Source of the DNA: Bdellovibrio bacteriovorus str. Tiberius
GTDB taxonomy: Bacteria > Bdellovibrionota > Bdellovibrionia > Bdellovibrionales > Bdellovibrionaceae
Direction: 5' to 3'
Assembly: GCF_000317895.1 (NCBI RefSeq)
Contig: NC_019567.1
Location: 1,240,001-1,304,000, forward strand
DNA length: 64,000 bases
This document shows, one piece after another, positions 1-64,000 of the stretch. The position numbers and the translations under genes were made by a program. Numbering within the stretch: position 1 is the stretch's first letter; every line of letters starts with the position of its first letter. The notes under the pieces are model-generated. The model had not been told where the DNA came from and did not search any database. It saw nothing but the letters and a program-made list of their open reading frames with translations.

Positions 1-1
1 T

Positions 2-367
2 ATGAACAGCAACATTGTGTCTTACATTGAGACAAAAATTCTGGAAAATGCCACCGAACGCTGGTTGTTTCAGAACTTCAAATTTGAAGGACTGAAAGCC
101 CGTCCGCTGGAGCAGCGCAAGTACTTCGATTTCGGAGTGATTGAAGTGTTCCTGAATTCCAATGGCAGTATTGATGTGGCCGGTGATTTCTATCGCAATG
201 CGATCACACCGAAAGAATACAACTCTGTGCAGGACGCCTGCGCAATGGTGTATGACCATCTTCGCTATGCTGACCAGAACTATCGCCGCCTGGTGCAGGC
301 TCCGGAAGACTGGACGAAGAAAAGCTTCTTCGGAAAGCTTTTCTCGGGCTTTAAAAAGGCCGGCTAG
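2..367 (+). CDS. Hypothetical 121-aa protein
   Basis: I do not recognise this protein. It has no signal peptide or membrane segment and looks like a small cytoplasmic protein. The first part is rich in aromatic residues, and the last 20 residues are basic (lysine-rich, with Phe-Gly-Lys repeats). The ATG lies at the window edge, so its ribosome binding site cannot be seen and the true start could be upstream. The gene ends back to back with the convergent cinA-like gene: its stop is adjacent to the other stop with no spacer. No function is proposed. Confidence 0.6.
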   Translation: MNSNIVSYIETKILENATERWLFQNFKFEGLKARPLEQRKYFDFGVIEVFLNSNGSIDVAGDFYRNAITPKEYNSVQDACAMVYDHLRYADQNYRRLVQAPEDWTKKSFFGKLFSGFKKAG

Positions 368-1468
368 TCACAGATTGCGAACCCAGAAAATCAGAGCCAT
401 TTCGGCAAAATACTGATGACGGCGCTCTTTCATATTCGCTGACTTGTAAGGGCTGGTGACAAAGTCCTTCACCTTCCGCCCCTTGTATTCCAAACTGACC
501 TCGCAACTGTGTTCATCCTTAGGCAACACATGCAAATGCAGTCCGGCCGGGCTTTTTACCTCGCGGGACTTTGAAAAACTCCACATTTGATCGGTCATAA
601 ATCCACGCAGCACCGGCATCAGGCGATTCATCAAAAACTGACCGGTGACTTCATCAATCACGCAAAGTGAAGGAATCTGCTTAAGCTTGTCGGCAAAGAT
701 TTCGGCAGCGTCTTCGCCGTCGCGGGCCAGGGTGCAAAACTGCAGGGCTTCGGTCAGCTGTTCAAAGGCGGGCTGCAGGGCGGATTCTTCACTGCGATAG
801 TACGAGGCCTTTACCTCCACATAGGGCAGATGCACGCGGTAACCTTTTTCCACGGCAATACCTTTAAGAACTTCTTCGACGATCACGGCCACGTCGGATT
901 CACCAACACCCAGGGTGTCCCACTTGCGGGTCAGATAGGGATCCAGATTTTCAGCCTGTTCCGCAATCCAGTTCTGAATGTTTGCATCCCACACCGCTTC
1001 GATTTCGCGCGGGGGGCCGGGCAGAACAAAAACTTTTTTACCGTGAGCTTCCAAACTAAAACCATTGGCGGTGCCTTCACGGTTGGGAAGAATGGTGGCG
1101 CCTTCGGGGAAATAACACTGCTGGCGCTGGATGTCTTTGACGACATAGCCCCGGGAAGTCAGGCGGTCGTTGACGTGCTGCCAGCTGCCCTCATCAAAGA
1201 GCAGCTTTCTTCCAGCCCAGTCGGCCACCACATCGCGGGTAAAATCATCTGATGTCGGCCCCAAGCCACCGGTAATAAAAATCAAGTCGGCTTTGGCGGC
1301 ACAGAATTCGATCCCCTCAAGCATCAGGGGGCGTTCGTCGGGAACCACGAGGTGGGCTTTGGTGGTCAGTCCCAGATCTTTGAGCTTCTTTGAAATCCAA
1401 GAGGCGTTTTTGTTTACAATCTGCCCGTCGGTCAGCTCGGTTCCAATGCCCAATACAGCGGCTTTCAT
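368..1468 (-). CDS. CinA-like protein with a degenerate C-terminal amidase domain
   Basis: Residues 1-170 form a clear MoaB/Mog-type (MoCF_biosynth) domain with the family motifs GIGTELTDGQIVN near the N-terminus, ITGGLGPTSDD around residue 66 and VLPGPPREI around residue 150. CinA proteins carry this domain, and several are ADP-ribose or NMN-recycling enzymes. Normally it is followed by a PncC-type nicotinamide nucleotide amidase. Here the C-terminal 120 residues align only loosely with PncC. The place of the usual SCTGG catalytic motif reads DEVTGQF, and the domain is short. I infer that the pyrophosphatase-like half may work and the amidase half may not. At 366 residues it is shorter than full CinA (about 410-420). 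The start is ATG with a GGGAG about ten bases upstream. Confidence 0.8.
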   Translation of the reverse strand: MKAAVLGIGTELTDGQIVNKNASWISKKLKDLGLTTKAHLVVPDERPLMLEGIEFCAAKADLIFITGGLGPTSDDFTRDVVADWAGRKLLFDEGSWQHVNDRLTSRGYVVKDIQRQQCYFPEGATILPNREGTANGFSLEAHGKKVFVLPGPPREIEAVWDANIQNWIAEQAENLDPYLTRKWDTLGVGESDVAVIVEEVLKGIAVEKGYRVHLPYVEVKASYYRSEESALQPAFEQLTEALQFCTLARDGEDAAEIFADKLKQIPSLCVIDEVTGQFLMNRLMPVLRGFMTDQMWSFSKSREVKSPAGLHLHVLPKDEHSCEVSLEYKGRKVKDFVTSPYKSANMKERRHQYFAEMALIFWVRNL

Positions 1469-1585
1469 ATTCTGCGGTCTCCCTCGAGGAATTTAAAGGT
1501 ATTCCACCCCCGGATTTGCGTCCAGAACCAATGCCGGGCCCCTTGTTAAATGGCGCAGATGCGACGCATTATTGTGGTCAAAACC

Positions 1586-1614
1586 TTGCCCCGAAGGCAG
1601 TCACTACATAGATT
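1586..1614 (+). promoter_or_regulatory. Putative sigma70 promoter of the acyl-CoA dehydrogenase gene
   Basis: TTGCCC at 1586-1591 and TAGATT at 1609-1614 are separated by 17 bases. They lie about 40 bases before the ATG at 1652 in an otherwise empty 183-base gap between divergent genes. This is a pattern match only. Confidence 0.4.
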
Positions 1615-1651
1615 CACCAGACTGTACTGCACCGTTTTAAGGAGTCCTAAT

Positions 1652-2860
1652 ATGTCTTTCAATTGGAAAGAATTTGATCTGTACAATCCAACACCTGAAC
1701 ACGCGATGTTGCGTGAAACATTGAAGTCTTTCACTGAAGCTGAAATCGAGCCGCAGGCGCACGAACATGATCGCAGTGAAAAGTTCAATCTGGAGCTGTT
1801 CCGCAAAGTGGGTGAGTTGGGTCTGTTGGGAATCACTGTTCCTGAACAGTTTGGCGGTGCAGGGATGGATGCCACAGCGGCGACCATCGTTCATGAAGAA
1901 TTCTCGGCCGCGGATCCGGGCTTCTGCCTGGCTTACCTGGCGCACTCCATGCTTTGCGTGAACAACATTGCCGTGAACGGCAGTGATGAACAGCGCCACC
2001 GTATTTTGCCAAAGCTTTGCTCTGGTGAATGGGTTGGTTCCATGGCGATGTCAGAACCTGCAATCGGAACAGACGTTCTGGGCATGCAGACGACGGCCGT
2101 AAAAAAAGGTGATGAGTATATCATCAACGGCCGCAAAATGTGGATCACCAACGGCACGATTGATGAAAACAACACCGCTTGTGATCTGGTTCTGGTTTAT
2201 GCCCGCACGGGTGAAAAACACGGCCGCGCTTTGATTTCCACTTTCCTGGTTGAAAAAAGCCACAAAGGTTTCGAAGTTGGTCAGAAGATCAAAGACAAAT
2301 TGGGCATGCGTGGTTCCAACACCGCGGAACTTGTCTTCCAGGATTGTCACGTTCCCGCTTCTTCACTGATCGGTCACGAAGGTGATTCCATGCTGCACAT
2401 GATGCGCAACCTTGAAATCGAGCGCCTGACCTTGGCGGCGATGAGCCTGGGTATTGCCCGTCGTTCTATCGAAATCATGAACCGTTACGCGACAGAGCGT
2501 GAGGCCTTCGGCAAATCTTTGAACCACTTCGGTCAGATGCAGCGTTATATCGCCGATTCCTACGCTGAATACAAAGCGGCTCGTGCGTATGTATACGAAA
2601 CGGCACGCCGTATGGATTTGAACAAAGAAGGCAACCGTCTGGATTCTGACGGTGTGAAGCTTGTGGCAACCACTATGGCGAAAAACGTGGCGGACCGCGC
2701 GATCCAGGTTCTGGGTGGTTACGGTTATGTGGGCGAATACGTGGTGGAAAGACTTTGGAGAGACGCGAAGTTGCTTGAGATCGGTGGCGGCACTTTGGAA
2801 GCCCACCAGAAGAACATCACTCGCGACCTGGCAAAAAATCCGGAAGCTCTTTACAAATAG
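1652..2860 (+). CDS. Acyl-CoA dehydrogenase
   Basis: This is a 402-residue flavoprotein of the acyl-CoA dehydrogenase family, which oxidises an acyl-CoA to the 2-enoyl-CoA and passes electrons to ETF. Visible features are the N-terminal helical domain, the FAD/substrate loop MAMSEPAIGTDV around residue 130, the REAFGKSL helix, and the C-terminal QVLGGYGYVGEYVVERLWRD block that binds FAD at the dimer interface. Length is typical. Overall it looks closest to isovaleryl- or glutaryl-type enzymes, but the exact substrate cannot be set by eye; the usual YEGT near the end reads IGGGT. I chose the ATG at 1652 because AAGGAG lies just before it. The frame is open further upstream, but nothing there supports a start. 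TrmH follows after 20 bases and may be co-transcribed. Confidence 0.88.
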   Translation: MSFNWKEFDLYNPTPEHAMLRETLKSFTEAEIEPQAHEHDRSEKFNLELFRKVGELGLLGITVPEQFGGAGMDATAATIVHEEFSAADPGFCLAYLAHSMLCVNNIAVNGSDEQRHRILPKLCSGEWVGSMAMSEPAIGTDVLGMQTTAVKKGDEYIINGRKMWITNGTIDENNTACDLVLVYARTGEKHGRALISTFLVEKSHKGFEVGQKIKDKLGMRGSNTAELVFQDCHVPASSLIGHEGDSMLHMMRNLEIERLTLAAMSLGIARRSIEIMNRYATEREAFGKSLNHFGQMQRYIADSYAEYKAARAYVYETARRMDLNKEGNRLDSDGVKLVATTMAKNVADRAIQVLGGYGYVGEYVVERLWRDAKLLEIGGGTLEAHQKNITRDLAKNPEALYK

Positions 2861-2880
2861 TCCTGTCTACAGAGGTCAGA

Positions 2881-3591
2881 ATGTTCCCATACGGGCCCGA
2901 ACTTGAAATCAATGCCAATCTTCGCGTGAACTACCAGCTGGTGCTGGAGAAGATCGGGCCCCTGCTGACTGATGAACGCCGCCAGAAGATCGAAAAAGTG
3001 GTGGCGCTTCGCAATTTTGACACGGCCGTGGTGCTTGAGGGCATCTATGACCGTGGCAATATTTCTGCCGTGATGAGATCCGCTGAGGGTCTTGGATTTG
3101 GCAATTTCCATGTTATTGAAACCCAGGAAAAATTCAAAGAAGCCAATCGTGTCACCCAAGGGGCTGACAAGTGGGTCGAAGTCAAAAAATGGAAAAAGAC
3201 TGCGGACTGCGTGAAGGCTTTGAAGAATCAGGGTTACAAAATCTATGTGACCCATCTGGATGCAAACGCCAAACCTCTGCATGAAATTGACTTCAGCGGC
3301 AAGAGCGCTCTGGTGCTTGGTAACGAGCGCGACGGTGTGACCCCGGAAATGATTGCAGCGGCCGATCAGACGATCATCATTCCCATGACGGGCTTTGTGC
3401 AAAGTTTCAACATTTCCGTGGCTGGTGCCCTGGGTCTGTATCATATTTCCCAGGACCGACTGAACCGCCGTGGAACCAACGCCTCCCTGACTGATGAAGA
3501 GCAGGGGATCTTGCGTGCTCACTATTACATGAGAACCCAGGACAGTGCGGCCCAGTATCTGGAAGAAATGTTTTCCCGCGGAAATCTGTAA
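2881..3591 (+). CDS. trmH: SPOUT-class RNA 2'-O-methyltransferase (TrmH family)
   Basis: This 236-residue protein has the three motifs of SpoU/TrmH methyltransferases. They are the R-N motif in DRGNISAVMRSAEG (about residue 57), LGNERDGVTPEM (about 146) and MTGFVQSFNISVAGAL (about 170), which together form the knotted AdoMet site. The likely reaction is 2'-O-methylation of G18 in tRNA, as for TrmH. A 23S rRNA target (RlmB type) is less likely because the extra N-terminal RNA-binding domain of RlmB is missing. The gene follows the acyl-CoA dehydrogenase with a GAGGT ribosome binding site seven bases from its ATG. Confidence 0.85.
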   Translation: MFPYGPELEINANLRVNYQLVLEKIGPLLTDERRQKIEKVVALRNFDTAVVLEGIYDRGNISAVMRSAEGLGFGNFHVIETQEKFKEANRVTQGADKWVEVKKWKKTADCVKALKNQGYKIYVTHLDANAKPLHEIDFSGKSALVLGNERDGVTPEMIAAADQTIIIPMTGFVQSFNISVAGALGLYHISQDRLNRRGTNASLTDEEQGILRAHYYMRTQDSAAQYLEEMFSRGNL

Positions 3592-3653
3592 CACTTCAAA
3601 CTTGTGTCGCCCTTTAATTTCCAATAACCTTATTGGAAAGAAAGGGGACTCCA

Positions 3654-4535
3654 ATGAAGAAACTGCTTTTGCTTCCCGTTCTGTTTGCGGTCGCTGCTTG
3701 TGCGGAAAAGACCGTAAGCCTTACTCCGGATAAACCGGTCAGCACTAAAATTCCTTTTTTCATGACAAGACCTCAGCCGACAACTCCGGTAGAGCTGGTG
3801 TTTGATAATGATCATGCCACCGCCAAGCCCATGAACTATCGCAAGAATGATTCTTTGCGCATGTCTGGTAGTGCCACCTTCAGCCCGAAGGCGCTGAAAG
3901 AGGTTTCTAAGCCTGTTAAAAAGAACAAAGCCTCGTTGTATGTTTTCGATCTGCGCCAGGAATCCCATGGTCTGATCAATGACATCCCGGTGACCTGGTA
4001 TGCGGATCGAGACTGGGCCAATGCGGATTTGAACCACGAAGAAGCTGTTCGCCGTGAGCGCCGTTTGTTGGGTGATCTGCGTGTCGGGGAAAAGATCGGC
4101 ACCACCACCATTCAAAGCATCGAAACCGAAGAAAGCATGATCCGCACCGGGGGCCACCAGTACGTGCGCCTGACAGTGACGGACCATGTGCGCCCGGTGG
4201 ATTCTGAAGTGGATCGTTTTATTGAAAGCGTGCGCGCATTGCCGGAAAATGCCTGGGTGCATTTCCACTGTCGTGCTGGCAAAGGCCGGACGACGACATT
4301 TATGGTTTTGTACGACATGCTGAAAAATGCCAAGGCGGATTCGTTTGAAGCAATCATCAAGCACAATACTGAACTAAGCAATGACTATGATGTCCTGACC
4401 GTGCCTGCGGATGAAAAGGACTGGAAGTATCCTTATCAGAAAGAACGTGCGGCGTTCGTCACAGAGTTTTATAATTATGCCAAAGCCCATCCAAACGGAG
4501 AGGGCATGCTTTGGGGTGAGTGGGTGTTGAGATGA
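3654..4535 (+). CDS. Lipoprotein PTP-type phytase (inositol polyphosphate phosphatase)
   Basis: The 293-residue product starts with a lipoprotein signal (MKKLLLLPVLFAVAAC, lipid-modified Cys16). It carries the cysteine-phosphatase P-loop HCRAGKGRTTT with the nucleophile at Cys206 and the phosphate-binding Arg at 212. The TWYADRDWAN segment (about residue 114-123) may hold the general acid region. This is the pattern of protein-tyrosine-phosphatase-like phytases such as those of Selenomonas. As I recall, a B. bacteriovorus member (Bd1204) has been characterised structurally. The lipid anchor places it at the cell envelope facing the periplasm or outside, so it could release phosphate from prey inositol phosphates. 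The ATG at 3654 is preceded by AAAGGGGA. Its stop overlaps the next gene (ATGA). Confidence 0.85.
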   Translation: MKKLLLLPVLFAVAACAEKTVSLTPDKPVSTKIPFFMTRPQPTTPVELVFDNDHATAKPMNYRKNDSLRMSGSATFSPKALKEVSKPVKKNKASLYVFDLRQESHGLINDIPVTWYADRDWANADLNHEEAVRRERRLLGDLRVGEKIGTTTIQSIETEESMIRTGGHQYVRLTVTDHVRPVDSEVDRFIESVRALPENAWVHFHCRAGKGRTTTFMVLYDMLKNAKADSFEAIIKHNTELSNDYDVLTVPADEKDWKYPYQKERAAFVTEFYNYAKAHPNGEGMLWGEWVLR

Positions 4536-4966
4536 GATATTTGATGATTGTGGCCGTAGCCCTGGTGTTGTCTGCCTGTGCGACCAAGAAAACCAAGGAT
4601 CTGGATTTTGATGATTTGCCGGCAGAAAAGAAAGCCGCCGCGAAGTCGTCGAAGTCCGACAAGGCCCCGAAAGCCGAAGCGAGCCCTGCTGAAATGGCCC
4701 GTAATTCCGGAATTGTGGTGGACCCGCAGGGGCTGGCGTTGTTGGATCGTATGACCAAGGCGGTGGAGCTTTACGTGCACAAAGGGAGCAAGAAGGAATT
4801 CAACACCCTTTGCAAAGACAAGCGCTTTGACTGTTTCGTGAATGATAAATTCCACCCGGCGAAAAAGAAGAAGACCGCACGCGGAATTCCTCCCTATGCC
4901 AGCGGCTCGAAAATGGGCCTGCAAGGGGAAGAGCGCATTCAGCTTCGTTACGAATTCTATCCTTAG
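4532..4966 (+). CDS. Small hypothetical lipoprotein
   Basis: A 144-residue protein of unknown role. It begins MRYLMIVAVALVLSAC, a good lipoprotein signal with Cys16 as the acylated residue. A Lys/Ala-rich low-complexity linker at about residues 32-55 follows, then a small C-terminal domain with two cysteines (CKDKRFDC). The ATG at 4532 overlaps the stop of the phytase gene (ATGA), which suggests translational coupling and a shared job at the envelope. A GTG twelve bases upstream is in frame but would spoil the signal peptide. It meets the next gene tail to tail with a four-base overlap. Confidence 0.7.
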   Translation: MRYLMIVAVALVLSACATKKTKDLDFDDLPAEKKAAAKSSKSDKAPKAEASPAEMARNSGIVVDPQGLALLDRMTKAVELYVHKGSKKEFNTLCKDKRFDCFVNDKFHPAKKKKTARGIPPYASGSKMGLQGEERIQLRYEFYP

Positions 4967-6528
4967 TTTTTTCTTATGATGATGGACTTCATCAGGGGCT
5001 CCTGATCCGGGAGCTCAAAGTCCATTCCTTGTGCCGGAGCCGGCAGGATTTTGAACGAAAATTCGCGCTTGAGTTTGTTCAGGCGCAGATGCAAATCGCC
5101 GGTCGTCCACTTTTCATAGTTCGTACAGAACAACAACAAACCATCTTTTTGCAGACAGTACAGGCAGTTGATCAAAAGCTCGTCGAAGCTTTTGCTGATT
5201 GAGAACACACCACCTTTGGATCGGCCGAAGGACGGAGGGTCACAGACGATCAATCCGAACTTGCGTTTGCGTCGGATGGTGCCCTTTAAGAACAAGATGC
5301 AATCCTGCACCCAGAATTCATGATTTTCAGCTTCCGGATCCAGACCGTTCAGGACGAAGTTTTGTTTGCTCCAGTCGATGAAGTTCTGGGACACGTCGAC
5401 CGTGCAAACTTCGCGCGCGCCAGCCAGGGCTGATACGACGCTAAAGCCGCTGGTGTATGAAAACAGATTTAAAACGCTGCGGTCCTGAGCGTGTTCTTTG
5501 ACCCACAGACGGTTTTCGCGCTGATCCAGGAACAGGCCCGGTGACAAACCGGTATCACTGCGCAGATCGTACAGCACGCCGTTTTCCTTGGCCTGCCAGC
5601 GGGTGGCGGTATTACCGATCTTCCACAGCAGTTCGGCGTTGGGATCTTCGCCACGATTAAGCATTTTGCGAATCAGGATCTTTTTGTGATATTTCTTTGC
5701 GATTTTTTCAAAGCGCAGCAGATCCTGCACGGTGGGGTCGGATTCTTTGTACCAGTAAACCCAAAGATGATCGCCGTACTGATCAATGCGGTAAGTGTCC
5801 ATCTCGCGGTGGCTGAGGCGCAGACATTCGTCGGTCAGGGTCATAAAATTGAACATGCGTTCGCGGCGCTGGAAGGCCTCGTTCAGAATTTGTTCTTCCG
5901 GGTCCGTGGTGGCGTTGTCTTCGGCCCAGTGAGGCAGGGCCGTTTCAAAGCGCACGGCCTGGCCATTCAGTTCAAAGCCCAAAACCTGAGAATGCAGGCA
6001 CAGGCGGAAGTGACGTGAACCATTGTGTTCGCTGTCGCCCAGAATGGCGATGCCATTGGCTTCAGCATGCAGACGGATCTGGTGAGGTTTGCCGGAGTGA
6101 GGCACGGCCTCCCACAACTGATAAGGACCCAATGATTTCACCCATTTGAAGCTGGTTTTGGAATTGGGCTCGGCAGTCTCGCGGCTGACAAAGACGTTTT
6201 TTTCCTTCTGGATGAAGGACTCATAAGTGAATTCAGTGCGAGCGATTTTTTTGTCGGTCAGGAAAAGGTACTTCTTTTCAACCTTGTGCTGTTCAAAGGC
6301 TTGCGTCAGTTGTGCCGCAATTTCAGAGCTGGTGGCAAAGACCAAAGCGCCCGAAGTCGCCTTGTCCAGACGATGCACGGTGTAGAGCTTGCGATCCAGC
6401 TCTTCTTCATAAATTTCGACACAGCCGCGCTGACCATACTCGGGCGTATGGGTGTTCAGACCTGCAATCTTGTCAACGAAGATGCAGCCCGCTATTTCGG
6501 TGTGTTGAAGCTTAATTATCCGTGTCAT
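4963..6528 (-). CDS. Fusion: RluA-type pseudouridine synthase plus RlmI/RlmK-like RNA methyltransferase
   Basis: The 521-residue product joins two RNA-modifying enzymes. Residues 1-200 are an RluA-family pseudouridine synthase, with the catalytic Asp at about position 55 in VHRLDKATSG and the KKYLFLTD and HQIRLH motifs. Residues 300-521 are a class I AdoMet-dependent methyltransferase of the RlmI/RlmK type, with LNLFSYTSGFS (motif I), TVDVSQNFIDW (motif II) and the catalytic DPPSFGRSKGG. The two enzymes may act together on 23S rRNA, but the target base is not shown by the sequence. The usual Arg of HRLDRxTSG is Lys. No Shine-Dalgarno is seen before the ATG, and a -10-like TATAGT ends only six bases upstream. 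Confidence 0.82.
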   Translation of the reverse strand: MTRIIKLQHTEIAGCIFVDKIAGLNTHTPEYGQRGCVEIYEEELDRKLYTVHRLDKATSGALVFATSSEIAAQLTQAFEQHKVEKKYLFLTDKKIARTEFTYESFIQKEKNVFVSRETAEPNSKTSFKWVKSLGPYQLWEAVPHSGKPHQIRLHAEANGIAILGDSEHNGSRHFRLCLHSQVLGFELNGQAVRFETALPHWAEDNATTDPEEQILNEAFQRRERMFNFMTLTDECLRLSHREMDTYRIDQYGDHLWVYWYKESDPTVQDLLRFEKIAKKYHKKILIRKMLNRGEDPNAELLWKIGNTATRWQAKENGVLYDLRSDTGLSPGLFLDQRENRLWVKEHAQDRSVLNLFSYTSGFSVVSALAGAREVCTVDVSQNFIDWSKQNFVLNGLDPEAENHEFWVQDCILFLKGTIRRKRKFGLIVCDPPSFGRSKGGVFSISKSFDELLINCLYCLQKDGLLLFCTNYEKWTTGDLHLRLNKLKREFSFKILPAPAQGMDFELPDQEPLMKSIIIRKN

Positions 6529-6534
6529 CCGACT

Positions 6535-6563
6535 ACTATAATTCGGTTTTTATTGTGGGTCAC
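6535..6563 (-). promoter_or_regulatory. Putative promoter for a leaderless fusion-gene mRNA
   Basis: Read on the minus strand, GTGACC (6563-6558) and TATAGT (6540-6535) are 17 bases apart. The ATG of the fusion gene starts six bases after the -10 box. A transcript from this promoter would start at or within a base or two of the ATG, so it would be leaderless. This fits the lack of any ribosome binding site there. Confidence 0.4.
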
Positions 6564-6567
6564 TGGG

Positions 6568-6705
6568 AGATTCGTTAGAACTTATAGCTGGACCTCGCCG
6601 CTCAGACAGTCCTCGTTCGTGTTTTTTTGGCGGTGGCTCCGCTGAGGCTGTTTTGCCTCACTGCGGAACTCGCGTCGATGTCCAGCTATAAGTTCTAACG
6701 AATCT
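6568..6705. repeat. Long hairpin H1: 26-bp perfect stem around a conserved core
   Basis: Bases 6568-6593 and 6680-6705 are perfect inverted copies of each other (26 bp). They enclose an 86-base core. The core holds CTCAGACAGTCCTCGTTC at about 6601-6618, a T tract, GTGGCTCCGCTG at about 6634-6645, a small inner hairpin (TGAGGC/GCCTCA) and ACTGCGGAACTCGCG ending at 6674. The same blocks, in the same order, occur in hairpin H2 at 8098-8239, whose stem sequence is different. H1 lies in the 5' leader of lemA and ends just before its GGAGG. It could act as a transcription or translation control element or as a mobile insert. Confidence 0.85.
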
Positions 6706-6724
6706 AACGGAGGCCTTTGTTTTT

Positions 6725-7315
6725 ATGAAAAACCGTATTCTAGTTCTTGCCCTGATGTTGATGCCGTTTATGGTTGGTTGTGGGATTCAATCGCTTCCTC
6801 AATCTAAGAATGCTACTGAGGCTGCTTTGGCTGAAGTGAACAATCAATACAAACGTCGGGCTGATTTGATTCCGAATCTTGTGAATGTTGTTAAGGGTTA
6901 TGCGAAGCACGAAGAAGCTACTTTGACGGCGGTGACTGAGGCTCGTGCCAAAGCGACTTCCATGCAGATTGATCCTTCCAAGGTGACGCCTGAACAGCTT
7001 GCTAAATTCCAGCAGGCGCAAAGTGGTTTGTCTCAGGCTTTGGGTCGTTTGATGGTGGTGTCTGAACAGTACCCGCAATTGAAAGCGGATCAGAACTTCC
7101 GTGATCTTCAGGCGCAGCTTGAGGGCACTGAAAACCGCATCACGATTGCTCGTCAAAGATACATTGAAACGATCAATGCATTTAACAATCAGGTCAGCGT
7201 TCCGCCGACTAGCTGGACAAATGCGATCATGTATCACTTCGAAAAAATGCCTCAGTGGGACATGACTCCGGAAGAAAAGGCTTCTGCTGAAAAAGCTCCG
7301 GAAGTGAAGTTCTAG
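6725..7315 (+). CDS. lemA: LemA family protein
   Basis: A 196-residue LemA protein with an N-terminal lipoprotein-type signal (LMLMPFMVGC, Cys19). The family hallmark block VNNQYKRRADLIPNLVNVVK (residues 38-57) is followed by the long helical region ending in a short C-terminal tail. LemA proteins are envelope-anchored helical proteins of unclear role, often encoded beside TPM-domain proteins, as here. GGAGG at 6709-6713 precedes the ATG. The first TPM gene follows at once, so the two form an operon. Confidence 0.9.
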   Translation: MKNRILVLALMLMPFMVGCGIQSLPQSKNATEAALAEVNNQYKRRADLIPNLVNVVKGYAKHEEATLTAVTEARAKATSMQIDPSKVTPEQLAKFQQAQSGLSQALGRLMVVSEQYPQLKADQNFRDLQAQLEGTENRITIARQRYIETINAFNNQVSVPPTSWTNAIMYHFEKMPQWDMTPEEKASAEKAPEVKF

Positions 7316-7328
7316 TTTGTCAGGGAAC

Positions 7329-8081
7329 ATGCGTTTACTGACAGTTTCCTTTTTCGCATTCTTCTTGGCCCTGAGTCTTTCGGCTCGGGCTGAGTTCCAA
7401 GTGCCGACCTTGACCGGTCCTGTGATGGACGAGGTTGGCTATCTTTCCCGCAATGACCGTCAAGAGCTGATGCAGCTTCTTTATGACTTCAACAAACGCG
7501 GGGTCGCTCAAGTTCAGGTTTTGATCGTTCCCACCTTGGATGGTATGCCCATCGAGATGGCTTCTATTGCTGTCACTGACAAATGGAAGCTGGGGGACGA
7601 GAAAAAAGACAACGGGGTTTTGTTCCTGATTGCGGCGAATGACCGCAAGCTGCGTATCGAAGTCGGGCAGGGCCTTGAAGGCGCAATTCCCGATGTGATC
7701 GCTAGTCGGATCATTCGTGATCAGGTGGTGCCGTTGTTCCGTGCCCGTCAGTTTTCTGCCGGTATCGTTCTGGGCACACACGAAATTCTGCGCCTGGCGG
7801 ATAAAGAGTTCGCTGAACAAAATGGGTTGCAGGAAGGTGTTCCTGCAAAAAGTGACCGTGATGGTTCCGGTGGTGATATTCCCATTGGTGTGATCATCAT
7901 TCTTTTCATCATTATTTCTATCCTGGGTCGCTTTGGTGGCGGTCGTGGGCGTCATCTTCGTGGTGGCGGCTGGGGCGGTGGCTATGGCGGCGGTGGAGGA
8001 TGGTCTTCTGGTGGAGGAGGCGGCGGCTGGTCCGGTGGCGGCGGCGGCTTCAGCGGTGGGGGCTCATCCGGCAGTTGGTAA
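7329..8081 (+). CDS. TPM-domain membrane protein (YgcG type) with glycine-rich tail
   Basis: The product has a signal peptide (RLLTVSFFAFFLALSLSARA) and a TPM domain at residues 25-150, with DEVGYLSRNDRQEL at its start and the DNGVLFLIAANDRKLRIEVG strand. A transmembrane helix lies at about 180-197, and the roughly 45-residue tail is almost only Gly, Ser and Trp. The same Gly-rich ending is typical of YgcG-like partners of LemA. TPM domains have been linked to photosystem repair and phosphatase activity in plants; the bacterial role is uncertain. I prefer the ATG at 7329, since it gives a clean signal peptide. A TTG at 7317 is the alternative. Confidence 0.85.
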   Translation: MRLLTVSFFAFFLALSLSARAEFQVPTLTGPVMDEVGYLSRNDRQELMQLLYDFNKRGVAQVQVLIVPTLDGMPIEMASIAVTDKWKLGDEKKDNGVLFLIAANDRKLRIEVGQGLEGAIPDVIASRIIRDQVVPLFRARQFSAGIVLGTHEILRLADKEFAEQNGLQEGVPAKSDRDGSGGDIPIGVIIILFIIISILGRFGGGRGRHLRGGGWGGGYGGGGGWSSGGGGGGWSGGGGGFSGGGSSGSW

Positions 8082-8097
8082 TGCCGTGGCTCTCGGT

Positions 8098-8239
8098 CCT
8101 TGGCTTGGGTTATGGCCTTAGTGCCTTGCTCGCTCGGACAGTCCTCGCTCTTTTTGGTTTTTTGTGGCTGCCGCTGGTGGAATTTGGGTTCGCTGCGGAA
8201 CTCGCGCTCAAGGCACTAAGGCCATAGCCCAAGCCAAGG
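8098..8239. repeat. Long hairpin H2: 31-bp stem around a core shared with H1
   Basis: Bases 8098-8128 and 8209-8239 form a 31-bp stem with one G-U type mismatch. The 80-base core shares blocks with H1: CTCGGACAGTCCTCGCTC at 8132-8149, a T/G tract, GTGGCTGCCGCTG at about 8164-8176 and CGCTGCGGAACTCGCG at 8191-8206. The stem sequence has no likeness to that of H1. It starts 17 bases after the stop of the first TPM gene, between it and the second. Confidence 0.85.
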
Positions 8240-8344
8240 CGGAGTATCGGCTTACCAACCTGGATTCGCTTTTTTCTTGAAACCTAACCTCGGCGGTTCA
8301 GTTGTGGGTTTGGTTGGTAGAATTGATTTTTTTGAGGGAACTTT

Positions 8345-8989
8345 ATGGCTTGGATTAATAAATATCTTTCTGAGGCTGATCTTGCGCGGATTGAGGCGGC
8401 TATTTCCAAAATGGAAGAAGCCACTTCTGGAGAGATTGTTCCTGTAATTGTTCGTCGGTCTTCAGCCGTGGGGCATGTGCCTTTGACGCTGACTTTGCTT
8501 TTGACTCTGTTTTTGGTCATTGTTGAGTTTCCGTTCAGTGACTGGTTGTGGGTGACCCCTTGGGTTTATCTGTGGCCGGTGATAGTGGTTGCGTTTTATG
8601 CGCTTTCTCATGTGTTGGCGAAGAGCAAGTGGATTCAGAAGCTGTTTGTGCCTGAAAAGGACGAAGTCGATTCTGTTCATCAGCGCGCGCATTTGGAATT
8701 CTATCTAAACCGTATTCATCGCACGGAAGGCGGGACCGGGGTTTTGATCTTTGTTTCTGTGATGGAAAAAAAGGCGGTCGTGCTGGCCGATGAGGGAATT
8801 TCCAAAAAGCTTCCGAAGGAACACTGGGATGAAATTCTTGGAATTCTGGGGAAGAGCCTTCATCAAGGGCAGTGGGCACAAGGTTTCGTGGCGGCTATCG
8901 AGGCTTGCGGTAAAGATCTGCAGACCCATTTCCCGCTGGCTTCCGCTGGGACCAACGAGCTTAAAAATCATCTTATTATCAAAGATTAA
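8345..8989 (+). CDS. Second TPM-domain membrane protein
   Basis: A 214-residue protein with the TPM-type start LARIEAAISKMEEATSGEIVPVIV (residues 13-36). Two to three hydrophobic segments follow between about residues 46 and 95, and the domain continues with GTGVLIFVSVMEKKAVVLAD (about 123-142). Unlike the first TPM protein it lacks a cleaved signal and a Gly-rich tail, and its membrane segments interrupt the domain. It follows the lemA-TPM pair on the same strand after hairpin H2 and has GAGGGAA before its ATG. It is a likely third partner of the LemA/TPM set. Confidence 0.8.
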   Translation: MAWINKYLSEADLARIEAAISKMEEATSGEIVPVIVRRSSAVGHVPLTLTLLLTLFLVIVEFPFSDWLWVTPWVYLWPVIVVAFYALSHVLAKSKWIQKLFVPEKDEVDSVHQRAHLEFYLNRIHRTEGGTGVLIFVSVMEKKAVVLADEGISKKLPKEHWDEILGILGKSLHQGQWAQGFVAAIEACGKDLQTHFPLASAGTNELKNHLIIKD

Positions 8990-8994
8990 GGATT

Positions 8995-9014
8995 CTGGCG
9001 CCACGGCGCGCCAG
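8995..9014 (+). terminator. GC-rich hairpin after the TPM gene
   Basis: CTGGCGC at 8995-9001 pairs with GCGCCAG at 9008-9014, starting six bases after the stop codon. Only a weak T-rich stretch follows, so termination is likely but not certain. Confidence 0.5.
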
Positions 9015-9022
9015 TTCATTCC

Positions 9023-9050
9023 TTGCGTTCTTCCGGGCTTCATTGATAGT
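9023..9050 (+). promoter_or_regulatory. Putative promoter of the split host tRNA-Arg gene
   Basis: TTGCGT at 9023-9028 and GATAGT at 9045-9050 are 16 bases apart, and the tRNA 5' end is 15 bases further on at 9065. This placing is right for a tRNA promoter. It would now drive only the broken 5' half. Confidence 0.45.
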
Positions 9051-9064
9051 CTGGGACCCTCTGT

Positions 9065-9107
9065 GCAGTCGTAGTTCAATGGATAGAGCACTTGGCTTCG
9101 AATCAAG
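9065..9107 (+). pseudogene. 5' half of host tRNA-Arg(TCG), cut by the integrated element
   Basis: GCAGTCG-TA-GTTC-AATGGATA-GAGC-A-CTTGG-CTTCGAA is the acceptor strand, D arm, 5' anticodon stem and anticodon loop (TCG) of an arginine tRNA. After the loop the sequence reads TCAAG, which still closes the anticodon stem with one G-U pair. It then turns into unrelated AT-rich DNA with no T arm or acceptor 3' strand. The missing part is at 23956-24000, where the acceptor strand CGACTGC exactly complements GCAGTCG here. Joining the two at the shared CTTCGAA gives a complete 76-base tRNA-Arg. So this is one host gene split by about 14.85 kb. Confidence 0.88.
9096..9107 (+). repeat. attL core
   Basis: CTTCGAATCAAG. 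It matches the right-end copy CTTCGAACCAAG at 23956-23967 in 11 of 12 positions. The exactly shared seven bases are the anticodon loop, the usual overlap region for tyrosine integrases that use the anticodon-loop site. Confidence 0.75.
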
Positions 9108-9186
9108 TAAACCGAAAAGTTCTTGATCGAAAAAAAGTATTGTTTCCAAGGTGTTATGAGACTGCTAAAGTTGCATTGTTGCCAAA

Positions 9187-9204
9187 GGGTCCCCAGAGGG
9201 TCCA
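9187..9204 (+). repeat. Left-end paired arm-site repeat
   Basis: GGGTCCCCAGAGGGTCCA contains two GGGTCC units. It matches the right-end GGGGCCATAGAGGGGCCA (23806-23823) at 14 of 18 positions in the same orientation. Paired short repeats about 100-150 bases inside each end are the usual form of integrase arm sites. Confidence 0.5.
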
Positions 9205-9240
9205 AATGGCAGAGCTACTAAATCGTTTTGTTCATTATGT

Positions 9241-9317
9241 GCGGCTGTAGTTCAGCTGGATAGAGCACCTGGCTTCGAACCAGGGGGTCGGGAGTTCGAA
9301 TCTCTCCAGCCGCACCA
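9241..9317 (+). tRNA. tRNA-Arg (anticodon TCG), complete, carried by the element
   Basis: The cloverleaf is complete. The acceptor GCGGCTG pairs with CAGCCGC, the D arm is GTTC/GAGC, the anticodon arm is CCTGG-CTTCGAA-CCAGG with anticodon TCG (reads CGA), and the T arm is GGGAG-TTCGAAT-CTCTC. Discriminator A and an encoded CCA follow. It lies 133 bases inside the left end of the element. It has the same anticodon as the host tRNA gene that the element splits. Its acceptor and T stems differ from that gene at many positions, so it is not a recent copy. It may take over decoding of CGA. Confidence 0.95.
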
Positions 9318-9323
9318 CTCTTT

Positions 9324-9842
9324 TTAAGTCTTAACTACAGTTAAAGCATTTTTTAGAAGGCTTAGCGTGGCTAGCCTTGCGTAGTTCTTCCTCGCCGTGC
9401 TTAGATGGGCTTTGTTATGTCGCTTTTCAACAGCGTTGTCTTTATGCTTAACTAAGACATTCAGAATTCTTGTAGTGGACTTACTACTGGTCATAGTTGT
9501 TATTCTTTTACCTCGCCCACGCGATGGCTTCTCATGGTTAGCGACGAGGAAGGCTAGCAACACCAAATTGCGATATCCTATTCTAGTTCTATGTAAGCTC
9601 GTATTAGTTGTGATTGTAAAAAAGTTCTTACAGAATGCGCATCTCCACCTTAATGCACTTTTCTTATCTTGATTACACCTGCGGCTACTACAATACGGGC
9701 ATTCTACATTTGTGCCATTACTCCAACCGCGTGCGAGCAGTAAAAATCGTTCGAGCTTTGGCGTGTCCTGATAGCGCGTGGAAAACTTTTTGAACTGCAA
9801 AGCAATTTTTGGGGACCCCCAAAAACGTGTCATATCTTTCAT
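9324..9842 (-). CDS. Zinc-ribbon protein, like the N-terminal domain of IS1595-type transposases
   Basis: A 172-residue protein with a zinc ribbon CPYC (residues 48-51) and CAFC (about 69-72), followed by NFFTITTNTSLHRTRI. This layout (CPxC, CxxC, then K-x-F-T-V-x-T-x-T-x-F-x-x-T-R) is that of the N-terminal part of IS1595/ISXO2 transposases. The catalytic DDE region that should follow is absent. The C-terminal half is basic and of no known family. It may be a relic of a transposase or a DNA-binding protein derived from one. It ends seven bases from the tRNA, on the opposite strand. Confidence 0.6.
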   Translation of the reverse strand: MKDMTRFWGSPKIALQFKKFSTRYQDTPKLERFLLLARGWSNGTNVECPYCSSRRCNQDKKSALRWRCAFCKNFFTITTNTSLHRTRIGYRNLVLLAFLVANHEKPSRGRGKRITTMTSSKSTTRILNVLVKHKDNAVEKRHNKAHLSTARKNYARLATLSLLKNALTVVKT

Positions 9843-9880
9843 TCCTGACTTTTATCCTGAGCACTTCTTTTTTTCAAGCC

Positions 9881-9925
9881 TGTGTTTTTAAGTAGTCCAG
9901 AAAAAATGTGTTTTTAAGTGGTCCA
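9881..9925 (+). repeat. Two direct repeats upstream of the alpA-like gene
   Basis: TGTGTTTTTAAGTAGTCCA at 9881-9899 and TGTGTTTTTAAGTGGTCCA at 9907-9925 are 19-base copies with one difference, 26 bases apart. They lie in the 135-base gap before the AlpA-like gene. They could be operator sites, replication iterons, or the end of a lost insertion sequence. Confidence 0.65.
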
Positions 9926-9977
9926 ATATTGAAAATCGATTTTTACAAAACTGTGAATAAGCTGCAAAGGAGAATGT

Positions 9978-10259
9978 ATGAGTGTAAAAATCATATGTAT
10001 TGCAATTGTGGCACAAAGAATTGGTGTTTCTAAATCGACAATTTTAAGAATGGAGCGAGCGGGAAAATTCGTTCCTAGAGCGAAGATATCGCCTGGGAGG
10101 TTTGGATACTCTGAGCAGGACGTCGAGCGCTGGATTCAAAGTAAGTTCGTGGAAACAGAAAGTAGAAGTCTTACCGAATCGGATATGGCTTCTTTGCCCT
10201 ATGGTCGTGATGTTGCACAAAGAAACAACCGCTCCGGAGGCCGAAATGCAAATGGATAA
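9978..10259 (+). CDS. AlpA-like helix-turn-helix regulator
   Basis: A 93-residue protein with a MerR/AlpA-type winged helix: AQRIGVSKSTILRMERAGKF (residues 12-31), then a turn and SEQDVERWIQSK (about 45-56). Proteins of this kind act as excisionase or transcription activator for P4-type integrase genes and are common on such elements. The ATG is preceded by AAAGGAG. It is the first gene of a rightward run with the two following genes, which overlap one another. It probably controls integration/excision or the replication genes of the element. Confidence 0.75.
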   Translation: MSVKIICIAIVAQRIGVSKSTILRMERAGKFVPRAKISPGRFGYSEQDVERWIQSKFVETESRSLTESDMASLPYGRDVAQRNNRSGGRNANG

Positions 10260-11049
10260 CGTACAACGCTGGAAAGTTGTTCGCGGTGGTGCCATCGCAA
10301 ATAGAAATGGTCTTCCCGGATTTAATGACGAAACCGCTGAAAGAATCAAGAGCTTGCTTTATCAAGGTCGATATTTACTGACGACTGTTGATACCCAGTC
10401 GCGCATCGAAATAGGGCGCATTGCAAGTGCCCTTCAAGAAATCTTAGGCAAATCGTTTTGGGAAACTGTGGGCCAACACTGGCTTAGACCCGTAATGGCA
10501 GAGGGCGAGGTGTTGGCTAAATTTGTATCAAACAGAAGGCGTCATCTAGAGATCTCAATGCAAATGTTTAGGTTTGCGGTTTCTGCGGGAAGAGCATGCC
10601 CAAGATCGATACCGGCGGACTCATACGTACATATTATGCGCGAGGTAGAAAAAATTAGAGAGACGCCTCAAAAAAAGAGGTTCATCAAAATTCTAGTAAA
10701 TGAAGGAAAAAAAGGAACTGTTGACCTTTATCGAACGAAAAGACTTAGAGAAGAGTTGAGGGTAATAAGGGAAGAAATTTTTGGCTTTGGAGATAGAGAC
10801 CTGAAGGAAAAGCAGCTTAAGAGAAAAGTGCATTCTTTGTGGATTGCTGCGGACGCTGCAATGGACAGAATATCTTCTCTGCTTGCGTCTCTAAACGACG
10901 ACATTGGAAAAGTTGGTGTGATCTCTCCCGATACTGCTAGCGATATTCAGGAAGTGTTGGCGACTCTTAAGGTGAAGAGAATTGAACAAAAAGAACAATG
11001 TATGGGCCTAGAAAAGGCTAAAGATCAATCTCAAGAGAGCCTGGTATGA
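10246..11049 (+). CDS. Unknown element protein between the AlpA-like gene and the putative Rep gene
   Basis: A 267-residue protein that I do not recognise. It is rich in charged helices, with likely coiled-coil regions at about residues 125-180 and 225-255, and has no signal or membrane segment. I chose the ATG at 10246 because CCGGAGG ends six bases before it; it overlaps the end of the alpA-like gene. The frame is open as far up as 10102, but those codons sit inside the AlpA-like gene. Its stop overlaps the start of the next gene (ATGA). Its place suggests a replication or control partner of the putative initiator. Confidence 0.65.
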   Translation: MQMDNVQRWKVVRGGAIANRNGLPGFNDETAERIKSLLYQGRYLLTTVDTQSRIEIGRIASALQEILGKSFWETVGQHWLRPVMAEGEVLAKFVSNRRRHLEISMQMFRFAVSAGRACPRSIPADSYVHIMREVEKIRETPQKKRFIKILVNEGKKGTVDLYRTKRLREELRVIREEIFGFGDRDLKEKQLKRKVHSLWIAADAAMDRISSLLASLNDDIGKVGVISPDTASDIQEVLATLKVKRIEQKEQCMGLEKAKDQSQESLV

Positions 11050-12017
11050 GTAAGAAGTACATTAAAACTCACGTAACACGTATGTTTTACCGTCAGTCTC
11101 CCGAGCTTAGGGTTATCCATAAAAGACAAGATATTAAAGTTGAATGTTTTATTGATACTTTAGAAGTGCATTTCAATAAGCTAAATCAAACTTTTGTAGA
11201 GAAGTGTCAAAAACTCTATAAAAGGACACCAAGAAGTGGATACAAGAAAGGATTGAGACTGATCTCGATTCAAGGAGTAGAGTTTAGTTTGTATGTAGAT
11301 TGCTTAAATGAGTCTAAATGGAAGTATAAGATCGCTATGACTATACGGTTTGCAATGACTAGTTACGGCGACTTGGAAGTATTTCTTTCTTCCCTGATTT
11401 CAGACTTTTTTGAGAAGGAGAGCCATCAAATTAATAGGGTGGATATTGGTTTTGCTTTGAACTGTCATGAGGTTCCTGCAAACTTTCTAATTTATACGAC
11501 TCATTTAAAGTGGAACAGAAGGAAGTCGAGATACACCGGAGATAAGACGGACTTGGGTGGAGGTGGAATTACGGGATTTCACTCTAACGGGCAAGGAGTC
11601 CGTACCTCAGTATACACGGAAGGTGCAAAGCCGGCATGGATGAGAAGCGATCGCGTCGAAGAAATCAAAATGGAGTTCCAGATTAGAAAGAAGAATCTTA
11701 TTGCGAAGGGGATATATAGACTATCTGACCTGGCCAAAATTGAAGATACTAATCTCTTGGATCGTATCAAAATATATAATACCTTTCTTCTTCGATCAGA
11801 GCACAAGAGGCATCTAGAAAAATTTGTAAGATTTCAAGAAGATGTACTTGCCTTAGGGTTTACTCAAGCGAGAAAAAATCTGGATAAAAATGGAAATTTT
11901 AAAAGGGATTTTGAAGTAATTCTTATGCCTCTAAAATTTAGGAATGGCAAAAGAACGATGCACCTTTTTTTGAGGGCAAGATGGGCGAGTTGGCTGAGGA
12001 AATGGTGTAACCACTAA
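11046..12017 (+). CDS. Putative rolling-circle replication initiator (Rep_trans-like)
   Basis: The 323-residue product has the order of weak motifs seen in the replication initiation factor family (PF02486) of filamentous phages and pT181-type plasmids. These are IDTLEVHF near residue 37, INRVDIGFAL near 136, a Tyr-containing strand SVYTEGAKPAW near 191 and the acidic strand EEIKMEFQIRKKNL near 208. I infer that it nicks the element DNA at an origin to start rolling-circle replication. The match is by pattern only, and the catalytic Tyr cannot be fixed. It overlaps the previous gene by four bases. Base composition is AT-rich compared with the flanking chromosome. Confidence 0.45.
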   Translation: MSKKYIKTHVTRMFYRQSPELRVIHKRQDIKVECFIDTLEVHFNKLNQTFVEKCQKLYKRTPRSGYKKGLRLISIQGVEFSLYVDCLNESKWKYKIAMTIRFAMTSYGDLEVFLSSLISDFFEKESHQINRVDIGFALNCHEVPANFLIYTTHLKWNRRKSRYTGDKTDLGGGGITGFHSNGQGVRTSVYTEGAKPAWMRSDRVEEIKMEFQIRKKNLIAKGIYRLSDLAKIEDTNLLDRIKIYNTFLLRSEHKRHLEKFVRFQEDVLALGFTQARKNLDKNGNFKRDFEVILMPLKFRNGKRTMHLFLRARWASWLRKWCNH

Positions 12018-12167
12018 AGATATTGGCAATACTTAGGCGATGGAATTGAGAAAGAAATTCGTTTTCGAGCGTGGAATTCGTGATATTCTACAGGGTCACG
12101 GATTCCATCACCAAATTTGTTAATTGGGGTCTGAACTTCATAGGAAATCTGTTGCTAGGAGCTTGCT

Positions 12168-13298
12168 GTGGATCGACGTCGTCGAAAGAAAATTTCTCCA
12201 GAAATAAGGATGGCACTTTGGGAGTTGTGGGCTAAGAAGTGCGCATATTGTAGTCATCCGACGGAAAAAGAATATCATGTGGAGCATATCGTTCCTTTAA
12301 GTTCAGTTTCGGCGGCCGCACTTGAGATTTTAAAAAGAGCTGAGTTGAATTTATCTGAATCGTTTGATTTTGATAGCTTAGATAACTATTCAATCGCGTG
12401 TGCCCCTTGTAATAAAACTAAATACTATCATGAACTTCCCAATGCGAGCATTTATTTGGCAAAGGCTGCTGCTTTAAAGAATGAGGTTATTCGTCGAGCC
12501 AATGAGATCGCAGCAAATTTAAATGCAGCAAAAGTAATTGGTTCGATGCAAGTCGTTCTCGATCAAGGGCTCATTTCCAAAGAAGACTTTAAAGAGCTTT
12601 TTCGCGAGTTCGATAGAGTTAGAATTCCGCCAAATAGTCCTTTATATCCTGAGTTGGCTGGCGCAAGCGCACTTGATATTCCCGTTATTTTTCAAACGGA
12701 AATGGTTGACGACTTTTTCCTTAGAAGGGAAGAGAATCAAGTACAGGTGAGAACTATAAATGATTATCTGAAATATAGTGCCGAAGGATATGAGGCATCC
12801 TGTAACGCAGAATTTAAGGCCGGCCTATACACTTTCGATATTCCTGCAAGAATTTTGCATGCTCTCTCAGGGGCCAGTAAGAGTGATGGAGCCTTTTCAA
12901 GAGAGGTTGATGAGGTCTTTAAATATCCAAGCCGACTTCCTGCAAATATTTTTATGGAATCTGATGAGGGATCTACGAAAACTTTGCTTGGTCAACTATT
13001 GAAGAGATCGGCTAAGATTATTGATAGGGATGCTGGATACCTTGAAGTATGTACAAAATGGCTTTGGAGTTCGCAGTTGTTTGTAATTGCCAAGGGGGAT
13101 TTTACCGGCTCCAAGAAGGAAGAAGTTTTGATCTTTCTAAATGCATGTCCTGTCCACGGAACGCTGCGATGCCCTAGTGTTATTATTCTTACACCACATT
13201 ATCGTACGGACTTCTTTGATAGACTTTTCTATCGTCTATTTGGAAAGCGACGGATTCTTTATGAATCAAGAACAGTTGAGCTTCCAAAGCCACTATGA
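12168..13298 (+). CDS. HNH endonuclease-domain protein
   Basis: The N-terminal 90 residues are an HNH nuclease. CAYC (25-28) and CAPC (78-81) form the zinc knuckles, with HVEH at 37-40 (catalytic His region) and Asn82 in CNKTK. The remaining 285 residues contain no domain I know. A C-terminal segment with YRTDFFDRLFYRLFGKRRIL may contact membrane or DNA. The GTG start at 12168 is preceded by TAGGAG. Such HNH proteins with a long partner domain are common cargo on mobile elements and are often part of defence. That role is only inferred here. Confidence 0.75.
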   Translation: MDRRRRKKISPEIRMALWELWAKKCAYCSHPTEKEYHVEHIVPLSSVSAAALEILKRAELNLSESFDFDSLDNYSIACAPCNKTKYYHELPNASIYLAKAAALKNEVIRRANEIAANLNAAKVIGSMQVVLDQGLISKEDFKELFREFDRVRIPPNSPLYPELAGASALDIPVIFQTEMVDDFFLRREENQVQVRTINDYLKYSAEGYEASCNAEFKAGLYTFDIPARILHALSGASKSDGAFSREVDEVFKYPSRLPANIFMESDEGSTKTLLGQLLKRSAKIIDRDAGYLEVCTKWLWSSQLFVIAKGDFTGSKKEEVLIFLNACPVHGTLRCPSVIILTPHYRTDFFDRLFYRLFGKRRILYESRTVELPKPL

Positions 13299-13516
13299 GT
13301 TTTGAATTGCCTTGTTGAAAGTCTCGAACAATATGTTGGGCATTCACTTTAAAAGGCGTAGATAGGCGTGCATTTTCAGCCTAGTTTGCAGAATGGAGCC
13401 GCCTTTGCTGGGTGCGTAGATTTGTACGTGCCACGTGATACTTCAGGCTGGACCAGAACTCACTGCTTGCATCGCAGTACTTAGAACATAAAAATATGTT
13501 TGCAGGTTGGTGACGA

Positions 13517-13900
13517 GTGAGCAGGCAAACAATGAAGTCAGAAAAAAGAAGATTAAATGAGTCCAATGATGAGCATTGGGGCAATCGTTTGCAGTCAGTT
13601 CTTGATGAAAAAGGAATCAGTCGAAGGCAAATTGCTAAGGCCATTGGAGTTGCTCCTTCTGTGATTGACTCGTGGGTGCGTGGGGCCGCTCCTAATGATT
13701 TGAAGGCGGTCAAAAGGCTTGCAGACAACGTAGACTGCTCGTTCTCATGGCTACTTACTGGGGAAGAAGAGGCTGGCAACGGTCGTACTGTTTCCGAGTT
13801 GTTTCAATCTGTTCCCTACTTTGATGGGTATGCTAGAATTCGTATTGATCGACTAGTGCCAAGAAAGAAAAATAACAGAGATGCAGGAGAGCTTGAATGA
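13517..13900 (+). CDS. XRE-family transcriptional regulator
   Basis: A protein of up to 127 residues with a Cro/cI-type helix-turn-helix: LQSVLDEKGISRRQIAKAIGVAPSVIDSWVRG around residues 25-56, followed by the helix pair LKAVKRLADNVDCSFSWLLTGE. The N-terminus is uncertain; GTG at 13517 and ATG at 13532 are both possible and neither has a strong ribosome binding site. The stop overlaps the start of the next, secreted protein gene (ATGA), so the two are translated together and the regulator probably controls that unit. Confidence 0.75.
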   Translation: MSRQTMKSEKRRLNESNDEHWGNRLQSVLDEKGISRRQIAKAIGVAPSVIDSWVRGAAPNDLKAVKRLADNVDCSFSWLLTGEEEAGNGRTVSELFQSVPYFDGYARIRIDRLVPRKKNNRDAGELE

Positions 13901-14967
13901 ACCTATCACGTTGGATCTTGCTGGGCATTGGTGTTCTTTTTGTCTATTCGACTGCTTATGCTGATAGAGCCGAATGCATCAAAGATTTTAGCGCAAACGC
14001 ATCATTGTCAAGCGCCGATCAAATTGGATTGAGCATCGTCAATGAAGAAAGCATGGCGAAGGCTAAATGGGCTCTTGGGTTCTTGGAAAAATGTAGACGT
14101 TCCGGCTTAACTGGCGCCCTGATGATATCCAAGAATGAAGAGGTTATTCGCAAGAATATTGCATCTTATCAAGAGAAGAAGGACAAAAAAGATGCGCGGA
14201 TTACCTCCTGCGCCGAATACTCAAAATGTCATGCTGATATTAATAATGATAGTGCCATTTATAGCTGGTTTTTCCAGTTTTCATCCTATAAGCGAGACAG
14301 TCATCCGTTCAATGGTAATGTGTATGACTCTTCTGCTGCCAGCGCAGCCAAATATGCAGAAGGATGTACGTGCTATCTTGAGATTGAGGATCTTGTTGGG
14401 GCTGGTGAGGCTGCCCGAGTTGCTACTAATGAGAAGCTGGAGCAAGATCGTCGAAAGCAGGAAGATGAAAAAAAGGCTCACGCACAGAGAATAAAGGATG
14501 AGAAGGCACAAGCAGTTCGGCAAAAGGATGCCGAGCGAAGACGGACTCTTTTGGAGCAGGAGGAAAGCAAAAAGTTAGCTGAACTTCAGAAGCAAAAAGA
14601 GGTTGATCGCGAGAAATCTGATAAAATGGAGCGCTCAGCGGAGTGTCAAAGCGCAAGAGCGCTTCAGAGCTACTGTAAGGCATATCTTTATATCTTAACG
14701 GCGAAAGAGCATTTAGATCGGGAAAAGACTCTGGCTCAACGGTCTGGCTATACTGATGCTCGACGAGTACGAGGATTGACTGCGTCTATAATGGCTGGTG
14801 AGGACGAGCTCTTGAGTCAAAGTAAGAAGTATCGCGCTTTAACTGGATCTGCTCCAAGTAACTCTGTCTGCGCTGTAGAGAATATGGATGGATATTGGCA
14901 AATGAAAGAAGTGACTGAGGAGTCACTTAATGCCAGAGTCGCAAAAAGCTGTATCTACGGTAAGTAA
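13897..14967 (+). CDS. Secreted coiled-coil protein of unknown function
   Basis: A 356-residue exported protein with a signal peptide ending STAYA (about residue 22). The N-terminal domain holds Cys pairs (CIKDF, CRRSG, CAEYSKC, CTCY). A charged coiled coil rich in Lys, Glu, Arg and Gln runs from about 180 to 248, and the C-terminal domain has three further Cys. An even number of cysteines in an exported protein suggests disulphides. It shares an ATGA overlap with the XRE regulator gene. I know no family match. Confidence 0.6.
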   Translation: MNLSRWILLGIGVLFVYSTAYADRAECIKDFSANASLSSADQIGLSIVNEESMAKAKWALGFLEKCRRSGLTGALMISKNEEVIRKNIASYQEKKDKKDARITSCAEYSKCHADINNDSAIYSWFFQFSSYKRDSHPFNGNVYDSSAASAAKYAEGCTCYLEIEDLVGAGEAARVATNEKLEQDRRKQEDEKKAHAQRIKDEKAQAVRQKDAERRRTLLEQEESKKLAELQKQKEVDREKSDKMERSAECQSARALQSYCKAYLYILTAKEHLDREKTLAQRSGYTDARRVRGLTASIMAGEDELLSQSKKYRALTGSAPSNSVCAVENMDGYWQMKEVTEESLNARVAKSCIYGK

Positions 14968-15154
14968 GGGCTGTCCGGAATGGTGCGCACAATAACTATT
15001 AATGCCTCGGCGAGAGGCACTAGCCCCATAACTCACGTTTATATCTTGAGATTTTCCCACACATACTTCTGAATCATGCACAGCCTTTCACTCGGTCGAC
15101 TTTAGACTTCAGACGAGGGGCCGATAAACTAGTTATTGATTTGGGAGGTCCAAC

Positions 15155-16216
15155 ATGAATATGCGCCTAAATATGCTATTGGTGCCAGTGCTTACCCTTC
15201 TTTTGCAGGGTTGTTTGTCAGCAGGCGGTGGAGGTAGCGCAGAAATCGTACCATTGAAACCACCGACATCGGGTACGGATGACAACGGCAGCACAGAACC
15301 AAACGTACCAGGTACTTCATTGAACGGTTCAGTTTTTGACGAAAACTTTCACGCATATACCAGACCGTTCGGATCTAACTACTATCTACATATATCTACA
15401 TTGAATCCTACTATCATTGGTTATGCGAATGAGGAAACAGTGTTGGTTATGCGTACGGGTACTACTGTTTTCAATGCACAGACAGATTCTATCGAAACGG
15501 CTTCGGGTCGTGTTTGTCATATAGTAGGTACTATCCCAGCTTATGGGGATCCGGGTTCTGTAGAGTTACTTTGTAAGTTCGACAAACTTCCAGTGCATCC
15601 AGTGTTCGGTCCAAATGGTATTCACGAGTTCACAGAGACTAGCGAGACTTTGTACTACAAGAGAAATGGTGTGCAAGCACTTCAGAGAAACTTGGGTCAG
15701 ATCTATTTCATCAATAGAGGTAAACTTCAGCTAGAGGTTGTTAACTCAAACGTAACTGACTTGTGGATTAATACTTCAGGTCCAACTGAAGGGAAAGTTT
15801 GCGAAGGTATCATTCCTGACTGTGGTAAAGAAATCAAAGTAACTAACATTAGTGGTTTTGCGTCATCGGGTTTCCGTGCAGCTGGTATTCGTGGTCTGGG
15901 TACTTGTGCGACTCAAGGTTTTGAGAAGTCGGGTTCAGCTACGCATTTGAATGCAATGGAATCTTTTGAAGGTTCTTCCACACTTGCAGACATGGAAGTG
16001 TACGTAGAGTTGGAACCGGGTCAGTCTTGTACTTTTATCGCTAGAGGGTCTTACAAAACAGAAAACATTCCAGCGACTTTTGTGCAGTTGTTGATGGTAG
16101 ATCGCGTGAGCTTCCAGAGTCCGGAGCTAACAGTATTGCACTCAGCGGACTACTCGGTAACAGCAGCAGCTAACATTGGTATGTGGAAGCCTTTCCTTTA
16201 CAGCACTAAGGAATAA
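15155..16216 (+). CDS. Lipoprotein of unknown function
   Basis: A 353-residue protein with a lipoprotein signal (MLLVPVLTLLLQGC, Cys20), then a Gly/Ser/Pro/Thr-rich linker to about residue 55 and a beta-rich body with several Cys. GGGAGG lies just before the ATG. It stands alone, 187 bases after the secreted coiled-coil gene. It resembles in style the many single-copy surface lipoproteins of Bdellovibrio, and could alter the cell surface of a host carrying the element. No domain recognised. Confidence 0.6.
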   Translation: MNMRLNMLLVPVLTLLLQGCLSAGGGGSAEIVPLKPPTSGTDDNGSTEPNVPGTSLNGSVFDENFHAYTRPFGSNYYLHISTLNPTIIGYANEETVLVMRTGTTVFNAQTDSIETASGRVCHIVGTIPAYGDPGSVELLCKFDKLPVHPVFGPNGIHEFTETSETLYYKRNGVQALQRNLGQIYFINRGKLQLEVVNSNVTDLWINTSGPTEGKVCEGIIPDCGKEIKVTNISGFASSGFRAAGIRGLGTCATQGFEKSGSATHLNAMESFEGSSTLADMEVYVELEPGQSCTFIARGSYKTENIPATFVQLLMVDRVSFQSPELTVLHSADYSVTAAANIGMWKPFLYSTKE

Positions 16217-16225
16217 ATTGGTTGG

Positions 16226-16615
16226 TTATCTAAGTAGATGCTGCAGTAGTTGCTTAATGCTAAATGAAGACTTTAACTTGGGATCTCTTAGGATTAGCGA
16301 GTTGCCGTTCGGAATTGAATCCACGATTAGACTCACTGATTTCCCATCTTTCCTTGTGACTGTGACGCTCTCGTTTCGTTTAATTTTGAAAGACCTTAGG
16401 GTCATGGTGCTGGCTAGTATTACAGAGGCTTGTATGGACGTTCGATCTTGTTTAAAGAGGCTTGGGGGTACTAGGTAGAGCCCGTCATTGACGACTTCCT
16501 GCAAGATAAAGTCTGTGATAATTCCGTTCTCTGTGCTTACCTTAACTCGGTCCCCTTTGCTAATGTATCTAAAGGTCAGGGGATCTTCCCAGTTTACTTT
16601 GGACATTGCTTTCAT
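16226..16615 (-). CDS. Hypothetical 129-aa protein downstream of the recombinase
   Basis: A small protein with two similar halves, each with a strand-rich segment of the kind G-D-x-V-x-V-x-x-x-x-G-x-x-x-x-x-I-V. The two are GDRVKVSTENGIITDFIL near residue 21 and ESVTVTRKDGKSVSLIV near 81. I infer two SH3-like or PilZ-like barrels; no known family is certain. AGGAGA precedes the ATG. It starts 12 bases after the recombinase stop on the same strand, so it is the second gene of that operon and may be its accessory factor. Confidence 0.6.
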   Translation of the reverse strand: MKAMSKVNWEDPLTFRYISKGDRVKVSTENGIITDFILQEVVNDGLYLVPPSLFKQDRTSIQASVILASTMTLRSFKIKRNESVTVTRKDGKSVSLIVDSIPNGNSLILRDPKLKSSFSIKQLLQHLLR

Positions 16616-16626
16616 TGGCTCTCCTT

Positions 16627-17388
16627 TTAAATTTTATCTAGTGCTTCAATGGCTTGATTTTTCACTCCTGCCAAAGATAGGTGGGTATAGATTTGTTGTG
16701 CATTAGAGTTCTTTGAGTGACCGCATAAAATGGCTCTTTGATCTTCCGATAGTCCAGCTTCTGCGAGCTTCGTAGCGTACAGGTGTCTTAGTAAATGGGG
16801 ATGAATTTTGACGGAAGATGTTTTGCTATATTGAACGGCGAGTTGCTGTATTCTGCGAGGAGTATATTTCGTTTGTAGGGAGGACTCGAAAAGGTATCTG
16901 TTATTACGCCCGGCCAAGTAAAGCTCAATCTTTGACTTTAGGTTGTTTCCAAAAACAATGACTCTGTCTTTGTTGCCTTTGCCCTCTTTTATAAAGGCCG
17001 TATTCTGGGGGAAATCAATTCTTCTAACCTCAAGGGTGCAAAGCTCAGAAATTCTCAACCCTGTTCCTAGAAGGAATTGGAATATCAGCTTGTGTACGGG
17101 ATCGGGAATTGTCGAAAAGAATTTCTCAAGGTCCGCATCTGAGGGAAGCTCGATGAGTTTAGTTCCTTGTTTCGGAGTTTCCAGGTGACACCGAGTCCTG
17201 ACTTCGCGGAAGACTCTTTTAAGCTGCTCGTAAGTTAGCTTGTGCCGATTCACTTCCTTCGCGATCACCTTAATGAGTTGGTCAGTTGCATTGCTAACAT
17301 AAGGGCGCTGTTTCGCAGATATGGTCTCGTGTGCGAAATCTCCGTATCTGGCTTTGTTGGAAATGGATTTATTGACATCTGAGGACAT
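16627..17388 (-). CDS. Tyrosine recombinase (XerC/D-like), intact copy
   Basis: A 253-residue recombinase with the full catalytic set: Arg in GTGLRISELC (about residue 111), Lys in the GKGNKDR turn, HLLRH box (about 198-202), and GHSKNSNAQQIYTHLS with the second His and the Tyr nucleophile (about 224-239). It is short for Xer proteins (about 300) because the N-terminal core-binding domain is reduced. It is a different family from the P4-type integrase at the element end. It is followed by the 129-residue gene. Its promoter region and first 218 codons are present again, upstream, in a tandem duplication. Confidence 0.85.
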   Translation of the reverse strand: MSSDVNKSISNKARYGDFAHETISAKQRPYVSNATDQLIKVIAKEVNRHKLTYEQLKRVFREVRTRCHLETPKQGTKLIELPSDADLEKFFSTIPDPVHKLIFQFLLGTGLRISELCTLEVRRIDFPQNTAFIKEGKGNKDRVIVFGNNLKSKIELYLAGRNNRYLFESSLQTKYTPRRIQQLAVQYSKTSSVKIHPHLLRHLYATKLAEAGLSEDQRAILCGHSKNSNAQQIYTHLSLAGVKNQAIEALDKI

Positions 17389-18317
17389 GTAGTCTCCTGA
17401 AGAAATGGTTCTGCTTCGCGCACTGTATAGTTCTGCGAAATACTCAATTTCTATATAAGTCGGATAAGTTGTTAAAATTGATAAGTAGAAAAAGTGCAGA
17501 CATTTGTTCGTGGAGTTGAATCGGGGCTCTTTGATCTTCCGATAGTCCAGCTTCTGCGAGCTTCGTAGCGTACAGGTGTCTTAGTAAATGGGGATGAATT
17601 TTGACGGAAGATGTTTTGCTATATTGAACGGCGAGTTGCTGTATTCTGCGAGGAGTATATTTCGTTTGTAGGGAGGACTCGAAAAGGTATCTGTTATTAC
17701 GCCCGGCCAAGTAAAGCTCAATCTTTGACTTTAGGTTGTTTCCAAAAACAATGACTCTGTCTTTGTTGCCTTTGCCCTCTTTTATAAAGGCCGTATTCTG
17801 GGGGAAATCAATTCTTCTAACCTCAAGGGTGCAAAGCTCAGAAATTCTCAACCCTGTTCCTAGAAGGAATTGGAATATCAGCTTGTGTACGGGATCGGGA
17901 ATTGTCGAAAAGAATTTCTCAAGGTCCGCATCTGAGGGAAGCTCGATGAGTTTAGTTCCTTGTTTCGGAGTTTCCAGGTGACACCGAGTCCTGACTTCGC
18001 GGAAGACTCTTTTAAGCTGCTCGTAAGTTAGCTTGTGCCGATTCACTTCCTTCGCGATCACCTTAATGAGTTGGTCAGTTGCATTGCTAACATAAGGGCG
18101 CTGTTTCGCAGATATGGTCTCGTGTGCGAAATCTCCGTATCTGGCTTTGTTGGAAATGGATTTATTGACATCTGAGGACATGTAGTCTCCTGAAGAAATG
18201 GTTCTGCTTCGCGCACTGTATAGTTCTGCGAAATACTCAATTTCTATATAAGTCGGATAAGTTGTTAAAATTGATAAGTAGAAAAAGTGCAGACATTTGT
18301 TCGTGGAGTTGAATCGG
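16732..18317. repeat. 793-bp perfect tandem duplication
   Basis: Bases 16732-17524 are repeated as 17525-18317, directly abutting. The unit covers most of the recombinase gene (codons 1 to about 218) plus the roughly 135 bases upstream of it. The encoded proteins are identical over the shared part, so the duplication is recent. The IS at 18329 begins 11 bases beyond the right copy. Confidence 0.9.
17444..18181 (-). pseudogene. Truncated second copy of the tyrosine recombinase
   Basis: This 245-codon frame is identical to the intact recombinase up to LSEDQRA (about residue 218). It then runs through the duplication joint into 27 unrelated residues. It keeps the first Arg and the HxxR box but lacks the second His and the Tyr nucleophile, so it cannot cut DNA. 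It could still bind sites or the intact partner. Its upstream region is the same as that of the intact copy, so both should be expressed alike. Confidence 0.85.
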
Positions 18318-18353
18318 AAGAATTGGAGTGAACCCCGATTTTTTGGACACGGT

Positions 18354-19106
18354 TTAAAAGTTCACGGACCCTTTGTACTCGACCGGGCTCTTCATGCCAA
18401 GTGCTGAGTGCGGAGCAATATTGTTATAATCTGCAAACCACTGCGGCAAAAGCTTGAGAACCGTCTCTGCGCTGTCACAGTCAGCCTGATAAACGTAATC
18501 CCTTTTGATTGTTTTAACGAATGCTTCAGCCATGCCGTTGGATTCTGGGCTGTAGGCTCTGGTGTAACAGCAATTCAGATTTAACTCTTTGCCAAGATCC
18601 TTCACGGACTTCGCACGGTAAATTGACCCTCGATCTGACAACCACTGAATTTCGCGAGGACATCTCAATGACTCACCAAATCTCGCTTCAACAGCTTTAA
18701 CCATCAATTCCTCTATGTCGGTAGCTGATAGCGGCTCAGTCCTAGCGACGTAAGCAAATGCTTCGCGATCACAACAATCCAAAGCAAACGCCACGAAAAC
18801 TTTGTCGCCGTTAAAACAGCGGATTTCCATGCCATCTGAACACCAACGCAGATTCGGGAACATAGTCATAACAACTCCCGTATGTGGCCTTTTTGGCTGT
18901 GGCATTGTTTGTGGCAATGAAAGACCATTCATGCGCATGATTCTTTGAACACGCTTGCGATTGATCTTATTGCGACCATCAAGGGATCTTTGGCGATTCA
19001 CCATCGTTGTCACCCGGCGGTAGCCATAGGTGGCTCTAATTGCAATAACGGCTTTGATTTCTTCTAAAATTATTTGATCGTCTGATTTTTGGTAATGGCG
19101 AGGCAT
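18354..19106 (-). CDS. IS2-like transposase OrfB (DDE integrase core)
   Basis: The protein has the HTH_21 helix region (YGYRRVTTMVNRQR) and the rve catalytic core. The DDE residues are Asp in WCSDGMEIRC, Asp in LSDRGSIYRA and Glu in SPESNGMAEAFVKTIKRDYV, a signature typical of IS2. Read from the A8 tract at 19241-19248 in the -1 frame, the reading frame stays open through the region upstream of the listed ATG into this ORF. The active transposase is therefore likely an OrfAB fusion. It appears intact. Confidence 0.88.
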   Translation of the reverse strand: MPRHYQKSDDQIILEEIKAVIAIRATYGYRRVTTMVNRQRSLDGRNKINRKRVQRIMRMNGLSLPQTMPQPKRPHTGVVMTMFPNLRWCSDGMEIRCFNGDKVFVAFALDCCDREAFAYVARTEPLSATDIEELMVKAVEARFGESLRCPREIQWLSDRGSIYRAKSVKDLGKELNLNCCYTRAYSPESNGMAEAFVKTIKRDYVYQADCDSAETVLKLLPQWFADYNNIAPHSALGMKSPVEYKGSVNF

Positions 19107-19180
19107 GCCAATTTCCTCCTGAGAAACTGGTTCGTAATAAATTGAACTTCGGCTGATTTCGAAAACTTCTGCGATCTGAC

Positions 19181-19558
19181 TTACTTCATACCGATTAAGC
19201 GCTTTGACTTCTTTGGCGGTTGAAGTGCTTTTAATATCGCTTTTTTTTGAACGATCTCCAGGCCATCTTTTAAGATGTCATTCTTGATCGTCAAATCGCC
19301 AACTTTAGCTTTGAGATTCTGATTCTCAGCCTTGAGTTTGTCGTTTTCTTCGATCAACTTTTGAATGTATTCCGCACTGATTGGGGATTCGTCTTTTTTG
19401 TGGTTCATTTGCCTCTTCCAACTATAAAGAGTGATAGCATGAACCCCGTATTTCCTGGCAAGCACTGGGATAGAAATTCCCTGGGAATTGTGCTCTTTGA
19501 TGATTAATTGCTTCTTTTCCTGTGTAAATACTTTCCGTCTGTTAGACGTTGTTTCCAT
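19181..19558 (-). CDS. IS2-like OrfA (HTH and leucine zipper)
   Basis: A 125-residue protein with an N-terminal helix-turn-helix (ISIPVLARKYGVHAITLYSW, about residues 24-43). A leucine-zipper coiled coil follows (IQKLIEENDKLKAENQNLKA, about 64-83, and on to about 98), used for DNA binding and multimerisation. I take the ATG at 19558, which has AGGGGG just upstream. The longer open frame runs through the terminal repeat and is not likely translated. Confidence 0.85.
   Translation of the reverse strand: METTSNRRKVFTQEKKQLIIKEHNSQGISIPVLARKYGVHAITLYSWKRQMNHKKDESPISAEYIQKLIEENDKLKAENQNLKAKVGDLTIKNDILKDGLEIVQKKAILKALQPPKKSKRLIGMK
19241..19248 (-). other. Programmed -1 frameshift site (A8)
   Basis: On the minus strand a run of eight A precedes GCG near the end of orfA. 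Slipping back one base leads straight into the open orfB frame (reading SDIKSTSTAKEV and on). This is the usual way IS3-family elements make OrfAB. Confidence 0.8.
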
Positions 19559-19643
19559 AAAGACCCCCTGGGTTGGGTGTCCAAATAAAATCGGGGTCAG
19601 GAACAGAATCAAGCTCTGTTATTCGTTACCAATTTGGTAGTCA

Positions 19644-19790
19644 TCACGCAGTCACGCAAACACAACATCATTTTATTATGCATTACGTGGTGTTTCAATG
19701 GTTAAAAAACGCAAAAAAAACCATATAATATCATATAGTTAAGTGGTTGTTTTGCGACGCATTTGCTTCGTTGGTCACGTGGTCACGCAA
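19644..19790 (+). promoter_or_regulatory. Promoter flanked by phased TCACG repeats before the 204-aa/JAMM pair
   Basis: TTAAAA (19702-19707) and TATAAT (19724-19729) are 16 bases apart and make a good promoter. On the upstream side TCACGCAG-TCACGCAA (19644-19659) repeats at an 8-base period. On the downstream side GGTCACGT-GGTCACGC (19773-19788) repeats again at 8 bases. Such paired boxes on both sides of a promoter suggest a dimeric repressor and possible looping, perhaps autoregulation. Confidence 0.45.
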
Positions 19791-19820
19791 TACCATAGAA
19801 CTAACACAAATGGAGTCTGT

Positions 19821-20435
19821 ATGAGCCAAAAGCAGCGTAGTACCAGCGTTCGTTCCTCGTTCGTAAACCAGGAGGCGAAAGCTCTAATCGACAAAATTAG
19901 ACTGTCATATAAGAAATCACTAAAGTCTCTCATCGGGGTTGGCGGCCATTTGCAAAGGCTGCGTGAGCTACTTTGCCGACAAGAGTTTCAAAAGGCCATA
20001 AAGAGTATTGGACTCAGCGAAATTCAGGCGTCAAGACTTATCAACTTGCATACTCGATTCAAAGATCATCAGACCAAGGCAGTTCTAGGCAGCAAGGTAT
20101 CGGTGCTCTATCTACTTGCTAGTGGTCAACCGAGCCGTGAGGTGGCGCGTCTCATGGTTGGACAAGCTGTGAAGATAGATGGAACAAGAAAGACTATCGA
20201 CACACTGACAGTTAAAGATGCTTCTCATCTGTCGCGCCCTCAGAGGCGCATCGCAAGAAGAAGAATTGAAGTCTCCAATGACCGCCTTTATGTCACAAGG
20301 TTGGAAGAGCTGAATGATCAGACTTCCGAGATCATATTACTGCGGCGTCGTAACAAGCTTAAGAATCACGCCCAGATCAAACTTGTCATGGAGGATGCAG
20401 TTAAGTGCCTAAAGCAAGCCATAGCTCAGATGTAG
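19821..20435 (+). CDS. Unknown 204-aa protein paired with a JAMM protease
   Basis: The product is basic and mostly helical, with no signal or membrane segment. The middle part (GVGGHLQRLRELLCRQEFQKAIKSIGLSE, split over about residues 38-66) recalls DUF3102-like plasmid proteins, though weakly. I take the ATG at 19821, which has TGGAG upstream; the open frame before it overlaps the repeat-flanked promoter. The gene overlaps the start of the JAMM gene by 31 bases, so the two are probably made together. Function unknown. Confidence 0.6.
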   Translation: MSQKQRSTSVRSSFVNQEAKALIDKIRLSYKKSLKSLIGVGGHLQRLRELLCRQEFQKAIKSIGLSEIQASRLINLHTRFKDHQTKAVLGSKVSVLYLLASGQPSREVARLMVGQAVKIDGTRKTIDTLTVKDASHLSRPQRRIARRRIEVSNDRLYVTRLEELNDQTSEIILLRRRNKLKNHAQIKLVMEDAVKCLKQAIAQM

Positions 20436-20842
20436 CTAAGACTATTAAAATCAAGGAAAAGTGTTATTTACAGCTGTTGGCTTGGTCGATGTCTTATAAT
20501 GAGGTGGGATTCATCTGCGCAGGTAGAAATGACTGCATAGTGTCCGTGTTTAGAATTAAGAATGCGTCGCAAACGACGAGGCATCGCTATGTATGGGATA
20601 GGAAGCAAAGAAGTGAAGTTCTAACTGCTATTTCAAAAAAAGAATTAGTGGTGCTAGCAGAAGGACATTCTCATCCGCACCCAAGGCATTTGCGGAGGCC
20701 ATCACGAGAAGATATTGACTACTTCAAGCATGGCATACCACATATAATTGTATTTCCATGTGAAAGCGAGATACGTGGATGGATTTTAGGGAATAAGATG
20801 TTCAAAGCAAAAAATGCGCAGATTCAAATTGTAGTCATTTAG
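20405..20842 (+). CDS. JAMM/MPN-type metalloprotease (JAB domain)
   Basis: The 145-residue product carries a complete JAMM zinc site: Glu33 in NEVGFICAG, His88 and His90 in EGHSHPHP, and Ser100 and Asp103 in RPSREDIDYF. Spacing His-x-His-x9-Ser-x2-Asp is close to the canonical x7. Such enzymes cut isopeptide or peptide bonds next to ubiquitin-like folds, and in bacteria occur in CBASS, Bil and related defence systems and in phage tail assembly. No E1, E2 or ubiquitin-like gene is seen here, so the substrate is unknown. The start is GTG inside the previous gene; an ATG at codon 29 would still keep Glu33 but is less likely. Confidence 0.75.
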   Translation: MPKASHSSDVAKTIKIKEKCYLQLLAWSMSYNEVGFICAGRNDCIVSVFRIKNASQTTRHRYVWDRKQRSEVLTAISKKELVVLAEGHSHPHPRHLRRPSREDIDYFKHGIPHIIVFPCESEIRGWILGNKMFKAKNAQIQIVVI

Positions 20843-20843
20843 A

Positions 20844-20878
20844 TTAGGGCTGCATCTTTTAATTAGATGCAGCCCTAA
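20844..20878. terminator. 14-bp perfect hairpin between convergent genes
   Basis: TTAGGGCTGCATCT (20844-20857) and AGATGCAGCCCTAA (20865-20878) form a perfect stem with a 7-base loop between the JAMM gene and the convergent HEPN-like gene. The flanks lack a strong T run, so it is a probable bidirectional terminator. Confidence 0.6.
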
Positions 20879-20882
20879 AGAT

Positions 20883-22388
20883 CTATTTTGTTTTTAAGTA
20901 GAGATCCTCTACGTCAGTTTGGAAAGTAGAGTCTCCTGATAGGGGTCTCATATCTATTGGAGCTAGAGACAGAATTCTGTTGAGCAACGGAGTTATTTTG
21001 GGATCAGAGTTTGAATTTTTAATTAATGTGATTATTTCCATGAAGTTCTTCGCATTTAAATTGAACTGAAGATGGGTCTGGAATTCGACATCTTTCGTGA
21101 ATAACATTAATAGAATGGCAACCTGGCGGGAGCTAAACCGACCGATAAGGTCATCGTAGGTGTTTTTTGCAGACCATGAAACCCCATATCCGTTGCCCAT
21201 GCGGCACATCGCAATAGTTTTAATGTATTGGTATTCAATAGAGGGAGGGATATCTCCATTTGGAGGAATATACTTTTGGATGTGTGCCGCTGGGGCCCCT
21301 TCATTTGCGAAGTTGTTGTATCCATGATGAGCTTGCCAAAGGCTTTGTAGCAGCATCTGAAGGTCTACGGCCTTGCTGTCTTCAGGTAAGAATGAAAGGC
21401 CATCTACTGCACTTAGAAGCGCATACACATTCTGCTTTTTGGGGATGTCCCCATTTGCCGCCAGAGTCGCATAGTATAGGCCATTTGCTTTTTTTGATTC
21501 ATCTGTCGAACGCTTCCAAACGCACGGAGTAACTAGATATATATTGTTTCTGACTGAAGAAGGAATGCTTGGATCTGAGAACATCCCAAAGAGAGTTCTC
21601 GCCAGAGAAGAAACAAGGTCGTTTGGCAGTCTCACTACCGCGGATTCGATTTGTGGGATATCTGCCGGAACGAAAGACTGAGATCGTATATTAGAGAGAA
21701 GTCGTCGAACTTCGACGACAGCTCCTTCTGGCTCTCTTGAAAGAACTTCCTTTTGGCAAGTTTCTAACCAGGAGACAACTTGCAGACCTGTTAGTTGATT
21801 GTGATTTGGGTGCGCAGCGCTAGCATGGTTTCTCATAGTGCGTATATAGTCTAGGTGCTTGTACCCTAGGTCAGTAATGATTCCAGTGGTAAGGCATCCT
21901 TTGACCAGTTCCCAATCGTCTAATTCCTTAAGGTCATCGGCGATCTTAAAGCGTGGTCTTTTCTTTGGGTCGCTGATGGCACTGTCGAAAAAGTATTCCA
22001 GATCAAATTTTTCGACTTTATGACGGAGGTTAGTGACCGTTTCATTCCACAGAAAGTTAAGTGCTGCATCAAATAGACCGGCCGCGCAAGCAGCAACGAA
22101 CTTAGAAATGTACATCGCACGATCTCGTTGCTCTGGTGTGAGATCGGCCGAAATATCGGGTAGATTTTTTATTACCTTCATTCTTTCATTTACGGGAACT
22201 AAGATTCCGGTGGCGGGAAGACCTAAATCTGTTAGGTAGTTGGATAAATTCTCGGAGAATGTGTCAATTGAGAGATTTCGTGTTGCGGGGATAGCTGGCT
22301 TGTTACTATCGTGTGGAGTCATACTTTCCTTTAATATTTCACTAATATCCGAATGATGTTTTTTATTTAGTACTTCCCGCAGAAGCAT
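20883..22388 (-). CDS. HEPN-like protein, possible abortive-infection factor
   Basis: A 501-residue cytoplasmic protein of no firm family. The segment YIRTMRNHASAAHPN (residues 181-195) fits the HEPN ribonuclease motif, Arg-x6-His preceded by a helix (Arg186, His193). The N-terminal 180 residues are helical, as in HEPN domains. The C-terminal 300 residues, with QSLWQAHHGYNNFANEG near 350, have no known match. HEPN RNases act as toxins or in abortive infection, so a phage-defence role is a fair inference for element cargo. It stands alone, convergent with the JAMM pair. Confidence in the HEPN call is moderate. Confidence 0.45.
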   Translation of the reverse strand: MLLREVLNKKHHSDISEILKESMTPHDSNKPAIPATRNLSIDTFSENLSNYLTDLGLPATGILVPVNERMKVIKNLPDISADLTPEQRDRAMYISKFVAACAAGLFDAALNFLWNETVTNLRHKVEKFDLEYFFDSAISDPKKRPRFKIADDLKELDDWELVKGCLTTGIITDLGYKHLDYIRTMRNHASAAHPNHNQLTGLQVVSWLETCQKEVLSREPEGAVVEVRRLLSNIRSQSFVPADIPQIESAVVRLPNDLVSSLARTLFGMFSDPSIPSSVRNNIYLVTPCVWKRSTDESKKANGLYYATLAANGDIPKKQNVYALLSAVDGLSFLPEDSKAVDLQMLLQSLWQAHHGYNNFANEGAPAAHIQKYIPPNGDIPPSIEYQYIKTIAMCRMGNGYGVSWSAKNTYDDLIGRFSSRQVAILLMLFTKDVEFQTHLQFNLNAKNFMEIITLIKNSNSDPKITPLLNRILSLAPIDMRPLSGDSTFQTDVEDLYLKTK

Positions 22389-22581
22389 AATCGTGATGCA
22401 AAGGCTTTAAAGCGACCATCATCTGCATTAACCATGAATGTTCCAGTATCATATTCATTAGGTAAACTAAAAATAGTGTTTTTATGGAAAAATTGGACTA
22501 GTGGCATTGCTCTTTTCTAAATGGCTGACGGAAGGTCGGTGTTTCGTTTGATAGGACTTCTGGCGAGGAAGCTTTTGCGGA

Positions 22582-23757
22582 TTATGTATTTTTGATCTGT
22601 GCTAAAAAAGACGTCCACTTTTCAAGGGCAAGCCGTTTCTCGTTGTCATAAGAGTACCGATCGTAAACTGCCGTAATTGATTTATCTGAATGATTTAGTA
22701 GTTTAGAGATTGTCATACGTTCTACACCCGATGCGGCTAGCCAAGTTGCCATAGTTCTTCTAAAGTCATGACCATTGAAGTCTACTCCAGAGGTCTTACG
22801 GAGCCTTTGAATAGCTTTCTGAATGTTTGAAATATGGAAGTCGCCGGTAGTTTTGTCTCTGCGGAATACCACGGTGCTTGGAAAAAGCCACTTAGACTCT
22901 CTGAAGTTCGAGTGGGCATGGTTAATGAGTGGTAACATTTCCTGTGTTATTGGAATTACATGATGGCGTTTGTTCTTTGAAACCTCTTTTGGGACTCCAA
23001 TAGTCAGGCGTTCTAGGTTAATTTGGGCTTTAAGGAACTGTTTTACCTCTGACGCTCTTTGGCCCGTCATGAAGTACATTTGAAAGAATTCTTTGGAAGG
23101 GGATTTCATTTTTCCGATAGCAAGCCATACTTTCTTGATCTCTTCGTCACTAAGAACGCGATCCCGTGAGATCTCTTTGACCCTCTTTTTAATACCTGCT
23201 GCTGGCGATGCCGTTAGATATTCACGATCGACACCAAAATTAAGGATTTCACGGATAAGACCGTGATTTCGATTAACTTTGATTGTGAATCCATTTTTCA
23301 CAAGTCCATCTAGGTACTTGATAATGTCGCGTCGTGTGATTTGATCTACAAGTACATTGCCAAAGATCGGGTCAAGATCGACGTTGTATTTGCGGGCATC
23401 CTCCTTCCAGGAGCGTTTATTGGGCTTGGAGTGCTTATCGATGTATTCCATTGCCAGTTCCCGGAAGCTCAATGTGGGGGCTGGCGGATTGATGATATCT
23501 TCGCCCTTGATATGCGCAAGAAGAAGCTCTCTCGCCTTTGTTCTCGCATCGGCCAATGGTAGGATCCCGGCATCTCCAAGCGTAAGTCTCTTCTTGTCTC
23601 CGCCATGCTTAATGCGAAGAGTCCATGTTTTAGTTCCGCTAGAATAAACTCTTAGGCAAAGGCCTCTGACCTTATCGTCGAAATACTCGATAACCTTTTT
23701 GTCGGTGGGTGGCTTAATTCCATCTACCATTTTTGCATTCAAAAGAACCGCTGGCAT
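22582..23757 (-). CDS. int: P4-type tyrosine integrase
   Basis: A 391-residue integrase. The N-terminal DUF4102 arm-binding domain (residues 1-85, with GLCLRVYSSGTKTWTLRI and LTLGDAGILPLADARTKA) precedes the core-binding domain (about 90-185). The catalytic domain holds Arg in TGQRASEVKQF, HDFRR (His and Arg) and LNHSDKSITAVYDRY with the Tyr nucleophile. It lies about 200 bases from the right end of the element and reads inward, as expected for the enzyme that inserted it into tRNA-Arg. I take the ATG at 23757 with GAGGAAG before it; a longer frame starts 15 bases upstream. Confidence 0.92.
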   Translation of the reverse strand: MPAVLLNAKMVDGIKPPTDKKVIEYFDDKVRGLCLRVYSSGTKTWTLRIKHGGDKKRLTLGDAGILPLADARTKARELLLAHIKGEDIINPPAPTLSFRELAMEYIDKHSKPNKRSWKEDARKYNVDLDPIFGNVLVDQITRRDIIKYLDGLVKNGFTIKVNRNHGLIREILNFGVDREYLTASPAAGIKKRVKEISRDRVLSDEEIKKVWLAIGKMKSPSKEFFQMYFMTGQRASEVKQFLKAQINLERLTIGVPKEVSKNKRHHVIPITQEMLPLINHAHSNFRESKWLFPSTVVFRRDKTTGDFHISNIQKAIQRLRKTSGVDFNGHDFRRTMATWLAASGVERMTISKLLNHSDKSITAVYDRYSYDNEKRLALEKWTSFLAQIKNT

Positions 23758-23805
23758 ATTGCTTCCTCTCAACTATTTGACTTTTTTGTCTTCTAAAAGA
23801 CTTGA

Positions 23806-23823
23806 GGGGCCATAGAGGGGCCA
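23806..23823 (+). repeat. Right-end paired arm-site repeat
   Basis: GGGGCCATAGAGGGGCCA, two GGGGCC units, lies in the gap between the integrase start and attR. It matches the left-end pair at 9187-9204 in 14 of 18 positions. Its place next to int fits an integrase arm site that may also affect int expression. Confidence 0.5.
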
Positions 23824-23955
23824 AAAAGTCGAAACTTGAAGACAGCAGTTGAATAGCCTTGAATGCGTTCAGAGGGAACTAAGTGTTTGAAAAGACGGAT
23901 CTTTAGTACGTCAGGCGTATTCAATCGTTGTCACCAGCGATCAATGTACCAGAGA

Positions 23956-24000
23956 CTTCGAACCAAGGGGTTGCAGGTTCGAGTCCTGCCGACTGCACCA
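23956..24000 (+). pseudogene. 3' half of the split host tRNA-Arg(TCG), with attR core
   Basis: CTTCGAA-CCAAG-GGGTT-GCAGG-TTCGAGT-CCTGC-CGACTGC-A-CCA is the anticodon loop, 3' anticodon stem, variable loop, T arm, acceptor 3' strand, discriminator and CCA of an arginine tRNA. Just upstream the sequence reads TGTACCAGAGA, which does not give a 5' anticodon stem, D arm or acceptor strand. The acceptor CGACTGC pairs exactly with GCAGTCG at 9065-9071. The first 12 bases are the attR core. Confidence 0.88.
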
Positions 24001-24199
24001 TTCTTCTTTTCTTTTTTCCTTTTAATATTGCTTCGTTTGATGTTGCTTGCTCCGGCAGGACGCGGAAATGCGCGCATCGAGCGCGCATTTCCTATGCGCT
24101 CGACATTTGCCGCCTTCGCGGCAAGAGCCTCGCGCATGCTCCTCACCAAAATGCGCCACTGGCGCATTTTGGCGCGGGCACGACTGCCGACTGCACCAT
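23986..24199. repeat. Duplicated tRNA 3' tail enclosing three strong hairpins
   Basis: CTGCCGACTGCACCAT occurs at 23986-24001 (end of the tRNA) and again at 24184-24199. Between the copies lie three stems: GGAAATGCGCGC/GCGCGCATTTCC (24064-24092, 12 bp), TTGCCGC/GCGGCAA (24107-24124, 7 bp) and CCAAAATGCGCC/GGCGCATTTTGG (24146-24172, 12 bp). The direct repeat of the tRNA end looks like the scar of a second, small insertion at the tRNA 3' end. The stems look like REP/BIME-type palindromes. No gene is seen in 24001-24260. Confidence 0.75.
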
Positions 24200-24260
24200 C
24201 CTTCGCTCTTTGAGATTCGGCTTGCTTTGTCGACTTTCTTTCATCGTAAATTTCTAGTAT

Positions 24261-25151
24261 CTATAGGGCGTTTTTTAGTTTTGATTTTAGGAATTTTATG
24301 AAGACGTCGGCTCGTAAAGAGAGCTGCGCGTTTTTGTAGTAGATGGCGTGTATTTGTTCTTTTTGTTCGATGGCGGCTCCGGGCAGGACTTGGACCAAGT
24401 CGCCGCTTTCGCGTTCGGGGATTGTCATAAAGTCGCCAAGGCAGGCGATGCCCAGGCCGCTTTTGACCATGCGAAGAATTGTTTCTCCGCTGGAGGCGCT
24501 GAACTTTGCTTTGATCGGATAGCGGGTGCCACCGTTGTATTTAAGTGGCCAGTGGTTCAGCTTTTGTGGGTCCGTAAAACCAATAAGGACATGATTCTGC
24601 AGGTCTTCGACACTTTTTGGGGTGCCATAGGCTTTCAGGTATTGTGGGCTGGCCAGAACTCTTCGTTTGCTTTGTCCCAGGCTCACCGCGTGAAGGGACG
24701 AGTCGGCAAGTTCACCCAAGCGGATGGCGACGTCGATGCGGTTTTCAATCAGATCAATATTGCGTTCACTGTTAAACAGCTCCACTTGCACTTCCGGATA
24801 CAGTTTGTGGAACTCATTCAGGTAAGGCACAACCGAATGCAAAATAAACGGTGACGCTGAATCAATCCGCAGAACTCCGGAAGGTGTGCTTTTGGAACCC
24901 ACAGATTCTTCGGCGTTTTCCAGGGCCTGAATGACTTCCCGGGAACTTTGCAGGAATCTTTCACCTTCCGCAGTCAGATCCAGCTTACGCGTGGTTCTTC
25001 TTAGCAAAGTCACGCGCAGCTTTTTTTCAAGCCTTGCAAGGGTGCGGCTGATCCCGGACGGGGTTTGATTCAGTTCTTCAGCCGCAGCGCTGATAGAGCC
25101 TGTATCCACAATCGTTATAAAGGTTTGCAGCTCGTCCAGGGTCGTTTTCAT
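24261..25151 (-). CDS. LysR-family transcriptional regulator
   Basis: A 296-residue LysR regulator. The N-terminal winged helix is typical (LDELQTFITIVDTGSISAAA, residues 5-24, then SGISRTLARLEKKL), followed by the two-lobed ligand domain (from about residue 88). The subgroup looks like the DsdC/YhjC-type regulators often found beside sugar or drug exporters. It is divergent from the MFS gene, with 91 bases between their start codons, and probably controls it. I take the ATG at 25151 because it starts the HTH at the usual place. The open frame upstream crosses the promoter and the MFS gene. Confidence 0.88.
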   Translation of the reverse strand: MKTTLDELQTFITIVDTGSISAAAEELNQTPSGISRTLARLEKKLRVTLLRRTTRKLDLTAEGERFLQSSREVIQALENAEESVGSKSTPSGVLRIDSASPFILHSVVPYLNEFHKLYPEVQVELFNSERNIDLIENRIDVAIRLGELADSSLHAVSLGQSKRRVLASPQYLKAYGTPKSVEDLQNHVLIGFTDPQKLNHWPLKYNGGTRYPIKAKFSASSGETILRMVKSGLGIACLGDFMTIPERESGDLVQVLPGAAIEQKEQIHAIYYKNAQLSLRADVFIKFLKSKLKNAL

Positions 25152-25199
25152 TGTTGACTCCAAATCAAATATATTTTGCCTATTCGTGACTAAATGAGC

Positions 25200-25226
25200 A
25201 ACCACAATCCTGTTAGATTGGTGGTT
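25200..25226. promoter_or_regulatory. Putative LysR operator dyad
   Basis: AACCACAATC (25200-25209) and GATTGGTGGTT (25216-25226) are inverted copies apart from one extra base. They sit in the gap between the divergent LysR and MFS genes, just before the AAGGAGG of the MFS gene. LysR regulators bind such dyads. Confidence 0.4.
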
Positions 25227-25242
25227 ATACAAGGAGGCTAAA

Positions 25243-26421
25243 ATGCCTTTAGCAATATACGCGCTGATGATCGGGGCGTTTGGAATTGGAACGACTGAAT
25301 TTGTGATTATGGGCCTGTTGCCCCAGATGGCCAAGGACCTGGGTGTGAGCCTTTCGTCGGCGGGACTGCTGGTCAGTGGCTATGCGCTGGGCGTGGCGAT
25401 CGGGGCGCCGGTGCTGTCGCTGCTTTCGGCGAAGTGGCCGAAGAAGCGTGCTCTGGTGATTCTGATGGCGATCTTTACTGTGGGGAATCTGATTTGTGCC
25501 TTGGCGCCGAATTATACGATTTTGATGATCGCACGGGTTTTGACATCCTTTGCGCACGGAACATTTTTTGGGATCGGGTCGGTGCTTGCGACCAGTCTTG
25601 TAAAACCAAATCAAAAGGCCACGGCGATTGCTTTGATGTTCACGGGCTTAACCCTTGCTAACGTCTTGGGGGTTCCCTTTGGCACGTGGCTTGGTCAAAA
25701 CTATGGATGGCATGCGACTTTTTGGGCAGTGACAGCCGTGGGACCTTTGGCAATGGCGGCGTTGATTTTCTTTGTTCCTGCAACAAAAGAAACAGGGGAT
25801 TCGGCTGGCATGGCTAAAGAAATCAGCGTCGTGATGAAGCCGCAGGTTTTGTTGAGCCTGCTGTTGACGGTCTTTGGCTTTGCAGGGGTTTTCGCCGTAT
25901 TCACTTATATTGCGCCGATACTGACGGATGTGTCGGGATTTGAAATGGCGTCGGTTTCTCCGATCCTGCTGCTGTTTGGTGCGGGCTTGGTCGTTGGAAA
26001 TATCGTCGGTGGCAAATGGGCGGATAAACATCTGAACAGAACTTTGGTTGGAACACTGATGTTGTTGTCTTTGGTTTTGTTCGGATTCACCTTTTTGATG
26101 GGCTATAAACTGGCAGCCTTGGTTTTGGTCACTCTGCTGGGCTTTGCCGGTTTTGCGACGGTCCCGCCACTGCAAATGCGTGCATTGGAACATGCGGCAG
26201 AAGCGCCAACCCTGGTGTCCGCTCTTAATATTGCGGCCTTCAATCTGGGCAATGCAATTGGCGCCTGGGCAGGCGGAGTTGCGATCGACAACGGAAATCT
26301 GATAACGACGGCTTGGACGGCATTGGGGGTTTCATTGCTGGCGACTCTGGTGGCGTACGTCAGTGGCAAAGCAAATGCAGGTGTGGTTGTGAAAGTCGAT
26401 CGCAGCTTGCTCGGCCATTGA
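25243..26421 (+). CDS. MFS transporter, DHA1 family (AraJ/YdhP-like)
   Basis: A 392-residue inner-membrane protein with 12 hydrophobic segments. The start MPLAIYALMIGAFGIGTTEF and the following GLLPQMAKDLGVSLSSAGLL are typical of the AraJ/YdhP branch of DHA1 drug:proton or sugar antiporters. The conserved Gly-rich motif of helix 4-5 and a cytoplasmic loop after helix 6 are in place. AAGGAGG precedes the ATG. Substrate unknown; arabinose or drug efflux are known roles of relatives. It is divergent from its likely LysR regulator. Confidence 0.9.
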   Translation: MPLAIYALMIGAFGIGTTEFVIMGLLPQMAKDLGVSLSSAGLLVSGYALGVAIGAPVLSLLSAKWPKKRALVILMAIFTVGNLICALAPNYTILMIARVLTSFAHGTFFGIGSVLATSLVKPNQKATAIALMFTGLTLANVLGVPFGTWLGQNYGWHATFWAVTAVGPLAMAALIFFVPATKETGDSAGMAKEISVVMKPQVLLSLLLTVFGFAGVFAVFTYIAPILTDVSGFEMASVSPILLLFGAGLVVGNIVGGKWADKHLNRTLVGTLMLLSLVLFGFTFLMGYKLAALVLVTLLGFAGFATVPPLQMRALEHAAEAPTLVSALNIAAFNLGNAIGAWAGGVAIDNGNLITTAWTALGVSLLATLVAYVSGKANAGVVVKVDRSLLGH

Positions 26422-26424
26422 ATC

Positions 26425-26449
26425 TGTGGCGCTCATCCCGAGCGCCACA
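26425..26449 (+). terminator. Hairpin after the MFS gene
   Basis: TGTGGCGCTC (26425-26434) pairs with GAGCGCCACA (26440-26449) four bases after the stop. A T run follows only further on, so termination strength is uncertain. Confidence 0.6.
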
Positions 26450-26599
26450 AGCAATGATTCCGATTTTTTCAGGCGGAGCAGGTGAGCCAACTGCGGTTGT
26501 TGTCGGAACGTTCTCTGGCAGCCGGGTTGATGGTGGAAATTGACGCCATTTTTCCCGGTTGATAGTCCTTGTAGAAACATGGATGAGAGAGGTTTTTCG

Positions 26600-27916
26600 A
26601 TGAAATTTTCTGGTTTGTTTTTGGCCTTTTTGTTGTGTTCCAGTCTGGCTTCGGCAAAATCCACGATTATTGATTCTGACAAAGTTTTTCGTGTGGAAAA
26701 AAATGGTGAGGCCTTTATTCAAGATCAGCTGATCTGCTCTCTTGCGGGGTTGGATAAAACTCATCCCAGCACTGTTGGCACTTTGGGTTCCCCGGCCGTC
26801 ATTGGAAATAATATTTATCTGTTCAGCAGTGCTGCCACTCGGGGCAAACACGATAAAGAAGGGCATGCGGCGCTTTTCAGGGTTGATGTGATGTCTCGTC
26901 AATGTTCGCTTCTATTTGCCCGAACCTTTGCCAAAGGCGTTCAGGACAATTCCGGGGACTTTGTCGTTGATAGCATTGGCAATAATCTGGTGTTCTGGCA
27001 TAAAAGCCATTCAGCACTTCAATTCATTCGTCCTTCGGCACCCTCCACGGTTGAAGTTTTGTACGACGCTGCGACGGAAAAACGGGGTTCTTTCCGTCAG
27101 ATTTTTTCGATGAGTGATTCACCAGTGTTTCTTTTGGAAACCACTGCGGCAGACGGGCGGGGAGTTCTGGTTTATGACAAAAATGATCTGAAACTGATCA
27201 GCTCGACTTTGTTTCCGGGCCGTCTGGGGTTGAATCAGGTGAAATACGTGAATGACAAAATCCGTCTGGCTTTCTTTTTGGACCAAGTCAGTGCCCGCGG
27301 ATCCAATTATTACGTTTTTGACTATCGGTATGGGCAGAATACTGTTGAATCTATTGCTTTTCTGCCAATGGGCACTGGCTACAATTCATCTGTTGTGAAG
27401 ATCGTCTTTTCAAAATTTGAGGACTTCTTTTTCATCACCCAAAATGACGGACCGAACATCCGTAATATGGAAACTTTGACCTACAATTGGAAAACCAAAC
27501 AAGCCACGTCGATTTTCAGTCGTATCTGGCCGGCAGTTTTTCCCGGGGGGCTGAAGCTGGCGAATTCTTCGCAGTATGGATTTGTTACGAATAACAGCAT
27601 CGATATTTTCAAGTTCGACAGCAGCGGGCAGTTCGTGCAGGTGCAACTTCCTGTGGATGTTGAACACCTGGTTCCGCCGTATGCTTTGGATGAAAAGAAC
27701 CATCTTGTTCTGACTTACCAGAACACCACCCGGAACTTGAAGGTTTTCGAGTTTGACTACAGCCAGAACCCGATCGTGCTGAAGAATACCTACACACTGC
27801 CGTCATTGCGCGAATCGAAGTCTATCAAGTCCGTTGTCTTGAAACAAAAGACCTTGCATTTTTATTCGTCTGGCGCTGACCGACAAACCTACGTTCAGTC
27901 GCGAACGCTGCCCTAG
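26600..27916 (+). CDS. Secreted hypothetical protein, beta-rich
   Basis: The 438-residue product has a signal peptide (KFSGLFLAFLLCSSLASA). The rest is strand-rich, with repeated short segments of 40-50 residues that suggest a beta-propeller, but no family motif is clear. Two cysteines (CSLAG, CSLLF) may form a disulphide. I take the ATG at 26600, which begins the signal peptide and has GAGAGG upstream. It ends close to, and convergent with, the delta-60 lipoprotein gene. Confidence 0.6.
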   Translation: MKFSGLFLAFLLCSSLASAKSTIIDSDKVFRVEKNGEAFIQDQLICSLAGLDKTHPSTVGTLGSPAVIGNNIYLFSSAATRGKHDKEGHAALFRVDVMSRQCSLLFARTFAKGVQDNSGDFVVDSIGNNLVFWHKSHSALQFIRPSAPSTVEVLYDAATEKRGSFRQIFSMSDSPVFLLETTAADGRGVLVYDKNDLKLISSTLFPGRLGLNQVKYVNDKIRLAFFLDQVSARGSNYYVFDYRYGQNTVESIAFLPMGTGYNSSVVKIVFSKFEDFFFITQNDGPNIRNMETLTYNWKTKQATSIFSRIWPAVFPGGLKLANSSQYGFVTNNSIDIFKFDSSGQFVQVQLPVDVEHLVPPYALDEKNHLVLTYQNTTRNLKVFEFDYSQNPIVLKNTYTLPSLRESKSIKSVVLKQKTLHFYSSGADRQTYVQSRTLP

Positions 27917-27932
27917 GTCGCCACACGGCAGC

Positions 27933-30575
27933 CTATTTTAAGGTCAGCAACATGTCCCAGGATCTGCCGGTGGAAGGGTGCTCGTATCCGTTGACAGAAA
28001 TCACCAGCTTTCCGCTGGGCGTCCAGCTCTGGCCAACAATGGCGGCGGAGGTGTCTGAACTGTTGATCAGTGGAGTCAGGTTGTAGGTGCCGCCGGTCCC
28101 GAAGGATGTATCCAGTTCGCCATTTTCCTTCAATGCAGTCACTGTATTGACCCTGACCACGGTGGGATCTATCAATGACCTGTTTGTTCCAATAAATACT
28201 TTGTCATCAATGTCTGTCGAAATAGAGGCGAAAATTTCGCTGGTGATCGTTGGATCTGCCTCAAATTCCCAAGGGTTGCCAGCATTGAAGCTCGTGTCGG
28301 GTGAACCGTCCAAATTAAAACGCTGTACGAGCATTCTGTTCGGATCACCATGAATGCTGTCCGGGGTGATATAGTAAGCAGCCACGATCAAACGGTTTTT
28401 TGAATCCACGGCGCCAAGTTCGGTGTTTTGGAAAGTGTCCGTACCACCAGCAATGTCCAGATTCTTCCACATCGTGCTGCCGCCGAAAGCGGTGTCGACG
28501 AGGCCGGTGGACAACGAAACACGAGCCAATGCCACGTGCGGTTTCCAGTCATTGTCTCGAATGTCACTTTGAAGGTACAAGTAATCACCCTCGGTTTCGA
28601 TCAGACGGGAAACACTCCAGACATCTGCAGCGGGAAGCTGCAGCAGGCCCTGGGCTCCGAAAGTCGTGACAGTGTTTCCAGAAGCATCCACTTTCCAAAT
28701 CGCAATATAGTCCTGGCCCAAATTGTCGTCGCGGAATACGACCATGGTCAGGATGTCTCCGGACTTGGTGATCGTCATCGGGTATTTCTGGTCTGTTCCA
28801 GGATACATTATGAAGTGGTCCGCGGGTAAAGAAAGGAAGCGTGCGCCCGCAGTGCCAAAGTCGTTATCGAACGCGCCGGAAGGTGTGAGTTGTAAGAAAC
28901 CACTGCTCCAGCCTGAACCGCTGGTAAATTTCTTGGTTCGCATCAGCAGCTTTCCGGTGCTGGTTATCTGTGCATAAAGAGCTTTCACATCAGGAACAAG
29001 TACATATCCACCCGTACCATAGCTTGAATCCAGTTGCCCGTTGGGTTTGTAGCGATGAATAGAGATTCCAATGCCATCATAACCAAGTTCCAGGTCATTG
29101 ATGGCATAGATGTTTCCTGCCGAATCCGTGGTTGTCAGTCCCTTGAAAGATGCGACCTCCCTGATCGGGCGGTCATTAAGGATGCGCAAGGTACCGGAAT
29201 TGAAGCTTGGATCAGGTTGTCCGTTAGGCAGAATCTTGTGAATCAGTGAGTCTGTATGTGATCGAAGGTCGCCAAAATAGATGGTGGCGTCGCTTCGTCG
29301 CAGAACATAGATCTCGTTGGTTGCAGAAACTGTGATTGAGTGAATGTATGGTGTGTTTTGCTCATACTGTGCGGGCAGAGTCAGTGAAGCCTGTGTTGCC
29401 GGGTTCGACGCCAGAGTGATAACTCCGGCAGATGAAATCGACCACTCTTCAAATTTCGAAGTTCGTTGCCCCAGCAAACGGTAAGAGCCTGCAGCACCCA
29501 GGGTCGCCGCAGAGACGAACGTGCGGTCCGCACTGCCTTCATATTGTACGAAACCGTTCGGTGAATTAAAGCCCGCTGTATCCAAAGCTCCGGCCTCGGT
29601 AAAGCGATAGGCGACGGCTTTGGTGGCATTGGTTCGATCTCCAGCAATTAAAATGCGGTTGCTGGTGTCAGTCACAATAGTAACGAACGCCTGAGGGGTC
29701 ACCGAGTTCAAAGTGACCATGCCTGTCGTATTGAATGACGTGTCCGCCAGTCCGGTGGTTGTGGTTCTCCAGATTTTATTGATATAATCGCCAGTAAGAT
29801 CGCGGGCCAGAACGACGACACGACCAGAACTGTCCACGGTTGAAGCCAGATAGTCGTGATCATCCGGAGATTCCATATGAATCGCCTGCCCATTGTCGCC
29901 GTAGCTGGCGTCCACAGCCCCGTTTGCTGTCAGTTTCAGGATGCGGATTTGGGATGGCCATCTGTCATACATAAACACGATGGAAAAGCTGCCATCCGAG
30001 TGGCGAAGAATATTTTTTAGTACGGTATTGTCCGGCATTGCGATGTTAACTTCGCCATTTGTGCCGAAGGAATTTACAGCCGAGCCTTGTGAAGTCAGGC
30101 GGGAAACCAGCAGTCGGTTGCCAAAAGTTGTATAGTCAATGTAGGTACTGACCAATTGTATGTAATCCACACCGCTTTGATTGAAAAGAACCATTTGTGA
30201 ATCTTCACCATAGGTCGGCGTTCTTGAACGGAAATAGCCTTGCGAACCAAACGAGGTGTTCACGGAACCATCAGCATTCATCGACATAATTTCAAGTTGA
30301 TAGTTCGTTGTGCCCGCAAGATAGATTTTACCCGAGGCATCCACCACCAGATTGTTGATGGAGCTTGAGAGATCCACAGCCATATTGATCTTGTGCTGAA
30401 CAAACCCGGACCCACCAAATGAAAGATCCGGGGCGCCGACGGCGGGCAGACGGACGGAGGAAGGGGCTTGGACGACTTTGGACGGCTCCATCAGTTCAGC
30501 GTTGAGACTGCAGCCTGAAATGAAAGTGGACATCGCTAAAGCTGCAAAAGATCCAAAAATTAACTTTGTTGTCAT
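27933..30575 (-). CDS. Large lipoprotein with delta-60 (DUF5122) beta-propeller repeats
   Basis: The 880-residue product starts with a lipoprotein signal (ALAMSTFISGC, Cys22). It is built of about 50-60-residue repeats ending in forms such as G-x-x-D-x-S-F-G-x-x-G: DLSFGGSGF, NTSFGSQGYF, DASYGDNGQ, DTSFNTTGM, DTSFGTGGTY. This is the delta-60 repeat (TIGR02608, PF17164), common in deltaproteobacteria and thought to form propellers at the cell surface. The gene starts 255 bases from, and divergent to, another giant repeat lipoprotein, which suggests shared control. A role in surface or prey contact is only inferred. Confidence 0.85.
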   Translation of the reverse strand: MTTKLIFGSFAALAMSTFISGCSLNAELMEPSKVVQAPSSVRLPAVGAPDLSFGGSGFVQHKINMAVDLSSSINNLVVDASGKIYLAGTTNYQLEIMSMNADGSVNTSFGSQGYFRSRTPTYGEDSQMVLFNQSGVDYIQLVSTYIDYTTFGNRLLVSRLTSQGSAVNSFGTNGEVNIAMPDNTVLKNILRHSDGSFSIVFMYDRWPSQIRILKLTANGAVDASYGDNGQAIHMESPDDHDYLASTVDSSGRVVVLARDLTGDYINKIWRTTTTGLADTSFNTTGMVTLNSVTPQAFVTIVTDTSNRILIAGDRTNATKAVAYRFTEAGALDTAGFNSPNGFVQYEGSADRTFVSAATLGAAGSYRLLGQRTSKFEEWSISSAGVITLASNPATQASLTLPAQYEQNTPYIHSITVSATNEIYVLRRSDATIYFGDLRSHTDSLIHKILPNGQPDPSFNSGTLRILNDRPIREVASFKGLTTTDSAGNIYAINDLELGYDGIGISIHRYKPNGQLDSSYGTGGYVLVPDVKALYAQITSTGKLLMRTKKFTSGSGWSSGFLQLTPSGAFDNDFGTAGARFLSLPADHFIMYPGTDQKYPMTITKSGDILTMVVFRDDNLGQDYIAIWKVDASGNTVTTFGAQGLLQLPAADVWSVSRLIETEGDYLYLQSDIRDNDWKPHVALARVSLSTGLVDTAFGGSTMWKNLDIAGGTDTFQNTELGAVDSKNRLIVAAYYITPDSIHGDPNRMLVQRFNLDGSPDTSFNAGNPWEFEADPTITSEIFASISTDIDDKVFIGTNRSLIDPTVVRVNTVTALKENGELDTSFGTGGTYNLTPLINSSDTSAAIVGQSWTPSGKLVISVNGYEHPSTGRSWDMLLTLK

Positions 30576-30830
30576 CCTATACCCATCTCGTTAAAACGTT
30601 CAGGCTGTCGCAAATATCTGTAAGTACTTCCTTCTCGCTTATCGGACACCGGTTTGGTTTGATGAGTTTTTAACAAGACTGAAAAAATCTTTTTGCTCCC
30701 ACTGAGGGAGCATTTCGAAATGAGACGGTCAAATTAGAACCGGCCTCGAGTTAAGCTCATTTTTTATTCAATTTCATGATTTGTGCTTCGGTTGTTTCAT
30801 GCCCTCGAAGCTTGAGACCGATAAGACAAT

Positions 30831-33800
30831 ATGCAGTTTATCTTCTTGATCGTATTAGTCTTGATAAATGCTGGTTGCTCTATCGACGCCAGTTTGATTG
30901 ATGGTTCCACCACTCTGGGACCCAGTTCTCCAGGACCGGGTCCTGGTCTTGGGAAAACCTCGGCATCCACTTATTGCCTGAATGGCGAATACGGGCCTCC
31001 GTTAAATCTGGGGCAGGATGAATATTTACTGGTGGGACAGTTCACTCATGCTGGACCCTGTGGTTTCCCAATTTTTGGATCAGATCTTAATGCTTCGATG
31101 GCCCGTCCCACGATCACAGGTGAAGTCAGACAATCCATCCCCGATGGCGAAGGCGGCTTCTTTATTTCCGGATCATTTACGGATGTCGACGGCGTCAGTC
31201 GTTCGGGCTTGGCGCGATTGAAAGCCAATGGTTCGCTGGATGAGGATTTTAAACCCTTTGGCAATCTTCCGAAATCTCCAGAGTTGGAAAATGCCAAATT
31301 GGCCCTGGCGGATGGAAAGCTTTACGTCGGCGGCTCATTCAACAGTGTAAGCAATCCCTTTGGTTCGGTGGTGAATGCTACGACCGGTGCCTCGCTGTGG
31401 GCTTCGGGCATTCGTTTCAACAACAAGGTTCTGGCCTCCACCAGTGATGGTGCCGGGGGCCTATATATCGCCGTTTCCGGCTCGTACCAAACCACTTCCG
31501 CCGAGGGTGTGATTCACTTGCTGGCTGATGGCAGCTTGGATCCGAATTTCCAGAACCGTGTTTATGGCAATATCACGGTGCTGGCTCATGATCAGGCCAA
31601 CAATGTGCTTTATGTTGGAGGTTCCAATTTAAGCAGCAGCGGCGTAATGATGAGTTCTATTCTGGCCTACAATGCCACGACGGGTGCCACGATCACGACT
31701 TGGAATCCATGGCTGGATCCGACTTACACAGACCTTACTGGGATTGCCGTTTCGGCAACGAAGGTCTACGCGACGCGCGTGAATTCATACAACAGTCCGA
31801 CTTCGGGTCTTATTGCCATTGATAAATCCACCGGCGTCATTTCCTGGCAAAAGTCCACAACGTTCCGATCGGGTTTTTACGGGGTTGCCTTTGACGGGAC
31901 CTACGTTCATGCCGTCGGCGCCTTCACATCAGTGGGTGGAGTCGGTCGTAACTTTATGGCAAAGTTCGACGAAAACGGAAATCTTCAGGCCAATCCCGCA
32001 AGTGTTCCCAACAGTGAGCTCAACAGCGTTCATTACGCGGCCGGATACCTTTATATCGGTGGCCGTTTCACGTCTGTTGGTGCCACGAGTGCTCATGGGA
32101 TTGCCCGTTACAACACCAGTGACATGTCTTTGGACACCACGTGGGTTCCGAACCCTGTAAATGCCAGCACCCTGGGAACTGTTTCAGGCATTGTGCATGA
32201 CGGGGCCAGCACACTTTACGTTTATGGTGATTTTTCTGCCATCGGTGGCAAGGTTATGCCGGGTGTGGCTGCCATCACAACGACGGGCGCCGGCACAGTT
32301 AAGGATTTGGATCTGATGATTGCCGGGGGCGAAGACGCTCCGGTCAATACCGTGGCCGTGGGTGCGGGCGGTGTTTTTGTCGGAGGTACTTTCCAAAGTA
32401 TCGGTGCCCCCGTGATTCGCAGTCTGGCCGTGCTGGATTCGGACTCTGGGGATGCGGAAATCTTTGATTCAAAAATTCTGGGTGGGGACGTCCTGTCGAT
32501 GACCTTGTCCGGGGATCAGCAGACTCTTTATCTTGGCGGGGACTTCAGTTCGGTCAAAGGACAGCAACGACTGGGACTGGCTTCAATCAGGCTCAGTGAT
32601 CTTGAGCTGACGACCTGGGCGCCGGTCACGGCACGGGGAACCTTTGATGAAGTTCGATTTATTCAGGAATACGCCGGCAACGTTTATATCTCAGGATACT
32701 TCAGTCAGCCTTTGGGGTTGAACATGCAGGTTCGCGAGGACTATGCGACGATTGATCAGGCGGCGAACGTCATCCCGTGGGTGCCAGCGCTGACGAGTCC
32801 CAACGACATCACGGATTTCGTTATTAAAGATGGCGTTCTGTATACCATGGGACGTTTGAGCTCTGGAACCAACAAGAATCTTGCCGCTTACGATCTGAAC
32901 AATGGCGGGGCCCTGATGACTTTGGGCCGGAACTTTGAAGGCAGCTATCCTAACTCGCTGGTTGAACATAATGGCAAGATGTATGTCGCCAGCGGCGCAG
33001 ACCTTGTACGATTGGAAACCGATGGCACCGCGACGGTGGTCAAAAGCCTGTCCGGCATCATCGGCACTTTGGGCGTCAGTGATGGAAAACTTCTGGTGAC
33101 CGCAAACGATCTGGGGGGACCGGATCGCAACGGCATGGTCATTGTGAATTCGAATGATGGCAGTTTCTCCAGCTGGATCCCTTCGACGCCGATGCAACCT
33201 GAATTCGTGCAAATCAATGCGGCGGCCCGGATCGGAGACTATCTTTATATCGGCGGTCGTGGCGACAACGCCATGGGTTCGACGGTGGGGAAATTACTTG
33301 TCGCCAATATCAAAACGGGTGCGCAGCAGATCCTGGAAGTCGACGGCACCGTAAAAAGTTTTGAACCTGTCGGTGAAATCATGTATGTGGCCGGTGCCTT
33401 TTACAGCATTGACGGCCAAAATCGCTCGAATGTTGCCTCCTTCACAAATGGCCAACTGACAAATTGGCAACCCGAACCGGACAACAATGTCGACTTCATT
33501 AAGCATCATCAGGGTGTGCTCTATATTGGTGGTGAATTTGTCGAAATCGACGGAAGTATGCGCCAGGGGTTGGCAGCATTTGATGCCTCGACCGGAGCTT
33601 TGTTGGCCTGGGACCCTTTTGCGGGGCACGACTGGGGCTATTTTGCGCGAGCCAACGTGGTGGGGAATAAGATTTACATCTTCTATGAAGCTGAAAAAAA
33701 TGGCGACTATGAATTCGGCTTGCTGACCGTTCAGACGGATTCGATGCTGGTCGGCTTATGGCCTCTTCCTGACGATGTCGACTTTGATGACTGGTATGTT

Positions 33801-34031
33801 CAGGACGGAAAGTTTTATTACTGGAGCATGGACTCGGAATTCCCAGTGGCGCTGGATATGGTGACCGGACAGACATCCGAAATTTCATGGGAGCTGTCCT
33901 CTTATGAAATGAACATCACCCCCTATGGAATTATCTGGGGCCAGCCTTCCGGTATGGCCTTGATGGATGTCCAGACGGGCAAAGCAAAGTTGGTTCTTAA
34001 AGAAGTCCAGGGGGCAGCCCTTGAAATGTAA
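30831..34031 (+). CDS. Giant lipoprotein with repeat beta-propeller body
   Basis: The 1066-residue product opens MQFIFLIVLVLINAGC (Cys16 acylated). A Pro/Gly/Ser linker follows, then many copies of a unit like YVGGSFTSVGGVGRNFMAKF at about 45-60-residue spacing, for example LYVGGSFNSVSN, LYIGGRFTSVGA, VFVGGTFQSIGA, LYLGGDFSSVKG, MYVAGAFYSIDG and LYIGGEFVEIDG. These are of the same delta-60/DUF5122 kind as the divergent neighbour but with a different consensus. The gene has no strong ribosome binding site. It meets the 181-residue gene tail to tail. Confidence 0.8.
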   Translation: MQFIFLIVLVLINAGCSIDASLIDGSTTLGPSSPGPGPGLGKTSASTYCLNGEYGPPLNLGQDEYLLVGQFTHAGPCGFPIFGSDLNASMARPTITGEVRQSIPDGEGGFFISGSFTDVDGVSRSGLARLKANGSLDEDFKPFGNLPKSPELENAKLALADGKLYVGGSFNSVSNPFGSVVNATTGASLWASGIRFNNKVLASTSDGAGGLYIAVSGSYQTTSAEGVIHLLADGSLDPNFQNRVYGNITVLAHDQANNVLYVGGSNLSSSGVMMSSILAYNATTGATITTWNPWLDPTYTDLTGIAVSATKVYATRVNSYNSPTSGLIAIDKSTGVISWQKSTTFRSGFYGVAFDGTYVHAVGAFTSVGGVGRNFMAKFDENGNLQANPASVPNSELNSVHYAAGYLYIGGRFTSVGATSAHGIARYNTSDMSLDTTWVPNPVNASTLGTVSGIVHDGASTLYVYGDFSAIGGKVMPGVAAITTTGAGTVKDLDLMIAGGEDAPVNTVAVGAGGVFVGGTFQSIGAPVIRSLAVLDSDSGDAEIFDSKILGGDVLSMTLSGDQQTLYLGGDFSSVKGQQRLGLASIRLSDLELTTWAPVTARGTFDEVRFIQEYAGNVYISGYFSQPLGLNMQVREDYATIDQAANVIPWVPALTSPNDITDFVIKDGVLYTMGRLSSGTNKNLAAYDLNNGGALMTLGRNFEGSYPNSLVEHNGKMYVASGADLVRLETDGTATVVKSLSGIIGTLGVSDGKLLVTANDLGGPDRNGMVIVNSNDGSFSSWIPSTPMQPEFVQINAAARIGDYLYIGGRGDNAMGSTVGKLLVANIKTGAQQILEVDGTVKSFEPVGEIMYVAGAFYSIDGQNRSNVASFTNGQLTNWQPEPDNNVDFIKHHQGVLYIGGEFVEIDGSMRQGLAAFDASTGALLAWDPFAGHDWGYFARANVVGNKIYIFYEAEKNGDYEFGLLTVQTDSMLVGLWPLPDDVDFDDWYVQDGKFYYWSMDSEFPVALDMVTGQTSEISWELSSYEMNITPYGIIWGQPSGMALMDVQTGKAKLVLKEVQGAALEM

Positions 34032-34036
34032 GCCGA

Positions 34037-34582
34037 TTAACAACCCGACGCTTCCATGATAATCGTATAAATAGTGCCAGTGATGGGGTCGATGATCAGC
34101 AAGGCTGCGTATTGTCCGCCGCACTGAACAGCCCCCACGGGGCCTACACCATATTGAATGCCTTTAATTTCATTCAGCAAAGAAAAGGCATGCTGGGCCT
34201 TCATATAATTGTCAGCGAAAGTGACTTTGTCGGCAGAATTATTGTCGCTGTATTCCAGACGCTGCTCTAACACTGCAATCACATAAGACTTTGCGCCTTC
34301 AAGAGTGTCCCTGCCCCATTTGGTAGAGTCTCCTTCCCAGGCACTGTTGTCGTCAACCCAGTTAAAGTCCTCAGCGGACTCCAGAGCGCCTTCTTTGATC
34401 CCGTATTCAATCATCATGGCTTTGATGTCTTTGTTGGGTTGAACCTTAGTCACCTTGGATTCTTCGGTGATGGAGGTCAGGATTTCCAGCGCATACTGCA
34501 GTTTGCGGGAAGTGTAGGTGGCGTCTTTGGCAAATGAGTTGATCGATAACAGCATGGTCATGGTAAAAATAAGTGCTTTCAC
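34037..34582 (-). CDS. Secreted hypothetical protein (181 aa)
   Basis: The product has a signal peptide (MKALIFTMTMLLSINSFA). A helical body follows with Tyr/Glu-rich stretches, then a C-terminal part with two Cys (QCGGQYA and the last residue, Cys181), probably joined. The C-terminal segment GGQYAALLIIDPITGTIYTI looks like a compact strand pair. No family is recognised. It stands alone, convergent with the giant lipoprotein gene. Confidence 0.6.
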   Translation of the reverse strand: MKALIFTMTMLLSINSFAKDATYTSRKLQYALEILTSITEESKVTKVQPNKDIKAMMIEYGIKEGALESAEDFNWVDDNSAWEGDSTKWGRDTLEGAKSYVIAVLEQRLEYSDNNSADKVTFADNYMKAQHAFSLLNEIKGIQYGVGPVGAVQCGGQYAALLIIDPITGTIYTIIMEASGC

Positions 34583-34766
34583 TTTTGGCTCCGGTGGGGG
34601 TTGATAAAGATGCTTATAGAAGCTGAGCGGGCATAAGTTAAATTTATAAAAAAACAGTTATTATACGCGCAAAGAATGATGACCGTTTTTTTTGGGGCCG
34701 GCTCTTCCAGCATTTGTTTGATTCCGAAGGCCCCTCATAGCATCCTTTAAATGCAAGGAGTGCGTG

Positions 34767-35357
34767 ATGAATTCCAAAAATGCCAAAGTCGATGCCTTTA
34801 TCAAGTCGGAAAAAAAGTGGAAAGAGGAAGTCCAGCTGTTGCGCCAGATTGCTTTGGACAGCGGCCTGACCGAGGACTTCAAGTGGAGCCTGCCTTGTTA
34901 TCTGCATGACGATAAGAACATCGCGATCATTCAGAATTTTAAAGACACTTGTGCGTTGATGTTCTTTCAAGGCAGCGAGCTTAAAGACGCCAAAAAACTG
35001 CTGAAATCACCGGGGGCTCATTCCCAGTCGGCCCGTCGTTTTGAGTTCACCAGCGTGGCGGATATTGTCAAAGTAAAGACAGCTATTCGGTCTTATATCA
35101 AAGAAGCCATCAAAATTTCTGAATCTGAAATCAAAACAGAGAAGAAACCGGCCAAGATGCCTAAAATGCCTGTCGAGCTAAAACAGGCCTTGGATAAAAA
35201 TAAGAAACTGAAAGCGGCTTTTGAAAAACTGACGCCGGGCCGCCAGAGGCTGTATTTGATACATATCGAATCAGCCAAACAAGCGGCCACCCGGACTGCC
35301 AGAGTGGAAAAGTGCATTCCCCGCATTCTGCAGGGGCTGGGACTGACCGACCGCTAA
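34767..35357 (+). CDS. DUF1801/YdeI-OmdA-type protein
   Basis: The N-terminal 110 residues form a YdhG/DUF1801 domain (EVQLLRQIALDSGLTEDFKW and LPCYLHDDKNIAIIQNFKDT). The C-terminal 75 residues are the OmdA helical domain (ELKQALDKNKKLKAAFEKLT and TARVEKCIPRILQG). This is the layout of YdeI-like proteins linked to bacteriocin or peptide resistance in Salmonella and others. The biochemical activity is unknown. I take the ATG at 34767, six bases after AAGGAG; a GTG one codon earlier is possible. The last bases overlap the stop of the convergent gene. Confidence 0.8.
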   Translation: MNSKNAKVDAFIKSEKKWKEEVQLLRQIALDSGLTEDFKWSLPCYLHDDKNIAIIQNFKDTCALMFFQGSELKDAKKLLKSPGAHSQSARRFEFTSVADIVKVKTAIRSYIKEAIKISESEIKTEKKPAKMPKMPVELKQALDKNKKLKAAFEKLTPGRQRLYLIHIESAKQAATRTARVEKCIPRILQGLGLTDR

Positions 35358-35710
35358 GGCAGTGGGTTGCAGTATCCGGACAGGTGCACGCGATAGTTTT
35401 TATCTGACGTGAAAATATTCAAGGTCCCTGTCTGATAGCCCTCGTAATGGCAGAAGAACGCGATACGATAGCGACAGGAAAGGCCCGCACGCAATTGATC
35501 CGGACAATCGCTGCTGACAAAAAAGCTGTCGGCAGCAATTGTATGTGAAATGTCATAAATGGTCCCCGAACTGTAATTAGTCAAAAGCATATCTTTGGTG
35601 CGTTCTGCACCTACCATCTGCATCCCAAAATCCATACGCGATTCGATCTGAGCTGAAGCCGCAAACGGCGCTAACAAGGTAAATAACACGAGAGTTTTCA
35701 GACACTTCAT
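35354..35710 (-). CDS. Small secreted Ig-like protein
   Basis: A 118-residue exported protein with a signal peptide (CLKTLVLFTLLAPFAASA). One beta-sandwich unit of the kind found in choice-of-anchor or ASH/HYDIN domains follows: MQMVGAERTKDMLLTNYSSG, then CPDQLRAGLSCRYRIAFFC and a closing strand. Four cysteines suggest two disulphides. Function unknown. Overlaps the end of the DUF1801 gene by four bases, tail to tail. Confidence 0.6.
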   Translation of the reverse strand: MKCLKTLVLFTLLAPFAASAQIESRMDFGMQMVGAERTKDMLLTNYSSGTIYDISHTIAADSFFVSSDCPDQLRAGLSCRYRIAFFCHYEGYQTGTLNIFTSDKNYRVHLSGYCNPLP

Positions 35711-35885
35711 TTAAACCTCCAAAGGTGACAGTTCATTGGGCCTGCGCGCGGATTTTCAGTCAAACTTTTGGCGGGGAATGCGAAACTTATCTGTTCACGC
35801 CATTTTGATGAAACAGGTTCTGGTCGTGGGCTCGTTGACCGCTTTGCGGGGATTTGTAATCTGAAAGTCACCCCAAGGAGGTTTC

Positions 35886-36563
35886 ATGAAGAGCGTTCTG
35901 TTCCTGTCCGCGTTTCTTTTTGTCTGGCTGGCGAAAGCCGCCCCTGCGCCCGAGCGCTGCCAGTCCTTGACCGAAACCAAAGGCGGCGTGCAGTTGCAGC
36001 GGATCTGGCTTGAACAAGCGGGTCTGTGCATGTTGTCGGTGTCTCCGACGGATGCTTATAAAACCATGGTGTATCGTGATTATGTTCTGACCGAGGACGG
36101 GATGTTCATGGTCTTTAATGCCTATGGCACCGACGGGCAGTTTGGGGCCCGGGACTTTTTCCTGTTCCCGCGAAAGCAGACCGAAATCAGCTACCAGTGG
36201 CTGCCACAAAATGACGAACTGATCATCGAGCACGTCACTGGTGACAAGTTTGTCTTTGATATCAACAAGGCTGTTTTGAAATCCATTTCTGGCGCCGCCA
36301 AAGTCGTTGTCGACAAAGTGACGACCACCAACAAAGGGGGCGTCAGCATCGTGGGTTATCAGGGGCAGATTTTGGATGTGGGGTTTGCGATGAACAATGA
36401 TCCGGCGATGAATCGCAGTGGCAAGTCGGTGCTCAGTTCCGCATCGAAAAGCTGCTCTTTGCGCAATCAGGATCTTTTTCGTTATATGAGCGACGGGGAT
36501 GTGATTTTTAAATTCAAAAAAGATGCAGAGTTTCAGCAGCTGGTTTCATCCAGCTGCCGATAG
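35886..36563 (+). CDS. Secreted hypothetical protein (225 aa)
   Basis: The 225-residue product has a signal peptide (SVLFLSAFLFVWLAKAAPA). It is a strand-rich protein with Cys residues at about 24, 47, 197 and 224, likely paired. AAGGAGG lies just before the ATG. No domain is recognised. It is convergent with the next gene, leaving six bases between stops. Confidence 0.6.
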   Translation: MKSVLFLSAFLFVWLAKAAPAPERCQSLTETKGGVQLQRIWLEQAGLCMLSVSPTDAYKTMVYRDYVLTEDGMFMVFNAYGTDGQFGARDFFLFPRKQTEISYQWLPQNDELIIEHVTGDKFVFDINKAVLKSISGAAKVVVDKVTTTNKGGVSIVGYQGQILDVGFAMNNDPAMNRSGKSVLSSASKSCSLRNQDLFRYMSDGDVIFKFKKDAEFQQLVSSSCR

Positions 36564-36569
36564 AACTGA

Positions 36570-37175
36570 CTAGAAACGAGACATCAGCTCTGTGAACTTG
36601 CGACGGTCTCGGAGCTGGGAATCAAGGTCGTGAAGGGCTTTGTTGACAAAGCGAACTTCGAAGGAATTGGATTCCGGATTTTCCTCAAGGATGTCGCGAT
36701 AGATGAATTCGTGCATTACCAAAGCGGCTTTTTGGTTTTCATCCAAAGAGCCCCAGACCAAGGAATCAATTTCGTACTGTTGAACTCCGAAGCGGGTTTC
36801 ATTGGTCTGAACGATGGCGATCTTCATGCGGCAGCCACGGCCCAGTTCCAAATCACCCTGATCATTCGGGCCTTCCAAAGCAAAGGAAGACTTCCAGCGG
36901 ATTTGTTGTGGCCATTGTTTCAGCCACTGCGTGTATTTCAAGGCCTTCTGAGAATTCACCGGACGGATGCGCGCAATCAGGTCAGAAACTTTCGCCTGAT
37001 AAGAGCGGGCCGGGGAGTACTGAACAGACAGGCCTTCTTCCTTGGCTTCCGCCATTTCCAGGGCTACTGTGGGTTGGTTCAGACAGCTCACCACATAGCC
37101 GCCATTGCGGACCACGTACTGGGCAAAGGCGCTGGGCGCCGCCAATAAAACGATAACAGCCATCAGATGTTTCAT
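36570..37175 (-). CDS. Secreted hypothetical protein paired with a TIGR02147 regulator
   Basis: The 201-residue product has a signal peptide (MKHLMAVIVLLAAPSAFA). A body with Cys32 and a later Cys follows, ending in a charged helix. The segment ALVMHEFIYRD contains a His-Glu pair in a helix (about residue 149), a little like the first part of a zinc peptidase site, but no second ligand is clear. Its start overlaps the end of the TIGR02147 regulator gene (ATGA), so the two are coupled. This regulator-plus-secreted-protein pair is a recurring arrangement in Bdellovibrio. Confidence 0.6.
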   Translation of the reverse strand: MKHLMAVIVLLAAPSAFAQYVVRNGGYVVSCLNQPTVALEMAEAKEEGLSVQYSPARSYQAKVSDLIARIRPVNSQKALKYTQWLKQWPQQIRWKSSFALEGPNDQGDLELGRGCRMKIAIVQTNETRFGVQQYEIDSLVWGSLDENQKAALVMHEFIYRDILEENPESNSFEVRFVNKALHDLDSQLRDRRKFTELMSRF

Positions 37176-37933
37176 TCTTCAGTCTCCTTTGGCACGGCTG
37201 GCAGCAATTGCATGCCCAGCGTGTAAATTTCAGTGCATTCGCCTTGGGTCAGCTTTCCGTAAACCTTTTTCCAGGCCTTTTCGAGTTCTTTTTTTGCCCG
37301 GTCCAAATTTTTCGGATTTACAGCCATTGTCAGGTAAACCATTTCCCTTTTTTCAGTAGGGATCTGCGGGAAGATCTCTGTCGAGCGCTTCATCGCTTCT
37401 TTGTGCAATTTTTGCACATCAAAATTCGGGATGTCGTTTTCAGAAGCCAGACTGCGCACAGTTTTCACATAAGTCGTCGCGCTGTTCTTTTCCACCAGAC
37501 CCAGTTGCAGAAGTTTGTTCATAACCACTTGCGTGCGCTCGGCAGGAACGCCGGTTTCAGCTGAAATCAGCTCCACATCCCATTCCTCGGTGTGCAGATC
37601 CATCGCCGCCAGCACCAGGAAGAAATCCACGCTGGAAACTTCCGAGAACTCGGACTTGCTTAAAACTCTTTCAATGGAATGCGTGGCTTTTTTGCGCTTT
37701 CGTTCAGAGTCAAACAGGGACTGGGCCTTTTGCACGTCCTCTTCGGACAGGCGCAGACCGTTCACAAGTTTGTTGAAGTTGGCAGAAGAAACAGGGCGCT
37801 TGTTGTTGAAAATCTCGGACAGGTGTCCGGGGGAAATTTCCACCCGCTGAGCCAGGGCACGCAATGAAAAACGCGGATTTGCCGCACGTCTTTCTTCAAA
37901 CTTTACATGGAAAAACTTGTTCAACGTCTTCAT
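37172..37933 (-). CDS. TIGR02147-family regulator
   Basis: A 253-residue protein. It starts with a Cro/cI-like helix-turn-helix (FSLRALAQRVEISPGHLSEIFNNKR, about residues 22-46, given here as the family mark). It continues with the winged-helix-like middle (SAETGVPAERTQVVMNKLLQ) and the C-terminal DUF4423 part (YLTMAVNPKNLDRAKKELEK). This family is abundant in Bdellovibrio and Fibrobacter, and members are thought to control neighbouring genes for secreted proteins. The next gene overlaps its stop. Confidence 0.85.
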   Translation of the reverse strand: MKTLNKFFHVKFEERRAANPRFSLRALAQRVEISPGHLSEIFNNKRPVSSANFNKLVNGLRLSEEDVQKAQSLFDSERKRKKATHSIERVLSKSEFSEVSSVDFFLVLAAMDLHTEEWDVELISAETGVPAERTQVVMNKLLQLGLVEKNSATTYVKTVRSLASENDIPNFDVQKLHKEAMKRSTEIFPQIPTEKREMVYLTMAVNPKNLDRAKKELEKAWKKVYGKLTQGECTEIYTLGMQLLPAVPKETEE

Positions 37934-38052
37934 TTGGCCAAGACACTTATCAACTCAAGTTGAACATGTATATGTCAATTGCGAGGTTTGCCCGAGTTTA
38001 ACCCTTTTTGACGGATGAACTGTTCGAAATTTCACGGCGAACACCAAAACGC

Positions 38053-38079
38053 CAAAACCGGCTGTGGCAGCCGGTTTTG
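38053..38079 (-). terminator. Terminator of the SLT-domain gene
   Basis: AAAACCGGCTG and CAGCCGGTTTT form an 11-bp stem with a 3-base loop. Read on the minus strand it ends in TTTT and lies about 25 bases after the stop of the gene at 38105. It may also act in the other direction. Confidence 0.7.
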
Positions 38080-38104
38080 TAGGATTTACCTGATTTGAAG
38101 AATG

Positions 38105-38908
38105 TTATCCATCCCAGGCTCCATCATCTGGAGTCTCACTAATTTGCAGTGCTTTCCAGACTTCTTCGTTGTCGAAGAATTCCGCCTGCTTCACGTTCAG
38201 ACGTTTTTCATCGTGGCAGGGAACATAAGCACTGACAGATCTTGAAATCTTTTTGGCTTTTCCGCTGGCAGCCTGAGGGCGCAGAACATCCCAATAGGAC
38301 TTGCGGCTGAACAGAGCATCATCCCGGCGCAGCTGACCATTCAGCATGTCCAGGGTGCAGGCGAAGGTGTTCACTGGCGTTTTGCTGTCGCCCTTTTCGC
38401 AGGATTTTGCATAGACCTGTTCACGGCCCACGTGCAATTGCATCAGACCGTACAGGCTGCCGTTCGGACCCTTGGCCGTGGCTTTCGGGTTGCAGGTGCT
38501 TTCATAGTGGGTCATGGCATTGAAGATCAGAACCCAGAAGTTGGCTTTGTCGGTGGGCTTCATGATCTTATAGTTCGGACACAATTTGTGGATGTCAGGG
38601 GACCCTTCCGCCAGGTGGCTGAAGTTTCCAGCCATGTATTCTTTGCGGATGGCATGACCCCATTCACCGATTTTGGTGCCGGTGGCGTAGTTGTTACAGG
38701 ACGGACCCCAATTGTATTTGTCGTTGATATCATCAAGAACCGACGCCACGAAGGTGAGGTTGTCTTTCATTCTAAGGCCGTTCGGTGTTTCCACAAAGCA
38801 GTCGGTGCAGGCGCCGGCTTCGGTGCCGCTGCCGCTGGCAAAGGCGGGGGCATGGTACAGGATCGCCGCCACAAACATGGTGTTAATGCATGATGAAAGG
38901 ATCTTCAT
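38105..38908 (-). CDS. Secreted SLT-like murein transglycosylase
   Basis: A 267-residue exported protein with a signal peptide (SSCINTMFVAAILYHAPAFA). The lysozyme-like domain at about residues 125-200 has the catalytic Glu in AMTHYESTCNPKA and the GSLYGLMQLH motif, the two marks of family 1 lytic transglycosylases. Several Cys (CTDC, CNN, CPNY, CEKG, CTLD, CHDE) suggest disulphides. It could cut self or prey peptidoglycan. It stands alone, with the hairpin at 38053-38079 behind it. Confidence 0.8.
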   Translation of the reverse strand: MKILSSCINTMFVAAILYHAPAFASGSGTEAGACTDCFVETPNGLRMKDNLTFVASVLDDINDKYNWGPSCNNYATGTKIGEWGHAIRKEYMAGNFSHLAEGSPDIHKLCPNYKIMKPTDKANFWVLIFNAMTHYESTCNPKATAKGPNGSLYGLMQLHVGREQVYAKSCEKGDSKTPVNTFACTLDMLNGQLRRDDALFSRKSYWDVLRPQAASGKAKKISRSVSAYVPCHDEKRLNVKQAEFFDNEEVWKALQISETPDDGAWDG

Positions 38909-39250
38909 TTACGTTCCCCCTGATATACCGGCTAGACTTGTGGCGTCAAATAGGGGTGGTCCCCCAAAATCAGCACCGTCCATAGAGTCATCGGCTCATA
39001 GCTGGACCTTCTATACTGAAAAAATGACTAAATGTTCCCGTTGGGCCCAGAAACAGGACTTTTTAGGGAACATCCCAGTTCGAGACAGGGCAAAATCCTT
39101 TGAAAATCCAATAGGATTGAACACAATTTATTGACCATTTTACCGGGATAAGCGATTCAGTGTTTCTGGAATTTGACCGTGGTCATTTCAGGGGTTTATT
39201 TGCCTGAAAAGGTGCTAGAATCCTGAGGCCATCTGGAGAGACAAAAAAGA
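38909..39250. other. 342-base gap between divergent genes
   Basis: This stretch separates the SLT gene (minus) from the ABC ATPase gene (plus). I see no open frame or RNA gene. TAGAAT at about 39218 lies where a -10 box of the ABC gene could be, but the -35 region is weak. GGAGAG about 10 bases before 39251 is the ribosome binding site. Confidence 0.5.
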
Positions 39251-40960
39251 ATGAGCAACACAAATATTATCGAAGTCCGCAATCTTGCTGTTGAGTTTAA
39301 AACCGAAGACGGGATTGTACAGGCCGTAAAAGGCATCTCGTTCAACATCCCAAAAGGTAAAACAGTCGGGTTGGTGGGTGAGTCTGGTTCTGGTAAAAGT
39401 ATCACGTCCCTGGCGATCATGCGTTTGATCGGAAATCCAGGCCGTGTTTCCAGCGGCGAAATTCTTTTTGAAGGTCAGGACTTGTTGAAGGTCTCTGAAA
39501 AGAAAATGCGTGAAATCCGTGGTGCACGCATCTCCATGATCTTCCAGGAACCGATGACTTCTTTGAATCCGGTTCTGACCGTTGCGGATCAGATCACTGA
39601 AACTTTGATGCTTCACCAAAACCTGAACAAACAACAGGCTTTGGACAAAGCTTTGGATCTGTTGAAACAGGTCGGCATTCCACACGCGGAAGAGCGTCTG
39701 TATTTCTATCCTCACAAATTCTCCGGCGGTCAGCGCCAGCGTATCATGATCGCGATGGCGATTGCCTGCAATCCGGACGTTCTGATCTGTGACGAGCCAA
39801 CCACAGCGCTCGACGTGACGATCCAAAAACAAATTCTGGATCTTCTGGCCGACATTCAAAAAAGAACTCACATGAGTCTATTGTTCATCACCCACGATCT
39901 GGGTGTTGTTGCTGACATCGCTGATGAAGTGATCGTTATGAACAAAGGTGAAATCGTAGAACGTGGTGTTTCCAAGGAAATCTTCGACAATCCAAAACAC
40001 CCGTACACGAAGGGGCTTCTGGCCTGCCGTCCGTCTTTGGATGAAAACCCGGTTCGTCTTCCGGTTCTTGCTGACTTCATGAGCGCGACCGGCGAAGAAA
40101 TCACGCCAGTGGCAAAGGTTTACACTCCAGCCAAAGAAATCATCCGCGAAGACAAAGTCATTCTTGAAGTGAATGACCTGAAAACCCACTTCCCTCACAC
40201 CGGCGGTCTTTTGGGCCGTGTTCAGAGCTACACAAAGGCTGTGGACGGCGTCAGCTTCAAAGTTAAAAAAGGCCAGACGCTGGGTCTGGTGGGTGAATCC
40301 GGTTGCGGTAAAACGACTTTGGGCCGCACGCTGATGCGTTTGATTGAGCCGACTGATGGCCAGATCATCTTCGATGGTCAGGACATCACCAAGCTTGATT
40401 ACGGTCACATGCATCCGATTCGTAAAAAAATGCAGATCATCTTCCAGGATCCGTATGCTTCCTTAAATCCGCGTATGACCATCGGGACCATCCTGATGGA
40501 GCCAATGCAGATTCACAATATCGGTGACAACAACAACCAGCGCCGCGAAATTGCGGAAGAGATGCTGAAAAAAGTGGGCATGAGCCCGGCGATGATGAAT
40601 CGTTACCCGCACGAGTTCTCTGGCGGTCAAAGACAGCGTATTTCCATCGCGCGTGCTTTGATGGTTCGCCCGGAATTCATCGTGTGTGACGAATCTGTAT
40701 CCGCTCTGGACGTATCCATCCAGGCTCAGATTCTGAATTTGTTGTTGGATCTTCAGGACGAGATGAACCTGACTTACATCTTTATCTCTCACGATCTGTC
40801 TGTGGTGAAATTCATCTCTGACGAAGTGGCAGTGATGTTCGGTGGTAAGATCGTTGAGCACAACACGGCTCAGGCGATTTACGATGCCCCTCAACACGAC
40901 TACACGAAGAAGCTTCTAAGCGCGATTCCAAAAGGGATCCCGAAAGAGCTGACAGTTTAG
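39251..40960 (+). CDS. ABC transporter double ATPase, oligopeptide/dipeptide type
   Basis: The 569-residue product holds two complete ATPase domains. The first (about 5-265) has Walker A GESGSGKS, signature FSGGQRQRI and Walker B VLICDEPT. The second (about 305-565) has [17 protein letters not shown] and FIVCDESVS. After each comes the short oligopeptide-type C-terminal zone ([18 protein letters not shown]). This is the fused DppD-DppF/GsiA arrangement that drives import of peptides, glutathione or nickel. No permease or binding protein genes are nearby, so its partners lie elsewhere. Confidence 0.9.
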
Positions 40961-40981
40961 TTTTCTAAAAATATGAAAAAG

Positions 40982-41011
40982 AAAAAGGCCGGTGATGAAC
41001 CGGCCTTTTTT
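40982..41011. terminator. Bidirectional terminator
   Basis: AAAAAGGCCGGT (40982-40993) and ACCGGCCTTTTT (40999-41010) form a 12-bp stem with poly-A and poly-T flanks. It serves both the ABC ATPase gene (plus) and the convergent kinase gene (minus). Confidence 0.9.
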
Positions 41012-41030
41012 ATTTGTGCTATCTGTTGTC

Positions 41031-41993
41031 TTACTTTTTTCCGTAAAGGTGAGGCAGGAATCCGGCACCAATCACGCCTGCATGATTCTGGGTTTTGGCC
41101 ACTTCAATCGGGCATTCAAAGACCGTCTTGCTTTGGCGGATCATCTTTTTGTAGTGATCCTTCAGGTCTTTCAGATACATGTTGCGGATCTTGATCAGAC
41201 CGCCGCTCAGGAAGATCTTTTCAAGGTTGTAGCCAATAGAAAGGTTGTAACAAAGAATAGCCAGGGCCCAGCCCATTTCCTTGAACAGCACCTGGTACTT
41301 GGCATCGTTGGCGGCAATCAGTTCTTCGACCGAGTTTCCAGTGAAGCCCATCTCGCGCGCACGACGAAGCAGACCCGTGCCAGAGGCAATGCCTTCCACT
41401 GTGCAGTGGTCGATCTTTTCCGGGTTTTTCATCAGACGCTGGTAATCAACGACGATATGGCCGTATTCAGAGCCCATGCCGTCAGACTGGCCCGGCAGAC
41501 CGTTAAAGATCACGCCTGTGCCCACGCCGGTGCCGATAGTGACAATCGCAAAGGACTTCATTTTCTGAGCGCCGCCCACCCAGCCTTCCGCCAAAGCCGC
41601 CGCGGTGGCGTCGTGCTGGAAGTACACCGGGGTTTTCCAGGTTTTGTGGATTTCTTTGGTCAACAGATCCAGGATCGGAACGATCTTCCAGCCGGGATAG
41701 TTGGCCGGATTCATCAGGGTGCCGGTTTCAGCATTCAATGGACCCGCACTGGCCAAACCAATGCCTTTAAAGACAGAGGCTTTGGTTTCGTTCGGGAAAC
41801 GTTTTTTGAAATCCAAAGCAATGTCTGCCATCAGCTGAATCAGACGCTTTTGAGCTTTTGGTGCAGACTTTTCGCGGTTCATGTCGACGGGAACTTTGAT
41901 GAAATCCAGCATTTCGCCAGTATCAGAAAGCAGCGCCGCTGCCAGTTTAGTTCCGCCCAGATCAAGACCGATGGTGTAGGTTTTCTTTTTCAT
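41031..41993 (-). CDS. ROK-family sugar kinase, likely glucokinase
   Basis: A 320-residue ROK kinase. The ATP-binding start is YTIGLDLGGTKLAAALL, with GLASAGPLN near residue 79, GTGVGTGVI (about 155) and VEGIASGTGL (about 200). The Cys-rich zinc motif usual in ROK proteins (CxCGxxGCxE) is missing; only one Cys remains in DHCTVEG. It is the last gene of the maltodextrin run, one base from the amylase stop. It would make glucose 6-phosphate from glucose freed by maltodextrin breakdown. Other hexoses are possible. Confidence 0.85.
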   Translation of the reverse strand: MKKKTYTIGLDLGGTKLAAALLSDTGEMLDFIKVPVDMNREKSAPKAQKRLIQLMADIALDFKKRFPNETKASVFKGIGLASAGPLNAETGTLMNPANYPGWKIVPILDLLTKEIHKTWKTPVYFQHDATAAALAEGWVGGAQKMKSFAIVTIGTGVGTGVIFNGLPGQSDGMGSEYGHIVVDYQRLMKNPEKIDHCTVEGIASGTGLLRRAREMGFTGNSVEELIAANDAKYQVLFKEMGWALAILCYNLSIGYNLEKIFLSGGLIKIRNMYLKDLKDHYKKMIRQSKTVFECPIEVAKTQNHAGVIGAGFLPHLYGKK

Positions 41994-41994
41994 A

Positions 41995-43437
41995 TTATTT
42001 TCTGGCTTGTGCCTTCACTAAAAGAACTAAGGATGAATAAGGCGCCAAAGTTGTGCGCACTTTTCCGCTGTTGTTGACGCTAAAACCTTCTGCGCAGCTG
42101 CGGGATTTCAGGCGATAGCCCGTATCCACGATGTTGCAATATTCGCCGGGCGGCAGATTGGTCTGGAACTCTTTGGTCACGGACTGACTGCCAAAGTTCA
42201 TGGCCACGAAACCAAAGCGCGGACGGGCGAACGAGATCACATCACGGCCATTGGCATACCAGTTGGAAACCGTAAAGGCCTTGTCGGTCTGATTGCGGAA
42301 ATCCACCATCGCGGCCACTTCCGGCAGGCGGTGTTCACAGGTCCAAGGTGCCCGGCACTGATTCTGGTCATCCAGAATCGGCAGGGTGCGAAGAGCATCG
42401 TTCAAGGGTGGTCCCTGATCGAAAGAATTAAAATCAAAGCCGGAATAAACTTGAGGATAACCAAACGGCCACGCCAGCATAAAGATCTGCGCCAGACGAT
42501 ACAGGTGCTGTTCCGGGCTTGAATACTTCAAGACAGAGTAATCATTCGTGCGTTCGATGTCGTGGTTGGTGACAAAGACGATGGAATCAAGACTGCTGGG
42601 GAAACCGCTGGCAATAAACTGCAAAGCTTCGGTGTTCTTGTCTTTGAAGGCATAACCCAGGCGGTGAGGATAGTCGTAGGCAGTCACATCACTGAACGGG
42701 GTGTAATCGTTGTACTGAACGGGCCCTGCCGGGTCATAGATGATTTCAGAATAGATGTAAGCGGATCTTTTCAGGCGCTTCAGGATCTGATCCAGATCGC
42801 GGGCCGGGATGTGTTTGGCGGCATCGATACGGAAACCCGCCACGCCCAGATCCAAAAGACGATTCAAATATTCAGCCTGTTTTTCCTGAACGTAAGGGGA
42901 TTCGGTTTTCAGGTCCGCCAGATCCACCAGTTCACAATTTTGCAGCTCATACAAATCGCGGAAGTCGCGGATGTCGTTGTTGCCATTGCGACCACAGTGA
43001 TGGAAGTCCTGATGGGAATAAAGACCTGGGTATTCGTAGTGAGTAAACTGCGTGCCCGAAGAACCCACGCCACCCGGAATGCCGGTCATGTGGTTCAAGA
43101 CTGCATCGGCATAGACATCCACGCCGGCCTGACGGCAGCGGCGAACCATGTCGGCAAATTCAGCCTCGGTCCCGGAGCGGGAATTCAATTGATAGCTGAC
43201 AACCTGATAGCGTTCCCACCACGGGTTGCCCTGCCAGTGAATATGCTCATGGGGTGGGGAAACCTGCACGGCGGAAAAACCAGCCGGGCCCAGATAGACT
43301 TCGCATTCGCGGGCAATGTCATTCCAAGGCCATTCAAACAATTGGACGAAGACTGTGCGCGGAGCCGCAGCTGCTGACAGGCTGGATGCCAAAGTCAGCA
43401 AAATCGCTGTAAAACCGAGAGACAAACTGCGGATCAT
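41995..43437 (-). CDS. Secreted alpha-amylase (GH13)
   Basis: A 480-residue exported enzyme with a signal peptide ending ASSLSAAAA. The GH13 barrel has its conserved regions: DAVLNH (region I), GFRIDAAKH with the Asp nucleophile (II), YIYSEII with the general acid Glu (III) and FVTNHDIERT with the transition-state Asp (IV). The start PRTVFVQLFEWPWNDIA resembles the animal-type subfamily of alpha-amylases. It cuts alpha-1,4 bonds in starch or glycogen, giving maltodextrins for the ABC transporter encoded in the same run. It is nine bases from malK. Confidence 0.92.
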   Translation of the reverse strand: MIRSLSLGFTAILLTLASSLSAAAAPRTVFVQLFEWPWNDIARECEVYLGPAGFSAVQVSPPHEHIHWQGNPWWERYQVVSYQLNSRSGTEAEFADMVRRCRQAGVDVYADAVLNHMTGIPGGVGSSGTQFTHYEYPGLYSHQDFHHCGRNGNNDIRDFRDLYELQNCELVDLADLKTESPYVQEKQAEYLNRLLDLGVAGFRIDAAKHIPARDLDQILKRLKRSAYIYSEIIYDPAGPVQYNDYTPFSDVTAYDYPHRLGYAFKDKNTEALQFIASGFPSSLDSIVFVTNHDIERTNDYSVLKYSSPEQHLYRLAQIFMLAWPFGYPQVYSGFDFNSFDQGPPLNDALRTLPILDDQNQCRAPWTCEHRLPEVAAMVDFRNQTDKAFTVSNWYANGRDVISFARPRFGFVAMNFGSQSVTKEFQTNLPPGEYCNIVDTGYRLKSRSCAEGFSVNNSGKVRTTLAPYSSLVLLVKAQARK

Positions 43438-43446
43438 CCGATCTCC

Positions 43447-44490
43447 TTAAAGCCTTTGATTCAGGCCTGTTTTTTTATCAAACAGGTGGGCCTTTGTCAG
43501 GTCGATCTTCAGGGACAGGGTCTGCTTCATGGAAAAATTATCCATTGAATCCACCAGAATGCGTACGTTGTTTCCAGCAAGTGTTCCGTGAAGCATCTGC
43601 TGGCCGCCGAGGTTTTCGGAAATCTCCACTTGGAAGTCCCCCAAAGCAACCTCTTGGGCTCCCAAAGGCCCTTTGTTTAAGGCAAAAGCATCCGGGCGGA
43701 TGCCCAGAATCTGATCCTCTTTACGGGCTTCAGGCCATGGGACTTTTTCCAGAACCGCGCCTTCAAAGAAGTTCATTTCAGGCGATCCGATAAAGGTCGC
43801 GATGAAAGTGTTTTTCGGACGGTGATAGATCTCTGATGGAGTTCCAATTTGTTCGATCATTCCGTCTTTCAGAACCGCGATACGGTCGCCCAAAGTTGTG
43901 GCTTCCATTTGATCGTGGGTCACATAGATCATTGTGCTTTTGGAATGGTGATGCAGACGTTTGATTTCCAGACGCATTTGGGAACGAAGGTGCGCATCCA
44001 GATTCGACAGGGGTTCATCGAACAAAATCACCGGGGTCTGACGGCTGAGCGCGCGGCCCAAAGCCACACGCTGGCGCTGACCGCCGGAAAGTTCTTTGGG
44101 TTTGCGATCCAGAAGGTGTTTGATCTGCAAAAGTTCGGAAATTTCATTCACGCGTTTGGTGATTTCGGCTGCTGCCAGATTTTTTAGTTTTAAACCAAAA
44201 CCCATGTTTTCAGCCACCGTCATGTGCGGGTACAGGGCATAAGATTGGAAAACCATGGCGATGTCGCGGTTTTGTGGTTCGATGTCGTTGATCTTTTTGC
44301 CATCGATGCTGATAGTGCCCGAATCCGCAGATTCAAGTCCCGCCAGGGTTCTTAGCAAAGTCGATTTGCCGCAACCGGAAGGTCCGACCAGAACCAGGAA
44401 TTCGCCCGGAGCGATATCCAGATCGATGCCCTTCAGGACATCGGCAGAACCAAAACTTTTTTTGATGTTGGAAAACTGAATTTTTGCCAT
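43447..44490 (-). CDS. malK: Maltodextrin ABC transporter ATPase
   Basis: The 347-residue product has an ATPase domain with Walker A GPSGCGKST, Q-loop FQSYALYPHMTV, signature LSGGQRQR, Walker B VILFDEPLSNLDA and switch His VTHDQMEA. After residue 235 comes the MalK-type regulatory domain (MNFFEG, LGIRPDAFAL). This is the CUT1 sugar ATPase (MalK/UgpC). It lies next to malG and would power the MalEF-MalG permease. Confidence 0.92.
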   Translation of the reverse strand: MAKIQFSNIKKSFGSADVLKGIDLDIAPGEFLVLVGPSGCGKSTLLRTLAGLESADSGTISIDGKKINDIEPQNRDIAMVFQSYALYPHMTVAENMGFGLKLKNLAAAEITKRVNEISELLQIKHLLDRKPKELSGGQRQRVALGRALSRQTPVILFDEPLSNLDAHLRSQMRLEIKRLHHHSKSTMIYVTHDQMEATTLGDRIAVLKDGMIEQIGTPSEIYHRPKNTFIATFIGSPEMNFFEGAVLEKVPWPEARKEDQILGIRPDAFALNKGPLGAQEVALGDFQVEISENLGGQQMLHGTLAGNNVRILVDSMDNFSMKQTLSLKIDLTKAHLFDKKTGLNQRL

Positions 44491-44491
44491 A

Positions 44492-45310
44492 TCAACCCTT
44501 CACGCTTCCCATGGTCAGGCCAGAAACCAGATATCGGGAAATACTGATGAACAAAATCAAAACCGGAACGCTGACAATCAAAGCGCCAGCGGCATAAAGA
44601 CCCCACTGGGTCGCAAGACTTGCCTGGAACGAACGAAGTCCCAACGGCAAAGTGTAAAGCTGCGGATCCTGCAAAACCACCGCGGCAATCACGTATTCGC
44701 TCCAGCTGCTCATGAAACTAAATAACGCCGTGATCACCAGCGCCGGAGAAGACACCGGCAGAATGATCTTATAGAAGATCATCCATTTCGAGCAGCCATC
44801 CAGCAACGCCGCTTCTTCCAGCTCGCGCGGGATGGTGTCATAGTAAGCCTTCATCTGCCAGATACAGAAAGGCAGCGCCGTTGAAGAATAGATCAGGAAC
44901 AAGCCCCAGAAGCTGTCAATCAGGCGAAGCTTGGACAGGATAATATAAAATGGCAACATCAGCATGGTTGCCGGGAACATCTGAGTCATCAACAGCGAGA
45001 ACAGCATCATGTTGCGCCCACGGAAGCGGTATCTTGCCAATGCGTAGGCACTGGTTGATGCCAAAGCCACACCCAAAAGTGTGGTCGCCGCACTGACCAC
45101 CAACGAGTTGCGCATCCAGATCAGAAAGTCGGTGGTGGCAAACAGATCCACAAAGTTCTTAAAGGAAGCATTGGGGCCGATGATTTCCAAAGACTGCGTC
45201 TGGAAAGCGTTGTCGGGACGTAAAGACACCGACAGCACATACAAAATCGGATAAATCGAAAACAGTGAGAAAAGCAAAATGCTGATCCAGGAGAAGGTCT
45301 TTTTAAGCAT
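44492..45310 (-). CDS. malG: Maltodextrin ABC permease MalG
   Basis: A 272-residue inner-membrane protein with six hydrophobic segments. Its EAA loop reads TIPRELEEAALLDGCSKW followed by FYKIILPVSSP, which contacts the MalK ATPase. It belongs to the MalG branch of CUT1 permeases. Its start codon is joined to the malEF stop (TAATG), which points to translational coupling. It pairs with the MalF part of the fusion to form the channel. Confidence 0.9.
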   Translation of the reverse strand: MLKKTFSWISILLFSLFSIYPILYVLSVSLRPDNAFQTQSLEIIGPNASFKNFVDLFATTDFLIWMRNSLVVSAATTLLGVALASTSAYALARYRFRGRNMMLFSLLMTQMFPATMLMLPFYIILSKLRLIDSFWGLFLIYSSTALPFCIWQMKAYYDTIPRELEEAALLDGCSKWMIFYKIILPVSSPALVITALFSFMSSWSEYVIAAVVLQDPQLYTLPLGLRSFQASLATQWGLYAAGALIVSVPVLILFISISRYLVSGLTMGSVKG

Positions 45311-47511
45311 TACTTCGTCTCCTTTTTGAATTGGCTTTTCAGTGATCCCAGACCCCAGATCACCAGAATCAGGAAGATGATCACGGACACGGAAGCCGCA
45401 TAGCCATAGCGATACAGATTGAAGGCCGCTTTATAAACGTAACTGACCAGAATGTGCGTTTGATCACCCGGTTCGCCCGAATTACTGACCAGCCAGATCA
45501 CATTCAGGTTGTTAAATGTCCAGATAGAACCCAGCAAAGCTGCCGGTGCCATCACTGGCAGCAGCAGTGGCCAGGTGATATGACGGAAACGCTGCCAAGC
45601 ATTGGCGCCATCCAGTCTTGCGGCTTCGTACAGTGAACTTGGAATGGACTGCAAACCGCCCAAAGCCACGATCATCATGAACGGGAAGCCCAGCCACACG
45701 TTCGTCAAAATACACGCGGCAAAAGCCGTCGTCGGCTGACTGAGCCACTGAACCGGGGACATGTGCAGGAACTGTTGCAGGAAGATATTGATCGGCCCGT
45801 ATTCCTGATTAAACATCGCACGCCAGGTAAGAGCGGTGATGTATTGAGGCACCGCCCACGGGATGATCAGCAGGGCACGCCAGAATCCTTTCCCCGCAAT
45901 CACCTGATTGATGATCACCGCCAGGAAAACACCAATAGAAACGTGGAAGACAATGTTCACCACAGTCCAGATGACGGTTTTCAGGAACAGGGAATAGAAG
46001 CGCGGATCAGAAAGAGCCGCGATATAATGATGGAAACCCACCAGTGACCAGTCCTGGAAAGTGCGCAGACTGAAGTTTGAAAACGAAATTGCGATATTAT
46101 AGAAGAACGGATAGATGATCACCGCAAAGATGCCGATAAACGCCGGCAGCATCATATAGTAAGCAAAACGCTGCGGTCCGCGGAATCCTTTAAAGAAAGC
46201 CACCAGCGAGTTTCTTGTCAGCCAGATCATAAGCACGATGCCGATACCGAAGAAAATCTTCAAAACCGTCGCACCCACACCCGGAGTCAGAACTTCGTTC
46301 ATATCACGGATTTGTTGTTCAGCGGTGATTTGTGCCTGTTCTGCGGCGGCTTGTGGTTGCAGGCTGCCGGCCAGAACTTTTTGGTACTGAATGCGCAGAC
46401 TGTCCCAGACTGCACGCACTTCCGGGGTCACCGGCATTGGCGTACCAACTTCCATGATGTCGGCAGAAATCTTCAGAAGCGGGTTGTTTTTGACGATGTC
46501 AGATTCGCGCGCCTGAAGATTTGACGGCAAGACACCCACTTTTTCCGCGAACAGCAATTGTACTGGCGTCGAAGTCAGATACTTCAAAAGTTTGACGGCA
46601 GCTTCGTAATGAGCCTCGCTTTTCATGTTGGCGTTCAGGGAATAACCCTTGGTGCCCACCAGCGGACTTGGCCATTTGCCGGTTTCAGAAATCATCGGGA
46701 TGCGGGCGATGCCGAAATCCACCTTGGCCTGCTGATAGTCACCCCAGGACCAGTCGCCGTTGATCAGCATGGCGGCTTTGTTTTCTTTGAACAAAGCATT
46801 GGCGGTTTCATAGTCGCATTCTTTCGGGATGATCTTGTCCTGATCACGCAGTTTCAGAATGAACTGGAAAGTGTCTTTCAAAGCGGTGGTGTTCAGGTTC
46901 GGAGTGACACCGTCCGCTTTTAAGAAGGCGTCGCCAAAAGCGGGAATAAACGGGGCAAAGAAGAACGGCTCGGTATAATTGAACACCAAGCCCCAGCGGT
47001 CGATTTTGCCATCGCCATTGGTATCCACCGTCATTTTTTTGCCAAGCTCGATCAGTTCCTGCGAATTTTTTGGCGGGGTGGTGATGAACTTCTTGTTATA
47101 CAGAAGCATCAGGTGGTTTCCGACCGCATCACCGATCATGTAGTGTTTGTTGTCGTAAACCGGGGCCGCTAACGGATCAAAATTGTGGAAGTAGTCAGAA
47201 CCCAGAACCTCGTCCAGCGGACGCACGATGCCCATCGTGGCAAAAGGGCCCACCTGATCGCTGGGGCCGTAAACCAATTCCGGACCGCTGCCACCCATCG
47301 CGGCCGATTGATAGCTGGAACGAAGTTCTTCCGTTTCACGGTAAGTCGCCTGAACAATGATGCCGGGATTTTCTTTTTCGAATTTTTCCAGTGCTTCGGC
47401 CAGAACCTGACGGTGGCCATAGATCATCTGGTGCCAGATCTGGATGCGCATATCCTCGGCCCGGGCGGTGAGTGAAGCGAAAATCAGAAAAGGAAGAATC
47501 CAGAATTTCAT
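45310..47511 (-). CDS. malEF: Fused maltodextrin binding protein and permease (MalE-MalF)
   Basis: The 733-residue product has a signal peptide (WILPFLIFASLTARA). A complete family 1 solute-binding domain covers residues 20-390 (IWHQMIYGHRQVLAEALEKF, MLLYNKKF, INGDWSWGDYQ). A transmembrane helix lies at about 410, and a MalF-type permease runs from 435 to 733 with the EAA loop SIPSSLYEAARLDGANAWQR. In most bacteria MalE is free in the periplasm; here it is tethered to the channel. As I recall, this fusion has been described in B. bacteriovorus. Its start overlaps the pulA stop by one base. Confidence 0.93.
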   Translation of the reverse strand: MKFWILPFLIFASLTARAEDMRIQIWHQMIYGHRQVLAEALEKFEKENPGIIVQATYRETEELRSSYQSAAMGGSGPELVYGPSDQVGPFATMGIVRPLDEVLGSDYFHNFDPLAAPVYDNKHYMIGDAVGNHLMLLYNKKFITTPPKNSQELIELGKKMTVDTNGDGKIDRWGLVFNYTEPFFFAPFIPAFGDAFLKADGVTPNLNTTALKDTFQFILKLRDQDKIIPKECDYETANALFKENKAAMLINGDWSWGDYQQAKVDFGIARIPMISETGKWPSPLVGTKGYSLNANMKSEAHYEAAVKLLKYLTSTPVQLLFAEKVGVLPSNLQARESDIVKNNPLLKISADIMEVGTPMPVTPEVRAVWDSLRIQYQKVLAGSLQPQAAAEQAQITAEQQIRDMNEVLTPGVGATVLKIFFGIGIVLMIWLTRNSLVAFFKGFRGPQRFAYYMMLPAFIGIFAVIIYPFFYNIAISFSNFSLRTFQDWSLVGFHHYIAALSDPRFYSLFLKTVIWTVVNIVFHVSIGVFLAVIINQVIAGKGFWRALLIIPWAVPQYITALTWRAMFNQEYGPINIFLQQFLHMSPVQWLSQPTTAFAACILTNVWLGFPFMMIVALGGLQSIPSSLYEAARLDGANAWQRFRHITWPLLLPVMAPAALLGSIWTFNNLNVIWLVSNSGEPGDQTHILVSYVYKAAFNLYRYGYAASVSVIIFLILVIWGLGSLKSQFKKETK

Positions 47512-50174
47512 CAGTGACCGGCTTTCTGAATTAGAATCACGGTGCTGCGACCCGGGATTTGAATGCGTTTGTCCGAAGGGGCCAGCAGAACCTGTGACAG
47601 AGTGGCGTCGACTTTTTCATCCAGCAGCGGATGCAGTTCCCAGTTCTGGCTTAAAGCACTGTGTTCGAAGCTGCGGGCCTCACGGGCGGCGTTGAAGAAA
47701 ATCAACAGACGTTCAGAGGCTGATTGCAATTGCATCGCAATCAAACCTGGTTCGGCGTGTTTGTCGTTGTCGATAAAGGTCAAAGATTTCTGAATCTCGG
47801 ACAAAGCGTTCAGTTTGAACAGGTCAGAACTTTGACGGACACGCAGCAGGGCTTTGAAGTACTTTTCTGTGCGGGTGATCAGTTCTGGAGTGACCTTCAT
47901 GCCCGGTTCCTGCAGACGGGGTTGCCAGAAAGTCCAGTCGTCCACGTTTTTCCACGCGGGCGGCAGGCCTGAGCCCCAGAAGTTCTGCTGACGGCTCCAG
48001 TCGATGCGATTAAAGAAATCACCAGAATTATAGCTGTCCTGATCGCCGTTTTTGCTGCGTAAAAGTTCAGATCCGGATTCAATAAACGGAATGCCCTGAC
48101 TTAGCATCGGCAGTGCCAGTGCCAGTTGATGCATGCGCTGGCGGTCTTCGGATTTGCTTAAAGTCGGGAAGCGTCCGCTGGTATAGAATGGCGCCTTGGC
48201 CTGAACAGCATCCCACAAAGTATACCCGTCGTGGGCGGAAACATAGCTGACGGTTTCGATCGCTTCGGCACTGGTGCCGGTAGGCGCTCCACGATAGTGC
48301 AGTTGTCCTGCGGTTACGAATGATCCCCAGTGTTCTTTGAATCTGAAATCACGAAGATTGCCGGCAAGACCGGCTTTAATCACATCGCCCAGGTGCAAAA
48401 TCTTTTCGCGCTGACCGTTGCTGTCCGGCGGTGTGTTGCGATTGGCAGGTTCTTTGTTGAAATCAAAGTAAAGGCCCGTTGCAAACCCTTGATCGGATTT
48501 TTCAGCGGAATTGGTGGTGCCGCCGCGAACAGCGTCGCGCAGACGGTCGTTGAAGAAGCCATAGCCGCTGCCATGGGAATTTAGCATGTGCAGGGATTCA
48601 CCCGGATAGCGGTCATAGAAAGAACCAAACGCCCAGCCTTCGCCGTACAGATAGATTTTGGATCCGTCGATGCCGTCGTTGTGCTCGGTCAGCCCCCGCA
48701 GCTCGGATTTGATTTTTTCCATGGTGTTGCGGGAATGGAAAGACATCAGGTCAAAGCGGAAGGCATCGATCTTGTAGGTGCGCGCCCAGTGCAACACACT
48801 GTCGATCATAAGCTTTTCCATCATGCGATGTTCGCTGGCGGTGTCGTTGCAGCAGGAGCTTTTTTGAATATCACCCTCGTCGTTCACTCGGTAGTAATAG
48901 AGCGGCACGATCTTATCAAAGACAGAGTAGGGTTCCAGACCTGCTTCATAGGTGTGATTAAATACAACGTCCTGAACAACTCGCAGGCCCATCTTGTTCA
49001 GGGCATACACCATGTTACGGGTTTCATACACACGGCGTGATCCGTTGGGATCCGTGGCATAGCTGCCTTCAGGGGTCATAAAGTGAACCGGATCATAACC
49101 CCAGTTAAACGGGTCTTTGGCTTTGATACGGCCCAGATAGGCCTGGGCTTCCTGCAGGTCCGAACTTTCAGATTCATAGTTTTCCCAGGCGTCCTTGTTT
49201 TCCGGGACAGAGCCGAAGTCATTGAACGGCAGCAAGTGCACATGGGTCATGCCCGCGTCAGCCAAAGACTGCAGGTACTTTGAGCTTTCCGTGTTGGTTT
49301 GCGCGAAGGCCTCATAGCCGCCGCGATACGGGAAGGGAACGGTGAAATCGGCCACGCTGAAATCACGGATGTGCAGTTCGTAAATCACGATGTCGTTGAA
49401 GGAACGCAGAGCAGGCTTTTGCAGACGGTCCCAGCCTTGAGGCTTCAGGTTCGAAGCTTCAAGATCCACGATCTGGGATTTGGCGCCGTCCGCTGTCAGG
49501 CTGAAGCTGTAAGGATCGGTGACCGTGCTGATTTCAACCTGATCTGTCAGGGGTTGGTACACTTCCACCTGGTAAAGATAGAAATAGTTGACGTATTTTC
49601 CGGGAAGATCCGCGAACCACACACCCTGCTGACGTTGCATTGGCAGGACGGTCGCAGGATTTGTATCTAGAGCGTCCTTATATAACAACAACTCTACGTT
49701 GCGTGCCGTGGGTGCCCATAGTTTTACGCCGACACTCGTGGAACGCACGCGCGCACCCAGATCATTGCCATCATAGAAGTACATTTGATCCAGAATGCCT
49801 GAATACTGCAAAGCTGTTGAATCCAGAACCTGGCCATTTTTATTTGAAACAAAAAGACGCAATGGACGGCGAATCAGCTGATCAATTTGTGCAGAGGAAA
49901 GATGCTGCGTGCTTAATTCCACTGAAGCATAATCACTGCGAATCACCGGAAGCAGAATGGAATCCTGCTGATGCAAAGAGATGCGTTCTCCGAGTGAAAA
50001 TACAAGATTTTGGTGAACGCGGAAGCCTTGTGGCAGACGCAGAACAATGCGCGAATTATCCACCCACTGGGCGCGGGCAGGGGCTTTGGCTTCAGCAATT
50101 TGTCCAAGCAAAAGTGTGCAAGAAAGTACGAAGCAGAAAATCAATAGTTGTGAGCAGGTACGGAAGCGCTTCAA
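47511..50174 (-). CDS. pulA: Secreted type I pullulanase
   Basis: The 887-residue product has a signal peptide (LLIFCFVLSCTLLLGQIAEA). An N-terminal beta-rich part and a CBM48 domain (VKLWAPTARNVELLLY, about 155) precede the GH13_14 barrel with the pullulanase mark NWGYDPVHF. Its catalytic residues are Asp in IDAFRFDLMSFH, Glu in YLYGEGWAFG and Asp in SAHDGYTLWD. It cuts alpha-1,6 branch bonds of glycogen or pullulan. It is first in the run pulA-malEF-malG-malK-amylase-kinase, divergent from lamB, so debranching, import and phosphorylation are expressed together. Confidence 0.93.
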   Translation of the reverse strand: MKRFRTCSQLLIFCFVLSCTLLLGQIAEAKAPARAQWVDNSRIVLRLPQGFRVHQNLVFSLGERISLHQQDSILLPVIRSDYASVELSTQHLSSAQIDQLIRRPLRLFVSNKNGQVLDSTALQYSGILDQMYFYDGNDLGARVRSTSVGVKLWAPTARNVELLLYKDALDTNPATVLPMQRQQGVWFADLPGKYVNYFYLYQVEVYQPLTDQVEISTVTDPYSFSLTADGAKSQIVDLEASNLKPQGWDRLQKPALRSFNDIVIYELHIRDFSVADFTVPFPYRGGYEAFAQTNTESSKYLQSLADAGMTHVHLLPFNDFGSVPENKDAWENYESESSDLQEAQAYLGRIKAKDPFNWGYDPVHFMTPEGSYATDPNGSRRVYETRNMVYALNKMGLRVVQDVVFNHTYEAGLEPYSVFDKIVPLYYYRVNDEGDIQKSSCCNDTASEHRMMEKLMIDSVLHWARTYKIDAFRFDLMSFHSRNTMEKIKSELRGLTEHNDGIDGSKIYLYGEGWAFGSFYDRYPGESLHMLNSHGSGYGFFNDRLRDAVRGGTTNSAEKSDQGFATGLYFDFNKEPANRNTPPDSNGQREKILHLGDVIKAGLAGNLRDFRFKEHWGSFVTAGQLHYRGAPTGTSAEAIETVSYVSAHDGYTLWDAVQAKAPFYTSGRFPTLSKSEDRQRMHQLALALPMLSQGIPFIESGSELLRSKNGDQDSYNSGDFFNRIDWSRQQNFWGSGLPPAWKNVDDWTFWQPRLQEPGMKVTPELITRTEKYFKALLRVRQSSDLFKLNALSEIQKSLTFIDNDKHAEPGLIAMQLQSASERLLIFFNAAREARSFEHSALSQNWELHPLLDEKVDATLSQVLLAPSDKRIQIPGRSTVILIQKAGH
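50163..50172. promoter_or_regulatory. Possible LacI-type operator palindrome
   Basis: GAAGCGCTTC is a perfect 10-base palindrome with a central CG, the form bound by many LacI-family sugar regulators. It lies at the first codons of pulA (Met-Lys-Arg-Phe), so coding chance could explain it. No LacI gene is in the window. Confidence 0.22.
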
Positions 50175-50265
50175 ATATTTCCCCCAAAAAGTTTGAGTCT
50201 TCGTGCGTAAGGTCTTTTCAGGCGCAGACTTTATGGGTATCCCTCAGCTTTTTCAAGGGAACTCG

Positions 50266-51546
50266 ATGAAAACTATTACGATTGCGTTATTGTTCATGAT
50301 TCTAAGCAGCACAACTCACGCTGTGGAAACGACTTTCACGGGATATCTGCGTGGCGGAAGCGGATTGAACATGCAGGGCGGTCACATGAATTGCTTCGGA
50401 AACGCAGGAATGCCCGGTAATTTCCTTCGTTTAGGCAATGAGTGCGACTTCTACACCGAATTGGCCATGGTGTTCCACCATGTTAAACCCACCGAAACAG
50501 ATCCGGTGTTTTTCAAAACCCAGTTCCGCATGGTCTATAGTTCTTTAGGAACGCGTCAATGGGAGGCGTCTGCAAACCGCGACACAAGCCAGATTGAAGC
50601 GTTTGTGAAGGCTGGTGGTTTTACCGAAATCCCCGGGGAATTCTGGGTCGGTAAACGTTTCTATCGTGATGTCGATCTTCATATCTTTGACTGGTACTAC
50701 TATGCCGACATGAGCGGCGTGGGCGCAGGGATCGAAGGTCTGCCGTTGGGTGAAGGGCGTTTTGCGTTCGCTCACTTGATTCAGGCGGATGATAATTTGA
50801 ATGACACCAATGTCGGTCGTCCGGTTTTGAATGCGTTGGATCTGCGCTGGACAGCGGTGCCGTCGTTCGCTGATCAGAAGCTGAACTTCTGGGGCGTGTA
50901 TGCATGGGCCGCGGGAAGTTCCACTGACACCGAAGAATATGTTCCTACGAATGGCTATTCTTTGGCGACACGACTTCAAGGTCCGGTATGGGGTGGCAAC
51001 AACAATTTTGCCATTTTGTACGGAAAGGGCACGATGCGTGGATTCAACATCTATGCCGACAGCACAGTGCCTGCGACAGATGAAAGTCAGAATCGCGCAT
51101 GGACCTGGAGATTTGTTGAAGACTACACCTATGATGTAACAGATCGTTGGGCATTGATGTTGGGTCTGGCGGCAGAGATTGCTGACAGCGGCACCGATAC
51201 CGACAGCAAAAGTCAGATGCAGGCCATCGGTGTTCGTCCGATTTACTTTGTGTCCGATCGTTTCCAATGGGCTTTCGAAGCGGGCTACTCCCGCATCAAC
51301 AATGAATCTGAAAAAACCGGTGGTGGTGATTATGTCGGTGATCGCGACTTGGGTCGTGTGACTGCGGCAGCTCAGTTGTCCGTCGGGAAAAGCATGTGGG
51401 GTCGCCCCGTGATGCGTGCGTTTGTGTCCCACTCATTCTGGAATGAGGCCAACCAGGGCGCAAGCTTCATCGGAAACCGTGCGCCCGCGTTCACTGACAA
51501 GCTCAGCGGCACGAACTTGGGTTATCAGTTCGAAGCCTGGTTCTAA
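50266..51546 (+). CDS. lamB: Maltoporin (LamB family)
   Basis: A 426-residue outer-membrane porin with a signal peptide (TIALLFMILSSTTHA). The mature start FTGYLRGGSGLNMQGG, with CFGN...RLGNECDFYTEL, closely follows E. coli LamB (CFQ...RLGNECETYAEL). Alternating strands continue to the terminal Phe of YQFEAWF, the C-terminal mark for outer-membrane insertion. It would carry maltodextrins across the outer membrane. It is divergent from the pulA-mal run, 91 bases away. I take the ATG at 50266, preceded by AAGGGA. Confidence 0.9.
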   Translation: MKTITIALLFMILSSTTHAVETTFTGYLRGGSGLNMQGGHMNCFGNAGMPGNFLRLGNECDFYTELAMVFHHVKPTETDPVFFKTQFRMVYSSLGTRQWEASANRDTSQIEAFVKAGGFTEIPGEFWVGKRFYRDVDLHIFDWYYYADMSGVGAGIEGLPLGEGRFAFAHLIQADDNLNDTNVGRPVLNALDLRWTAVPSFADQKLNFWGVYAWAAGSSTDTEEYVPTNGYSLATRLQGPVWGGNNNFAILYGKGTMRGFNIYADSTVPATDESQNRAWTWRFVEDYTYDVTDRWALMLGLAAEIADSGTDTDSKSQMQAIGVRPIYFVSDRFQWAFEAGYSRINNESEKTGGGDYVGDRDLGRVTAAAQLSVGKSMWGRPVMRAFVSHSFWNEANQGASFIGNRAPAFTDKLSGTNLGYQFEAWF

Positions 51547-51974
51547 TTTCTATTCTGGTACCAATTCCACAGTGATTGTGCGAATTGGTCAGCACTGGTG
51601 CTGCCGTCATGAAGGGACTTCACTCGGCGCAAAGCCATGGCTTGGTCTTTTTGTTGGATTTTCAGAATGCGGAAAAGTTCGGTGACGTTTTTGCCTTTGC
51701 CGGATTTCAGGTCTTTGCCTAAGTTGTCATAATTGATCGTTGCGAACTGCTGAGCTTCCAGGGCCATTTCATCCATGGCGCTGGTCGGAGCTGCTGTGGC
51801 CGTTGCTGTTGACGCCGGAGCCGGGCCGCTTTTCATGATTTCAGCATCATGAGCATGGGTTTCCCAGTTCGGTACCAGAGCTTCTTCGGCTTCCGGAGTG
51901 GAAGCCGGAGGAGTGGTCGCGCAGCCCGTGGCCAACAACAGCAGTACAACAAGACCTTTTGATTTCTTCAGCAC
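51543..51974 (-). CDS. Hypothetical lipoprotein (143 aa)
   Basis: The 143-residue product has a lipoprotein signal (GLVVLLLLATGC, Cys18). A Pro/Ala/Thr/Ser-rich linker runs to about residue 65, followed by a helical domain of about 75 residues (TELFRILKIQQKDQAMALRR) ending in WNWYQNRN. No family recognised. It follows the pirin gene after nine bases on the same strand and may share its transcript. Confidence 0.65.
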   Translation of the reverse strand: MLKKSKGLVVLLLLATGCATTPPASTPEAEEALVPNWETHAHDAEIMKSGPAPASTATATAAPTSAMDEMALEAQQFATINYDNLGKDLKSGKGKNVTELFRILKIQQKDQAMALRRVKSLHDGSTSADQFAQSLWNWYQNRN

Positions 51975-51983
51975 AAAAACTCC

Positions 51984-52880
51984 TTACCCTTTGTTCGCCG
52001 GTTCCGGTGGCAATGGGATAATATCAGTTTCGCCGGGGACCTGCGGGAAGGTCAACTCTCGCCATTGTTTTTTGGCCTCTTCAATTTTTTCCTGCGAAGA
52101 GGAAACATAGTTCCAGTAAATATAGCGCGGCTCTGGGAACGGTTCGCCGCCAAGAACAATGACTTGTGTGTCTTCGGTGGCGGTGACTTTCAAAGATGAG
52201 CCCTGTTCCAGGACCACAAAGTCGTCCGGTGGAATGATTTTGCCATCAATATCCAGGCTGCCTTTGATGATATAGAAAGCCAGTTCCTGCGTGCCGGGAT
52301 CATAGTGGAAGGTTTTTCCCTTTTGAAGCTTCACGTCCATGAAGAACAGCGGTGAATAAACATCCACCGGGGACTTTTTGCCCAGAGCTTCACCCGCAAT
52401 CAGCATCACGTCCGCATCATCGACCTTAAAGCGCGGAATGCTGCTTTCAGGGTGGTGTTTGAAACTGGGTTCGCGGTCTTCTTCACTTAGCGGCAGTGCC
52501 ACCCAGAACTGCAGCAGGTGAAGGCGGTGTGCTTTGCCGATGACGTCTTCAGGCAGTTTTTCAGAATGTGAGATTCCTTTGCCCGCAGTCATCCAGTTCA
52601 CGTCGCCCGGTGAAAGCACCTGTTTGTGTCCCAGGCTGTCGTGGTGAAGAACTTTTCCCTCCAGCAGGTAGCTGAGGGTGGACAAACCAATGTGAGGATG
52701 AGGGCGCACATTCAGTCCGTCACCTGCGGCGAAGTCGGTGGCCGGAAAATAGTCGAAAAAGATGAACGGGCCTACCATTCGCTTTTTGGCGTAGGGAATA
52801 AGACGGTGAACTTGAGGTCCTCCAACAGAGACCAGCCTTGGTGCAATTTCCATCAGAATATGATTTTGCGTAGAACTCAT
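51984..52880 (-). CDS. Pirin family protein
   Basis: A 298-residue double cupin protein. The N-terminal metal-binding cupin has VRPHPHIGLSTLSYLLEG (His pair and later Glu) and the GDVNWMTAGKGISHSE block, which together hold the metal ligands of pirins. The C-terminal cupin begins at about residue 190. Bacterial pirins include quercetin dioxygenases and regulators of pyruvate dehydrogenase; which applies here is unknown. The neighbour across the start is a divergent nucleosidase gene. Confidence 0.9.
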   Translation of the reverse strand: MSSTQNHILMEIAPRLVSVGGPQVHRLIPYAKKRMVGPFIFFDYFPATDFAAGDGLNVRPHPHIGLSTLSYLLEGKVLHHDSLGHKQVLSPGDVNWMTAGKGISHSEKLPEDVIGKAHRLHLLQFWVALPLSEEDREPSFKHHPESSIPRFKVDDADVMLIAGEALGKKSPVDVYSPLFFMDVKLQKGKTFHYDPGTQELAFYIIKGSLDIDGKIIPPDDFVVLEQGSSLKVTATEDTQVIVLGGEPFPEPRYIYWNYVSSSQEKIEEAKKQWRELTFPQVPGETDIIPLPPEPANKG

Positions 52881-52959
52881 GATCGGACCCCTTTTCTTCT
52901 GCGAAATATCATGTTAGCTTAAACCAATTTACCAATTGAAGAAAATTATTAGGAGTAGC

Positions 52960-53733
52960 ATGAAAACAAAAAAAGAAATCGTCGATAACTGGTTGCCTCG
53001 CTACACAGGCGTGCCGCTGAATGAATTTGGGCATTATATCCTGCTTACAAACTTCGGTAACTACGTGAAAATGTTTGCCGAACAGTTCAACGTGCCGGTG
53101 CGCGGTTTGGATAAACCGATGCAAAGTGCCACGGCTGAAAACATCACCATCCTGAACTTCGGAATGGGCAGTGCGTTGGCTGCAACCTGCATGGACTTGC
53201 TGTCTGCAATCAATCCCAAGGCCGTTTTGTTCCTGGGTAAATGCGGTGGTATCAAAAAGAAAAATCAACTGGGCGACTTCGTACTGCCTATCGCGGCGAT
53301 CCGCGGTGAAGGTACAAGTAACGAATACCTGCCGGCTGAAATCCCGGCACTGCCTTCTTTCCGTCTGCAAAAAGCCGTTTCCACAATGATCGCGAAACAC
53401 AGCTGCGATTACTGGACAGGCACAGTTTACACGACGAACCGCCGCGTGTGGGAACACGACGAACAGTTCAAAGACTATCTGACCAAAACCCGCGCTATGG
53501 CCGTGGACATGGAAACTGCGACCATCTTTGTGACAGGTTTTGTGAACGAAATTCCGCGTGGTGCCTTGTTGCTTGTGTCTGACAACCCAATGATTCCAGA
53601 CGGTGTGAAGACAGAGGAAAGCGACAAGAAGGTCACAGCCAGCTTTGTAGACAAGCATTTGGCTATCGGCATTGATTCCCTGCGTGAGCTGCGTGACTCT
53701 GGTGAGTCCGTGAAGCACATGCGCTGGGATTGA
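52960..53733 (+). CDS. AMP nucleosidase-like protein
   Basis: A 257-residue member of the nucleoside phosphorylase fold (PNP_UDP_1). Visible are the phosphate/substrate loop FGMGSALAATCMDLL, KAVLFLGKCGGI and the purine-binding VDMETATIFV with its Glu. It looks like the short AMP nucleosidases (TIGR01721-like), which split AMP into adenine and ribose 5-phosphate. For a predator this could help salvage prey nucleotides. I take the ATG at 52960 with AGGAG eight bases upstream. Confidence 0.8.
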   Translation: MKTKKEIVDNWLPRYTGVPLNEFGHYILLTNFGNYVKMFAEQFNVPVRGLDKPMQSATAENITILNFGMGSALAATCMDLLSAINPKAVLFLGKCGGIKKKNQLGDFVLPIAAIRGEGTSNEYLPAEIPALPSFRLQKAVSTMIAKHSCDYWTGTVYTTNRRVWEHDEQFKDYLTKTRAMAVDMETATIFVTGFVNEIPRGALLLVSDNPMIPDGVKTEESDKKVTASFVDKHLAIGIDSLRELRDSGESVKHMRWD

Positions 53734-53808
53734 TTTCAGACATATTGTCCGTTCCGTGATTTCCAAAATCCCCTCGGGTCGACTAGGGTCAATGCCTAGG
53801 AGGCCTGC

Positions 53809-54276
53809 ATGGGGAAGTGGCTTGTGCTTATTCTGACGATCTTCGCTTTATCAACCGGGGTCGCAAACGACGGGTTGCCGTCACCATTGCCTGATGATCC
53901 CTATCCGGGGGAACCTTATCCTGTACCACCTCCAGCTCCGCCCAAAGATGTCCCTTATTCGTTGGGAGGCGGGGAAACGGGCCGCTTCGGCACCAGAACT
54001 TTTGATTTCTTTCCACGTGCTGATCTGAACCGAATCAAACGCATTCGTTTGGTGGGGCTGCGCAACAATCTTGAGATTGTCGAAGTGCGCATTCAGTATG
54101 CGGATTATTCTGGAGAGCGCCGTGAGTATCGACTGGAAGGTGAATTGAAATCCAGCGGAGTGCGTGAAGCCGTTTTGGATGGGCGTCCGGTTTATCGAAT
54201 ATCCGTGAAAGCCTCGCCTTCGTACTTCTGGAAAAAGCCCGGTGGGTTCCGAGTTGATGTGATCGCAGTGAAGTGA
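53809..54276 (+). CDS. Secreted hypothetical protein with Pro-rich linker
   Basis: The 155-residue product has a signal peptide (WLVLILTIFALSTGVA). A Pro-rich stretch lies at about residues 24-46, and a small beta-sandwich follows with RIRLVGLRNNLEIVEVRIQY and FRVDVIAV as its edge strands. This shape recalls small DUF2541-like domains, but I cannot confirm it. AGGAGG precedes the ATG. Confidence 0.65.
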   Translation: MGKWLVLILTIFALSTGVANDGLPSPLPDDPYPGEPYPVPPPAPPKDVPYSLGGGETGRFGTRTFDFFPRADLNRIKRIRLVGLRNNLEIVEVRIQYADYSGERREYRLEGELKSSGVREAVLDGRPVYRISVKASPSYFWKKPGGFRVDVIAVK

Positions 54277-54466
54277 GATATGCCTAAATTTCGAGCATGA
54301 AATTTAGATATGAAAATGCAAAAAGGTCTCGGTTTGAGGGGGCCTTTCCTGTGATTTTCACCTTTTTTCATGCAATTAACATATTGTGTCATTCCAGAAG
54401 TTGCGATATAACTGGGCCCACTTTAAATCACCTAGACGTTTTAATGCACTATTGGGGAGGCTCGTT

Positions 54467-55006
54467 TTGATCAATCCAGGCACTAACATGCACGCCGAAG
54501 AAATCGATACAGATTTGGATTCTGACCTAGATAACGAAAAAGAGGTTAAGAAATCGGCCTTCGACGTAGACGTCGATGAAGAACAGGAAACCGCTCTATT
54601 GGCGAGCCTGTCTGACAACCTTCTGATGGAAGGTGAAGAAGATGACCTGAACCTAGATGACGTTGAAAACATCCTTGAGCTTCAAGACACGAACTTCCCG
54701 AAGTTCACTTTGGCTAAAAACAAGGCACGTTTCCTGAGAATGGTGAGCTGGTACCGTGGTAAAGAAGAGTGGATCGAAGTAGCTCCTCTTTCTGGCGTGA
54801 CCAAACTGTTCAAAACGCAAACGAAAGAATTGGAAGGCATCCGTTCTTCCAAATTGGATTATGAAATGGAGCTTGAGACAGGAACTTTGACTCCTTCTCA
54901 GCGTTCCTACCGCCGCGATGAACTTAAAATGTGTAAAGTTCAGGAAAAAATGGCAGTTCACTTGATCTCTAAACTTCAAGTGAAAATCAAATCCGGCCGC
55001 CGCTAA
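54467..55006 (+). CDS. Hypothetical cytoplasmic protein with acidic N-terminus
   Basis: The product is about 179 residues. Residues 10-70 are rich in Asp and Glu (DTDLDSDLDNEKE, EGEEDDLNLDDVE) and probably unstructured. The C-terminal 110 residues are basic and helical, ending KIKSGRR. Such a charge split suggests binding to nucleic acid or to a basic partner. I choose the TTG at 54467, placed six bases after GGGGAGG; an ATG at 54488 is the alternative. No family recognised. A clear terminator follows. Confidence 0.65.
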   Translation: MINPGTNMHAEEIDTDLDSDLDNEKEVKKSAFDVDVDEEQETALLASLSDNLLMEGEEDDLNLDDVENILELQDTNFPKFTLAKNKARFLRMVSWYRGKEEWIEVAPLSGVTKLFKTQTKELEGIRSSKLDYEMELETGTLTPSQRSYRRDELKMCKVQEKMAVHLISKLQVKIKSGRR

Positions 55007-55066
55007 TTCGCCCGGCAGAGCTGTAGCGGCGGAAGCCGTGAAAGCTGAAGCAGTAAAAAGCTAATC

Positions 55067-55099
55067 AAACCCAGCCCTAAAAAGCTGGGTTTTGTTTTT
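55067..55099 (+). terminator. Rho-independent terminator
   Basis: AAACCCAGC (55067-55075) and GCTGGGTTT (55084-55092) form a 9-bp stem, followed by TGTTTTT. It ends the transcript of the gene at 54467-55006. Confidence 0.85.
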
Positions 55100-55101
55100 C
55101 C

Positions 55102-55176
55102 AAAAGGTACCTGCTTACTTTTTCCGAAGCGCTGCAGCTTACGCGCAGCTTCGGAAAAAGTAAGCAGGTACCTTTT
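55102..55176. repeat. 29-bp perfect inverted repeat with 17-base loop
   Basis: Bases 55102-55130 and 55148-55176 are perfect inverted copies with AAAAGGTACC at the outer edge. The loop reads GCTGCAGCTTACGCGCA. It lies directly behind a normal terminator and before the dps promoter region. Stem length is like that of H1 and H2, but the loop is much shorter and not related. Confidence 0.85.
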
Positions 55177-55277
55177 TGCCTTTTGTCTGGTTTCTCAGTT
55201 GGTGTGCAGTGCTCCTTTTTCATCTATGAATTTTGGTTTAGAGTTTAGGGCGTAGCTTTCACAGAAAGGTTCCGACC

Positions 55278-55781
55278 ATGAAAAAGAACAACAAGTCCGA
55301 AAAGCACGCTAAAACTTCCATCAACATTGGTATTCAGGAAAAAGACCGTCAAAAGATCGCTGACGGCTTGTCCCGTTTGTTGGCGGATTCTTACACTCTT
55401 TATCTTAAAACGCACAATTTCCATTGGAATGTCACAGGACCTCAGTTCCAGACATTGCACGTGATGTTTGAAGCTCAATATACTGAGCTGGCATTGGCGG
55501 TGGATCTGGTGGCAGAGCGCATCCGTTCTTTGGGTGTGGCTGCTCCGGGCACTTACAAGGAATTCGCAAAGCTGACCAGCATCGAAGAACCGGTCGGAGT
55601 GCCGTCCGCGACGGACATGATCAAACAACTGGTGGAAGGGCAGGAGGCTGTTGTTCGCACGGCTCGCTCGATCTTCCCATTGGTTGAAAAAGCCGGCGAC
55701 GAAGTCAGCGCGGATTTGTTGACGCAAAGAATGCAGCTTCACGAAAAAACGGCGTGGATGCTACGAAGCCTGTTGGAATAG
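55278..55781 (+). CDS. dps: Dps-like ferritin protein
   Basis: A 167-residue protein with the Dps/ferritin-like helical bundle. Visible are [28 protein letters not shown] with the ferroxidase His and Glu/Asp residues, and the following [18 protein letters not shown]. The N-terminal 15 residues are Lys-rich ([11 protein letters not shown]), which in Dps proteins helps bind DNA. It would store iron and protect DNA from peroxide. A strong terminator follows. Confidence 0.92.
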
Positions 55782-55805
55782 TTTTTATTCCTAAAGGCAA
55801 AAATC

Positions 55806-55834
55806 AAAAGGCCTCCGCGATGGAGGCCTTTTTT
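55806..55834. terminator. Bidirectional terminator after dps
   Basis: AAAAGGCCTCC (55806-55816) and GGAGGCCTTTT (55822-55832) form an 11-bp stem with A- and T-rich flanks between convergent dps and the binding-protein gene. Confidence 0.9.
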
Positions 55835-56570
55835 ATTTGGACAGCTGTTGATCGAGCAGCTTGCGATACTGGCGCTGGTTTTTCTTCAAAGCGGCCTCTA
55901 CCATCTGATAGGTCTTTTCATCGATGTCTTTTCGAAAGGCCACATGCAGGTTCAGGCTGGTGTTCGGCACAACAAACACCTGGTACTGATCGTTCACCTT
56001 CAGCTTGCGCAAAGTGTATTCGCCATTGGAAGCCGTGGGGATAAAGATGCCATCCAGTCTGTTGCCCTGGATTTTTTGAATATTCCGTTCAATGACGTTT
56101 TCACCACTTAAAGGCTCAATCTTGATACCATGTTTCAGCAGGTCGGTCGGGGTGAAAGAGTCTTTGGAATGCCCCAGGGTGCGTCCGCGGAAGTCCTCCA
56201 GGGATTTTGCTTTCATCAAGGGCGAGTTGCGCGGAATGATGATCGCCGAAGACGTGGTGAAGAGCGGTGTTTTGGAAAAGCGCATGTACTGTTCGCGTTC
56301 AGCAGACGGGACCAGGAATAATGCGACATCCACTTTCTTGTTCTGCATATCCCAAAGAACCCGGGCAAACGGAGTGGCCACCCATTGCACCTCGGTGTTG
56401 GGAATCTTCAGATAGTCCTGAAAGAATGTGATACCCGGACCTTGGGGATTTCCATTCAGAGTGAAAATATGCGGAGGCAGGTCATAGACATTCACCCGTA
56501 ACACACCACCAAAGGCAGTTGGCCCCCAGAAGCTTATCAATATAAAGAGAACAGATAGAAACTGTGGCAT
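55833..56570 (-). CDS. Periplasmic solute-binding protein, family 3-like
   Basis: A 245-residue exported protein with a signal peptide (LSVLFILISFWGPTAFG). The fold is that of SBP_bac_3 proteins: LRVNVYDLPPHIF at the start, WVATPFARVLWDMQNKKVDVAL, a hinge at SLEDFRGRTLGHSKDS and a final helix. It stands alone without permease or ATPase genes. It may therefore be an orphan receptor or a scavenging protein, rather than part of an amino-acid transporter. The ligand is unknown. Confidence 0.8.
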   Translation of the reverse strand: MPQFLSVLFILISFWGPTAFGGVLRVNVYDLPPHIFTLNGNPQGPGITFFQDYLKIPNTEVQWVATPFARVLWDMQNKKVDVALFLVPSAEREQYMRFSKTPLFTTSSAIIIPRNSPLMKAKSLEDFRGRTLGHSKDSFTPTDLLKHGIKIEPLSGENVIERNIQKIQGNRLDGIFIPTASNGEYTLRKLKVNDQYQVFVVPNTSLNLHVAFRKDIDEKTYQMVEAALKKNQRQYRKLLDQQLSK

Positions 56571-56859
56571 TCCAGAACGTCCTTAATAATCAGCCAGAAT
56601 CAATATAACAAAGACCGTCTGAAGCGACGAGCAGATTGTGGAAGCCTGTTTTGGGGTCAGAAACCGGCAAGAATTTGGGCAAAAAAAACGGAAGGGTCGG
56701 TCAAGCGGGATTTTTCGACCGACAAAAGTCCAGTGTTTTAGCCTGCTTAAAGTGTCTCAAAAAATATTTGCAACTGGCCCTAAATTCTCAGCGTGATACG
56801 CCGATAGGTACAAAGTGAGTCAAATAGGCTTTGTTAATGTTTCAAAAGGGGAGGACTAA

Positions 56860-57294
56860 ATGTCACGTACAGTTATGATCGTGGTGAGCGATAGCCAGGA
56901 AACAATCGAGAACACAAAAAAGTACTGGGAGAACCACGATGTGACAGTTCAAGCATATTCATCTGCACAGTTCAGAGAAGGGCTTGATAACGCATTTTTC
57001 AGACAACAACTAGTAGCGGGTGTTCCGGCTTTGGCTTCAGGCACAAGCCCGATCAACTCTGACGTGGGTGGTGGTAACGTTATCCAGTTCCCAACTCCAA
57101 CAGCTACTTCATCCAGCGTTCAAAAAATGGAAGAGCTTGAAGCTCACGCCATCGAAAACGCAATCGTACAATACAAAGGCAACCTGACTGAAGCGGCTAA
57201 AGCTTTGGGTATCGGTCGCGCGACTTTGTACCGCAAAGTGAAGCAATACCACATCGATCCTTCTGCTGCTCGCAAGAAGAAAGTGGCTGCTTAA
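56860..57294 (+). CDS. Orphan Fis-type DNA-binding protein
   Basis: The 144-residue product ends in an NtrC/Fis-type helix-turn-helix: LEAHAIENAIVQYKGNLTEA, then AKALGIGRATLYRKVKQY (about residues 93-130). The N-terminal 55 residues (TVMIVVSDSQETIENTKKYW) look like the first strands of a receiver domain but lack the acidic pocket and the phosphorylated Asp. No AAA+ domain lies between. It may act as a small regulator in competition with sigma54 activators. GGGGAGGA precedes the ATG; the 289 bases upstream hold no gene that I can see. Confidence 0.8.
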   Translation: MSRTVMIVVSDSQETIENTKKYWENHDVTVQAYSSAQFREGLDNAFFRQQLVAGVPALASGTSPINSDVGGGNVIQFPTPTATSSSVQKMEELEAHAIENAIVQYKGNLTEAAKALGIGRATLYRKVKQYHIDPSAARKKKVAA

Positions 57295-57311
57295 TTCTTC
57301 CTTTTGAATTG

Positions 57312-57353
57312 AAAGACAGGGGCCGGATGAAACTACATCCGGTCTTTGTTTTT
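57312..57353 (+). terminator. Terminator after the Fis-type gene
   Basis: CCGGATG (57323-57329) pairs with CATCCGG (57336-57342). An outer AAAGAC/GTCTTT is possible, and TTTGTTTTT follows. The next gene starts 12 bases on. Confidence 0.75.
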
Positions 57354-57364
57354 ACTGGACCGAG

Positions 57365-58570
57365 ATGACGCGGATCTTAGCAATTCTTCTGGCAGTCTCC
57401 TGCGCCTATGGGGCGTATCATTTCACTCTGCAGCGCGGATTCGTGAATCCGTATCCGGCAGTGTGTGATCTTGTCGCGGAAAGAATCTTTCTGGACGACC
57501 ATAAAATCAAAAACTGGAAAAAGACCTGCAGTCGGCGCAGCCGCCTGGTCACTCCGTATTCTGCGAAAAAGCTGATTATCAAGGACATGAACAATGCCCT
57601 GGCATTGCTGAAGGTCTCGCACCTTGAGGTCTATGATTCCTCTGAAGTCGCCAGCATCTGGCGCGGGGAAAGTCTTGAGACCGGCATTGAAAGCCGCTTT
57701 GTCGACGGGGAACTGGTTATTTATAAAATTCATCCTGATTCTCCGGCCCAGGATGCGGGTTTGAAACCCGGTGATGTCATTCAAAGCATCAATGCCGAAC
57801 AGCCCAATCCCTGGGAAGCGCAGACCGAGCAGGGCTCGTACCTGATGCTTCGTCAGGACAAAGAATTTTCTGTAAAAATCAAACCTCGCTCTATCCAGCG
57901 GTCCGAGGATCTGCATTTGGAATTTAGATCCGCACAAAATGCGGTGCTGGAAATTCCGTCTTTCCGTGCGGCGTTCTTTGAAGAAGAAAAACTGAAGACA
58001 CTGCAGCAGCAGATCGCGTCTTTGCGCAAGCTGGTGGTGGACCTGCGCGGAAACCCTGGCGGGAACTTCGTGGCAGGTCTGCGCTTTCTTTCATTGTTCA
58101 TGTGCAAGTCCGAAGAAGTGGGGCGTTTGGTAAAACCCCGTGCGCCGGTGAAAACGCTGGCGGAACTTCCCAACGATCTGCGCGATCAGGAACAACTGAC
58201 CGTGCTTGATAACAGCAGCGAGATTTTATTGAAGACTTACGACAACCCCCAATGCTTTAAAGGCGAAGTGCGGGTGTTGGTCGACGGAAAAAGTTCATCG
58301 GTGGCTGAAATGGTGGCGCAGGCTTTGAAAGAGTTTAAAAAGGCGCCGCTGCTGGGAAGCCCCAGTCGTGGTCAGTTGCTGGTCGGTGTCTGGTATCCAC
58401 TGGAAGAGGTGGGGCCAGGAGTGCAGATTTCCATCCCTGAGGCGATCTACATTAGTCACAACCAGCATCAGATCGAGGGACAGGGCGTGGATTTGGATAG
58501 AGTCTTGTATTACAGCCTGCCGGAAATGCAGGCGGGGATTGATTCTTGGGTGAAAAAGGCCCTCGACTAG
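57365..58570 (+). CDS. S41-family C-terminal processing protease
   Basis: A 401-residue exported protease with an N-terminal signal or anchor (RILAILLAVSCAYGAYHF). A PDZ domain lies at about residues 100-175 (SPAQDAGLKPGDVIQSIN). The S41 catalytic core has LVVDLRGNPGGNFVAGL and GKSSSVAEMVAQAL with the Ser nucleophile (about residue 318). It would cut proteins at the C-terminus in the periplasm, as Tsp/CtpA do. The ATG follows the previous terminator closely and lacks a strong ribosome binding site. Confidence 0.88.
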   Translation: MTRILAILLAVSCAYGAYHFTLQRGFVNPYPAVCDLVAERIFLDDHKIKNWKKTCSRRSRLVTPYSAKKLIIKDMNNALALLKVSHLEVYDSSEVASIWRGESLETGIESRFVDGELVIYKIHPDSPAQDAGLKPGDVIQSINAEQPNPWEAQTEQGSYLMLRQDKEFSVKIKPRSIQRSEDLHLEFRSAQNAVLEIPSFRAAFFEEEKLKTLQQQIASLRKLVVDLRGNPGGNFVAGLRFLSLFMCKSEEVGRLVKPRAPVKTLAELPNDLRDQEQLTVLDNSSEILLKTYDNPQCFKGEVRVLVDGKSSSVAEMVAQALKEFKKAPLLGSPSRGQLLVGVWYPLEEVGPGVQISIPEAIYISHNQHQIEGQGVDLDRVLYYSLPEMQAGIDSWVKKALD

Positions 58571-58743
58571 AGTCCCGGATGTATGGCGTTTGTCGTCTCA
58601 CAGTGAGATGATCATAATAATACGTCAAACATCTTTTGTACGTCTGTTCAGGCTCTGTGCAGCTAGAATGAATTGAAGTGGTTTATAAACGGCATACCTT
58701 TAGCAATGAAAGTCCTTAGTATTCATTTGCGAAGGGGTTATAA

Positions 58744-59361
58744 ATGAGGAACGCAAACGTGATCGAATTTCCTAAAGCACAATCCGTAAGAAAAAGACTG
58801 CAGGACAAAGCTCAAGAGCAAAAAGCTGTGCTTGTTCTTTCCATCGCGTCTGTGCTTTTGATGACGGTGTTCCTGAATCAGTGGCTGGTGCGCGGCCCGG
58901 ATCAAACCCTTGCTAACGGCGCCAATCGTGGTGTTGCGAGCTTTGAACCTTCCAGCTTCGCCAAAGATGTGAAGTGGGAACATGATCTGGCAAAAAGAAT
59001 GGCGACAGAAAAGTCTGCAATGGCGGCTAGCCTTGCGGAAGCACCGACATTGCGTGATGAACTTGTGTTTGGTTACCTTGAAGGCAAATACGGCATGAAG
59101 CTGGCGCAAGGCCGTATTGAAAGCCTGGAATTCATTGATGCTCAGGCGGGTGAACACCCAATGGCGATCGAAGACAAAGCCGGTTTCCTTAGAAAGTACT
59201 CTGAAGCTTTCGGTATGAACTATGCCGAAGTGTCTGTGGCCTCCAATGCAGCCGGGGAGCAAGTCTATAGTCTGATTGATTCCTCCAAGCAGATCATCGG
59301 CAAAGCCCAGTTTGTTACCGATGATCAAGGTCGCGTTCAAGCGATCAATTTCGGCCACTAA
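58744..59361 (+). CDS. Single-pass membrane protein of unknown function
   Basis: The 205-residue product has a short cytoplasmic start (NVIEFPKAQSVRKRLQDK) and one membrane helix at about residues 29-47 (VLVLSIASVLLMTVFL). The remaining 155 residues would lie in the periplasm, with a strand-rich end (QIIGKAQFVTDDQGRVQAIN). No family recognised. The RDD-protein gene follows after 39 bases on the same strand. Confidence 0.65.
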   Translation: MRNANVIEFPKAQSVRKRLQDKAQEQKAVLVLSIASVLLMTVFLNQWLVRGPDQTLANGANRGVASFEPSSFAKDVKWEHDLAKRMATEKSAMAASLAEAPTLRDELVFGYLEGKYGMKLAQGRIESLEFIDAQAGEHPMAIEDKAGFLRKYSEAFGMNYAEVSVASNAAGEQVYSLIDSSKQIIGKAQFVTDDQGRVQAINFGH

Positions 59362-59400
59362 TCTCTTTAGTGTTTCCTGTTTCAGGCCGATACGATCTGT

Positions 59401-60627
59401 ATGGTATTTCCAGATCTGTCGGCTCCAGAAGTTAAGCCTCATCATCCAAAATCCAGTACAGTGCCGGTGGCCTTTGTGGCGGACCGTTTTATCGCACTGA
59501 TACTGGATTTTTTGATTCTATCACCCATCGTCAGTCTGCTTGTTGCCGGTTTGGTCCGTCAGACAAAGACATTCTTCCTGCTGAATGCAAATTCTGCGGA
59601 AGGTGTGGTTGCGGCCGGCCTCGTTGTTATGGCGGTGGTCTTTATCGTGACCTTCCTGCAGTCCGTGTTTTTGTATTTCTGGCAGGCGACGCCGGGGCAG
59701 ATCTTTTTGCAACTGCGTGTGATTGCGTATCCGGTGTATCAGCCGCGTTTGTCTTATGCGCAGTGTGTGATTCGTTCGCTCAGCTGGACTTTCAGTTTCG
59801 TGCTGCTGGCTTTGCCATTTATGGAAATCCTCAGCCATCCGTTGCGCCGGGCCTTCCCGGATCGTGCCGCTGACACCTTGGTGATCACCCTTAAAAAAGT
59901 TCATGACGACGGACCTCATCCGATTGAGTCCCGCTTTATCAATTCATGGATGCGCATGAGCTTGTTGTTCCTGCTGCTGTTCGGAGTGCTGGGTTATTTT
60001 AAGACCTATCACAGCCTGTTGGCGGGAGAGTATCGGGAAAAAGGCGGCACCCAAGTCGCAGCCTGCAAAGAAATGCGCGGCAGTGCGGATCTTGAAGGTG
60101 TGGCGCGCCTGGATGCAGCGTTGTCTTTGTATTTGCTGAATGAAATTTCTGGCGAGTGTCTGGATAAAGAAGCGGAAGTGGCGTTGTGGGGGGACCCGGT
60201 CAATGCCCAGCCGCTGGCTTATCTGGCCAAATACCTTTTGGCTGATGGCGAGGCCCAGGAACAATACCTCAGCAAAATCTGCGAAGACTCGTCTTCGTCC
60301 ACGTGCGCGTTGGCGCGCTATATGGCGGAAGAAGGAAACTTCGATGATCTGGAACAGGCGGACGGTCATCTGTGGACGACCAAGTTCCTGAAGTCCGAAG
60401 AGCTGTTTGCCTCCAACGACTTTGCCGGCAGTTTGAAAGCCATTTCGGAATTGCAAAAAAATCCGATTCTGCAGTCCGGTCTTGAAAAACGTTTCGTTCG
60501 TTCGGTGTGGGCTTTGCGTGATGCCGAGCTGATCCCGCAAGGTGGCAATGGCGGTCGTATGCCGGCCAGTGCGGCTGAGCAGGAAAGCTGGATTGACGAC
60601 TTTAAAGAACGTTACGAGGTTCCATGA
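59401..60627 (+). CDS. RDD-domain membrane protein
   Basis: The 408-residue product has an RDD domain at about residues 20-155. FVADRFIALILDFLILSP holds the Arg-Asp marks, and ATPGQIFLQLRVI and RSLSWTFS follow. A further hydrophobic segment lies at about 180-200 and a roughly 200-residue soluble C-terminal part with Cys residues follows. RDD proteins are membrane proteins of mixed role (transport, Na+/H+ exchange in a few). The stop overlaps the rhomboid start (ATGA), so the two are coupled. Confidence 0.8.
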   Translation: MVFPDLSAPEVKPHHPKSSTVPVAFVADRFIALILDFLILSPIVSLLVAGLVRQTKTFFLLNANSAEGVVAAGLVVMAVVFIVTFLQSVFLYFWQATPGQIFLQLRVIAYPVYQPRLSYAQCVIRSLSWTFSFVLLALPFMEILSHPLRRAFPDRAADTLVITLKKVHDDGPHPIESRFINSWMRMSLLFLLLFGVLGYFKTYHSLLAGEYREKGGTQVAACKEMRGSADLEGVARLDAALSLYLLNEISGECLDKEAEVALWGDPVNAQPLAYLAKYLLADGEAQEQYLSKICEDSSSSTCALARYMAEEGNFDDLEQADGHLWTTKFLKSEELFASNDFAGSLKAISELQKNPILQSGLEKRFVRSVWALRDAELIPQGGNGGRMPASAAEQESWIDDFKERYEVP

Positions 60628-61607
60628 TCATCCCTTGCCCTGAAGACTTTAAAGACTATTCCAAGTACCCGCTGACGATCACGCTGGCGGTGCTGAATGT
60701 CTTTATCTTTATTCTGATCTTCAGCGGGGTGAACTCGGGTCTGACTTCGTCTCCCGTTTTGCAAAAAGACGGGCTGGTTCTGACAGGCCGAATGTATTAT
60801 CAGTATCTGCAAAACATCCCGGCTGAAATTCTGTATGAAAAGCCTGAATGGGTGCATCAGATGAGTTCAGTCAACGCCGAACAGATGGGGATTCTGGGCG
60901 CCTATGCGCTTCGGGACCGCCGTTTCTTAAGTGCCGCTGAAGCGGGTGCTTATCGCGGGGACGAAGTGCAGATCGCAAGCTGGAAAAAGAACATCACTGA
61001 ATTCCGCAAAAAGTATCAGGAACAACTGTTGTATCGCTTTGGCCTGAGCTCTGGTGCGAAGGGGCCTCTGTCGTGGCTGACTTATCAGTTCTCTCATTCA
61101 AACTGGATGCATTTGCTGTCTAACCTGGGCTTCCTGGTGTTGCTGGGGGCGGCCGTTGAAGTTATGGCCGGAAGCTGGGTGCTTTTGTTTGTCTATATGG
61201 TGGGGGGCATGGCCGGGGGCTTGGGCTTCCTGCTGTCCGATACCCATGGAGCCGTGCCGATGGTGGGCGCCAGTGCCTCGATCAGTGCCTTGCTCGCTTT
61301 TTATTGTGTGGCTGAAACTCGAATGCGAGTGAAGTTTCTATATTTTGCTTCACCGATGCCAGGGCACTATGGCGCGATTTATTTGCCGACCCTGTTGATC
61401 ATACCTTTGTTCCTGGTCGTCGATCTGGCGAACCTGTGGGCGATTCCTGAAGGCCTTGGTGGGGGTGTTGCCTATGCCGCCCATCTGGGTGGCAGCTTGT
61501 TTGGCGTTATGCTGGGGCTTGCCTGTAAATTCTATACCCCCGTTGACAGCAACGTTACCGGTAGGTCACATTACCGCCCAGAGGCTGGAGATCACCCCCT
61601 ACGTTGA
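60624..61607 (+). CDS. Rhomboid-family intramembrane protease
   Basis: A 327-residue protein with a membrane helix near the N-terminus and a soluble loop (about 35-150). The rhomboid core follows: HSNWMHLLSNLGFLVLLG (first conserved His/Asn region), GASASISALLAF with the catalytic Ser, and AAHLGGSLFGV with the catalytic His. This is a complete Ser-His dyad. It would cut transmembrane proteins in the inner membrane. It is coupled to the RDD protein and followed at once by the nuclease gene. Confidence 0.88.
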   Translation: MIIPCPEDFKDYSKYPLTITLAVLNVFIFILIFSGVNSGLTSSPVLQKDGLVLTGRMYYQYLQNIPAEILYEKPEWVHQMSSVNAEQMGILGAYALRDRRFLSAAEAGAYRGDEVQIASWKKNITEFRKKYQEQLLYRFGLSSGAKGPLSWLTYQFSHSNWMHLLSNLGFLVLLGAAVEVMAGSWVLLFVYMVGGMAGGLGFLLSDTHGAVPMVGASASISALLAFYCVAETRMRVKFLYFASPMPGHYGAIYLPTLLIIPLFLVVDLANLWAIPEGLGGGVAYAAHLGGSLFGVMLGLACKFYTPVDSNVTGRSHYRPEAGDHPLR

Positions 61608-61621
61608 AATGGCGGACCCGA

Positions 61622-62497
61622 ATGAAGCTAAATAAGCTCATTAAGTCAGTGATTGTTCTTACATTGTTATCTTTCGTTGGAGTTGCAAACGCAGCTTCTC
61701 AATCTCAAGCGGTCCCATACTATGGGGAAGAGTTCTATCGCGACCTGCGCACCGGAGTTTCCGGTGAAGCTCTTCAAAACCGCATCAAATCTGTTCTGCA
61801 AAGTTATCATATCGCTGTAAAAGGCTCCTATGACCTTGTGGTGAAAAACTGCATGCAAGGGCAGGGACGTTGCTATCGCCACACAGCGATCGGCTACAAG
61901 GCGGCAAGAGTTTTCCTGATGGGGAACTACTACCTTGTTAAAGAAGGCAATCAGTATGCGGTTCGCGATGTTTACTGCAACTCGGATCGTGGTCCGGAAG
62001 ACTTCCGCAGTTCTCCACCGTCTCCGGGTTCCATCCCCAACAACACCGTGATCAACGTTGAGCACACGTGGCCACAAAGCCACTTCACTCGTCGTTTCCC
62101 GGATGATGTTCAAAAATCCGATTTGCACCACTTGTTCCCAACTGATTCTCAATTGAATGCCATCCGTGGCAACCATCCGTTTGGTGAAGTCAGCAAAGAC
62201 GTGATGGAACTGAAATGCCCGGATTCACGTTTCGGTATTGGCAGTTTCGGTTCGGACGAGGTGTTTGAGCCACCTCAAAACCACAAAGGAAATGTGGCTC
62301 GTGCATTGTTCTATTTCTCTATGCGCTATGATCTTCCAATTGATCCACAAGAAGAAAACGTTCTTCGCAAGTGGAACCGCGAAGACCCGGTTGATCAAGA
62401 CGAAATGAAACGTAATGTTGAGATCTTCAAGGCTCAGGGCAATAGAAATCCGTTCATTGATCACCCAGAACTAGCCGACCGCCTCTCCGACTTCTAA
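61622..62497 (+). CDS. Secreted endonuclease I-type DNase
   Basis: A 291-residue exported nuclease with a signal peptide (KSVIVLTLLSFVGVANA). The endonuclease I domain has VEHTWPQSHF (catalytic His), DLHHLFPTDSQLNAIRGNHPFGE and the later FEPPQNHKGNVARALFYF metal-binding block. It would break down DNA in the periplasm or in the prey. The ATG at 61622 starts the signal peptide. A TTG at 61604, overlapping the rhomboid stop, would add six residues. Confidence 0.9.
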   Translation: MKLNKLIKSVIVLTLLSFVGVANAASQSQAVPYYGEEFYRDLRTGVSGEALQNRIKSVLQSYHIAVKGSYDLVVKNCMQGQGRCYRHTAIGYKAARVFLMGNYYLVKEGNQYAVRDVYCNSDRGPEDFRSSPPSPGSIPNNTVINVEHTWPQSHFTRRFPDDVQKSDLHHLFPTDSQLNAIRGNHPFGEVSKDVMELKCPDSRFGIGSFGSDEVFEPPQNHKGNVARALFYFSMRYDLPIDPQEENVLRKWNREDPVDQDEMKRNVEIFKAQGNRNPFIDHPELADRLSDF

Positions 62498-62500
62498 GTC

Positions 62501-62650
62501 GGTGGGTGAAAAAGGCCCATCTGACTGCGTTGTCGGGCCTTCTCCTTCTCTTCGACGTGCTTGGAGCACGCCTCCGTTTCGGAGAAAACCCTCCGCCTTG
62601 CATCTGAACCTTTTTGACCCACCTTGAACTGGTGGGTTTTGTTTTTTTGG
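62501..62650 (+). promoter_or_regulatory. Long imperfect hairpin with overlapping terminator
   Basis: Segment A, GGTGGGT at 62501-62507, is part of a 23-base arm. The arm pairs at 17 of 23 positions with 62601-62623, which ends in segment B, ACCCACC (62617-62623). B also pairs with segment C, GGTGGGT (62631-62637), to make a terminator hairpin followed by TTTGTTTTTTT. A:B and B:C exclude each other, as in attenuators. The 77 bases between the arms hold smaller stems. It starts four bases after the nuclease stop. Confidence 0.55.
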
Positions 62651-62832
62651 GGAGGGCGGCGTCGCTGCGCTGGCCTTGGGGAACTTTCTTGGATTGAAGT
62701 TGCGGTTATAAACATAAAATAGTTTTTGGAGTTTTGGGTTTTGCTTAAGTACTTGGCATAAAATGGGGAAAATTGTAGGCCCCGGGCATAATTCTTAAAA
62801 AATCTGTAATAAGTCTCTTGCAATCGTGTTTT

Positions 62833-62841
62833 TGTTATGCT
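62833..62841 (+). promoter_or_regulatory. Extended -10 promoter of the candidate small RNA
   Basis: TGTTATGCT has the extended -10 form (TGn followed by TATGCT). A start would fall at about 62848. The -35 region is weak. Confidence 0.35.
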
Positions 62842-62847
62842 GCAATC

Positions 62848-62962
62848 ATTTTTACGGGAGGGGTGATACCAAGGAAGGTACTCGGGGAGCATGATGTTCT
62901 CACCTCTATTTTAATTAGATTAAGAAAGGCCACTGGAAACAGTGGCCTTTTTCTTTTTTCCG
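62848..62962 (+). ncRNA. Candidate structured small RNA
   Basis: Between a promoter-like box and a strong terminator lies about 75 bases able to fold as a three-way junction. P1 is 62860-62866 with 62900-62906 (7 bp), P2 is TACC/GGTA (62867-62870 with 62877-62880, loop AAGGAA) and P3 is about 62887-62891 with 62895-62899. No plus-strand gene follows, so it would be a stand-alone transcript. A seven-codon frame (Met-Met-Phe-Ser-Pro-Leu-Phe) lies inside but is not convincing. It does not match the c-di-GMP-I riboswitch pattern known from Bdellovibrio merRNAs. Confidence 0.35.
62925..62956. terminator. Strong bidirectional terminator
   Basis: AAAGGCCACTG (62925-62935) and CAGTGGCCTTT (62940-62950) form an 11-bp stem with a GAAA loop, followed by TTTCTTTTTT. 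It also ends the minus-strand RCC1 gene. Confidence 0.9.
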
Positions 62963-62971
62963 CTAAGACTT

Positions 62972-64000
62972 TTAGAATCGAGCTGCGCGAACCTGGTGCA
63001 GTATGTTCAGGCTGCTGCCGGCACCCCATGGGGTTCGGCAGTATAACTTGTTGGTCGTCGTCAAAGCACAGAACATGGAATTGCTGGTTCCGGAATAGTT
63101 GGTGGCGTTGAGTTTGGCGAAGCTGACTCCTGCGGATATCACTGTCGGTGGATTCATGTAATCGCTGATCTGCCAGAAGTGCACGGCACCACCGGTGGTC
63201 AGGGCAATCATTTCCCCGTTACCCATGACGACTTGCTGATAGCTGGCGCCGCCGTTTATTGCCACGGGCACGTTGCTGTAACCGTTACCCCAGCATTCCA
63301 GATGGGTGCCGGTGATACCACAGGCCGCAGAGTTCCCCAGCGCCAGTTGAGTATACACCCGGCCACCGTTGATCAGTGTGCCGGTGGAATCCGCCGTGCT
63401 GTTGTGACCCAGCTTTCCTAGTGAACCGCTGCCCCAGCAGCGCACTTGGCCGTTTTCCAGGATACCGCAGAAGCGGGCCGTACTTAACTGAATGTCGGTA
63501 TATCGATTGCCCGGGTCCACACTGATCGGGGTTGTGCTGTTACCGGTGCGCATAATCGATCCGGCCCCCCAGCAATACACCTCGTTATCCAAACTGAGTG
63601 CGCAACCTGCGGTTCCCACGCTTCGGATGATCGGCTTGAACTTCACACTGGTGGGCACCAGGGTCGGAGTCGTGGTCGTGCCCGTAGGGCAGCCAGAAGC
63701 CGACGTTGAACCCCATCTGTACAGATTCCCGGCGGTGTTAATGGCGTTGATACAATAGTTGTCGGCCGTCGCCATCGCCTGGATGGCAAGACCGCCAGTA
63801 TGCACCAGATCCACTTTGGTGCTGGTGCTGTTGTCTCCCAGAAGCGAGTTGGTGTTAACCCCAGTGCAGTAAGAGGAATCTGACAATCCCAGGCAGATGA
63901 CGCCCTTGTCGGACATGACCTTGCCGCTGCTGAAGTCCACGGACGGGTGCGCTCTTTTCAGAGGATGAATGGTATTGGAGCAATATGCGCCACCGTCGTT
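62972..64000 (-). CDS. RCC1-repeat protein, 5' end outside the window
   Basis: The frame is open to the window edge; codons upstream of the GTG at 63940 read NDGGAYCSNTIHPLKRAHP and on, so the gene is partial at its 5' end. The visible 342 residues are RCC1-type repeats, a seven-bladed propeller unit, with marks such as YCWGAGSIMRTG, VRCWGSGSLGKLGHNST and LECWGNG, each followed by a Gly-rich strand and a Cys that probably pairs between strands (CGIL, CALS, CGIT). In Bdellovibrio such proteins are usually large surface lipoproteins. Whether this one has a lipobox cannot be seen. Confidence 0.85.
   Translation of the reverse strand, partial: NDGGAYCSNTIHPLKRAHPSVDFSSGKVMSDKGVICLGLSDSSYCTGVNTNSLLGDNSTSTKVDLVHTGGLAIQAMATADNYCINAINTAGNLYRWGSTSASGCPTGTTTTPTLVPTSVKFKPIIRSVGTAGCALSLDNEVYCWGAGSIMRTGNSTTPISVDPGNRYTDIQLSTARFCGILENGQVRCWGSGSLGKLGHNSTADSTGTLINGGRVYTQLALGNSAACGITGTHLECWGNGYSNVPVAINGGASYQQVVMGNGEMIALTTGGAVHFWQISDYMNPPTVISAGVSFAKLNATNYSGTSNSMFCALTTTNKLYCRTPWGAGSSLNILHQVRAARF

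Follow-up and report, generated by a model that had tools for sequence, protein, structure and literature searches.

We analysed a window of 64,000 nucleotides (positions 1,240,001-1,304,000) in the genome of the predatory bacterium Bdellovibrio bacteriovorus str. Tiberius (G000), which is a single contig of 3,988,594 bp. An integrative element of 14.86 kb occupies window positions 9096-23962 (coordinates are those of the window and refer to the plus strand unless stated otherwise), and its GC content is 42.9% compared to 50.5% outside. The element interrupts the native tRNA-Arg(TCG) gene within the 7-base anticodon loop CTTCGAA, and this core is present at both ends, as the identical 7 bases of attL (9096-9102) and attR (23956-23962). 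The 5′ half of the native gene extends over 9065-9107, where 9065-9102 is the host part and TCAAG at 9103-9107 comes from the element; the attR core followed by the 3′ half extends over 23956-24000. Both junctions hold a short core and tRNA halves only, with no functional tRNA at either. The left junction reads on as TCAAGTAAACCG and has no tRNA 3′ half, so that the conventional feature of islands, rebuilding of the target by a 3′ part of the tRNA carried in attP, is absent there. When the two halves were rejoined, they gave a 76-mer with 100% identity to the intact gene in 11 genomes of the same genus. The joined flanks aligned uninterrupted over the junction in G023 (153 bp, 92.8%) and in G005 (180 bp, 88.9%), which shows that these loci are empty sites. 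These two genomes are sister species and the closest relatives of G000, and they carry the native type of tRNA with matching flanks and without a second tRNA-Arg(TCG).

A tyrosine integrase of 396 amino acids (22582-23772, minus strand) with arm-binding and catalytic domains (PF00589, 7.5e-25; PF13356, 2.8e-13) and conserved catalytic-type residues is located at the right end of the element, and an AlpA-like excisionase or regulator (9978-10259; phrog_66, E 5e-11) near the left end. Two putative left arm-type integrase sites, AGGGTCC, which are assigned this function by analogy, lie 11 bp apart at 9186-9192 and 9197-9203, and two putative right arm-type sites, AGGGGCC, also 11 bp apart, lie at 23805-23811 and 23816-23822. 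Among the 10 element proteins, no match to a capsid, terminase or portal protein was found in PHROGs, and there was one weak tail-like/JAB match; PADLOC returned weak HNH/PtuB-like and JAB matches only. The locus is better called an integrative element than a temperate phage. Within the element, two adjacent genes for XerC-like recombinases (16627-18181) share 300 nt at 100% identity (16732-17031 and 17525-17824), which suggests a very recent duplication or gene conversion, and a 501-amino-acid protein (20883-22388) strongly matches phrog_27609, a group of unknown function (E 1e-67), and has no Pfam match. Elsewhere in the window, two imperfect inverted repeats with arms of 34-36 nt that are 70 nt apart (6568-6705 and 8098-8239) lie near a gene for a TPM-domain protein upstream of the element, and the sequence at 55102-55176 forms a perfect inverted repeat, in which a 17-nt loop separates arms of 29 nt.

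A spare tRNA-Arg(TCG) and arginine decoding

A complete tRNA-Arg(TCG) with an encoded CCA end lies inside the left end of the element at 9241-9317, as the initial annotation had reported. Both ARAGORN and Rfam identified it, as the sole complete tRNA that they found, and its Rfam score is 67.1 bits against a gathering score of 29. The acceptor, anticodon and T stems of this spare tRNA differ from those of the native tRNA-Arg(TCG); therefore, the spare is not a recent duplicate of the split gene, in agreement with the earlier claim. A tRNA census of G000, in which 19 of 169 first-look candidates remained unscored, gave 35 tRNAs, and the arginine tRNAs among them are ACG, TCT and TCG, one of each. 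The spare is the only intact TCG gene in the genome, and no tRNA-like sequence came up in G000 when patterns of a CCG tRNA were searched for. With one TCG tRNA and no CCG tRNA found, the set in the host is non-redundant. TadA is also present, with a score above the family cut-off. Inosine 34 of tRNA-Arg(ACG) decodes CGU, CGC and CGA, and it does not decode CGG. Since TadA and tRNA-Arg(ACG) cannot read CGG, this codon should depend on the TCG tRNA, and CGG decoding in the host should depend on the element. CGG occurs at a frequency of 3.5 per 1000 codons in the 26 host open reading frames of the window. These results bear out the earlier view that the spare replaces the gene that the element destroys, as the sole TCG gene of a host in which no further tRNA should read CGG; the proposal that CGA is the critical codon does not hold, since CGA should be read by TadA together with tRNA-Arg(ACG), and the critical codon is CGG.

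The spare is very probably functional, because the native gene is broken in an assembled genome. We estimate that the chance of any tRNA lying within 150 bp of a given site is about 0.3% (35 tRNAs in 4 Mb), and the same anticodon is far less likely than this; chance does not explain the arrangement. A probable promoter of the native tRNA (TTGCGT, a spacer of 16 nt and GATAGT; 9023-9050) is conserved in the alignment with G023, G005 and G015, and may be in use. There was no match to a sigma-70 promoter for transcription of the spare itself on the plus strand of 8900-9900, and no terminator-like site was found in 8900-9900. Since neither a plus-strand promoter match nor a terminator-like site was found between the native promoter and the spare, the spare may be transcribed through read-through from the native promoter.

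A sister element and the wider integrase family

Among 141 genomes of the order, the integrase has a single near relative, in G036, which belongs to another genus of the same family and whose contig is publicly available under the name Bdellovibrio sp. CG10_big_fil_rev. A search for close integrase relatives in phages, plasmids, viral contigs and the 141 order-level genomes returned G036 only. In a tree built on the catalytic part, the integrases of G000 and G036 group as sisters with a support of 0.94; they are 55% identical across about 104 aligned catalytic columns. In G036, a host gene is followed by an orphan 5′ half of a tRNA-Arg(ACG), by two arm sites and by a complete tRNA-Arg(ACG), after which come the element genes and the integrase. 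The orphan 5′ half stops in the anticodon loop, the putative arm sites are spaced 11 bp, and the left arm sites are offset from the core by 91 and 102 in G000 and by 92 and 103 in G036. The 3′ half was not found in the G036 assembly, which is 81% complete, and the right end lies off the contig. In both independent elements, the anticodon of the element tRNA is the anticodon of the split target. Because the sister integrase in G036 has the same layout with a different arginine tRNA, the arrangement seems to be a heritable attachment module fitted to two different arginine tRNAs.

More distant relatives of the integrase were found at 80 loci in the genome collection and on 9 viral contigs. The integrase gene is immediately preceded at most of these genome loci by a tRNA 3′ half with its start at or close to the anticodon loop, and Phe, Lys, Thr, Asn, Arg and Pro are among the tRNAs that match best. 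Both ends were visible at 11 loci (L142, L145, L218, L242, L249, L255, L262, L268, L274, L279 and L280), where the far end has a complete tRNA and no orphan 5′ half, as in conventional rebuilding; in G331, which was found by genome search (40% identical), the target is intact and an orphan 5′ half is absent. The target was rebuilt in all 12 informative distant cases, and we rejected the distant relatives as spare-tRNA elements. Apparent complete tRNAs beside the integrase at L242 and L276 were likewise rejected, since they are 3′ halves with chance 5′ parts. The expectation that related elements carry the spare holds for the nearest relative and fails for the wider integrase family. Since the distant relatives rebuild their target conventionally, the spare-tRNA mode looks derived inside an otherwise conventional integrase family. 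Conventional tRNA islands (Islander, PMC4383910) have in common with the G000 element related tyrosine integrases, the anticodon-loop sublocation and a displaced 3′ half by the integrase gene, whereas their attP 3′ half rebuilds a complete tRNA and the G000 element does not.

Exchange of tRNA-Arg(TCG) alleles in the genus

The 77 bases of the spare are 100% identical to the tRNA-Arg(TCG) of five other genomes of the genus (G009, G011, G015, G021 and G022), and versions of 95-96% are found in four more. In the same-genus loci that were read (L092-L113), each genome has one TCG gene, which belongs to one of three divergent types. On a tree built on one gene, rpoB, the types are scattered, with 7 changes on 23 tips, which is not significantly fewer than the mean of 8.2 for random labels. 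G015, the sister of the group of G000, G005 and G023, carries the type of the spare, and G005 and G023 carry the native type; likewise, G010 has the native type, and its sisters G011, G021 and G022 have that of the spare. The promoter region upstream stays homologous across these allele swaps. Since the types are scattered on the tree and the upstream promoter regions are homologous, the single-copy TCG gene is exchanged repeatedly in the genus. According to the initial annotation, replacement would be refuted if strains that lack the element had the same tRNA at this locus. This is partly the case, since an identical tRNA (100%) does occur in such strains, most clearly in G015 and also in G009, G011, G021 and G022; the type of the spare replaces the native type there and does not lie beside it, and therefore this result shows the origin of the spare and does not refute replacement.

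As for the route of exchange, the element is a plausible vehicle of allele swaps, and swaps by homologous recombination from strain to strain are an equally good candidate. An insertion such as that in the window is one way in which an exchange can begin. A possible though doubtful extension is that the TCG gene is a slot with a changing occupant, in which elements break the resident allele and supply another, and their decay leaves the supplied one in place. If the element is indeed the vehicle, a whole tRNA as cargo would free it from matching the stems of the allele in the host. In other strains of the genus, the stretches read, which reached up to 20 kb, contained no remnants of a split gene, and at E 1e-4 no integrase of this family and no gene like the XerC-like one of the element was found near the locus.

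Other tRNA-derived sequences were observed at these loci. The native tRNA ends in 14-15 bases (CTGCCGACTGCACCA) that occur again 100-260 bp downstream of the tRNA in G005, G023 and G006 (L106, L108 and L103); in G000 (23986-24006 and 24184-24204), the second copy follows the 3′ half at a distance of about 200 bp. This repeat resembles what an older element using the 3′ end of the tRNA would leave behind. At L104 (G017), a tRNA-like fragment, TTACTCATTGGATAGAACGCTTGGCTCATAGCCAAGCGG, lies immediately ahead of the intact tRNA-Arg(TCG). The arginine codon use of the element (9978-23772) is foreign, with AGA making up 39% of its arginine codons compared to 8.5% in host genes; despite this, its tRNA-Arg allele is one that is native to the genus.

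Probable tRNA-dependent integration and other explanations

We consider it highly probable that integration is tRNA-dependent, that is, the element breaks the single tRNA-Arg(TCG) gene and the cells that carry it need the spare to survive. The split gene, the empty site, the sole intact TCG gene, the failure to find a CCG tRNA and the layout of the sister element are read from the sequence, and we infer from them a spare that is transcribed and charged, an active integrase and a lethal outcome if the spare were lost. The tyrosine integrase would cross over through 7 bp in the anticodon loop of the single tRNA-Arg(TCG) of the host. The attachment site would be without the tRNA 3′ half by which such elements usually rebuild their target, and integration would thus destroy the host gene; the complete tRNA-Arg(TCG) just inside the left arm-type sites would then take over CGG and share CGA. 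The 7-bp core would suffice for the crossover, and the spare would relieve the element of matching the stems of the host tRNA. A tRNA that is half native and half spare probably would not fold, because the two differ in the acceptor, anticodon and T stems. In favor of this explanation, the spare is a good tRNA, with the same sequence as the TCG tRNA in five more species; against it, no clear promoter of its own was found in 8900-9900.

The identical tRNA that is resident at the locus in G015 and is the single TCG gene in four further species would also fit a history in which the locus originally had the spare and acquired the split TCG gene later, so that the element did not bring the spare. 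This is very unlikely, because the spare sits between the native halves, inside the inserted segment, and because G005 and G023, which are closest to G000, lack a spare and carry the native type in matching flanks. Mobile elements do carry tRNAs to serve their own codon usage or to resist tRNA-cutting defences, and CGA is more frequent in the element than in the host (11% versus 6.5% of arginine codons). We give little credence, however, to such another purpose with the replacement being incidental, since CGG is equal in both (7% of arginine codons), AGA, the commonest arginine codon of the element, is not read by the spare, and the anticodon fits the split target in both independent elements.

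The initial annotation had proposed a tRNA-based stability mechanism. An inexact deletion would take away the sole tRNA that reads CGG, and the penalty for inexact loss or decay is upheld. That the tRNA evolved mainly to punish loss of the element, as an addiction or stability module, is nevertheless improbable: exact excision would give back a native gene that is 100% intact, so that normal loss would go unpunished, and the tRNA would be needed first for surviving integration. The term stability mechanism is hence too strong. Under tRNA-dependent integration, the spare would be a prerequisite of integration and would also protect against inexact loss, and since exact excision would restore the native gene, the element would not be an addiction system in the strict sense.

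The combination of a tyrosine integrase that recombines in a host tRNA gene with a complete tRNA of the same isotype on the element has an experimentally proven precedent in the tRNA-dependent lysogeny of mycobacteriophages such as Fionnbharth, LeBron and Gaia, which have short cores and carry a cognate tRNA, and the authors of that study suggest that the phenomenon may extend beyond actinobacterial phages (Guerrero-Bustamante and Hatfull, mBio 2024, PMC10865867). Shared with these phages are a tyrosine integrase with an arm-binding domain, paired arm-type sites, a cognate complete tRNA on the element, a core within a single-copy host tRNA gene (8-17 bp in the phages, 7 bp here) and no rebuilt tRNA at either junction. 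In contrast, the present case has a host of another phylum, an integrase of another family and the isotype Arg instead of Lys, Ile2 or Leu; the element is 15 kb long with no recognised phage structural genes except one weak JAB/tail-like match, the spare adjoins the arm-type sites, and the system is known from sequence alone. In Sinorhizobium meliloti, host tRNA genes are reported to be replaced by phage-related sequences, and the study points to tRNA diversification (PMC11476347). There too, an isoacceptor gene that the element brings takes the place of a host tRNA gene that was inactivated; the incoming tRNA resembles those of unrelated species, whereas here it is identical to a TCG allele of the same genus. 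Experimental proof of such tRNA replacement has so far come from some temperate phages only.

Taken together, these results would extend tRNA-dependent integration, so far described in actinobacterial phages and reported for phage-related sequences of rhizobia, to a small integrative element of predatory bacteria, with two related elements that break and replace two different arginine tRNAs. What is distinct here is that the only expected reader of CGG is involved and that alleles are exchanged across the genus. A decoding function that the host should not be able to do without would now depend on a mobile element, and the locus offers a natural system for studying the exchange between species of single-copy tRNA genes, which are thought of as stable.
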